Below are positions 1 to 64,000 of a stretch of 64,000 bases of DNA, in pieces; positions within the stretch are counted from its first letter, which is position 1, and the number at the start of each line of letters is the position of its first letter. The stretch comes from Liolophura sinensis (lineage: Eukaryota; Mollusca; Polyplacophora; Chitonida; Chitonidae). Where the stretch lies: positions 49,754,046-49,818,045 of the forward strand of contig NC_088302.1 in NCBI RefSeq assembly GCF_032854445.1, read 5' to 3'. Made by a program: the position numbers and the translations under genes. Under the pieces are notes generated by a model. That model was not told where the DNA came from. It did no database searches and worked only from the letters and a program-made list of their open reading frames with translations.

Positions 1-1245
1 ATATAGCACAGATGGATCCATACTGAGTGGATTATTCGGACAAAGTAGAATGTAGCACAGATGGATCCATACTGAGTGGATTATTCTGACGAGGTAGAAT
101 GTAGCACAGATGGATCCATACTGAGTGGATTATTCTGACGAGGTAGAATATAGCACAGATGGATCCATACTGAGTGGATTATTCGGACAAGGTAGAATGT
201 AGCACAGATGGATCCATACTGAGTGGATTATTCTGACGAGGTAGAATGTAGCACAGATGGATCCATACTGAGTGGATTATTCTGACGAGGTAGAATATAG
301 CACAGATGGATCCATACGGAGTGGATTATTCTGACGAGGTAGAATGTAGCACAGATGGATCCATACTGAGTTAATTATTCGGACAAGATAGAATATAGCA
401 CAGATGGATCCATACTGAGTGGATTATTCTGACAAGGTAGAATGTAGCACAGATGGATCCATACTGAGTGGATTATTCGGACGAGGTAGAATATAGCACA
501 GATGGATCCATACTGAGTGGATTATTCGGACAAATTAGAATGTAGCACAGATGGATCCATTATGAGCGGATTATTCTGACTGGGTAGAATGTAGCACAGA
601 TGGATCCATACTGAGTGGATTATTCTGACGAGTGGAATGTAGCACAGATGGATCCATACTGAGTGGATTATTCGGACAAAAGTAGAATGTAGCACAGATG
701 GATCCATACTGAGTGGATTATTCTGACGAGGCAGAATGTAGCACAGATGGATCCATTTTGAGTGGATTATTCTGACGAGGTAGAATATAGCACAGATGGA
801 TCCATACTGAGTGGATTATTCTGACGAGGCAGAATGTAGCACAGATGGATCCATACTGAGTGGATTATTCTGACGAGGTAGAATGTAGCACAGATGGATC
901 CATACTGAGTGGATTATTCTGACGAGGGGAATGTAGCACAGATGGATCCATACTGAGTGGATTATTCTGACGAGGTAGAATGTAGCACAGATGGATCCAT
1001 ACTGAGTGGATTATTCTGACGAGGTAGAATGTAGCACAGATGGATCCATACTGAGAGGATTATTCGGACAAAAGTAGAATGTAGCACAGATGGATCCATA
1101 CTGAGTGGATTATTCTGACGAGGTAGAATGTAGCACAGATGGATCCATAGTGGATTATTCTGACGAGGTAGAATCCACAGATGGATCCATTTTGAGTGGA
1201 TTATTCTGACAAGGTAGAATCCACAGATGGATCCATTTTGAGTAT
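1..1245. repeat. 49-bp minisatellite array (about 25 copies)
   Basis: Head-to-tail units with a measured 49-nt step (starts at 7, 56, 105...). Each holds tagcacagatggatccata followed by ctgagtggattattc. Units differ mainly at the gacgagg/gacaagg segment; the last units (about 1145-1245) are shortened. The array runs off the left edge, so its full length is unknown. Probably in the TRP intron upstream of the exon at 7775. Open frames on the - strand are repeat artefacts. Confidence 0.97.
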
Positions 1246-3030
1246 GGCAACAATCACAGGCCATTGCAGTCAGTATCTATCCTAATGGTCTAGAAGTGCA
1301 TGTAACAGCTGGTCATTGAATTTTTTTTTTAATTTTTTGTTGCTTTTGAAGTGGAAGGGTTTTTTTGAGAATGAAAGCTATCCAAGAGCAGTGCGTGCAG
1401 TTTTGTGCAGTTTGCATTGAGGTGAATTACTTGGCAAGCACTTGAGAGTTTGCCTTTGATATTTGTTCAGCTGTTATTTGTACTTTTTGACATGATGAAC
1501 CAGTTTGACCTGCCATAAATTTTTTTGGGTATACAACATGAAGTGAAAACATGTACATAAAAATCTTTCTGTGTACTCAACTAGATTTCAGTGCTGGTTT
1601 GTTTGCATATTTATATGTCATTCCTGAACAAATAAAATCTAATGAACTTTTGATGGAATAGCACAAGCCTGTGAAAGTGTTAGCATGTGGCGAGCTAGTG
1701 ACTTGCCGCTGAAAACATGTTGCCCTGTGCCAGCTTTGTGTTATTTAGCATTCACAGGAGGAACATGTTTTCCTTTAAACCATACCCTAATTCCTCAAAC
1801 TTTTTGCATGTAAAAGAGCAACTTTCAGTGCAAGTTATGCACATTGGTAATTTTATTTTGAGAACAAAAAGTACATTGGTTAGCTTGGCCAATTTCAGAG
1901 TTTCACAAGAAGTGTAATTTTATCAGTCAAAAACAGACTAATGCCTTCAAAATATGCCTGAATAAATACCTTGTAAACATGTGAAAAGGTTGAAGAATTA
2001 CAGTCATAATTTAGAGCATAGTGATGCATTTTGGATTTCTTTACAACAGATACAGCATTAATTATGCACCCATTTCATTAATATGTTAGCTGTGTTGTTC
2101 TGAACAGTACATGCAGTACTGATAATTATTTATATAATGCGACTTTTTTCTATATATTCCCCTTTGTAGTTAGCAGCCTACCTAGAATTGGAGTCAAATC
2201 CATGCCAGTGTCGTTAAGTACACTTTTGCTTGACAGCATCTTGAAACTTTTTTCAAAATCTTGTGTGCGAGAGTTTTTGTTAGTGTTGTATTCCTTAATT
2301 ACCTTATAGTGCCCATAGATTTTAATTCATGTTGTCGATATCCGTTGGGCCTTGACAAGAGGTTTGTTAGAAAGATGTACTGGGAAATTAAATTTTCGTC
2401 TGAAGGAAAGTCGCAGCGACTAGGCTGATTTATCAGTGGTGAGGGAAGGGAGGATGAGTTAGGGCTATGTATTTGTTTTCTGTGCAGGCCTTAACATCCA
2501 CAGATGTCTGGAGCCTTCTACTGGTGATCCAAGTGCATGCATGTGAAGGGTTTTTATTGTAGATATCCTTATGTCGAAAACAGGAGATTAGAAAAAGTGA
2601 AGCTTTGTAAATATTAAATTTGACGAGTTAGATTCCAGGATTGTTAACGTTCAGATGATGAAAAGGTCAGCAAGTTCCCGCTGTGTGGTAGATAAGGTAA
2701 CCTGCTCGCTTTTCCCAATTTGCTCACCTCGATCCGTAACCCTAACAACAGTGCTTTATGTCAAGTAATCAAGCTTACGGCATAAAAACTACCCGTGAAG
2801 TCTTCCTGTACAGCCTCAGGCTTTCTTGTGCTGGGCAGTATTAAATCAACTGTATTTCTCAAGATGGCTAAAATTCGGTTAGGACCTGACAATTTGATAT
2901 ACTGACATGACTAGCAGGGATAAATGACATTATTTTGCTATAGTGTCCATGAATTCATAGAAGTCATTAGTTATGTGGTAAGGAAGTGGTACAGTTCTTC
3001 CTCACAAAAAAACACATGGTGAACCTGATG
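1246..3030. other. Non-coding, probable TRP intron
   Basis: Unique A/T-rich DNA. I see no exon with TRP similarity, no convincing open frame and no repeat here. Confidence 0.5.
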
Positions 3031-3034
3031 CAGC

Positions 3035-4440
3035 ATATCATGGTTAACATTACAAGTGCTTTTTCAGCATTGACATTTGCTACAGTCTGTTAGGCACATG
3101 TACTATTGGTACATTTACATGTAGTTGACACATGCTTCAAGAGCACTGGCATGTGCTACAAACTATTAGATACTACATTTAGTTGACATTTTGCTACAGG
3201 TTATTGGTTACTATGTTTAGCTGACAAGTGCTTGTACAGTGTTGGCATATGTACTGGTTGCTACATTTGGTTGTCAAGCACTTTATCATCATTTACATTT
3301 GCTACTGCTGTTGGGTACTACATTCAGTTGACATTTTTGCAGTGGCCTGTTGGTTGTAGTTGACAAGTGCCTGCTGAGCGTTGACATTTTGCTAGAGCCC
3401 TTGACAAGTGCCTGATGAGTGTTGGCATTTTGCTATAACCTATTAGTTATAGTTGGCAAGTGCCTGCTCAGTGTTCACATTTTGCTAGAGCCTGGTGGTT
3501 ACAGTTGACAAGTGCCTGATCAGTGTTGACATTTTGCTAGAGCCTGTTGGTTACAGTTGACAAGTGCCTACTCGGTGTTGACATTTTGCTAGAGCCTGTT
3601 GGTTACAGTTGACAAGTGTCTGCTCCGTGTTAACATGCACTGTCTTATTGGTTACTACGTTTAGCTGCAGGATTTTCATTTTGAATTAGAGAAGGAGACC
3701 AGAGTTCAAAAGCAGGCAGCTGAATTGAAAGTGATTCTTTCACAGTTACAATTGGTTTGAGTGGTCAGAATATCCAAAGTAGACGGCTACAGGGACAGCT
3801 GTGTGCAGCCTGTTACATGCCCTTTTTTTAACACCCTGCAGATGACATATAAAGTGTTATGTGTTCAACTTTTCATTTAGTTACATATAAAATGCTTGTT
3901 CAGCATTTTCATGTATTACAGCATATTGGTTATATTTAGTTACATAAGTGCATGGTCTACTCTGACATTGACTACTGTCTGTTAGTGTACATTTAACTGA
4001 CGGTGGCATCATCACTGTTAACAATTAGTTACGACATCTACGACATAGTTAATTACTATATTTCGTTGACATTTCACGACGGCCAAGTGGTCACTAAGCT
4101 CAGTTAAAAGTGCTTGTTCAACATGGACATTAACTGCATATGGCTTAATAATACATGTGCATTCAGCTGACAAAGGTGTTTGTTGTACTTTGACATTTGC
4201 CACAACCTTTTGATGACTACATTTAGTAGACCTGTATGTCCTCGTCATTTGACTGAAAAATTGTTAAGTTCAACGTTAAACCCCAAGCACTCACTTACTC
4301 CCTAGACCATGTTTACTTGTTGAACTTTGACATTTCCTACAGCCTATATTGGTCACAACAGTTAGTAACATAAGTGCTCATTCACCAATGACACGTACAG
4401 TCTACAGCCTGTTGACTTTTACATTTTGCAAGTTGCATTA
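3035..4440. repeat. Degenerate tandem repeat, about 52-80 bp units
   Basis: Recurring phrases (tgacaagtgcct, tgttgacattttgctagagcc, ggttacagttgacaagtgcc) repeat most regularly at 3,350-3,650 with a step near 52 nt. More decayed versions (ggttactac..tttagttgacaagtgc) lie on both sides. An old, decaying minisatellite in the intron. Confidence 0.8.
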
Positions 4441-4561
4441 TAGAAAACCTTTCATTGTGTAGATTTGTGATGATCCCTTTTGCTCAATGTTATGACTGCC
4501 CTCTTAAAATAGTCATAGTACAGCTGCTTTGCAGTGTTTAAAGTGGAAGGTGGGAAATTCA

Positions 4562-4745
4562 AATTTTTTTTTTTTTTTTTTTTGATTGGTGTTTTACGCC
4601 GTACTCAAGAATATTTCACTTATACGATGGCAGCCAGCATTATGGTGGGAGGAAACCGAGCAGAGCCCAGGTGAAACCCACGACTATCCGCAGGTTGCTT
4701 GCAGACCTTCCCACATACGGCCGGAGAGGAAGCGAGCATGAATTC
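4562..4745 (-). mobile_element. tRNA-SINE copy, truncated
   Basis: Reverse-oriented copy of the window's main SINE: T-rich tail, then the 3' domain (gattggtgttttacgccgta...ttcacttatacga) and central GC-rich domain, breaking off within gaggaagcgagcatgaa. The tRNA-like head is missing, as expected of 5' truncation. Confidence 0.85.
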
Positions 4746-6180
4746 AATTATTTGATAAGCTCACAATACAAAACAGACTAGCCCGTGATGCATTGTGGGT
4801 GAGAGTGGCAAAGGAAAGAAAGTAAAGGATAAGATTACGATTGACTGTCTTATTGACTCGTTCAGATCTACAGAAGGATTGCTTGGCAGTTGTGAACTGC
4901 AAAAATTCACACCCATGCTCAAGCAGATAAGTGCACAAACAGGAAAATCACAATTTTATTTGGGTTCCATGTGGCTATATTAAAGACAGGAGATGGATTT
5001 TCCTTTAAAATTTGGCTGCTTATGAGTTTTTTAACATCAGCATAACACGAGAAGGCGGTGTTGATGTGCTGTATGCAGCGAAATCGAACCTACATGTATA
5101 CCAACCAGTCATTACTGGAGACACAGTGAAAAAAAGTGGAAGGTCATGTTGATGCCATTTTGATGCTTAGCAGCTTTGTCTCATAAAGTCAAATACAAGT
5201 GATATTTTTGTTGTAGGGTGAGCTAGTACTACAAAACTTTTGTATAGACAACTTTTGCATCACATGTGCAGGGTGAATTTAATTATGACTTAGTTATCAC
5301 TTGCCATTTTCAGAGTTTCTTGAATGCAGGACAAATAGGGACCATTATAGCTCCAGAAATATCAAACCCGAAATTAAAATGTGCACAGGAACTTGTTTGA
5401 TTTTTTAATGTTTTAGCCATATCATTTTGAAAACAGGAGGTGGTAAGTGGCATTTCATATGGTAATGAGAACATCAAAAATAGAACAAAAGTGGTCAAAC
5501 ATGTTTAGGTGTGAGAAGAATGTGTTGATATATCACTTTAAAGTCAAGGTATAACTTGCTCTATTAGTAATGGAAAATGCCAAAGTAAACCCATATGTTT
5601 GTACATGAATTCAGTGTACACTGTAAGCAGACTTTATGAAGACCAAGATGGTTCACACGATTCCTCTGGCAGAAGGGAAACAACTCTTTGTCGTAAGCTG
5701 GCATAGCTTGTCTTTTTTGTGACCACCGTGCCAGTATCTTGCCAGTCACACTGAGATTTTGCGAGGCTTGTCCTCCTGCTTTTATAGTGATACTGATGAA
5801 ATTTTTGGCGTAATTTTTGTGTCAGGAATTCTTTTAATTCGTAGATCACAAATTCATTAAAAAATTGTTTACACATGATTGCTCTTGAACTTGCGAAATT
5901 CATGATTATGGAAATAACTACAGAGCAAATGTATCATTAATTGTTTTACAGGATAAATCTGTTTTCAGTGTAGGATAAGCACATAAACATAATAATAAAA
6001 ACTTAAAAATCATTTAATCTGTTACAAAAAAGTCAAAGACATATTTATAGAAAACCTAGAAAATAGGAAATCATTAAAACGACAAAATTAAAAGTTGGAT
6101 TTTTATTTTTATTCCATTTTTGTTGTTTTTAGAGATCGCTCTCCCACAAACACAGAATAAAATTGGTATAGCCTAAAGTC
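4746..6180. other. Non-coding, probable TRP intron
   Basis: A/T-rich sequence with several chance open frames under 90 codons. No recognisable protein and no splice-bounded conserved exon seen. Confidence 0.5.
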
Positions 6181-6184
6181 CCAT

Positions 6185-7150
6185 TGTGAATGAAAGTGGG
6201 ACGAATGCTGTGTGGAGTCTGATAAATCACAGCAGGTGAAAGTGGGACATTTGCTATGTGGAGTCTGGTAAATCACAGCAGGTGAAAGTGGGACATTTGC
6301 TATGTGGAGTCTGGTAAATCACAGCAGGTGAAAGTGGGACATTTGCTATGTGGAGTCTGGTAAATCACAGCAGGTGAAAAGTGGGACAAATGCTGTGTGG
6401 AGTCTGATAAATCACAGCAGGTGAAAGTGGGACTAATGCTTGTGGAGTCTGGTAAATCACAGCAGGTGAAAGTGGGACATTTGCTATGTGGAGTCTGTAA
6501 ATCACAGCAGGTGAAAGTGGGACAAATGCTATGTGGAGTCTGATAAATCACAGCAGGTGAAAGTGGGACAAATGCTGTGTGGAGTCTGATAAATCACAGC
6601 AGGTGAAAGTGGGACAATTGCTATGTGGAGTCTGATAAATCACAGCAGGTGAAAGTGGGGACTAATGTTATGTGGAGTCTGATAAATCACAGCAGGTGAA
6701 AGTGGGACAATTGCTATGTGGAGTCTGATAAGTCACAGCAGGTGAAAGTGGGACTAATGCTTGTGGAGTCTGATAAATCACAGCAGGTGAAAGTGGGACA
6801 TTTGCTATGTGGAGTCTGATAAATCACAGCAGGTGAAAGGTGGGACTAATGTTAGGTGGAGTCTGATAAATCACAGCAGATGAAAGTGGGACAATTGCTA
6901 TGTGGAGTCTGATAAATCACAGCAGGTGAAAGTGGGACAATTTGCTATGTGGAGTCTGGTAAATCACAGCAGGTGAAAGTGGGACAATTGCTATGTGGAG
7001 TCTGATAAATTGCAGCAGGTGAAAGTGGGGACTAATGCTTGTGGAGTCTGATAAATCACAGCAGGTGAAAGTGGGACAATTGCTATGTGGAGTCTGGTAA
7101 ATCACAGCAGGTGAAAGTGGGACAGATGCTGTGTGAAGTCTGATAAATCA
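6185..7150. repeat. 46-bp minisatellite array (about 21 copies)
   Basis: Unit measured at 46 nt: tctgataaatcacagcaggt then gaaagtgggacaattgctat. Variation is concentrated at the aattgctatgt/ctaatgcttgt segment. Sits 600 bp before the first recognised TRP exon. Unrelated in sequence to the array at 1-1245. Confidence 0.97.
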
Positions 7151-7774
7151 GGTGGAGATGAGATATGAAATGCAGCTTGGTCTATTTTCTTGCAACTAGT
7201 AGTCCATTCAACAAATCACACTGTGTGAAAATGGCTTTACTGACACTTTGAAGTATTTAAAAGTCTGGGCAAAGTGCTAGTTATATAGGTGTCACAATAA
7301 TGGCACTCTAGCACTAGATGTGCTCTTACAATGTGGGTGTCATACTTGGTGTCTGCAACATGACACTACATGAAACCAGGGGTAAATTACCATTTGAAAG
7401 TCAGATGTCATTTGACTGACAGTAAATCTCCTACTATTTCATGGAATATTTCTCACAAACTTAATTATTACCTTGTTACACTAAGTTAGTGAAAAAACAT
7501 GTCAAATTTTATCTGATTTTCAAGAAATCAAATACATAAACTTCTCTAGATTTTTCACCGACTACAATACATGTATATAGTTGCCCCTCTGTGCTGCAGT
7601 TATACTTTATTAGTGTAGTGTTATTTAATAGTTGGTAAGAAATCCCACATAATTATGGGGAGTATAATTATTATATAAGTGAACATGATTTTCATTTGAT
7701 TTAAGACATTTTAAATTCAAAATGTATTCAATTATTAACCCACTAATGCTACATTTTTTGTTTTTTTTTTTCAG

Positions 7775-22809
<15,035 letters not shown>

Positions 22810-22817
22810 CCATTTCC

Positions 22818-22823
22818 AATAAA
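22818..22823 (+). promoter_or_regulatory. Candidate poly(A) signal of long TRP isoform
   Basis: AATAAA beginning eight bases after the long-isoform TAA. If used, the 3' UTR would be unusually short; later signals may be used instead. Confidence 0.35.
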
Positions 22824-23620
22824 ATACAATCTGTTGGATAATGCTGCTGTCACTTGTGTATACCCATATTTTTTTATCCTCCTCAGTGTTATTGACATCA
22901 GTTTTGTTTCCCTTTTGTTTTAACGTTAGTGATTTTTTAAATTGTTTTGCTCGTTCATTTAGTGTACCTGTTTCCTCATGTGTCACAACGACGGCCGATT
23001 TCCTTTGTGACGGTATTTTTCTAAGTGCTACATCTGTACATAATACCCATATATCTGCTCAACAGGCAGCTCGTCTTCATCGAGATCGGGGCGACCGTAA
23101 GGCTATACTTCGGACTAGTTCCAACGACTATTAGTCTGGTGATATATATACTAATGCATTACGGGTTACCTTATGTTTACATTTGAATAGCCTCAGCTCC
23201 CAGCATCTCGACTGAACGCTCCACGTGTTCGTATCACAGTGCTATTATTTTCTGAGGCATATATCCTCATGAAACCAAGCCTGGCGACCGACTCATTGAC
23301 GAACGTTCGAAAATGTTGAAAACCTGCTACAATACACAACTAAGTTTGTTTAAAGATTTTTTTGTGAACGAGAAAAAACCATGAAAATTGTGTAAATTTC
23401 GAGTTCAGCTGTTATCACAAAGGTAGACAATTGAGTCACCTTGTAAATCGTCTATGGCCATCATGTGAGGCTCTGCCTATTGTCTCTTTATTTCCGCCCT
23501 TTTCCCCCATATTTGGCACAGAATAAGTTGCCAAGTAATCACAATATGGATGGAAAACGCTGATAAAAAGCCACAGTGGACATGGTAATGGCTGCATTAG
23601 TAGGGAAAAAAATATATATC

Positions 23621-23631
<11 letters not shown>

Positions 23632-23672
<41 letters not shown>

Positions 23673-23673
23673 A
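23632..23673. repeat. (TA)n microsatellite
   Basis: About 20 TA dinucleotides with one break, after a tacatacatacat lead-in. Confidence 0.95.
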
Positions 23674-23694
23674 CGAGAGTATCTTTATAAATAA

Positions 23695-23832
23695 GCGGAC
23701 GTAAGTGGGAAGGTCTTGCAGCAACTTGTGGGTTTCTGCCAAGCTACCACAGTTTCCTCACACCATAATGCTGACCGCCGTCGTGAAATATTCTTGAATA
23801 CGGCGTAAACACAAATCAATTAAAGTAATAAA
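23695..23832 (+). mobile_element. SINE copy, diverged
   Basis: Forward copy of the main SINE: gtgggaaggtcttgcagcaa, then tgtgggtttctgccaagct, ttcctcacaccataatgctg, and tgaaatattcttgaatacgg with an aatcaattaaagtaataaa tail. Head missing, many substitutions. Confidence 0.78.
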
Positions 23833-26800
23833 TGAGTACCGTTCTCTTATACTAGTAGTTGTAAACCAGCCCCAAATAACTTATTTACATGTGGAAGAAC
23901 TTCCTTTAGAGCAAACGTTAGTCAGGCTGCAGCAGACATGGCGAAGTAATTTACCAGTAGCCTACGCCACAAGGATGCAGTAGATTGACGCGATTGTAAT
24001 TAAATAAGGATCTTACATCGTCATTTGCGGCATAAATTTTGTATTGGTTACGTTGTTACTGATTGATATTTGGGCGGCATCGTGATTTTATCTTGTTTTA
24101 CCTTTATAAATTGTACACTATAAACAGGTATGGGGTGTTCATAAGCAACATTTTTCAGCATGGATATGGTCATGTGATGAGATGTGCTGTCAATAAAGGA
24201 TGTGTACGACAGTGATAGTCCAAGTACTGCAGGAGGTACTTTATGGCTTCGCAGATGCATACGTAATGTTTGGCTTAAACGAAAAGCTCTGTGGGCAGGG
24301 CGTTGTTGCTATTGCGAATGATGTACCTCTTGTTTTTGACGGTGAGATACATTGCTGAACGTCGCTTTTTAGCACAAACAAAACCTTCGGGACAGCCCTA
24401 AATATACTATTGTTTAATATGTGGATATGGATTGACGTGTAGGTACATTGATCTTTGGTATATGTCGTCTTTTGTGATATGTAACTTTATGGAGCTAACG
24501 CGAATGTGATATTATGAATGAATTCAAGGCTCGTGATATGGCGCGGCGATACCATTGACTTGTTGATTGGGCTTTGTGTGTTTTGAATTACTAAGGTATG
24601 GTTTGTAATGTCGAATGGAACTATATTTCCATTGTTGGTTTTACATCATTATTTCAAATCTTTGTTTCGTTATTTATATATTCATTCGTACATGTGTAGG
24701 CTCTCAATTACGCACAGTACCTGTCAATACTCCATTGCATACCAGAAAAGGTTGCCATTGCATATAATACTTGATACTTTTAGATTTTTTTCCTCACTGA
24801 TATGAGTTTTTTTTTTTAATTGTATTTTTAAGGAACTTTGTTGTATTTTTTGCTATGTATAGGTTTATAGCTTTAAAATATTTTAAATTATGATTGAATC
24901 GTGCAGTAAAAAGAATAATCAAGGTTGCACGCAAAGTTCTGCTAAGGTGTGTTTGGGAGTAACAGTGATCTCACGATCTTGTCAGTTAAGTCAAGCCATT
25001 AAAATGCGCATGGTGGTAAATGGTATAATATAATACCACGTGAATGTTTGAGAATATATATTTTCTGAGTTAGAAGTTGACAAATGCCCACTAACCAAGG
25101 GCCCTGTAGGCCTATAAGTTTATGCATAAGGTAATCGGTGACGTAAAGGATAGCCCGAATTCTTGCCTTTCCTTTATCAACTCAGAGACATGAAGAAAGG
25201 AAAGGAAAATAATCAGTTTACACATTGATCTCAACACTTAAAGCAGGACAAGCAGCAACAAAAAAATAAGCCCATCACCGACTGCTGCCTATTTTTGACA
25301 CTGTAAAACTCTGGCATGGTTGGTTTTGTTTTCGGTGTTACCGAGATAAGCGTTTTAGAGGAAACCAGAATGAATGTGGATTGTTAGACGTGTTCTGTGC
25401 CGAGTTATCCACATATTGTACAATGTGCTATATAATCAGTCTATCCACTACCTTTGTACACTACACCATCAACATGAATCTAGCAATTTCTGTCAGCCAG
25501 ACTGTTATACTGTTCCCAAGATGTGAAATTATCACTTCAAGCGGGAAGGAACATCCGTTATCATCGAGGAGCAGTTGCGCTAACCAGACTTCTGTGGCAT
25601 ATACGTTTTCAGGCAGCATTAAGTTAAGGCTGATGCCCACTTGCAGGGTGAACCAGAAATAAACATTTTGTGATATCTCATCATTCTGACTGAAAATAAC
25701 AAATATTCATTGTTGGAAGCAGAATGTTTTGTAGAGACATTTTATTGATTTGTTTGGAAGAAATAGTGAAATGACCTCTGAAAAATAAATAATGTGTATA
25801 GTAAATAAGTATTGTTTATAGTAAATAAGCAGTTAAAGCTTTAAAATAATTTAACATCACACTTCAGTTGGTTCTTTAACAATTAATCAGTTTTAAAGCG
25901 TAAACTATCAAAATATTGGATACAATTGTAGAACTTGTTGGGGCCATTTGATTTTCTGAAAGGCTAAATATGAATATTGAATATTCACCGGCGACACCAT
26001 GGTGGACTTGGTAACCATAAAGCAAAAATGTCATACTCATATTGTTTTAAGATAAAAGCTTTCGTTCTGTTCTTATTGCCGTTGATCTCAATACGAATTT
26101 AAAAGAATGTGTCTTGGGATACTTTTGGACGAAGTGGTGTTCCGTCGCAGAAGTTGTTTTGCTATAAGATGAATCACTTTGCAAGGTTCTAGTAGCTGTA
26201 TAGTCGTGTCCAAATATAGAGTATACGGGTCAAGCTCGAGGCAAACTGAGCTTTGCAAATATTGGTAGTTCTATTCAAACAGCCAGTTGCCGTCGTAATT
26301 TGAAGAAGTATCGATATATATATATATATGGGTGTATTGTTCATTTGTGGTTGATACCATTGTATGTTTCACGTATAACATATCCATAATGCGACTTGAT
26401 CGTTTTAAACCAGGTGTCTAATAGTGGTCGTTTTTCCGGTAATTTGATGACTGGTCTTAAAGATGCCCTAGTCTCTAGGTGTTGGTCTAATTGGGCCCTT
26501 TTTTCGGGATTTCCTGGATCAGTATCCATGGGATTCTTGGACTTCCAGGGTAAATTGGGGCTTTTTACCAGGGACGTTCCATCACCTCCAAAGGGACCCT
26601 CTTCCTGGGATTTCCCTGGTCTGTCCCAATGTGTCCCTTTTCTTGGGGACTCCTTGGCCAGTCGTAACTATTACGCACACAGGGGCGACCCCGGTCGACC
26701 TCGCCGTGCCCTCGCTTCCGTCTTTCAAAAACTTGTCCAGCAGCTGGACACTCTCCATTGTTTAGAGGTAGAATGTAGCTACCATCAAGGATCGCGTTTC

Positions 26801-26960
26801 TTTAGTTGTGATTTTTTTAGAATTATTGATCGTAATATTTTTTAAGTAGCTTCCGTGGAATGGCATAAATGGTATTGTAGATAAGTACATTACGTAAAGG
26901 GTACTTGGAGCTTACCTTATGTTTGTATATTTATATTACGGTACCATTTACGTATATGTG

Positions 26961-26963
<3 letters not shown>

Positions 26964-27021
<58 letters not shown>
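26964..27021. repeat. (TA)n microsatellite
   Basis: About 29 uninterrupted TA dinucleotides; Ile-Tyr open frames through it are artefacts. Confidence 0.97.
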
Positions 27022-27024
<3 letters not shown>

Positions 27025-28510
27025 TTTCGTGTCTGTGATATATTGTTACGTTCTATACTAGGTAGTGTGTTTAATATTTTCCGATCATGATATATTTCTG
27101 AAATAACTACTGTGGCAAATCTGTTTATCAAGATTGTTTGGATACTTCGTGTTGTTATCATAGTAATGCTAATGGACAACAACATTAAGAGAGTAAACAA
27201 GTGGTTTTATGTTCAAATGGGTCACTCGCTACCTCACTTAAACTTGGAGAGAATTAATACTTTCTGTGACTATGATAGGATGCATATTTCAATGTTCCGG
27301 CGAGCTATTCAGATGAATTGGAAGCTCTGTAAAGAAATTTCACTCAGTGGTTTTTTGTTTAACTTCAAAAAGCGTTTCGGAACCAAGAATTTTTAAAATC
27401 ACTTTTTCATGGAAAATGAAACATGCATCGCCTGGTGTAAAGAAGAGTTCTGAAATACTATCGTCTCAGCATGTTGGTGTTCGTTTCAGAGTTACCGACT
27501 CGTATGCAGCTTTCTGTGACGCGTGTGTTAATATGCCTACAAGTTCTCACCGCCACCCAAGAAGTCTGCAGAGCCAAGTGGTATGAATACAGCCTTTAAT
27601 TCCATGGGCCAGCCAAGCTGGCGAGCCTAAATCAAATCACGGGATGCTAATGTGGTGAAAGGCAGTCTGTTTTTCTTCAAATGGACATTTCGCTCATTAG
27701 AACACAACAGCTCCCAGTCCACCCCTGCCATTTTGTCGCGTTTGTGGTACTTCGTTATCACGACTGAGTAGGTAGGTTACATATTCAGAAACTTCTGGCG
27801 TCTTCCAGGAAATAAGTGGCGCTTCTAGAGAAAAAAAAATCGCAATGGTGATGACGAAGTGTATGTAAAATTTGCTTTGCGATGTGAAGGCTGATTGGCT
27901 AACTGTTAAGTGGCTGTAATATTACTTCCTCGAAATTCTCAATCGGTGGCGGTCCCCAACTCTAGGGCTTTCACTGCTGAAATCTCCCAAGGTACCATAT
28001 ACTCATAGTATTTAACGATGTTTGTGCAGTTTATGTTTTGAAGTAGCACGGTCTCCTAAAGCTGTCGTTTCCGTTAAAGACAGGATGAAGTCTGTATGTT
28101 TGCTCAACTCAAGCCTGAACAGTTGTATAGCATTCACTTGAAACTGCATGATAGTGCCCGATATCTAATTTGTTAACACACCTCTCTCACTGGTGTCAAT
28201 GGACACCATATGTATTCAGTTGATTATCGTAAGTTGCTTTCGTTCAAGCTGAACAAAAGTGTTGACTGGCCTTTCGTGTACAGGCAGTAGTACTGCGTTA
28301 CTGGATTTTAAACCGTAGTATGTAATACACGTACCTGCAAAATAATGAGGTGTGATACTTCTGACAAATTTTCGTGTATTCAGTTTTAGTTTTGTTCGAT
28401 GGTTTGAGACTCCCTGAAGACGCTATTCAAATATTGTTATTTATCAAATATTTATCCAGCTGCAATATTAACCTTTTACATGTTTAAAGTATTAGTTCAG
28501 GTCATTAAAT

Positions 28511-28512
<2 letters not shown>

Positions 28513-28541
<29 letters not shown>
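28513..28541. repeat. (TG)n microsatellite
   Basis: About 14 uninterrupted TG dinucleotides in intergenic DNA. Confidence 0.96.
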
Positions 28542-28544
<3 letters not shown>

Positions 28545-30172
28545 ACTGCATGATGGAACATCTTACAGTGTCTTAACATTTATAAAGTTTATATTATGGG
28601 ACGCTCATTGAAGCATTTTCTTGACAGTTAGTTTCATGCTTGTTATGTAGTTGTATTTATTATATGTGTTCTCTTGGGAGTCGTGATGATTTCTCGTTCC
28701 GATGAGATGTGGTACAAAAGTATTGCTATATCGTCGAGAGGGATGTGGTACGTTGCAAAAGCGGTGTTATATTATGATGTTCTGAACCGATGGGGTGCAA
28801 TAGAGAGGCATTATTATGGCATGTTGTTATATCATTCTGAATCGGTGTCTGATACAAAAACATTGTTATAACATGTTATACAGGAATGAGACGATACGGT
28901 GTAGTACAAAAGCATTATTGTTGCTCTATGGCACAGAAGCATTCTTTGGTCATCCTGCATGAACCGGTGAGGTGTGTTACATAGGCGATATATCATGCGG
29001 TTAACTTGTCCTGAACGTGTGGTAGCAATAGGCCTATCTCAGCTATCTTGCGTCCTATAGGATTACACTTGGATTTGTGGACTGTATACAGTCTGTGTGA
29101 AAAGTCCTGAATATTTGACTAGAACATTATTAGCCATTTTCATTAGTAATCGTAAAAAGATGTATGTTTACTTCTTTGTGCTGCTCTTGTCTGTGACTGC
29201 TCATAATCCGAGACTTTGAACTGGTTGCCTATTTAATGACAAATGCCTAAATATATTTACGTATACAGCAGATTGTACGTGAAACCACTACTGTAACGAA
29301 TAAAAGCGGTTTCACATTCATCTGTTGACATTTAAAAGTTATAGAAATAAAATTGCGTTATGATAGTTAAAGCTAGCAGTGTTTTGTTTTGTTTCGTAGG
29401 AACAGAATAGGCTTCTAGCTACTAACGGTCGTCTAAGGTGTGTTAGGCGGTTAAGCGTCATTTAGCCGACTATCGTAGGCAGGCTGCGTGCCCAAAAAAT
29501 TGACTGTGCCATCTGGCAAAGGTAAAACTGCCTAATACTAGGCCGGTTCAGCATGAACGGCTATGTGGTCACTCTGCAGCAATTTGATTCTGTCAATAAT
29601 GATAACTGTTAAATTTACTTAAAACATAAACGAGTTATATTCACATGTGTAAATACAAGAAAACGAAGGTAATTTCTTTCATTTTCATTTTTGACACAGT
29701 TTGTAAACAAAGGGTAATAACTCTCTCAGCAGAGTCCAGGCGAAACAGCAGCAACGTATGTGTTTTGGTGGTTTGTGAGCTTTTAAAGGTCTTTACTGTT
29801 CTGAAAAAGCTGATGTGTACGTATTTTTCTCCAATTCATAAATTAACTTTCAAAAATGAAGCACATGATCCTTATAAATCCCAAATATTTTCTTATTTTA
29901 TTCTTACTGGGAATACCTCGTACCAAAGTAATTCGGTTCCAAGCTGTGTAAAGACACGTGCTATTTTCCACCATTGGGCTGTTGCATGCTACTGGTGTGG
30001 GGCCGTGTTTTTAAAGCATACACTGAGTTGTGTATCAATTTTAGTACAATTCTACTATTCACTCATTCCATTTACATTGAATGCTCGGTCGTAATAAAAC
30101 CTGTTCTACATATAGTATCAGTGGAGTTAGCGGGGTTATAGACTATGCTTTCTAGAGCTTTATTTCAGTACT

Positions 30173-30405
30173 TTAGGCTAAATATACAGAATGGATGGGC
30201 TTTTGTCTATCCGGAGATCCGGATGGATTGGGCAGGAATGGTATGTATCTGGACATTGGACAGGCCGACAGCCATCGGCCCACCAAAGGTAGCTCATAGA
30301 TAGACAGGTCACGAGACACGGCTTGCCCTAAAGTTGTCTCCCTTGGAACTGAATCTTCTTCCAAGTCTATTGTCAGTGTTGCAGATCGCTTTTCCCGACT
30401 AGTTC
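30173..30405 (-). CDS. SLC23-A exon 12: cytoplasmic tail and stop
   Basis: 233 nt, acceptor aactttcag, stop TAA at 30,173. Begins TSREKRSATLTIDLEEDSV and carries DLSIYELPLVGRWL and SRYIPFLPNP, the tail motif of animal SLC23 (YDFP.G...R..F..YIP). An AATAAA (reverse strand, 30,159-30,164) follows the stop by eight bases. Confidence 0.92.
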
Positions 30406-33400
30406 CTGAAAGTTCACACCAAACGACAGTCAGTTTAACTTCTTGAATACGTGCTTTATAAGCGTCGTGTGGGATACATTATCGATGCATAGGCCTCTAT
30501 AGGTCTGGACCGCTGTTGTCTTTGGTCTTTATGACGTTAAACCCAAAGTATTTGTTCACTCACTCATCCTTCGTCCTTAATCCAGACATGTCGCATTACA
30601 GGCAATCGTATATGCTATTAAATCGTTGGTCGTATATATGGACGGTGCAGGTCAATTGATCAGCCGACTTTTCCTAGAAGAACACATTTGCTGTTCTCTG
30701 GGGCGCCGATTCAACAAAGCCGGTGTTGACTGAGATTAAGACTTAGCGGCACAGACCTGGTGAGGTACCGGGTACTACGTTTTCTGCACCTATACACTTA
30801 ATTCTGCCCCCTGCTTTGTACATTAAATAGAGTACAAGTAGGTAAATATCTGAGACTAGGACATTGCAATACACACCTGGTACAATTGTGTACACCAGGA
30901 CTTATCTACTCTGAACAAATACATACAATTTTGCTCCCTTCCTTGTATTCTAAATACAGAGTGCAAAGTAGGTAAACAACGGGGACTGGGATATTGTAGC
31001 ACAAACCTGGTACAGTTGTGTCCAGGAAAATAGCCACAAGTACGCCCACCACCAGAGGTGTCCCCAAGAACGCCATCAGCGTGCTATCGGCTTCACGGGA
31101 GCCTGTAAAGTATATTAACTTGGTCTAAGTTACACAAATGCGGTCTGAAAACTTTATTACCCAAACTACCCTATAGGACATCTGAAAAGTGAATAAATAC
31201 GTCATTTCCTGTCACGGATATGCTGCAAAATTTGACAGGTGGACATAAGCATTTGCTTAAAGGAGAAGACTCTCTTTGAATAAAGTATTCACCATCACAA
31301 CGGTCATTTTCATGCAGATTCCAAATATGGCTTTCAGGATTCTATTTACAGCGAATAAAATGCAAAAATCAGTATGTTGTACTGTGGACTTTGTGTCAGC
31401 TGACATCAGCTGAAACAAATCCGTGACGTTACTGTGCTTCAGCTTGTTCAATGTCGTCCAAAAAGTCTGCAATCTTTGACTATTGCTTTAACTGCCATGT
31501 GACATATGTTATCTGTTGCCATGGTTATAATCAACTAACCTTACAAAGGAAGAGTGTCTCGAACTCCATCCTAGCATCGAAAAGCCGATATACCAATTTG
31601 TTTTAAGTTAAGGTCTGTGGTTAACTTTAAGTTTGTTCATTAACGCATCTTGGTGAGAATCGTTATCTAATTTTAAGCGTGGTTTAGGGATGTTGATGTA
31701 GACCAACCACATACCTGTATTAAAAGTACCCGGATGTTCTTTTAACCACGTAGGAATCACAGTTCCGGCCATGATGGCGATGCCTAGAACGCCTTGACTG
31801 CGAGTTGACCATAGGTCAATCTGCTTTAGATTTGATAACGCTGCGCCGACGAGTAGAGCGAGGGATATGAACACTGGGCCTGCGAGAACTGGTTTGGGAA
31901 TGGCGACGAAGACAGCACCTAATTTCCCACAGATGCCCATTAGGATCAGGAAGATACCGGATATGATGAACGCCCGTCTGCTGGGAACCTGGAGGAGAAA
32001 TTACAGATTTTTTAGTGAGAGTGATCTCCCTTGATCGCGAAACCGTCCATAAATGGATGTAGAAACGACACACTACAAAAGGTACGTCGTTAGACCGAGA
32101 TTAATCTGGAATGAAAGACTAGGGTGGATGTAGGAGGCTACCGAAATAAACAAAAATAGGGTATTGTTTAGCAAGATCAGCTTTTTACGATTTTTTTACT
32201 TACAGGTAATTTTATACCTAATTGTACCTTTCGCTAAAATTAAACATGGGATCTTTGGTTAGGACTTCATTGTTTATTTACTACACTTATACGAATAGAG
32301 CGAGCGTTGTAGTGGGAAGAAACCAGGAGAAACCTACGACCAATAGGAAGATGGACTTGAGTTTAATGACTGCATTGATGAGAGGCTTGTGAGCCAATGT
32401 GCTGCGCTACCACGCTAACCACTCTACTACGTAGACCGCGTTTGAGCTTGCTGCATTCTTAATTGTAGCTAGCAAAATAATACCATGTGGGCCTATCTAG
32501 AATGCATCTTTCACAAGGCCTTTGTGTCTGCCCGTCCGCACAAAGACGCGTATAGAAACCGTGTGGGTTTTTTTCCTGGCTCTCAATCTTACCAATCGCC
32601 GATGAGGATGGACTGATGTATATACCTTGGTTATTCCAATGATGCCTATCATGTTGCTGAAGGAGGTAGTGACGTAGCCCGCTCCCATGACCCCAGCCAG
32701 AAGACTCCCCAGCCCCTCCACCATGAGGCCGCGATTAATAGCGTGTGGGGGAGGGACAGGCACTCGGCTCTGTACCGTCGTCTGTACGTAGTCGCCAATA
32801 GATTCCAGCATGCTGCCGAAAATCGCCACGGTCAGTGTAACAACAAAGGAGATCTTTAAAGACGGATCCCTGTACTGACCTGTGGACGCAAGACAATAAA
32901 TAAGGTCTTGTCCAGGTTTATTTATTTATTTGATTTGAATTGTTGTTTGTACGCCGTACTCAAGAATATTTTCGATATAGTCGGAGAAAACCGGGCAGAG
33001 CCCGGGGGAAACCCACGACCATCAGCAAGTCGCTGCTAGATCTTTCTGTCCAGATATGATAGTCTGTTTAATTTGGGAGAGGGGAGACCAGAACACCATG
33101 TAACGATAGGGAACATTTTAGCCTATCATCAGATGTGAAGTTCTGTACACGCTAACTCCCCAGTATAGAATACTTACAGCACAGAGAGCAAACCGAGAGC
33201 CGTGAGCAGTTTATGTAAATGTTTAAATAGTAGTAAATTACACGTCCTCTAGCACCATGGCTTAAGCCGAATTAGGTAAAGAATTGGGCAGTGATGTTAA
33301 TTGCAGTTTATTACACGTCACTGGTCTACAATTATTCAAAAATGCTGTCTTGTCATCAGATTTAATGTACAAACACATTAAAACAATGAATAACGCGATT

Positions 33401-36400
33401 ATGGCAGTTGAAACATATATGTATATGTTTCACTCGACATTCAGAGTAATTCTTACTGTCTTATCAAAGTGTAAACTGCACATGAGGAAACCTAGTACCT
33501 AGTTATGAGGTAAACTGCACACGAGGAAACCTAGTATCGACATATATAGCCAGTGCAGGGGCAAAAAGTAAAACATTGAAAACGTTACTGGCTATTGAGA
33601 GTAACAAGAGTAGGAGTTGCCCTTACAATACCACGCGATTCAGACATATCGTGGAATACAGCACATCAGCCAACAATGTGGTATGGAATGACACAAGGCC
33701 GCCCTGGTTTGGGATTTTCCTGGAATGTATCGCAGTAGTTAAGAAGCACATAGTTCCACTCTGGCTTAGAACTTTTTTAACAGTTTTCACGGGTTTGAAA
33801 ACACACAGTGCGGCGCTGGCGTTGTATCTTGCCCCACAGTTTTGTTTGGTCAAAAAGAACACAGTGCCGGATTTGTTTTTGATATTAATGAACTACTCCG
33901 CTTGGATGAAAACGACTTAGTACCTTGGGGTCAAGGATTTGTTTTGGAAGGATAATGAAATGACATGACCATATTAATATCGTCTATGTTACATACATAT
34001 GATCTTGTCACCGTAATACGTCTTATCGTTGCACTGTGACGTTATACCTTAATCATTCATTCATTGGTATGCTGGTTTAGAAGTGCCATAGCAGCATTGT
34101 ACAACTGTCTACGTAGTAATAGTGGGCATGTTAAGCTTCACTCTCATATATATATCCAACCAGCTCAACAAGTCGGGCAAAAAGCAGAGATTGGTCGATT
34201 CGATGGCGGATTACTGTGATTAAAGGAGTGTTATTTCTGCTTCATTGAGGCAGCACTAAAAAAAAAAGCAAGGTGAATTGATAAAGACTGGGATAGTCTG
34301 AATTGCTTTACTAAATTATGAAAATATTGCAGTGAATTTAAACCGATAGTTTCGTTAGCGTATTCGGAAACAAAATATTTCTGTCCCTTCCACTTTGCCT
34401 GGTGTGACGTTACCCACGAACACATGGCATCATGAATCGCTGACGTATATCCACAAATGACGCAGCCCTTTCAAACGCTCTTGACGTCATCCCAGCATAA
34501 ATGCCTTACTCAACGTCATATCTGCCTGATTCGATGTCATACAGGGAATATTATCAACTCATACCAGGAAAATTTTACGGACATAGCTAAAGATTTTGTT
34601 TTTCAGGGAATCTTCAGTTATATGGGTTAAATAGTGTTTTTCATCAAAATCCTATTGAAACATAGTGTGAGGCCTACTCCGTTGGATTTCTTTCATATCA
34701 TTGTAATATTTCTACCCAATTTGCATTCTGATCAGAGTGGCACTTTAATACTGTTTGTTGTGCTCATTATGTTTCGACTGATTTTTCACCTACCTGGGTT
34801 AGGTAACCTGAAAATGGTCGCTTGTCTTATAAGACAATTAATTATTATTAGAGCTTGTCTTATTGACTCCGCAGCGAAGTCTGTTCTGGCCTGGTATTGT
34901 AACACACTTCTGTCTTCTGGAAACACTCCACACACGGTGAAAATGTAGGATATGATCCAGCCAATTAGCACAGACAACAATACCTGAAAAAAGAAGTATA
35001 CATGATGTGATATGTATACATGGAAATGCATGTATGATTTTTAGTCAGCACAGGCAGTAAAACCAGAGTAGCTGCGACAGTGTGATGTCAAATGGCCACA
35101 CGTAAGCGGTGAAATCCAGCCTCTTGTCAATTAACATCAGGGTTTTCTTCCAACTGTTTATGTAAATGCGCGTATAGTATCAACGTATACGTCCCCATGT
35201 ACCATTATGGCTGAAGTATATAAAGGTTACACATAAATGCAGTGACGATAATAACAATGTATTAGATGTCACTAGTGTAGCTTACTTTTACAATAGCCTC
35301 TATGACCGAGAAGAACTTTAGTCGCAGGTTTTATTCTCTAAATTTCGATTTAATTTCGTCACCACTGCTTAGCTGATAAGATGAAATCAGTGATCACAGT
35401 GATCATCAGTGATTTCCATCTAACCAGATACTATTCGCCACACTCTTTTCTCTGCTTAGAACGTTTAATAATTCACTAAATGATGTATCCATGGTAATCT
35501 TACCACCATAGCCATTGCCTTATCGTAATCGTAGCACTAGCTTAGTGAGGCGGTACACTGTCCAGTCTAGATACAACCATAGTATTTATTTATTTGATTG
35601 GTGTTTTACGCCGTACTCAAGAATATTTCACTTATACGACGGCGGCCAGCATTATGGTGGGTGGAAACCGGGCAGAGCCCGGGGGAAACCCACGACCATC
35701 CGCAGGTTGCTGACAGACCTTCCCACGTACGACCACAGAGGAAGCCAGCATGAGCTGGACTTGAACACAGCGACCGCATTGGTGATAGACTCCTTGGTCA
35801 TTACGCTGCGCTAGCACGCTAACCAATTGAGCCACGGAGGCCCCCATATACAACCATAGTAAAGAAATAGTAAATTACAATGCTTACTTCTGTATGCCTA
35901 TGCGACGTTTAAATGATCTACTTACTGGGAAGAGTTCGAACAGCGGGAAGGGCACAAATTTGAATCCACCTCGCCTGCTCCATGTGGGCAATGGTACGTT
36001 ATATCTGTTCACGTACTGAGATAAAATGATGATGACGACGATGTTCCTGTCAATGAGAAAGTTACAATTGTGAACATAAAATATGAATATCATTCGTCAG
36101 TTGTTGTATTTTGAGATTTAAATTTCCTATCGGCTCAACGCTTGTTTTTAGGGATAAACTATAGGCCTACATGTTTAGATAGGAATAAAATCCGAGTTTA
36201 TTCAAAGGCAATTGTATGAAAATGGTATTAAACATCAATCGTGTCAAAGACAAACATCTTACATGCACGACACTCCCCAATGGATTTCAGCCAAGGTAGA
36301 TATAAATCCCTGCGCGGAGATTCCAAGGAGCAGAATGAGACATGTGATGGAAATCGGTCCCATGACCCTCAGCAACAACCCGCCCAGGCCCAAGGCGCCA

Positions 36401-39400
36401 ACCAGAATCTCTACACCGGAAGCCACCATGAGAGAGCCATGGACCTGTGTGAAATGCCAAACGAAAAATAAGCACGAAAAGCCAAAATCCATTTGATCAG
36501 AATATTCTGTACATTTATCCTCGTGGATTCAATCCTATTATAGATAACAATGTAGGTCAGTCAAGCTTGTTTTGTCTTCAGTCACGTGATTGATATAGGT
36601 CCTACCCCGGTAATTACCCAAAGTCAGGTGGATAAATGAAATGCCTTATTGCAAATTATTTGAATGTTATAACACAAAAATCCAAAGAATAAAACCGGTG
36701 TGATACTTAGAAAATGGTCACACATACCAAAGCTACACATGGTGAATGATCATTGGTGTATTACGTTGTAGTCAGGAATGAAACTCGTCTAAAAAATGAG
36801 AAGACTTCTAAGATTGTAGAAAGAGAATTCCTGAATAAGTTGGCTCTTACCTTACTCCACTGTGTCATCCAAGGCTTGTCTGACATCGACACTGAGTTGT
36901 TGGCCGACAGAGTAAAGTTGGCTTCTGTGAGCAGAAATCGAATTGATATTATATGGTAAGAACCAGTTAAAGTATATAGACCTGCGGATGAGGGATACAT
37001 CGTGTGTTCAGGTCGGTTTATATGTATCAAATGCCAAGGGACATTTGATAAAGTTTTGTTAGTGAACAGCTGCCCGGGCATCCTGTGAGGCTACACGACT
37101 TATCAGCGGTTTGCCATGTATACTCGTGAGGTCCTTGTTGGCGTACTCGCGTAATATAATTACGATGTCCACAGCATACAGAGTAAAAACAGGGTTCAGT
37201 TTCATAAAGATTTTGTACATGCACGATAATCACATATACAGGACAATGGTACGGTAAAAATGACGTACAAAATATGGTATGACAAATGCACGATAAAAAA
37301 AATGTCGTACGCCGCTTTGTGAAACTGGAGTCTTAGCAGCAACGACAGTGTGATAGGTAGCAAATGGTCACGAGTAACCCGTAAAATACGGCCTCTTGTC
37401 AATTTAAAGTTTCATTCTAAGTGTTCATGTAAATTCATAAATAGAAGCAAATTACACGCCCCCTAGCACCATGGCTTAAGTAGAATTGGGTAAATGCAGT
37501 GGTGTTAACTGCAATTTATTAAATTTCACTGGTCTAGAATTACTCAAAATGGAGTGTTGTCATCACATTTAACATTCACTAACACTGAAACAATATAAAA
37601 GGACCAGGCCTCCTAAAAGGTATTGCTCCCACAATAGTTAATCTACCCTTGACCAAAGAGTTCGAGTGCTCGAATCGAGCTCGAGTTGACTCGGCTGTGG
37701 CTTCAAGTCAGAAGGTTTGCCAGCTATCTGCCGAAATTCCGTGGTTTTTCCTCCAGCTCTGTGGATTCGGCCACCCATAAACCTGCCCGACCGACTGATT
37801 ATATGTAAGTAAAATATCCCTGAACACAGGCTGAAACAGGAATCAAATAAATAGACAAATCAATTGAAATTATGAGCGGGCCAGTATAGCTAGTGTTCTC
37901 CTCTTGCTCACCTGAGAATTCTGACGTCCGGCACCCCCAGGCCGGGTCGCTAGCCGCGTTAAGAAAGATCAGTATGGACAGAATGGACGGACCTTGAAAT
38001 ATGGGCAGTCTGGTAATTACACAACAGCCGGTTAGAGAGTAGAATACGCTAGTCGTGCATAAAGGGTACAAAACTGTAATTTAGTTGAGTCTCAGAGGCA
38101 GTTTAGGTCTAATGGACTAGATACCCATTCTTTGCATAGCAATGTTCATAGAATATATTTGTGAGATAAACGAGCTTATTGTTTACCTGTCAGTGAATAT
38201 AGCTTCAGTATATATATTAGTCAAGGAAGTCAAACCAAATTCTTTCCTTGTCGCTTGTACGTACATATATACTTTACATGGTTATCAAAAAAGAATCTTC
38301 TCTAAACGGTGAGACATTAAAATCTCCTCAACTATGTCATAGACAACAATCAGCCATACAAGCAAATCACATATTCAGTATACGCTACCGAACATTATTA
38401 CAGTCACTGTGTAGATGTCAAGGAATGCAACGGCTTCCCACCTCAATAATACAGTGTATCCCATAATCAAATAAAAAGTAAGCAATATAACATGAACAGA
38501 ATTTACAAAGTTTTCTGCATGGATGAGCGTGTGGCTTTGGGAGTGGCGCATAGGGCTGTATTTACCTGGAACCGAGTAGTGTTTGAAGTATAGTAGAGAC
38601 ACCGCACATGACAGTTGTGGTAGAGTACAGCGACGCGGCGAACTCCTGGTCGGAACATATGAACTCTGCTATGACAACAGCCATGTTGACACAGGAGAAG
38701 ATGTTACACATTGCGATCTGTAAACAAACGAGAAATGACGATTCAGGAACCTTAGAGATCTACAAATGGACATCTCATTTGTCATTACAAGTTGGCTGTG
38801 ATATTGTGATATAACGATTTTGATATCTGGATTTGTTGTCACAGCCCAGAACACCTTATTAGTTAAATAGCGTTATAACTTACCTTCAGCCTGCCAACGA
38901 AAAAAGTCGGCGGAGTATATTTAATATCTAAATTTATAACTTCAGCCATTTAATTTGCATATCCAAGAACATTAAACAATAAGGAATGTGTTCTCTCATC
39001 GTGCCATAACGGTGTGATAATTATACAACACCGAACTTCATCACTTCATGACGTTGATTCTTGCACGCAAACGTTTGTGTGGGTGGAGCATTCGTTGTGC
39101 GCATGGTGATTAGGTGACTTGGACGTCATCGGTTCCTTATTAGCTCACAAACTCGTTTCTGCACACGCTATACAAAGGAATCTGACAGACAGTACGGCTT
39201 TCAGTTTCCTTTCTGAGAACTTCCACTTTTGAGAAAGGACGTATGTTCGAGTAAATAAGTAATGTATTTAAACTTGAACCATACACGTGCGTTTCAGTCT
39301 ATTCTATGAGTCGGGCGACTGAAATACGGACTATGAAATATTCGACCGTGTGCAGGCAGTTACAATCTTCATGTATGATCACACAAATCACAGCCGGTTT

Positions 39401-41319
39401 GAGAGATGTCGGCCTCGTATATTCCCACCAAAGCCATGAGGACGATAAGGGAATACAGATGTCTAGAATTCCCTGTCCGAAGCTTGGATCGAACATACAC
39501 CGCATGTGTCCTGGCAATTCAAAGACAACCATCTTGACCAATCGACCGATACACGCACATAAGACACTTTAAATACAATACGGAAACAACACCTTCTGCA
39601 GAATCCGCAACTGTACCTGAAAACCGAATAACGTGGCCAGGTATATGGGTGGGTTGTCGTTCACGTCATAATAGAGGCCCGAGGGTTTGGCCCGGGTGGG
39701 CGCAGAGCGATCATAAAGATCACCTTTGACCTTATTCTTATCCGAAACTGTCTTCTTGTCCAACCTTCGATCATCCAGTTGATTCCCTTGTTCAGCGTCC
39801 GAATTCTTCGGCAGCCTGCCCAGAACACCCTCTCCAATTTTGTCCGCATCACTCTGGTTAGAATGTAAAATTCACACTTTGGTTCTTTTAAGGAAACGGA
39901 AAGTTTACGATTTCACCTTATGCGTTTAAGATTTGTTTCATAATTTCCATGCTTGTAAGTAAATAACTCGCAAGCCTAACGACAACTGTGATCGAAAAGG
40001 CTCTTAATCAATAGATGAATGCACAAAGGAGTAACACAGGGTATGAATGCACAAAGGAGTAAGACAGTGTATGAATGCACAAAGGCGTAAGGCAGAGTAT
40101 GTATGCACGAAGGAGTAAGGCAGAGTATTAATGCACAAAGGAGTAAGGCAGAGTATGAATGCACAAAGGAGTAAGGCAGAGTATGAATGCACAAAGGAGT
40201 AAGGCAGTGTATGAATGCACAAAGGAGTAAGGCAGCGTATGAATGCACAAAAGAGTAAGGCAGTGTATGAAAGCACGAAGGAGTAAGGCAGAGTATGAAT
40301 GCACGAAGGATAAACACAGTGCATGAATGCACAAAGGAATAAGGCAGAGTATGTATGCACGAAGGAGTAAGGCAGGGTATAAATGCACATATGAGTAAGG
40401 CAGAGTATGAATGCACAAAAGAGTAAGGCAGAGTATGAATGCACAAAGGAGTAAGGCAGAGCATGAATGCACAAAGGAAAAACACAGTGCATGAATGCAC
40501 AAAGGAGTAAGACAGTGTATGAAAGCACAAAGGAGTAAGGCAGAGTATGAACGCACAAAGGAGTAAGGTAGAGTATGAAAGCACAAAAGAGTAAGGCAGA
40601 GTATGAATGCACAAAGGAGTAAGGCAGAGTATGAATGCACAAAGGAATAAGGCAGTGTATGAAAGCACAAAGGAGTAAGGCAGAGTATGAATGCACGAAG
40701 GTTAACACAGTGCATGAATGCACAAAGGAATAAGGCAGAGTATGTATTCACGAAGGAGTAAGGCAGGGTATAAATGCACAATGGAGTAAGGCAGAGTATG
40801 AATGCACAAAGGAGTAAGGCAGAGTATGAATGCACAAAGGAGTGAGACAGTGTATGAATGCACAAAGGAGTAAGACAGTGTATGAAAGCACAAAGGAGTG
40901 AGACAGTGTATGAAAGCACAAAGGAGTGAGACAGTGTATGAATGCACAAAGGATAAACACAATGTATGAATGCACATAGGAGTAAGGCAGAGTATGAATG
41001 CACATAGGAGTAAGGCAGAGTATGAATGCACAATGGAGTAAGGCAGAGTATGAATGCACAAAGGAGTCACATAGAGCATGAATACACAAAATGGGCTAAC
41101 ACAGTGCACGAATGCACAATAGGCTAACACATTGTACTAATTAGCAGAAAGTATGAATGCACATTGAGTAACAAACTGTATGATAAATGCATAGGGCATA
41201 AGACGACATCGGCAATATGGAGGACCAGAGGATTAGTAACCAAATATAAGTATAAGTACACAAGTATAAGTATAAGTCAATGTTATGGTGCTAAATGCAG
41301 AACTTACCTGATAATACAT
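30173..41319 (-). CDS. SLC23 family (nucleobase-ascorbate) transporter, paralogue A
   Basis: Multi-pass plasma-membrane transporter of the NAT/SLC23 family (sodium-ascorbate or nucleobase symporters). Twelve exons on the reverse strand: 41308-41319, 39617-39853, 38566-38717, 37912-38009, 36851-36924, 36263-36444, 35926-36046, 34794-34983, 32626-32879, 31715-31988, 31007-31102 and 30173-30405. They total 1923 nt, or 640 residues plus TAA, close to the usual 600-650. The N-terminus is hydrophilic; a glycosylation-prone loop has NFT and NNS (about 168-176). TM8 has ESIGDY (381-386), followed by PPPHAINRG and the NAT-signature region ending GIIGITK (434-440). The tail has IYELPLVGRW..RYIPFLP. Unusual: QI replaces the QH motif (83-84), NM replaces the usual P/Q/E-N of the signature (431-432), and there is an 11-residue insertion (about 337-347). 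The first exon is tentative. Substrate cannot be assigned. Confidence 0.92.
30740..31030. repeat. Partly duplicated segment carrying the end of SLC23-A exon 11
   Basis: The stretch ggtaaatatctgagactagg..acctggtacaattgtgtaca (30,840-30,900) resembles ggtaaacaacggggactggg..acctggtacagttgtgtcca (30,971-31,023), the latter spanning the exon 11 donor. A third, weaker copy is near 30,750. Local duplication of an exon edge, about 120-130 bp apart. Confidence 0.65.
31007..31102 (-). CDS. SLC23-A exon 11: last membrane segment
   Basis: 96 nt, acceptor ctttacag, donor CCAG|gtttgt. SREADSTLMAFLGTPLVVGV, then LVAIFLDTTVPG, matching the family's last helix ending LDNTVPG. Confidence 0.92.
31715..31988 (-). 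CDS. SLC23-A exon 10: TM9-TM12 region
   Basis: 274 nt, acceptor ctcctccag, donor ACAG|gtatgt. Encodes VPSRRAFIISGIFLILMG, KLGAVFVAIPKPVLAGPVF, GAALSNLKQIDLWSTRSQGV and PTWLKEHPGTFNTG, collinear with the family's K..ALFASLP.P.LGG, LSNLQFVDMNSSRN and PG.INTG motifs. Confidence 0.95.
32285..32442 (-). mobile_element. SINE copy, heavily decayed
   Basis: Reverse copy in an SLC23-A intron: cacttatacgaa, gtagtgggaagaaaccagga, gaaacctacgacca, then gatggacttgagtt and gctgcgctaccacgctaacc. Retains the tRNA-like head but lost much of the middle. Confidence 0.7.
32626..32879 (-). CDS. SLC23-A exon 9: TM8 and NAT signature
   Basis: 254 nt, acceptor gtccacag, donor CCAAG|gtatat. Holds SMLESIGDYVQTT, VPPPHAINRG, EGLGSLLAGVMGAGYVTTS and FSNMIGIIGITK. 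The Glu/Asp of ESIGDY and the Thr-Lys of the signature are kept; the normally invariant Asn of the signature is Met. Confidence 0.95.
32918..33048 (-). mobile_element. SINE copy, truncated
   Basis: Reverse copy: tttatttatttatttgattt tail, acgccgtactcaagaatatt, then ccgggcagagcccgggggaa and acccacgaccatcagcaagt. Ends without the tRNA-like head; the ttatacgacggc..gcattatgg piece is mostly deleted. Confidence 0.8.
33175..33400. repeat. Dispersed repeat family R2, copy 1
   Basis: Shares taaattacacgtcctctagc, accatggcttaagc, gaattgggcagtg and cgtcactggtctacaattat with copies at 35,050, 37,330 and 58,610. Non-coding; no terminal repeats identified. Confidence 0.75.
33466..33542. repeat. Short tandem duplication (~35 bp x2)
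   Basis: gtaaactgcacatgaggaaa and gtaaactgcacacgaggaaa, each followed by cctagta, lie 35 nt apart. Confidence 0.8.
34794..34983 (-). CDS. SLC23-A exon 8, with 33-nt insertion
   Basis: 190 nt against 157 in paralogue B. Encodes VLLSVLIGWIISYIFTVCGV, FPEDRSVLQYQARTDFA, then SIRQA, an 11-residue extra piece (LIIINCLIRQA), and TIFRLPNP. The insertion is flanked by 11-bp direct repeats at 34,820 and 34,853 and keeps the frame. Donor CCCAG|gtaggt. Confidence 0.9.
35050..35285. repeat. Dispersed repeat family R2, copy 2
   Basis: Contains gcgacagtgtgatgtcaaat, ggccacacgtaagcggtgaa, cagcctcttgtcaatt and agggttttcttccaactgt in the same order as the copies at 37,330 and 58,610. In the SLC23-A intron between exons 7 and 8. 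Confidence 0.75.
35571..35861 (-). mobile_element. Full-length tRNA-SINE with 14-bp target-site duplication
   Basis: Reverse-oriented. Read on the - strand: tRNA-like head with A box (tggctcaattggttagcgtg) and B box (gttcaagtcc), central domain (cgtgggtttcccccgggctc), conserved 3' domain (tgaaatattcttgagtacgg) and an aataaataaa tail. Flanked by identical atacaaccatagta at 35,571 and 35,848. The family resembles mollusc tRNA SINEs with a conserved central domain; exact name unverified. Confidence 0.95.
35926..36046 (-). CDS. SLC23-A exon 7
   Basis: 121 nt, acceptor tgacag, donor CCA|gtaagt. Encodes NIVVIIILSQYVNRYNVPLP, then the basic WSRRGGFKFVPFPLFELFP, equivalent to the SQYL segment and following cytoplasmic loop. 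Confidence 0.92.
36263..36444 (-). CDS. SLC23-A exon 6
   Basis: 182 nt, acceptor ttcacacag, donor AT|gtaag (phase 2). VHGSLMVASGVEILVGALG, then GGLLLRVMGPISITCLILLL and EIHWGVSCM, matching the family's QGAI.V.S..E...GL.G and GPLTVTP..SLIGLS regions. Confidence 0.92.
36851..36924 (-). CDS. SLC23-A exon 5: extracellular loop
   Basis: 74 nt, acceptor gctcacag, donor AAG|gtaaga. Encodes (E)ANFTLSANNSVSMSDKPW and MTQWSK, with two N-glycosylation sequons (NFT, NNS) at the loop that is glycosylated in SVCT proteins. Confidence 0.85.
37197..37332. mobile_element. MITE-like hairpin element
   Basis: Inverted ends cagtttcataaag and ctttgtgaaactg with an inner acatgcacgataa/atgcacgataaa repeat; about 136 bp in the SLC23-A intron between exons 4 and 5. 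Similar ends to the element at 13,196. Confidence 0.6.
37326..37612. repeat. Dispersed repeat family R2, copy 3
   Basis: The longest uninterrupted copy: gcaacgacagtgtgat, ggcctcttgtcaattt, ttcatgtaaattcataaata, caaattacacgccccctagc, accatggcttaagtagaatt, cactggtctagaattactca and gttgtcatcacatttaa. Confidence 0.8.
37912..38009 (-). CDS. SLC23-A exon 4
   Basis: 98 nt, acceptor attaccag, donor CTCAG|gtgag. Encodes LPIFQGPSILSILIFLNA, the conserved RLP.FQ. membrane segment, then the start of the large extracellular loop (PAWGCRTSEFS). Confidence 0.88.
38566..38717 (-). CDS. SLC23-A exon 3: TM1-TM2
   Basis: 152 nt, acceptor tttacag, donor CCAG|gtaaat (phase 2). Starts IAMCNIFSCVNMAVVIAEF where most family members read HYLTM, and ends TILQTLLGSR, matching the family's TLLQT..G.R. 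Confidence 0.87.
39306..39560 (-). mobile_element. Second tRNA-derived SINE-like element, copy 1
   Basis: Read on the - strand: tatcggtcgattggtcaaga (A-box-like), ggtgtatgttcgatccaagc (B box gttcgatcc), then ggctttggtgggaatatacg and aggccgaca. Not the main SINE. Shares parts with 54,778-54,920. In the SLC23-A intron between exons 2 and 3. Confidence 0.6.
39617..39853 (-). CDS. SLC23-A exon 2: hydrophilic N-terminus into TM1
   Basis: 237 nt, acceptor ttctaaccag, donor CAG|gtacag. Begins SDADKIGEG; a charged stretch leads to SGLYYDVNDNPPIYLATLFGFQ (written here as two parts: SGLYYDVNDNPP, IYLATLFGFQ). The PP.YL...FGFQ end matches the NAT TM1 entry. Same length as exon 2 of paralogue B. Confidence 0.85.
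40010..41175. repeat. 28-bp minisatellite in SLC23-A intron 1 (about 40 copies)
   Basis: Unit gtatgaatgcacaaaggagt followed by aaggcaga; variants change gcac(a/g)aagg and gag(t/)a. Because 28 is not a multiple of three and no frame of the - strand contains a stop, long repetitive open frames (up to 301 codons) appear in all three reverse frames. They overlap one another and are best read as repeat artefacts. Confidence 0.96.
41308..41319 (-). CDS. SLC23-A exon 1, candidate start (MYYQ)
   Basis: Four codons from an ATG to a perfect CAG|gtaagt donor in phase 0, as exon 2 needs. No other start is evident between it and exon 2, and a 28-bp minisatellite lies in the intron. Weak on its own; another upstream start is possible. 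Confidence 0.4.
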
Positions 41320-41959
41320 ACTTAACGTCCTAGTTTCGCTGTTTAAGAAAATCAGTCTGTCTTCCCATGCATACTTATTTCTCTTCGTGTCGAGGGATAC
41401 CTCTCAAGCCAGCTATCGTCTCTTGGAAAGACCTTGGTTTGCTGAACATGTGTACAAGCATTAAGTCTTAGCATGTCCTCTGTAACGTACATATATTACC
41501 CTGAATATAATGTAAGCAAACTCACTGAAGTCAGACCTGTAGTGGCCGAATCGTATACTGATTTAGTCTAAATAACACGTTACGTCTGACCTTTGACCCC
41601 TCATTGGTTGGTCAGGTTAAACCTGAGCAGTAATCGGAATCGTCGTTTTAATGCACAAATTTATGCGTAAACAGTCTCCTTCAATCACCGAAATTTTGTG
41701 GTAGGGTTTAGGGAAAGATCGAGGCTTTTTAATCTGACTTTATTAAAAGGAGATCGGTATTGTAAGCAAACTTAAAAACAGCCTTAATTCAAAGTGTTAT
41801 GTCCGTTTCGATGATTTACAAATGGCGATCACGGTTATGCTTGTGCATATTTTCAAATGTGAAACGGAGAGCAACTCAAGCGCCGATTGGTATCGTCGGA
41901 TTATAATATAATTCGTGTGTTTAAATATGGCAGACTTATTCCTGGCACCATGGGCCTAT

Positions 41960-42085
41960 ATACAGTTTCATCATATACTCTCTAGATACTCCGGTGACAC
42001 GTAACCTCTGAATATACGACTTCTTATCAGTTTGTCTCAGTCAGGGTTTTATTTTAACTGTTCATGTTCTAACACCCACCATCAG
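41960..42085. repeat. Dispersed repeat family R2, partial copy 4
   Basis: ggtgacacgtaacc..ttatcagtttgtctcagtcagggttttattttaactgttcatg keeps the middle of R2 (agggttttatt.taactgttcatg). Decayed. Confidence 0.55.
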
Positions 42086-42929
42086 TTCATTTCGAATTCT
42101 AGTCATTATCTCATTTGCTAACACAAGATGGCGAGCTCAACAATCAGGCAGTATTTTATGCACATCACCTTCCAAAGAGACGAAAGGTGTTCGTGCGTAT
42201 GCATTTAATCTGTATACGGACATTAAATCAACGTTTTTTTTTTTATTATTATATTTTTATATGTTTTACAGGACAATTGTCCTTACCTTTGACAGACGAG
42301 GTGCGGGTTCAAACAAGGTCAAGGACGGTGAATTTGTAGATTTACTGTTTGTGAGACCTTGTTGACAAGAAGCGGCCAACGATTCGCATGTAGCTATTTG
42401 TGTTCTACACACTTGTGTTCTACAAATATGTTATGTATATCTCTGGGTCACATGTGAGAAAGTTTATCAGTACCTTGCCGAAGGCCACTGGTTTACTGCG
42501 ATTACTCATAAAAATGAGAAGCTTCGGAAACTATTCCTAAGTATTCCGTTAAGCAACAATCAAATAAATCATCCTTTGTAATAATCCTCAATGCCAGGCC
42601 CATTTGAGATGGGGATGGAGGGGGTCGAGTTCCATTTTAGTTCGCAAATACAGTTTTTAGCATATTTTAATTATTTTAATTATTACAGGCTCCGTTGATA
42701 TCTGTTTATATACTTTTTTTGGTCTCACAAGCGTTTAGAACACCCCACACTTCTGGAAAACTTACCACCCATGGACCGTCGTCTATAATTAACTGGAATA
42801 GTCGTCCCGCTAGCACTTGGAATGCAGGACATTCTAACTTTCGGAATATTCAATGTTTCTGTGTGTGTTTTTTTATTTTCCGGAACACTTTTAATGAATT
42901 CGTTGTGTGTTTTACAACCATTTGAAAGA

Positions 42930-43026
42930 TAGGAAGCTAGCATGAGCTGAACTTGAACTCTGCGACCACAATGGTGAGAGGCTAGCCTATTCTGCTGCGC
43001 TTGTAAACTAACCAATCGGCCGCACA
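42930..43026 (-). mobile_element. SINE head fragment
   Basis: aggaagctagcatgagctga, acttgaactctgcgacc and taaactaaccaatcggccgc match the tRNA-like head of the main SINE in reverse orientation. The rest is absent. Confidence 0.75.
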
Positions 43027-44673
43027 AACATTAGATGTCTTTTGTTCATATATACTAGTATAAACTTCTAATTAATAGAATCGTCGCTAATTGCTTGACA
43101 ATGCAGATAACAGAGCCCGGGGCCCATGTTTACCAAACGTCTTAAGACTTAAGTCAGAAATTCAAGCACAGCTACAATTAAAGCATTTTGCTCTAGTAAG
43201 TGTAAAATTTGTACTTTGATGCTTTACAACAGAACAATGTGTCAACCACAATTTAAGTCCTTTCCTGTTCTGAGTTTGGCTTAAATCTTAAGTTACTTGA
43301 CAAATACGAGGCAAGGATATAATACTGGCCACAGTACGTTTACACTTTGGCAAAATGCTCTAAAATTCAATTTAGCCTATGATTGCCTATATTGCCCACA
43401 GCAAAAGTTATTCATTTACCACACGGATAAGAATCAGACTTTTCTAACTAACACATTTAATTCAGTAGAAATATGAAGGCTTGTGATGGACGGGAATTTG
43501 AATTCTATTAAAATGTTGGCTAACTTATCTTACAACATGGACATTTGCGAATATCGTGAAAGTTAACAGGCGAAATGACAATATGGTCGTACACTATCTC
43601 ATGGAAAACGATTTGCGGGCATTCTGGGACATTGTACACTATTGAATGGGTAGATTAACGTGACAGATCGATTAAGAGATAGTTAACATACTTATTGATA
43701 TGTGCGGATGTGTATGATTCAATTGAATGCACATGTACACTGTTACAAGATGATTCCAAATAGAAAATGGGCGTATAGTAACCTGGTTTGAACATTGCAT
43801 TAATATCCCATACCAAACTCCCATGCATCAAATGATACAAAAAGCAAGAACGAAAGGATCAGACCATTGTGTGATTTAAACATATATTCATGGAGTAGAA
43901 CCTTAAAAGAAAAGGATATTTCACTTAAGTTTAAAAGCGTTCACAACAGAGAAATCACAGTTCAAAGTAAGCAAAATCGCATACATTGAGAAATCGAATG
44001 TACCGTCACGTTATCAGTTTTGATCGATCAGACGCAAGTTATAACCTGAGAACGCAATCGTTTCCGCTTACGTCAACCAAACTCAGGTTTGTCATTTAAC
44101 CACACGAGTGACGCGACATTGTGTTTCCGGTTTCTCTAATATGGTGCATCACATGCCCTCTTACGAATTCCTGATTAAAAGTTAATTTTTTTGAGTTACC
44201 AAGCACATCAGAACAGAAGTGCTGTGGGCTCTTCCTAAATAACTCAGTTAACACTATTTGTTGTCTTTTCTTTTGAGTAACATTGAAAATCGCCTGTACA
44301 GGTTGGCCCTTTTATATTGTCAGTTCAGGACGAATGTTTTTATATTGAACAGTTCAATAAAAACACATCTTCTTTCAACTAGTTTGCGTCATTCTGAACA
44401 TATAAATCTCCTTGTGAGTCGCTGCGAACTGCATGTAATTGTCTGCCATTATGTTCTTTTGAGGCAATGTAAAATCTAGCATTTAGTCACTTTAGTGTTT
44501 GATCAATTGTTCACGGACACCCAAAAGAGGATAAACCATTACAGACCAGAAAACGCAGAACCTTCACACAAGAGTTGCAAAACTGGAAGAGCGGGATAAA
44601 GGCGTTCTTGACTTTGATATCGCCGCGAATGAGGCTATGAAATAAAGTCTGTATTATCATGAAGGATGATAAT

Positions 44674-44921
44674 CTAGTCCTTGATTTCTCTTATTGTCTC
44701 TAGTGTTATCGTGTTGATCGGCTTAAGTCTTGCCGCCGTTGCGCATGGATCGGGTAGGAATGGTACATATCTGGCCAGACGAAGACCTGACAGCCATCGG
44801 CCCACCAATGGTATCTCATAGATTGACATATCCTGAGACACTGTTCGTCCAACAGTTACGTCCCCTGGCTGAGTAGTGTCGTCAGCATCCATGTCAACAG
44901 ATGCTTGTTTACGGCTGGTTC
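44674..44921 (-). CDS. SLC23-B exon 12: cytoplasmic tail and stop
   Basis: 248 nt, acceptor ctgattgtag, stop TAG at 44,674. TSRKQASVDMDADDTTQPGD, then DMSIYEIPLVGRWLSG and ARYVPFLPDP. Five codons longer than A's last exon. No AATAAA seen close downstream. Confidence 0.92.
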
Positions 44922-47900
44922 CTACAATCAGTTTGAAGGATAACATGCTATGAACAACAACACAACACTACACTTGTTGACCAATGTATTATATAACAAA
45001 ACACACCGTCTACCGGTACTGTTCAAAATGTTGACTAATAGAAACCTTGGCTAAGTTATTATTGAGAGCTTTGACATCGTGAATAAGATGTAGTGAATGC
45101 TGTCGGTGAGTAACAACCCAGTCACAGGCATCAAGCATATTTTTATCTCCTGTGACATTGCCATGAACATATCCTCAGAGGTAGATATAGCCCAAGAAAG
45201 AAAGCTTAAAGCTTGCCATGAACATTTCTTCTGGGGTAGATATAGTCGTATGAACAATTCTTACCAGAATTGTCTCCAAAGATAACCGAAAACATGGCGT
45301 GCAAGTTTCTTTAGTATTGACAGAATTCCTCATTAATAAAATTTTTCATTGCATTTTTTCAAAAGGACAACATACCTGGTATAGTAACGTCCAGAAACAT
45401 GGCCACTATTACACCCACAACCAGGGGCATTCCCAAAAATGCGGTTATTGTCTGATCTAATTCCTCAGAGCCTGTGGTGTACAAAATCACAAATGGTGAA
45501 AATTCGTGGCATGTAAATAACATATGATCAAACCCATCCGTGGTGTGCAGTAAAATGGCATATGATCAAACCCATCTATGGTGTGCATATGATTAAAGCT
45601 GTGACAGCTTAGTGCGTAACGGACATTTGTTCAAATGTTAATGATTTGTAAATGATAAATAATATGAGCCCGTGGTGTGTACATGACATGTTATCAAATT
45701 CCTCAGATTCGATTCGGAACATTCCTTCAAAAAGAAACCACCAAATACCTAAGAAACTATATAAAGTAAGAAATACAGGAGATATCAACAGCACTGAAAA
45801 ATTCCGAAAAAAACTCCATAAATGTTCTAGACGTAAAATGTAATGTGACATATGATCGAAGTCGTCTAGCTGAGTCTGTGGCCTACAATTCACTTTTGAC
45901 CAAAATGTTTCCCCTCTTTTCAAAAGAGAGAAAGTTTTTAATTTAAATGAGTTTGACGCCAAAAGCGTATAAGTGTTTTTGGATGTCTGAACTTGGATGA
46001 TTGGTAGTAAATGAATGAATTCCGTTTTTTAAAATACACCTAGAATCAATCAATTAACCAATTGCACACCTGTTTTAAAAGTTCCCGGATGTTGTTGTAA
46101 CCAAGTGGGAAAGACTGTTCCAGCCATGATGGCGATGCCCAGAACACCTTGACTCCGACTTGACCACAAGTCTACTGCCTTTAGATTGGACAAGGCCGCG
46201 CCAACGAGAAGAGAGATGGCAATGAATATAGGACCAACGAGAACAGGTTTGGGAATGGCGACAAAGACAGCGCCTAATTTGCCGCACACGCCCATCAGGA
46301 TCATGATGAGACCAGCGATGTTAAACACACGCCTGCTGGCGACCTAGATAAGCAAGTGAAAGAGATTACAACTGCCATTATAGTCGAACTGTTAGCTGGG
46401 GAAGAAAGCAATCCGCCAAATATACAAACGTATGTAGTGAAAGCACGCCCTCGTTAAAACTGACCCACGCCCTTATTTGGTAATGGTTGTCTAAACATAA
46501 ATGCCACTTATTAACTTACATATACTTAACATTGCCCAAATAATCATTAGATGAGAGATCCATGTCGACCACTTATCACCACCACTCCCAAGGCCCAGAG
46601 AACAATGAAAATAGGGGGAAATGGCCTGTCTGAGAATGAGATTTGATCAATGTCACGAGTGACCAAGCGATTCAAGAAAAATCATCTGTATTCAGGGCTG
46701 CTATATATATTTCAATACATAAATTCATTACTTTTTCATGACATTTCAATGATCAAGTCATACAATAATTCATGATTTAATCGCGCAAAATGACAAAACC
46801 TGAAAGCCAGTTTTGAAAGTTATTTTTATTGCATATTGGCATGGCCTCCACATCTCCCCTCCAGTCCACCCTCACACATTGTGCACACTTGTTAACAATA
46901 TAATTCGTTTACAAGTAGAGTACGTAGTGGTAAGACATCGCACAAGTATGAATGTCGATATTCAGAAACAAAAATCCATGACTTTTTCATGACAATTCAT
47001 GACTGGAAATTTATTCATGACTATTCAGGTTTTTTCATGATTGTTATAGCCTTGTTTATGACTAGGCCAAGGGCTGCTCAAATCATCCACCACCCCATCC
47101 CTAAAGCTAGCAGTTTCTTTGTTGGTCGTATCTCGAAAGGATCTATAAATACTTCATACTCAATATCAATGTATCACGAAGAAAGATAGTTAGTATAATA
47201 CCCATCCGACAACAAACAAGAAAAATATAATTAGACGTACAGCAAAGAGAGTAAAAGCAGAGCAGTGACGACAGTATGATCGCTGTTATCTTAAATACCT
47301 CAGTCGGGGTTTTACTTTCCTCTTTACTCTTTCTTGGGGATTTAGGCCGTACTCAAGTATGTTTTACTTATACGACGGCGGCCGGTAGTATGGTGGGAAG
47401 AAACCAGGCAGAGCCCGGGCAAACCCACGATCATCCGCAGATTGCGCCAGACCTCCCAAAGTACGGCTGGAGAGGAAGCCAGTATGAAGTGGACTTGAAC
47501 TCGGAGCGACCGCATTTGTGGGAGGTTCCTGTGTCATTGCGCCGCGCTGGCGTGCTAACCAACTCGGCCACCTGGGGTTTTATTCTAGCTGTCCATGTAA
47601 AATCATGTAGACAAATAACTTGCTGACATAGGATTGCTCGAAGGATGTCAACATGACCAAAATCAAATAACTTTATTTGATCCCAAATCCTGTCTTGCAA
47701 CTACTCCTATACATAAATTTGTGGATTAGGAAGCCCAGGAAAACCGCTATTTACCTTGGTGATGCCGATCATACCGATGGTGTTGCTGTAGGACGTGGTA
47801 GCGTGGCCGGCGCCCATCGCCCCCGAGAGAAAACTTCCCAATCCTTCCATGATGATGCCTCGGTTGATGGCGTGTGGGGGTGGAACAGCAACGCGGCTGG

Positions 47901-50900
47901 GTCCGGTCGTCTGGACATAGTCACCCACAGACTCCAGAATACTGGCCAAAACCACGACAGCGATCATGACGAAGTACGACAACTTTATAGACGGGGCTCC
48001 ATACTGACCTGCAGTAAAAATGATTGATTGATTGGTAGAGCTTGGTTTTACTTCGTTTTCCGCGTTGTGTTTTTGTCACGCCACAAAAGTTTTTCTTACA
48101 AATGCCATCAAACAAAGAGTGATGGATCGGGTCGACAAGTTTTGGTGTTGACCTCTAAATACTAATCGTGAAAACGAGGAAGTCAACACCATTTTGTGTA
48201 TGACCTTTTGTTAGAATGTAATATAACAGTTTTTTTTCATTCATTTACTTGGTTCTTGTTTAACATACTGAAGCATTTTCCACGTCTATGGTGTCGGTCA
48301 GTTTTATTGTTTAAGTAAATCGCAGTACCCAAATTCCAAATTTGACGTGATCTTCAACGACCGTTAGCGGCCATGTGAGCCTAGTCGAACTCTTATTGTC
48401 AAGAAGGCCTTACGTTTTCTCTTATCGACATTCAGGTTCACCGCAGCATTTCATGTTATCAAATGGTTTACCACCGACCTGGATATGGGACGGTAAATAC
48501 TGGAGCGTTCCGTACTGAATCGATGGCAAAATCTGTCCTGGCTTGATACTGCAGAACACTACTGTCATCCGGGAAAAGTCCACAGACGGTGAAGATATAG
48601 GAGATAACCCAACCAATGATCACAGAGAGTAACACCTGGAATAAGGTCAAACATCGGCATATCAGACATTAGTTAATGGAAAATATGTCATAGGAGAGTT
48701 TTGAGTTGAAGCTATTCTGTCGTTACAAGTAAAAACAGTTCAGTTGTGTGATGTAAAGTAAAGTGTGACTTGAGTAAAGTTTTAGGCAAACTTTTTTTTT
48801 TTACATTAACTTACCGATCATCTGTCTCACCCTGTTCCAGAGGCACAAATACACATATTTCCTTTAGGAACTTCTCAAGTTCACAAAAGTTCAGCTCCTC
48901 AATTTTCTCCGTTCGTCAATTTTGAATTACTTTTAGTGAAACTATGTTCAGAGGCACGTGTTTTAGTAAATGTGATAAAAAGTAGCTAACATTTTTGACA
49001 GGTCACATTATACAGCTGGACTTTTTCTAATTTTATCGATAAAACAGTTCGAACTCAAAACTTCACTATTGGTTCGTTGTGATTTAATAGCTTACGTCTC
49101 ACGTTTTTTATGATTTTTTAAACATAAGTTATATAACATACGTAATCCATTACAAATGTTATTTGTCGGACTGTTTGTGTTCCTTCATTGACCACCTTGT
49201 TTTGGTTCGGGAAAACAAATTGTATAACTGTACTTGTAATGTATGACAACAACAGAACTTTTCGTCTGGGGTTGAAATTTCTGGTTGCTCTTAACAAAAG
49301 GTGGGGAATATAAATTAATAGACGTCCATTTCCTTCCATAACTATGCTAGTTTCATGGGAAAATTTGGGGAAATTTATTTTTTTATTTGACTCGTGTTTA
49401 ATGCAATATATATGCTCAGAATAATTCATTTATATGAAGGCAGGCAGTCAGGTTTATGGGTAGACAGGACAGGTGATAAATTGTAAAAAAATTAATTAAT
49501 TTCATGTGAAATCTCCAAGACGAAGATGCTGTTTCACAGTTGCTTTAATAGTACGATAATATTAGCAATAAAATTGCGTGTGGAGTGTACATGGACAAAT
49601 AAATCAAGTACTTGCCGGGAATAGTTCAAACAACGGAAAGGGCACAAATTTGAATCCACCTCGCCTGCTCCATGTGGGCATTGGTACGTTATACCTGTTC
49701 ACGTACTGAGATATAATGATGATGATGACGATGTTTCTGTGAAGAGAGGGATAGTAGGCTATATATAGAACTAAAAAAATATATGGCCTATTTACCGTTC
49801 AAAAGCAGCATATTTCTTGTTGCTTATACGGAAACATGGTCGTCACATGACCTGTAATACAGCCAGTCAGATTTTTTATACGCCTGCATCTAGACAATCG
49901 ATTGTTTGTATGACCAAGTTTCATCGGCTGCAATCCCATTCAATTTGCCTCTGCGCTTTACAGTTCATGCATATGGACGATAAGCCCGTCAAATGACTAC
50001 TGCTCCCATAATATCCCTAGTTTATCATTTGATTGCGCTTGTCTGTTTTGTTTATGTATTTGTAAACATTATACTGCTTTTGTGTCCCACAATTATTTGA
50101 TATATACAAACATAATTAGACTTATTGCTATTTTTTCCTTTAATACTTCAATGCTATCAATATAATCAACATATGAAAGTCATCATGCCACATTTTATTT
50201 ATTTATTTATTTTACTGGTGTTTTATGCCGTACTCAAGAATATTTCACGTATACGATGATTGCTGGTAGACCTCCCCACGTTCCGGAGAGGAAACCAGCA
50301 TGAGTTGGACTTGAACTCACAGCAACCGCACTGGTGATAGGCTCCGAGGTCATTGCGCCGTGTTGGCGTGCTAACTCCCTCGGACACGGAGGTCCCTGCT
50401 GCCATATTTTAAATAACATCAGTGAAAAGACGCGAACTGTAAAGACCTCAAGATATTTCCTGTGATAAACATTGTATGAGTTTGATAATCTCTACAGGAC
50501 TATGTATTTTTTGTCCAAAAACTAAGTTAGGACATTCGAAACATTTATGACCATTTTGGTTTGGAATCCGGTCATAAGGGTCATTAGTGGGTCTAAGTTC
50601 AACCTAGGAAGAGCATACCGAGGACAGCTTGCTGAGCGGATTCATGCCATTTCATTTGGATATGTGAATTTAAATTTGAACAGTGCAGAGAGTGACATGC
50701 AATAAAATAACGACTTTCTTGAATGAATAATATCGGTTGAGCACATTGTTGACTGTGTACATGTGTGATCCATTCCACAAAATGTTTTTTAACCCTTGCA
50801 AGATGTGGGTCATCGTAATCATGTCAGATATACTCCTTTTCCCAGGTCTTTCCAAAATGGTTGTCTTTCATCAGAAAAACCCCAAGCAAAAAAATGATTG

Positions 50901-53900
50901 CAACAGACACATAAATATAAGCGTCAAGTCCGACATTCATATACCATTCGTAGTCCGTAAAGGGTGTTCGATAATCGCAAGATCCATTTCCAAAACAACG
51001 TTTAACACAAACTCCCAAAGACAAAGATATGTAAGAAACTATACAAATGAGAAATAAAGCCGGTAACACACAAGAGAGAAGCGGTCATCAGTTTTCAATG
51101 ATGTCGGGCAGACAATGAATATTCCAGGCATGAATTCCATATCAAAGTTCAAATTCGTAAAACATTCTCATTCAATGAATGTGGAATACAGTTGGAATAG
51201 AGAAGGGACAAAATAGTGGAGATCAGCACACAGGGACCAGTTAACCATCTACTATCAGGGTATCGCAATGACGAATAACACAGAAACTGTGTTGTTGTCC
51301 TAGTTTCATGAAGTACATGTACATGTAAATTCCTGGTATGGAATATGTGCCGCCGGTGAGAGTAAGAAACGTGACTGTGTTAATAATCAACGACTCAATA
51401 ATCAATTTGTCATGCACGCAATGGTAAAGAATTAATGCGATGTCTTACAAACACGACATTCCCCAGTGGATCTCAGCGACAACAGAGATTAAACTCTGAA
51501 TGGAAAGTCCCAGGAGCAGAATGAGACACGTGATGGAGATTGGTCCCATGGCCCTCAGCAACAACCCGCCCAGGCCGAATGCACCAATCACGATCTGCAA
51601 ACCGGAAGCCGCCATGAGAGAGCCTTGGATCTGTGGATGAAGTATTGAGAACAAACTGTTTCATTTATTCTATTGTTGTTTAGCGCCATGTTCCAAAAAT
51701 ATTTAACTTATACAATGTCTGCAAGAAACAGGGGAAGCCGGAAAGAAAGAAAGGAAACCGTTTAACGACGAAATTTCCCACGTATATCGTCAGATATGCA
51801 CACTATGTTGGTGGAAGACAAGTGTTCCTCGTTGAACGTCAGACACCATAAACGGTTACAGTAGCGTCGCTTACCACTTAATGTTACCAAGATCTTTAGG
51901 GTGAGAGCGGTAATCCACAGTTCTTGAAAGCACTATTCAAAATCGAACAATTTTTTCCCACTTGGCCACCACCTGCCCCATGCAGGACAAACTGACGACT
52001 GTCTACAGAATGACATTACATAACGCCATAAAATTCAGCTATCCACCACTTCGCTAAAAGTGTCTGCAGTCTAACCCTTTGTTGCCTGCTTTAAATGCTG
52101 GACCTCTGGTTTAAACACAGCTTCATCATTTGTTTATTTATTCAATTAATCACAAACTCTCATTAGTAAGGCAACAATGATCATAAGATCTTGAGACAAA
52201 ATATCACAGAAATAGTGTCAAAACAGAAGCGATCAGTAATTCAAAATGTCGATTAGAGGTTCACTGTTTATATGTTTATTGGGTTGGAGTACCCTCGGTA
52301 ATCCACTGGCCTGTGGCAATTTACTGACCATTTTTCTCACATATGACGTTTTTACCCTCGGAAAGAGAGCTCACATTGGTGGGTGGCAAGTACTCTACAA
52401 GAAACTTCATGTGAGTCCAGCTTTGAACACGTTAAAATTGAAGGACAAGCATCTGAACTGCGAGGCCATCATCAGTTCTTTTTGTGTGTCCAGATACAAG
52501 TTTACACATGGCATTTTTACACTTATACGATAAACATAGACTGAATTCGCGATTTATATGTCAACAATTTGTTTGTTGCAGATGCATGAGGACATTTTAA
52601 CATACATACCTTGTTCCACTGCGTCAGCCAAGGTTGCTCGCGTGATTGAGATATCGTACCATTGGTTAACAAAGATGAGTTAAAGTCTGTGAGAAGAGAA
52701 AAAATTTGAGTTTTCCATGTGATTAATATAATTAGCACTTCGTCCCCTGACGAGTAAACATCCCTGCTGCGTTAACAACAATGTTGTACTGTATAACTGT
52801 ATTGTTGCTTGACAGAGAAGTAATGGAAAAGAACAGAGTTTGAAGTTTCAGGCATGTCTTGTGACTGCTTTAAACAGAACATGGTTAAGAAACGCTACAA
52901 CACTCACAATAGTCCGATTACTGCATGAAACAAAAAGCGCCTGAGTCGCCTAAAGGACACAGAAACCGAAAAGTTATTTTCTTTCCCTACATCTTCAGAA
53001 ATCGGAAGGGGTTAATACCTAGTGGGTTAGTTCTAACGGCTTACCTGTGATTTCAGACTGGCATCCCCAAGCAGGTTCTGTGGCGGCGTTCATATAGGGC
53101 AGGGTGAAGAGGATGGATGGGCCTTGGAACACGGGCAATCTTTTGGTTTTGGGATTGAAGTAAAAGTAATATTTTCAACAATAAAATAACATTTTTCTGT
53201 TGTGTATTAACAAAACGGTCTCCAGAACAGCTGCTTCTTTCAGCAATGAAACATGAATCTTCTAGAACCTCAGCCAGGATTTAGATAATTAGTCTTTTTG
53301 GTTAAGTAATATTATGCAAAGTCAAAGGCCCGGTTTGAGATTTAATATCAGATTTAACGTTGAGCTAAGACTTCAGTTTTGCACTTAGTTTAAAACACAT
53401 TGTGTACCAGTGTGTTAAATATGAACTGAAACTGCTGCTGTTATACTTTGACTCTGGAGGGATGCTGAATTATGCTAAATTTTAAATATATAATATGGCT
53501 TAATACCAGTATTAGCTAATGCACTTTCGAACATCTGGGCCTAGAAGTGGATCAAAGCCGGGAAGGCGAGGCCAATAAACACAGGTTACAAGACCAAAGT
53601 CAGGAAGTAATTCAAAACTGGTAAGGTGAAGATAGTCGGCACACAGAGAGTGTTGCCAAAGTCATATGTGGATCAAAACTTGTAAGCTGAAGATAATCGA
53701 CATGCAAGGAGAGTGTCCAAATCCAGGAAGGGGACGGAAGACTGAGACCGTTGTCAAGAAGCTGACCTCGTTATGATGGTGAAGGTAATGGAGGCACAGA
53801 AATTGAGAATAAAAAAAGGTCAGGAAGGTCAGCTAAGTAAATTCCACCCAAACAGCCAAAGATCTCAACGAAAATTCATATAAGTTCCACCCAAGCAGCA

Positions 53901-56900
53901 AGTGATCTCTAAGGAACCTTACGTAATTTCAGTCCAAAGCAGCAAGTGATCTCTAAGGAGGTGCATGTAGTCTATGTATCAAAACAGACATTGGCATACC
54001 AGCCGTCAACTATTAAGGACGTCCCAGGTCAATAATTGCAAGGCCGATTCCCAAAACGACATATAACACAAACCACCAAAGAACTAAGAATGTATGTAAT
54101 GTACGAAAATAGGACGGAATCATGCAAAGGGAAACAGTCAACAGTTTTCAATGATGTTGGAAAGACGCCAGGTATGTTCTAGGCGACTGAGTGAAATCAG
54201 TATTCAAATCATGTATGTAACAAAATATGTATCTCAGTTCTCCCTAAAGCAGCAAGTGATCTCTATAAGGAGCTGCAAGTAAGTTCTACCCAAAGCAGCA
54301 AGTGATCGCTATAAGGAGCTGCAAGTAAGTTCTATCCAAAGCAGCAAGTGATCGCTATAAGGAGCTGCAAGTAAGTTCTACCCAAAGCAGCAAGTGATCT
54401 CTATAAGGAGCTGCAAGTAAGTTCTACCCAAAGCAACAAGTGATCTTTATAAGGAGCTGCAAGTAAGTTCTACCCAAAGCAGCAAGTGATCTTTATAAGG
54501 AGCTGCAAGTAAGTTCTACCCAAAGCAGCAAGTGATCTCTATAAGGAGCTGCAAGTAAGTTCTACCCATGAAGCAAGTGATCTCTATAAGGAGCTGCAAG
54601 TAAGTTCTACCCATGAAGCAAGTGATCTCTATAAGGAGCTGCATGTAAGTTCTACCCAAAGCAGCAAGTGATCTCTAAGGAGCTGCAAGTGAGTTCTACA
54701 AATGCAGCAAGTGATCTCTAAGGAGCTGCAAGTAGGTTCTAGCCATGCAGCAAGTGATCTCTGAGGAACGCCATGTTAGCTCCACTCAAGCAGCCTCGGC
54801 TGTGCTATCGGCCGTTTTAGTGCCACCAAAGCCCAAAAACAGAGTTGATGCGGAATTGAGAACATTCCCTGTTCATACAAAGGCATACATCTTAACCACT
54901 CGGCCAATACCCGCACGCTTAGAATAACAAATAGCATATACATGTACATACAAACCTTACACCGAGGGATGTTTGCAGAATCGTGCAGATGCCTGACATT
55001 ACAGATGTGGTGGAGTACAGAGACGCCGCAAATTCTTGATCCGAACAAATGAACTTCGACACAATAACAGCCATATTTACACATGAGAAGATGTTAGTCA
55101 TTGCAATCTACCAACAAAGAAAATGTGATAACAAATATAAATGATCAGTATTTTTTCGAGTAAGAAAAGGTTTTCATGTACCACTCTTTCCCACTCAAGC
55201 CAATGACATGTAGTTGAATATACTTACAATGAATAATTCCATCAAAGAAAAGGTTAGACATGGTTTGTTTGATGTCAAAGTCTGCACGCTTTGTAAAAAT
55301 ATGGACGGTCATAAAGAAATTAGGCCACTGCGATATGCTTTCTCAACAACTTTGGATACATTTCTGCTAGCACTATGACTTTATTTCATTCGAGACTTAC
55401 TTAAAAAAGAATCAAAACAAAATTTTAAAAACCTACCTGAAAACCAAACATAGTGGCCAGGTGTATGGGTGGGTTGTCTGGCACGTCATAGTAGAGGCCC
55501 GAAGGTTTAATTTGAGTCGATGCAGATCTATCATACAGTTGACGTTTGACCTTACTTTTATCCGGAGCTGTCTTACTGCCATTTGCATGTGTACTTCCGT
55601 CGTTCCGGTTCTCGTTGTCAGTATACTCTGGCACATCCGGGGGAACACCCTTGCCTTCTGTCCCAGTTTCTCCCTGTACCATAACCGTAATAATGATTGA
55701 ATAAAAATAATTTTATTTTGTACAAACATTGTGAAAATTAAAGATTTTTCTCTTGGTGAGTAAAAATGGCTTAAGCCGTTTTTTTCCAAGTTGGTAAACC
55801 TACGGTCGTCACGTCAACGGTGATAGCTATCAAAGCATCAATGTGGCGTGGGAGTCCGCATGGATGGAACATGACATGTTTCTAGTAAGTTCAACGATAA
55901 CGTCAATTCCTAAAGTTTCCAACCATTGACCGAAAATCTTTATAATGATATTAAGAGTTAAGATGTTAAGATGTATAAAATATGCTTCAAAAATAAATGT
56001 ATTTTTTGGCATAATTTTCTTCGTTAAAAAGTTCCCTTTCATGTTTTCTTTAAGTCACCTAAGGCTCTGTATCAATGTTAGATTTCCTCGGGCTATAGAA
56101 GAGAATTTCATTTCGAAAAAAGTATAGTTTTCCGAGCTGAGGATGCAGTATATTACTAAGGTGTTTAACGCTTCTTTCAAAACACAGAGAACGCGTTGTT
56201 CTGGATATGTACACCAGGTATATCATAATATCCTAAAACAGGCACCTCACTGCCTTGGCGTTCAGCATGAGGGTGTAGATCAAGTACTTGTCAGGCATCC
56301 AGTCTGGTGACATCGGCATGTGTTTCAGTGAGGCCGCACCATAATGCATGTCAGCATATAGAGAACGGTTTGCTGCATGTAATACAGCAGGCACTAAAGC
56401 AGTAAGTGTCGCACTTCTGGCAAATTTTCCGTGAAATTTTAAACGGAAAGCTATTTGCTAATGTATATGTACCCTGGATTCAGCATCACAGATTTAGGAG
56501 CAAATATTCGGTTTCTAAACATGATCTTAATGTTCCATGTAGGAACCTACATAATTTTGCCCAACTTCATCTTATTCATGCCAGCGTTTGGTTTTACACG
56601 TTCGAAACATATACTTCAAATACTTATATTACACTGATCAAATTCGAATGTTTGATCCTGTCAGTCTGTGACTTGACGGCACATTTTCCCTTTTTCAAGC
56701 CAATCCCGACATAGCTGTAGCGACAGAGACATCATCGTGTCACCCTTAGTTACGTCAGTTAGGTTATTTAGCCAAATTCTCGATTATTTCTCAATTATTT
56801 CGTTGAATTGACGTCCTGACAGTTGAATACTTATAGAAAACTTTTGATATTTGTCCCTCATTTAAAAAAATCTTCTCAGAGGATTGCAATACCGTCTTGT

Positions 56901-57260
56901 AACCGCTTTCTTGTCAGCAAAGTTGACAGCATGATTAAATGAACATGTGTAATACATGCATAAAGAAGAATGTAACTATTAACAGTTACAAGTGAAAATT
57001 GAAAAATACTCCGAATAGTAGTCAGTCTAATTTAAATAAAAGAAACGCGATAACCATAACAGCGACTTATTTCTCTATATCGGCTTGTCATATTAATACA
57101 TATTCAGAAGAATGCCAGACAAGTTATAGCACCAGGATTAATGTTTGCTATAATGCATAATTATCGAGCTTCCCTTAACTTATTAAACAAAGATCAGCAT
57201 TTTTTTGTCTGATGGAAGAACATGATAATTGCCATGATCACTTACTCTCTCCCTCTGCAT
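44674..57260 (-). CDS. SLC23 family (nucleobase-ascorbate) transporter, paralogue B
   Basis: Tandem paralogue of A, same strand. Exons: 57246-57260, 55437-55673, 54956-55107, 53045-53139, 52610-52686, 51449-51630, 49616-49736, 48479-48635, 47755-48008, 46070-46343, 45376-45471 and 44674-44921. They total 1908 nt, 635 residues plus TAG. Seven exon lengths (2, 3, 6, 7, 9, 10, 11) equal those of A and all phases agree, which argues for gene duplication after intron gain. It has ESVGDY (371-376), PPPHAINRG, and a signature region NTIGMIGITK (421-430) in which the family's P/Q/E-N is again missing; QI stands where QH is usual (84-85). The glycosylation loop has NSS and NGT. It lacks A's insertion in exon 8. 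Intron 7 starts with GC, not GT. Transport substrate unknown; exon 1 tentative. Confidence 0.92.
45376..45471 (-). CDS. SLC23-B exon 11: last membrane segment
   Basis: 96 nt, acceptor accacag, donor CCAG|gtatgt. SEELDQTITAFLGMPLVVGV then IVAMFLDVTIPG. Confidence 0.92.
46070..46343 (-). CDS. SLC23-B exon 10
   Basis: 274 nt, acceptor cttatctag, donor AACAG|gtgtgc. VASRRVFNIAGLIMILMGV, KLGAVFVAIPKPVLVGPIF, LSNLKAVDLWSSRSQGV and PTWLQQHPGTFKTG; nearly the same as A. Confidence 0.95.
47240..47620. repeat. Dispersed repeat family R2, copy 5, split by a SINE
   Basis: gagtaaaagcagagcagtga, cgacagtatgat and cagtcggggttttac precede the SINE; ggggttttattctagctgtc and catgtaaaatcatg follow it, continuing R2. 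The SINE occupies 47,306-47,582. Confidence 0.75.
47306..47582 (-). mobile_element. tRNA-SINE, near full length, nested in R2
   Basis: Reverse copy with the tRNA-like head (gcgtgctaaccaactcggcc), central domain (gcccgggcaaacccacgatc) and 3' domain (ggccgtactcaagtatgttt). Flanking ggggtttta at 47,306 and 47,574 looks like the target-site duplication. In the SLC23-B intron between exons 9 and 10. Confidence 0.88.
47755..48008 (-). CDS. SLC23-B exon 9: TM8 and NAT signature
   Basis: 254 nt, acceptor actgcag, donor CCAAG|gtaaat. SILESVGDYVQTT, VPPPHAINRG, EGLGSFLSGAMGAGHATTS and YSNTIGMIGITK. The normally invariant Asn of the signature is Thr. Confidence 0.95.
48479..48635 (-). CDS. SLC23-B exon 8
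   Basis: 157 nt, acceptor attccag, donor CCAG|gtcggt. VLLSVIIGWVISYIFTVCGL, FPDDSSVLQYQARTDFAID, SVRNAPVFTVPYP; loop length equals that of human SVCT1, so the longer loop in A is the derived state. Confidence 0.93.
49616..49736 (-). CDS. SLC23-B exon 7, GC donor
   Basis: 121 nt, acceptor cttcacag. Encodes NIVIIIIISQYVNRYNVPMP and WSRRGGFKFVPFPLFELFP. The exon ends TTC CCG and is followed by gcaagtac, so the intron must start with GC. A has CCA|gtaagt at the same place. Confidence 0.92.
50193..50402 (-). mobile_element. SINE copy with internal deletion
   Basis: Reverse copy keeping the tail, 3' domain (tttatgccgtactcaagaat) and tRNA-like head (gcgtgctaactccctcgga), but jumping from cgtatacgatg to attgctggtagacct. 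The central GC-rich domain is missing. Confidence 0.85.
50824..51069 (-). other. Conserved intronic open segment, possible nested exon
   Basis: In SLC23-B intron 6. The reverse strand is open for about 80 codons with two hydrophobic stretches (FLICIVSYISLSLGVCV and YIYVSVAIIFLLGVFL) and an inner CFGNGSCDYRT. A diverged copy at 54,000-54,190 aligns in the same frame (CRFGNRPCNY, then stop). I do not recognise the family. It could be an exon of a small membrane protein nested in the intron, or just a repeat. Confidence 0.35.
51449..51630 (-). CDS. SLC23-B exon 6
   Basis: 182 nt, acceptor catccacag, donor TT|gtaag (phase 2). IQGSLMAASGLQIVIGAFG, GGLLLRAMGPISITCLILLL, EIHWGMSC: collinear with A. 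Confidence 0.93.
51662..51742 (-). mobile_element. SINE 3' remnant
   Basis: gttgtttagcgccatgttcc, aaaaatatttaacttataca, then aaacaggggaagccgg: a weak match to the 3' and central domains of the main SINE. Confidence 0.4.
52610..52686 (-). CDS. SLC23-B exon 5: extracellular loop
   Basis: 77 nt, acceptor tctcacag, donor AAG|gtatgt. (D)FNSSLLTNGTISQSREQPW then LTQWNK; sequons NSS and NGT. Diverged from A, as expected of an extracellular loop. Confidence 0.85.
53045..53139 (-). CDS. SLC23-B exon 4
   Basis: 95 nt, acceptor aaccaaaag, donor CACAG|gtaag. LPVFQGPSILFTLPYMNAAT then PAWGCQSEIT; one codon shorter than in A. Confidence 0.88.
53325..53545. repeat. Dispersed repeat R3, copy 1
   Basis: cccggtttgagatttaatat, gagctaagacttcagttttg and ttaaatatgaactgaaactg resemble 59,500-59,665 in the same order. 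Non-coding. Confidence 0.5.
53560..53960. repeat. Degenerate tandem repeat region
   Basis: Loose repeats of gtggatcaaa.c.ggtaaggtgaagataatcg type, passing near 53,870 into early units of the 46-bp array. Confidence 0.5.
54000..54190 (-). pseudogene. Diverged copy of the intronic segment at 50,824
   Basis: Matches 50,930-51,130 over about 190 bp (shared cagttttcaatgatgt, acacaaac.cccaaag). In the aligned frame it has at least two stops. Lies in the SLC23-B intron between exons 3 and 4. Confidence 0.4.
54225..54775. repeat. 46-bp minisatellite in SLC23-B intron (about 12 copies)
   Basis: Unit gcagcaagtgatctctataa, ggagctgcaagtaagttcta, cccaaa; measured 46 nt. Late units lose tata or read cccatgaa. 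In the intron between exons 3 and 4, ending about 180 bp from exon 3. Confidence 0.95.
54778..54920 (-). mobile_element. Second tRNA-derived SINE-like element, copy 2
   Basis: On the - strand: ggtattggccgagtggttaa (a textbook Leu/Ser-tRNA-type A box) and, further on, gggaatgttctcaattcc and gggctttggtggcac. Shares the latter parts with 39,306-39,560. No intact tRNA fold expected. Confidence 0.6.
54956..55107 (-). CDS. SLC23-B exon 3: TM1-TM2
   Basis: 152 nt, acceptor gttggtag, donor GTAAG|gtttgt. IAMTNIFSCVNMAVIVSKF, CSDQEFAASLYSTTSVMSG, TILQTSLGVR: about three quarters identical to A. Confidence 0.9.
55437..55673 (-). CDS. SLC23-B exon 2: hydrophilic N-terminus into TM1
   Basis: 237 nt as in A, acceptor atggtacag, donor CAG|gtaggt. 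Acidic, Asn/Ser-rich start (GETGTEGKGVPP), then KPSGLYYDVPDNPPIHLATM and FGFQ, near-identical to A at its end. Confidence 0.87.
57246..57260 (-). CDS. SLC23-B exon 1, candidate start (MQRER)
   Basis: Five codons from ATG to a consensus AGA|gtaagt donor, phase 0, matching exon 2. An alternative start is an ATG six bases upstream of the exon 2 acceptor junction (MVQ...), which would need no exon 1. Confidence 0.4.
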
Positions 57261-58605
57261 TGCTCCGTCTCTCGTAATATATAGAACGAATCTGACAGAA
57301 GGAGTCATCTTCACTGGGTATAGGAAAACCTGCGTGCCATGGAATATAGATCCAGAATTATGTCAGAAAAGCACGTTTACTGTCGTGTGTACATCACCAA
57401 TTATGAATACATTATGCTGGTATTATTCTCAGAGATGTCCAGTGACTACACACTGTCCCAGATTAGTTTAACGGGCTTCACGTACGTTCTCCATCAACAA
57501 GTATTTGTGACCGTGTCTTGGATTAAAATGTCGCCGAATCTGGACACCTAGGGTTAAAGAACTATCAGAACAAAAGTCAAGGCACCAGCAATATAAACGC
57601 TATGATATTAGAAGTTTGGTGAGAAAATGGCCATTATGAGCCGGTTATCGACCTTAGGCCTGAGCTCTCTATTATACTCCTACTATAAAATGACTTTGGC
57701 CCAACCAATCAAAACTGGAAATAGCCATCTTGAATTGTTGGGTGAAACATGTTTTTATTGGCCAACTTGGCTGACCTGATATAAGCCAACAAATATGACA
57801 AGGTTGTCTGCACACCGTTCATACTGTTGAAGTTGTTATTTCACGGAAAGGTACAGACTTTACAAGTGGTCATAGAAAAAGAAGTAGATTGTCAAATTAC
57901 ATGACATGCTTTAAGGTTGGAATATCACTGTAAAATAAATCAGTGAAAGTTTTAAATTTTGTTTTACATCTGTATTATTGCGTTGTATTCTGACTGATTT
58001 ATTTTAAGTCCACGTTTCTGGGAAGACAAGAAACGCCAAAAAATATGCTGCAATATAGATTCTATCTCTTCTCGAATAAATCTTCTTCCACAGTTTCACG
58101 CATGGAAATGCCATGATTCGATAATATAGAAACATAACGTACAAAGTTTACAATAATCTTTGACCGATGAATTAAGTGAACTTACTGACACCTTTCATCC
58201 ACAAAATATAGAAATGCTCACGAACGCAGCCACCGGTCACAGAAGTCTTCTAACATATTGAATTGATTGACTCTATCGGGCCTTGACCCGAGTTTGTTAA
58301 ACATATGTATGCTCAGACTTAATTGAAGCCTCTTACTCAACAAATAAAGATCATTTTAGCGCCCACTTCAGCATGAAAAATGATCAAGTTAGGTCCGTGG
58401 ATTACCCAGATACGTATAGACATACGTTTCAGAGTATTAAAATACGTTCTCTGAGACACAAACATATCTATACATGCAGTACTGATTCAATGCATCTACT
58501 GATTCAATGGATATAATATCGCATCACAACTGTCAGATATGAGACCGAGAATTAACTGAGGAGAGCACGGACTATGAAAGACTACAGCATATGGAGAAAA
58601 GGAAG
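57261..58605. other. Upstream region of SLC23-B
   Basis: A/T-rich, no exon or repeat recognised. Would contain the SLC23-B promoter if exon 1 is right; no clear TATA or initiator could be singled out. Confidence 0.4.
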
Positions 58606-58609
58606 AGCA

Positions 58610-58845
58610 GCTGGTGTAATGTATAGTTGACATTGGTTTACACGTAACCGGTGAAATGCAGCCTTTTGACAATTTACCTCTGGGTTTTATTCGAACTGCT
58701 CATTTAAATGTTTAAATCGTAGCAAATCACACGCCCCCTAATATCATGGTTTAAGCAGAAGTGTAAGTGTATACAATGTAGTTAATTGATCAAACGTCAC
58801 TGGTCTAGAATTACTGAAAGCGCTGCGTTGTCATCACATTAATTA
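58610..58845. repeat. Dispersed repeat family R2, copy 6
   Basis: acacgtaaccggtgaaatgc, agccttttgacaatttacct, aatcacacgccccctaatat, catggtttaagcagaagtgt and cgtcactggtctagaattac. A SINE is inserted at its end; R2-like sequence (catcacgtttaat) resumes after it, and a further partial R2 follows at 59,213-59,290. Confidence 0.8.
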
Positions 58846-59114
58846 TTTATTTTTTTATTTGATTGGTGTTTTATGCCGTACTCAAGAATATTTCACTTAT
58901 ACGACGGCGGCCAGCATTATGGTGGGAGGAAATCGGGCACAGCCCGGGGGAAACCCACGACCATCCGCAGGTTTGCTGGTAGACCTTCCCACGTACGGAA
59001 GCCAGCATGAGCTGGACTTGAACTCACCGCGGCCGCAGCAAGAGGCTCCTGGGTCATTACGCTGCGCTAACGCGCTAACCAACTGAGCCACGGAGGCCGC
59101 ACCATCACGTTTAA
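58832..59114 (-). mobile_element. tRNA-SINE, near full length, nested in R2
   Basis: Reverse copy with A box (gctcagttggttagcgcgtt), B box (gttcaagtcc), central domain and 3' domain, plus an A-rich tail. catcacattaat before and catcacgtttaat after are a likely imperfect target-site duplication. Confidence 0.9.
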
Positions 59115-59499
59115 TACCGGTATATAAACACATAACAACACTGCAAAGGAATCTGGAATCGGGGATAGTTAGTCCACCAGCAGAATCCCGGTTTATGCCG
59201 CAATACAATTTAAAAGACTACTGCATAGAGAGTAAAACTAGTGCAGCGACGACAGTTGGCATTTGATCACACGTAACCAGTTTACCCCAGGTACGGTAAT
59301 GGTTTCGTCAAAATATGGAATACCATAATATTGACTTCAATATTCGGAGTATATTTTGTGTTGTTTTGCACAAAACTGACCCGTGGTCATCGTTGTTTTC
59401 ATGAAAAAAACGACAATCATAGCAAATAATTATTGCTTTTTAGGGTGTTTGCAATCATGAGCTGTTAAATAAATAACACGTCATACTGAGACACCTCAG

Positions 59500-59665
59500 G
59501 GACCGGTTGTTCAAAACTGTTTAAAGACTTAATACCAGGTTTAGCTTTAAGCTAAGTCTCAATTTTGTACTTTGCCCAAAAATAATTGCGTAACGGTACA
59601 TTAAATATATGAACTAAATCTGTTTCTTTTCCACTGATTTTGGACAGCGGCATTTTGGCTGCAGG
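59500..59665. repeat. Dispersed repeat R3, copy 2
   Basis: accggttgttcaaaactgtt, taagctaagtctcaattttg and ttaaatatatgaactaaatc parallel 53,325-53,545. Confidence 0.5.
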
Positions 59666-60323
59666 TGTCTGCGAATGTTATTTTATACTGAGTGTAAATG
59701 TTCTATCAGGTTTACAGGAAGGGTCTTCTGAGAACATTAATATTGTCTGTTGAAAAAAGTAAGGCTTGTAAGTGTAACTTAATGTCAGTCTGATGTGCAG
59801 AGAAGGTGCAGTAATGAATAATGAAGAATTTTGATTCTTCACCATTCGTGCCTAGGCTATATGTTACAAGGGCCAATTTACATTGCGTGGGATTTGGGCC
59901 TAGCACTCGATACAATATGTGTGTAACTTCACACAGAAAGATTTAGACTGCATATAATAAATACATATGCTTGACCTTGCATTAAAATTATCACATTCGT
60001 TAGTTGTTTGTAGAGGAGGCCAAACAAATTGAGGCTTCATTTGAAATCGGTCTAGGCCTATAGTACCATACCGGTAGTTGTTTTACTTTCATTTGCATCT
60101 AGATAAATACAACCCATCATCAACAATCAAGCATTGTTTAATTAACTAAACAAGTTTATTAATTAAAGTTATCCGTTTTCCAGTTTCAACTTTTTGCCCC
60201 CTCTGTTACGCTGGGCAGACGTCTATCTCTATCCCAAGCTGAACAAACTAACATGAAGACAACAAACTTATCAAGAAGGGAGACAACTCCACATAAAACG
60301 CGGGATATGGTTTAAAAGAAAAT

Positions 60324-62663
60324 ATGGCGACTAGTGGGTTCACGTTTGGTCAAACCGGTACTGGTACAACGACTGGTACTGGCTTAGGTGGAAGGTATTT
60401 GGTACAATTACTGCTATAACTTCAATGTTTAGAATTACTGGGGAAAAGGTAAACAGTGATGATTGTTATCGAAGTCCTTACAGACCTTCTATCAATGCTA
60501 TGAAATGTAGCACGAAAATTGGTCCTTCAGTGATACGGTAACAGGCTTTTATGTTTCCAAATATTACCTAAAGAAAGAGAAAAGATCTGAGTATTTGTAG
60601 AGTTTATGGGCTCCGCTTTTGTTTGTCGTTGACGCCCTTATTCACCTGTTTGCTGTGAAAAACACTTATCGAATGATCAAAACACCACCATAAAACATCC
60701 CAAGATTTGCATATCTCATTATATGTAGGAAAGCCGAAACGCAGCTGGATTTGTACTCATCTGATGATTTGTTTGTTGTTGTCCCGCTTCCACGATGTTC
60801 GATAAGCCATCTAGATGACACAGTTGACATTCATCCTTAATGTTATGATGAATGTCAGAATTCTAAAATAAGCCAAATCAGGCATTTCGTGAGTCTAGCA
60901 CAGGTGTAGGCGAAAAAATGTGGGAGCTCTCTTGGCCCAGAATGACTATTTTCACATTTTCTATATTTTGACAGCGCTCACATAGTCATGGATTGCTCTT
61001 ATTCACTGCTGAAGGATGCATTGTTAAACTTTGGAAAGCAGTTGATTACTAACCTCTCTGGTAACTCCTTTACAATGTTTGTTGGGCCCTAGATTGCCAC
61101 ACAGATAAAACCCTGAGCTGTCGATCATCCCAAAGCTCAACCTATAGGCTGATTCCAAGTGCCCATAATGACATCTGTCTTTTGTCTGTTATGATGCCGG
61201 ATACGGTAGTTAGGCTCCTGGGTCTCATGAATGCAAGAGTTGGAATGCCCAGGAACCCAAATGTTGTATATTTAGGAGTAACTGGACAGGCCGGTGAGGT
61301 TAGTAATCAACTGTTTTATGAAATTTTACAATGCATCCTTCAGGGGTGAATGGGAGTGATTGATAGCTATGTGAGCACCCATCCAAATGTAAAAAAAAAA
61401 GAAAATAGTCATCCAAGGTAGGGCATACAGGGTAGGTAAAAGATGTGATTTTACGGTAGCTGCTGTCTTAGTTTGCAAGGTCCACCATCTTGTTTCCTTC
61501 AAACCCACATGAACTGTAGACTCCTAAAGTGCTGATTCTGCTTACAGATTTTTTTTTTATTCCTTAATTTCAACTTACCAGAGACTAGTCCATATACATG
61601 GAATCACTGTGCAGTTTAGAAATTCTGACATTCACAGTGACAGTGTGGCCAGTATGTCTGAAATAAAAAAATTTCAAACACCCATTTTCTTCACACTAAC
61701 GGCAATCAAACTCACCTCGATAGCTTCTTTCTAGGGCATTTCTCAGTCGAGTCTTGATTGTTATTTTCTAAATTTAATACCCTTACCAGTGACACTAATT
61801 AACTTTTGTGGTCACATTATCTGTGATGCCGAAGTGCTACAGTGAAGTTGACAACAAATGTAGTAGCATGACTTGTGTTCAGAGTTTTCTAACTAGGTCT
61901 AACTAATGCTAACATGCTGAAAACTGATGTATGTCATTACATCTTTATTGCTGCATGTCATTACATCTCTAGTATTCATAATCTGACCAAGAAGAGACAT
62001 AAACAAGGAGAAGGTGGAATGCCTTTGAGAAATTGTCTTGGATAATTGTCTGGAATTTAAGATAGACATCTGGGTCCATCTAGATGGACTGGCTAGGGGC
62101 TATCTAGAGACAATTCAACTCTTTATACTGACATTATACTGGGGTGATTTATTTATTTATTTATTTGATTGGTGTTTTATGCTGTACTCAAGAATATTTC
62201 ACTTATATGACAGCGGCCAGCATTTTGGTAGGTTGAAACCAGGCAGAGCCCGGGAGAAACCCACGACCATTTGCAGGTTGCTGCCAGACCTTCTGCTGGG
62301 GTGATTGACTTCATAGGTGATGTTTTTATGTTACAATTAATCTAAATATTATTTTGGTTACATAATTTCATAATTTCATGTCTTAGCTAGGCAGTATTCA
62401 CAAACGTTCATTCTGCCTTCCCACTACAGTAACTTTCCTTTAATACATCTGCTATTATTTTTTCTGATTTAACTGTGGTTGATTGAAATGTTAACTCTAA
62501 AAAAAAGTATGATGTAAAGTTACTTTTCATTCAGGTCTTTAATGTTTTGAATTAGACTTTACCTTATGCATACAGTAGACGTGTGATGGTGCAGAAATTT
62601 CTCTCCTTCATTGTTGTAGTACTGGATTTTCATTTGGGGCGGCCAAGACAACTGCGACAACAG
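60324..62663 (+). CDS. FG-repeat nucleoporin, probably Nup62-like, 5' part
   Basis: Nuclear-pore FG protein, N-terminal end only. Exon 1 at 60,324-60,394 begins at ATG with an in-frame TAA a few codons upstream and reads MATSGFTFGQTGTGTTTG then TGLGG, with donor AG|gtattt. Exon 2 at 62,620-62,663 (44 nt, acceptor ttgttgtag, donor ACAG|gtagga) reads STGFSFGAAKTTATT and stays in frame. The GFTFG and GFSFG repeats separated by Thr/Gly linkers are the FG signature, and GF.FG.AKT.TTT closely resembles the start of vertebrate Nup62. FG repeats are low complexity, so Nup54 or Nup58 remain possible. The rest of the gene lies beyond the right edge. Confidence 0.7.
62139..62306 (-). mobile_element. 5'-truncated SINE with 11-bp target-site duplication
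   Basis: Reverse copy holding the tail, 3' and central domains and breaking off after gttgctgccagacctt. Identical ctggggtgatt at 62,139 and 62,296 flanks it, proving insertion of an already truncated copy. In nucleoporin intron 1. Confidence 0.92.
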
Positions 62664-64000
62664 GTAGGATATATTACCTGTAATCTATCACAGTATTAAA
62701 ACAAATATCGAATTTATTTTGGATTATATTCTAATTATTATGTATTATTCTGTAAATAGTATGCGCATATATTATGTGAATGAGATTCAATGACCCTTGA
62801 TCATTTAGTTGTAAAAGTGTTTCATCGACCATTCCAGCACTTCAGCGAGCATTGTACTGAGATCTAGGGCAGATGTTCTGTTAGCCATCCATGTGCACAA
62901 CGCAGCAGGGTGGCTAAGCCCAGAAATTGACCTCTGCAATCTTACAAGCTTCTACATTGTGCTACTATAGCTTTTTCTTGCTCTGACATTGACTGCTGTA
63001 GCAATAACTTTATGCTTAACTGCTTGTGGCAGGACAAATGCAATTAAAGGATTAGTGTCCAGATTTACAGATTTACCCACTGATCCTAATTATTAAGATG
63101 CTAACCTGTTTAAACAGTATATTATGGAGAGGGCTTCCGAGAAACGTCATAATGACTTCAAATCCACCAAAAACAATAGATTGACTGCCCTAGCAGATCT
63201 CTGGCCGGCCCCTCAGAACGGATGGCCAACCCAAGTCTAGTTGGCCTAAATAACCTGGGAATTCTCATCAAACGTTGTTATTTTTAAGATGGATTCTAGC
63301 TACACAGAAGTAAATATATTGCTGTATGAATTTGAACAGACGTTAAAGTTCCAATTCATGACACTGATATCTCTGGCCAGACTTCAGATTCGGAGTTTTC
63401 GGGTTTTGAATTTGATGTTGTCCAGCCGTTTCCAACCACACTGGCAATACTTTAGCTTTACCCTGTGTTTCACTGTACATTTCATGTGTTTTTCTAAAGA
63501 TTTAATATTTAGTTACTAATCTTTCCCTCTGTCCACTTCACAATAAATTTCATTGTATTCCCTGAGGGATTCTAAATTGATACCTGTATTCGATGACAAC
63601 AACTGGTTCATGTTACTTTCGGTGTCCTGCAGGTAACATGAGATCTATGCCTACAGGGGCACTTACTCATGTATAGTATAACTACATGTACGATGTGGAC
63701 ATTGGCATTAGTGTGCAGAGATTTAGTATTAGTTTAGTTAATAGGGGCCGTTGTGGACAGTCATCTGTATTCCTCTTAAAGCTTTCATCTGTAAAGTGAC
63801 GAGAACAGTTACAGCTGTTTTGGGTGGATACAAAATTATTTTGTCTTATGCAGTAAATCCACACCTTCATAACAGGCCAAATCATCTGGAAACTTGAAGA
63901 AACGAACTCCAGCATTCTTCAAACACCTGTTTTACAACCGTATGCAGAACTGCAAACCATTTCGTGGAGAAATGCAATATGCTGGTTGTCACTCTTGTAG
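62664..64000. other. Nucleoporin intron 2, no exon seen
   Basis: No FG-coding exon in the required phase is visible up to the right edge. A possible acceptor at ctgcag (63,632) leads into a stop after about 15 codons. Confidence 0.45.

Follow-up and report, generated by a model that had tools for sequence, protein, structure and literature searches.

Two neighbouring SLC23 genes of the chiton Liolophura sinensis (named L. japonica in publication), here called A and B, have lost the TM1 His and the TM10 Asn that mark the NAT family, and are best explained as tandem duplicates inside what appears to be a non-canonical SLC23 subfamily. They lie on the minus strand of the window, the whole 64,000-nucleotide stretch of DNA that was analysed, at ~30.2-39.9 kb (A) and ~44.7-55.7 kb (B), and the mapped exons of both are free of internal stops. 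Ten introns interrupt each gene; their phases match between A and B, and all are GT-AG save one with a GC donor. Both proteins score above the curated cut-off of 27 for PF00860 (SLC23/Xan_ur_permease), and an Rfam scan of the window gave 0 matches. The gene models, which rest on splice sites, phases and frame, are as follows, with exons listed from high to low coordinate:

30173..39853, minus strand: gene A, 11 mapped coding exons, PF00860 202.6 bits
39853-39617, 38717-38566, 38009-37912, 36924-36851, 36444-36263, 36046-35926, minus strand: gene A exons 1-6
34983-34794, 32879-32626, 31988-31715, 31102-31007, 30405-30173 (stop), minus strand: gene A exons 7-11
44674..55682, minus strand: gene B, 11 mapped coding exons, PF00860 210.1 bits
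55682-55437, 55107-54956, 53139-53045, 52686-52610, 51630-51449, 49736-49616 (GC donor), minus strand: gene B exons 1-6
48635-48479, 48008-47755, 46343-46070, 45471-45376, 44921-44674 (stop), minus strand: gene B exons 7-11
41308..41319, minus strand: candidate 5' exon of A, MYYQ then GTAAGT
57246..57260, minus strand: candidate 5' exon of B, MQRER then GTAAGT

The two candidate 5' exons come from a mechanical search for ATG-to-donor stretches. Because the first mapped exon of A holds no ATG, the gene starts further 5', and the first mapped exon of B has an alternative start at 55673 if an upstream exon precedes it. With the candidate exons added, the residue numbers given in an earlier sequence-only reading of this DNA are exact (Gln-Ile at 83-84 in A and 84-85 in B; signature at 431-440 and 421-430, respectively). 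Rebuilding both genes exon by exon likewise confirmed the QI in TM1, the N-M-I-G and N-T-I-G signatures and the ES[IV]GDY motif that it had described; the span it assigned to them, 32626-48008, covers both signatures but leaves the TM1 exons of B outside. The positions of these motifs are:

39619-39617 (Gln) and 38717-38715 (Ile), minus strand: TM1 Gln-Ile of A (QH in SVCT1), the two codons flanking an intron
55439-55437 (Gln) and 55107-55105 (Ile), minus strand: TM1 Gln-Ile of B (QH in SVCT1), the two codons flanking an intron
37982..37999, minus strand: TM3 loop of A, FQGPSI, with Pro at SVCT1 Ser110 and Ile at Phe112
53112..53129, minus strand: TM3 loop of B, FQGPSI, with Pro at SVCT1 Ser110 and Ile at Phe112
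32788..32805, minus strand: TMS8 motif of A, ESIGDY, canonical Glu and Asp retained
47917..47934, minus strand: TMS8 motif of B, ESVGDY, canonical Glu and Asp retained
32626..32655, minus strand: altered TMS10 signature of A, NMIGIIGITK
47755..47784, minus strand: altered TMS10 signature of B, NTIGMIGITK

Canonical NATs are defined by three motifs (PMC5972032): Gln-His in TMS1, the TMS8 motif, and [QEP]-N-x-G-x4-T-[GRK] in TMS10. Both chiton proteins have Gln-Ile in TMS1, a pair already in print as a rare variant in the form Gln-Met/Ile (PMC5972032), and in both a phase-0 intron splits the Q from the I (FGFQ|I). TMS8 is present as ESIGD in A and ESVGD in B, while TMS10 reads N-(M/T)-I-G....T-K against the canonical [QEP]-N-x-G....T-[RK] and thus departs at its first two positions. 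The earlier claim that the hallmark residues are gone therefore holds, in human SVCT1 numbering, for His51, Asn385 and the Gln/Glu/Pro at 384, but not for the TM1 Gln, the TM10 Gly, Thr and Lys or the whole of TMS8, all of which are retained. An error in the register of the signature was ruled out, since the alignment to SVCT1 is gap-free over TM8-TM10. Alternative splicing that would restore QH likewise found no support: searches of the window with human and chiton canonical TM1, the canonical signature and the B exons matched, at E < 0.1, no exons beyond those already placed in A and B, and so none that would restore QH or EN.

A close known counterpart is SVCT1/SLC23A1, the Na+-ascorbate transporter (PDB 7ytw, 8jew), whose homology to B spans residues 51-565 of the latter (E 7.8e-95). 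SLC23 proteins in the broad sense have a 7+7 inverted-repeat fold and form elevator-type dimers, and B, as a spliced gene model, aligns to SVCT1 over nearly its full length. Like SVCT1, A and B have the TMS8 motif and the Na1 side chains Glu334, Asp338 and Ser383 (Na1 ligands as described in PMC11219872 and PMC10011568), and each carries two sequons (A 165, 171; B 167, 173) around the loop between TM3 and TM4, where SVCT1 is glycosylated. Unlike SVCT1, they have QI for QH, SFSNM (A) or SYSNT (B) for SSSPN, Cys for Thr59, Pro for Ser110 and Ile for Phe112, the last two being among the Na2 ligands that PMC11219872 lists for human SVCT1. The SSSP that precedes the signature Asn in the SVCT1/SVCT2 ascorbate clade is replaced by SFSN in A and SYSN in B, and a published survey generally lacks this motif in its non-vertebrate sequences. 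Alanine at five positions of mouse SVCT1 is reported to reduce ascorbate uptake profoundly (PMC10011568), and four of the five differ in both A and B. We rejected these changes as proof of a new substrate, as four of the five positions also depart from SVCT1 in the canonical chiton protein C11_13.30 and in the prokaryote relatives.

Within the chiton genome, A, B and eight further genes form one clade (support 100/99) in two trees, one with an unrooted outgroup and one rooted on prokaryotes, both computed with the motif columns excluded. Placement of C6_73.13 inside the clade was rejected (p-AU 0.004, with the groups defined once the first tree was known). The TM10 Asn is missing from all nine members whose signature can be read. 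In all ten the TM1 His is gone, with I, V, L or A at SVCT1 position 51, and Pro stands at Ser110. By comparison, the Asn is kept in all six signature exons read outside the clade in the same genome. The seven other readable clade signatures are EMIS (twice), GMIS, GLIG and SVTG (three times), so that Asn at 384, and with it N-x-I-G itself, is confined to A and B. These sequence comparisons support the ancestral shift proposed in the sequence-only reading and extend it: the shift is older than the A/B duplication and common to the ten genes. A, B and the three C7 genes retain the TMS8 motif and the Na1 side chains, and the sister C12 genes and C6_52.01 are altered in all three motifs, giving a graded series from members with TMS8 intact to members with all three motifs altered. 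One member, at C7:45.04 Mb, is broken by stops in two exons. A genome search with the B signature exon (E up to 0.001) gave 22 matches, all in neighbourhoods with PF00860 matches, and thus revealed no new neighbourhood with further copies; the broken gene is not among them.

The A and B proteins are identical at 417 of 622 aligned residues, with dN 0.220, dS 0.995 and dN/dS ~0.22. Their core is the most constrained part (dN 0.167, dS 1.046), and, as measured on the coding sequences, purifying selection acts between the two genes; together with the splice checks, dN/dS led us to reject pseudogenes for A and B. Beyond the chiton, every one of the 82 relatives examined keeps the signature Asn: the 80 best of 306 from prokaryote genome contigs and both of two partial relatives from viral contigs. 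Among the 80 relatives covering TM1, 79 have His at SVCT1 position 51 and one has Gln. This sample is biased towards canonical members, because it was found via patterns including ES[IV]GDY and then narrowed to the best matches of a query headed by a canonical chiton protein. Among the 158 near-invariant columns of the prokaryote set, 72 are altered in both A and B, whose branch is long (1.06 changes per column); by their sequences, the two are divergent in general, beyond the motifs, and the motif losses may belong to this general loosening.

Among known systems, the canonical nucleobase-type NATs (UapA, rSNBT1/SVCT4 and the chiton C11 genes with ENIG and QNIG) belong to the same family and share with A and B the TMS8 motif, an aromatic at 382, Ser383, Gly387 and Thr392, whereas A and B are without His/Gln at 51, Asn at 385 and Gln/Glu at 384. 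The vertebrate SVCT3/SLC23A3, reported in human to carry neither ascorbate nor nucleobases, is similarly a non-canonical SLC23 branch minus a hallmark motif, but by description it keeps TMS1 and lacks TMS8, the opposite of A and B, which keep TMS8 and have lost the TMS1 His and TMS10 Asn. UapD-like NATs, set apart by description, are also non-canonical but fungal. The bivalve Lop1-Lop10, lophotrochozoan SVCT-like proteins, are expanded molluscan SLC23 genes as here, and the available text of Duque et al. (2022) does not mention the signature Asn or the TM1 His as lost in any of them. Our literature search brought up nothing recognisable on Asn-lacking animal SLC23 proteins, though a clade of this kind may yet be drawn in the supplements of PMC5972032 or PMC9233358. 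The ten motif forms read in this genome are ENIG, QNIG, QNVG, GNIG, EMIS, GMIS, NMIG, NTIG, GLIG and SVTG.

A polar TM1 His/TM10 Asn pair has been held necessary for transport in this fold. As described in PMC3405029, UapA has the contacts H86-N409 and Q85-T416, and its model bonds the TM1 His and TM10 Asn to one another; N409 is called irreplaceable, Q408 and E356 absolutely necessary (Q408E alone costs most activity), and substitutions in the Q85/H86/N409/T416 network give cryosensitivity, such that some remain active. If His and Asn likewise formed a single interacting pair in the ancestors of A and B, both losses may be one event; their joint loss is seen as a single event in one genome. 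Ile-Met would then stand in place of the polar contact in A, and Ile-Thr in B. With the adjacent pair (Q85-T416 in UapA) and all three Na1 side chains still present, A and B would continue to act as elevator-type transporters coupled to Na+. The substrate site would be remodelled through changes at 51, 55, 59, 110, 112, 384 and 385, and, as the weakest step, the aromatic at 382 with the amide at 384 might point to a heterocyclic, nucleobase-like solute rather than ascorbate.

That A and B are functional, probably Na+-coupled, non-canonical SLC23 members with an altered substrate site is the reading we prefer, at about an even chance. It is also plausible, as suggested earlier, that they do not handle ascorbate or nucleobases as the family normally does; the irreplaceable N409 of UapA and the four altered ascorbate-uptake positions favour this, the latter with the caution given above. 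The loss of the Na2 ligands, the 72 changed columns with the long branch, the single occurrence of the joint His-Asn loss and the broken clade member speak against our preferred reading, as does the irreplaceable N409 of UapA, which would predict A and B to be without transport. Its extension, in which the ten-gene subfamily was made by removing the TM1 His/TM10 Asn pair and carries a solute class new to the family, is a tentative one that we would sooner doubt than assert.

Somewhat unlikely, in our view, is a change of motif without a change of substrate, with A and B carrying nucleobases (with or without ascorbate) and the losses compensated elsewhere in the core domain. The TMS8 Glu and Asp, Ser383, Gly387, Thr392, Lys393 and the aromatic at 382 would all suit this, as would the Asn at 384, still an amide, and the residual activity of some UapA substitutions; the strict requirements at Q408, E356 and N409 of UapA argue against it, and the pocket positions in TM1 and TM3 are altered too. 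We give a still lower chance to A and B being transport-dead or regulatory (a sensor, a scaffold or a dominant-negative partner in SLC23 dimers) and selected for a non-transport role. NAT proteins function as dimers, the Asn called irreplaceable in UapA is gone, and the C12 genes and C6_52.01 have every motif altered, but A, B and the three C7 genes still have TMS8 and the Na1 side chains, which would be dispensable in a dead transporter, and the core is the most constrained part of the A-B pair.

Quite improbable is that A and B are ascorbate transporters with a contact set other than that of SVCT1/2, even though the Na1 side chains are present and Duque et al. argue that some SSSP-less invertebrate SVCT-like proteins must carry ascorbate. 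Against it stand Phe/Tyr for Ser382, Asn for Pro384 and the changes at Thr59, Ser110 and Phe112. The chiton genome also has an ALO-family gene, ALO being the domain of L-gulonolactone oxidase, and ascorbate uptake is therefore perhaps unneeded. The least credible alternative is an artefact, with exons wrongly chosen, copies not expressed or pseudogenes in decay, for which the uncertain 5' start exons and the stops in one clade member might speak, but which is opposed by the matched introns and splice sites, dN/dS ~0.2, a window without an alternative TM1 or signature exon, and the same losses in the seven other clade genes whose signature can be read.

Should A and B prove to transport, an animal lineage alive today would have dispensed with the Asn called irreplaceable in UapA, and with the His that partners it, while keeping the gene, and the role of the hallmark motif in substrate choice would be separable from its role in gating. 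The motif forms of this one genome are the kind of transitional series requested by the 2018 NAT study. Moreover, annotation of such genes by name as vitamin C or nucleobase transporters would be unsafe.

A and B are tandem SLC23-like genes on the minus strand of a window at C8:49754046-49818045 in a chiton assembly (609,464,459 bases in 632 contigs) that was published under the name Liolophura japonica (PMC11068029), the animal having since been renamed L. sinensis in a correction (PMC12441733). Each gene has 11 mapped coding exons that join in frame without internal stops, intron phases are identical between the two, and the ten introns of each carry AG acceptors and GT donors, the one exception being the donor that follows exon 6 of B, which is GC. 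Both proteins match PF00860 far over its cut-off and mouse SVCT1 aligns with B residues 51-565 (E 7.8e-95); by homology, A and B are SLC23 proteins. Exon 7 of A (window 34794-34983) holds an 11-residue in-frame insertion in the TM7-TM8 loop that has no counterpart in B. The 5' start is uncertain in both genes, the first mapped exon of A having no ATG, and the residue numbering of the sequence-only reading was recovered with short candidate 5' exons (MYYQ in A, MQRER in B). Other features of the window are as follows.

Window 4-1243, 6191-7150, 10058-10795 and 11434-12398: long minisatellite arrays, units ~25-56 bases.
Window 12404-14042, plus strand: Ion_trans channel exons (PF00520), which by eye we take to be TRP-like.
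Window 32984-33047, 47361-47450, 58790-59086 and elsewhere: a short interspersed repeat that recurs, evident both in the sequence and among its ORFs, with a tail that reads like TTGAGTACGGCGTAAAACACC...AATAAATAAA; of a kind familiar from mollusc genomes.
Window 40015-41090: 28-base minisatellite, ~38 copies, between the first mapped exon of A and its candidate 5' exon, with long minus-strand reading frames running through it.
Window 54236-54762: 46-base minisatellite, ~12 copies, within intron 2 of B.

The proposal that both transporters lack hallmark residues of the NAT family stands at each position named. In human SVCT1 numbering, Gln50 is kept in TM1 and the following His is missing, position 51 being Ile in A and B. 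In the TMS10 signature, position 384 (Pro in SVCT1, Gln or Glu in nucleobase NATs) is Asn in both, and position 385 (Asn in SVCT1) is Met in A and Thr in B. Glu334 and Asp338 of TMS8 are kept, as are Ser383, Gly387, Thr392 and Lys393. Additional changes are Cys55 to Asn, Thr59 to Cys, Ser110 to Pro, Phe112 to Ile and Ser382 to Phe or Tyr, the last being the usual nucleobase-type state. By the three-motif definition, A and B thus fall outside the canonical NATs. The account of NAT motifs in Kourkoulou et al. (2018; PMC5972032) describes QH as nearly absolute, with rare Gln-Met/Ile versions, attributes the TMS10 motif to all NATs, and counts SVCT3 and the UapD-like proteins of fungi among the non-canonical members. 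Duque et al. (2022; PMC9233358) describe bivalves with up to ten SVCT-like genes of unclear function. Among the open papers covered by our literature search, we recognised none on animal SLC23 proteins that lack the signature Asn.

A section on mouse SVCT1 mutants describes alanine at C62, S117, T387, S389 or P391 as profoundly reducing uptake, and also gives wild-type-like Km and Vmax for C62A and P391A (PMC10011568). Four of these five positions differ in both A and B, showing that at these residues the pair is not SVCT1-like. The canonical chiton gene C11_13.30 and prokaryote relatives likewise differ from SVCT1 at four of the five, so these positions do not separate A and B from canonical relatives; in the alignment, the distinction lies at positions 51, 110, 384 and 385.

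Prokaryote genome contigs gave 306 relatives, of which the best 80 were compared along with both of those from viral contigs; this sample is biased towards canonical members because the search patterns contain ES[IV]GDY and the query alignment was led by a canonical chiton protein. All 82 have Glu at 384 and Asn at 385; of the 80 covering TM1, 79 have His and one has Gln at position 51, and their TM3 residues 109-112 read GGTF in 79 and GGSF in one. On the aligned residues, the losses are not chance. The prokaryote set has 158 near-invariant columns; both A and B have changed at 72 of these, so the loss of the motifs could reflect a general loosening.

Searches of the genome gave 56 exon matches to PF00860 and 22 to the B signature exon. 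Ten gene regions outside contigs C8 and C11 (20 blocks), together with parts of the C11 genes, were read.

Other SLC23 genes of the chiton genome (contig_Mb): residue at position 51, TMS8 and TMS10 motifs
C11 genes: H, Q, Q (three TM1 exons read; preceding Gln on an unread exon); TMS10 ENIG in three and QNIG in one (four signature exons read)
C1_77.50: Q; ESVGDY; QNVG
C6_73.13: Q; ESIGDY; GNIG
C7_55.67: I; ESLGDY; EMIS
C7_55.72: V; ESVGDY; GMIS
C7_55.76: L; ESLGDY; EMIS
C6_52.01: I; DSVADY; GLIG
Three C12 genes: I, V, V; DSLADY; SVTG
C7_45.04: A; DSVADY; signature exon broken

In a tree built without the columns of the TM1 pair and of TMS8 and TMS10, with SVCT1, C11_13.30, C1_77.50 and C6_73.13 as comparison rows, A, B and eight other chiton genes form one clade (support 100/99), which recurs at 100/99 when six prokaryote rows serve as root and the TM3 columns are also omitted. 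The signature Asn is missing from all nine readable members, position 51 is neither His nor Gln in any of the ten, and all ten have Pro at 110; the six signature exons read outside the clade in this genome retain Asn. On these trees, one shift is common to ten genes. An N-x-I-G clade, the existence of which the sequence-only reading had raised, therefore holds for the A/B pair and not as a wider group, since the pair nests in a broader clade without Asn, where its place as first branch has support of only 89/91. Grouping C6_73.13 with the other eight members (p-AU 0.00397) or with A and B (p-AU 0.00447) was rejected, in tests whose groups were picked after the first tree and to which a long-branch warning applies. 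Four readable sister genes (C12:16.89, 19.23 and 19.25 Mb, and C6:52.01 Mb) have all three motifs altered and are more extreme than A and B (TMS8 DS[LV]ADY; TMS10 ISVTG or GLIG), and the member at C7:45.04 Mb is broken, with stops in its signature exon and in exon 10.

The UapA model as described in PMC3405029 places Q85, H86, N409 and T416 in a single network of hydrogen bonds, in which H86 contacts N409 and Q85 contacts T416, and terms Q85, E356, D388 and N409 irreplaceable. Of these two UapA pairs, Gln-Thr is still present in A and B and His-Asn is missing. Positions 51 and 385 are Ile-Met in A and Ile-Thr in B, Ile-Met, Val-Met and Leu-Met in the C7 genes, Ile-Leu in C6_52.01, and Ile-Val, Val-Val and Val-Val in the C12 genes; in the cases read, Gln at 51 always occurs with Asn kept (C1_77.50, C6_73.13, C11_13.30 and one prokaryote). 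From one event in one genome, we infer that loss of the His-Asn pair was a single coupled replacement, in which the polar TM1-TM10 contact would have been swapped for a mostly apolar one.

According to PMC11219872, Na1 is bound in SVCT1 through three side chains (Glu334, Asp338 and Ser383). A, B and three C7 genes retain the full set; in C6_52.01 and the C12 genes Asp stands in place of Glu334, with Ser383 also missing from the C12 genes. Ser110 and Phe112, which contact Na2 in the human protein, have been replaced in both A and B. Between A and B, 417 of 622 aligned residues are identical, with dN 0.220 and dS 0.995 (Nei-Gojobori), or 0.167 and 1.046 in the core only. As weak context, an ALO-family gene (ALO being the L-gulonolactone-oxidase domain) lies at C6:55.81 Mb. 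An exon-by-exon search of the whole genome for uricase (PF01014; E up to 0.001) gave no match. Collectively, both genes probably encode active Na+-coupled transporters whose site has changed, although the UapA work in PMC3405029 predicts transport loss without the Asn, and our guess is that their solute would be a heterocycle rather than ascorbate.
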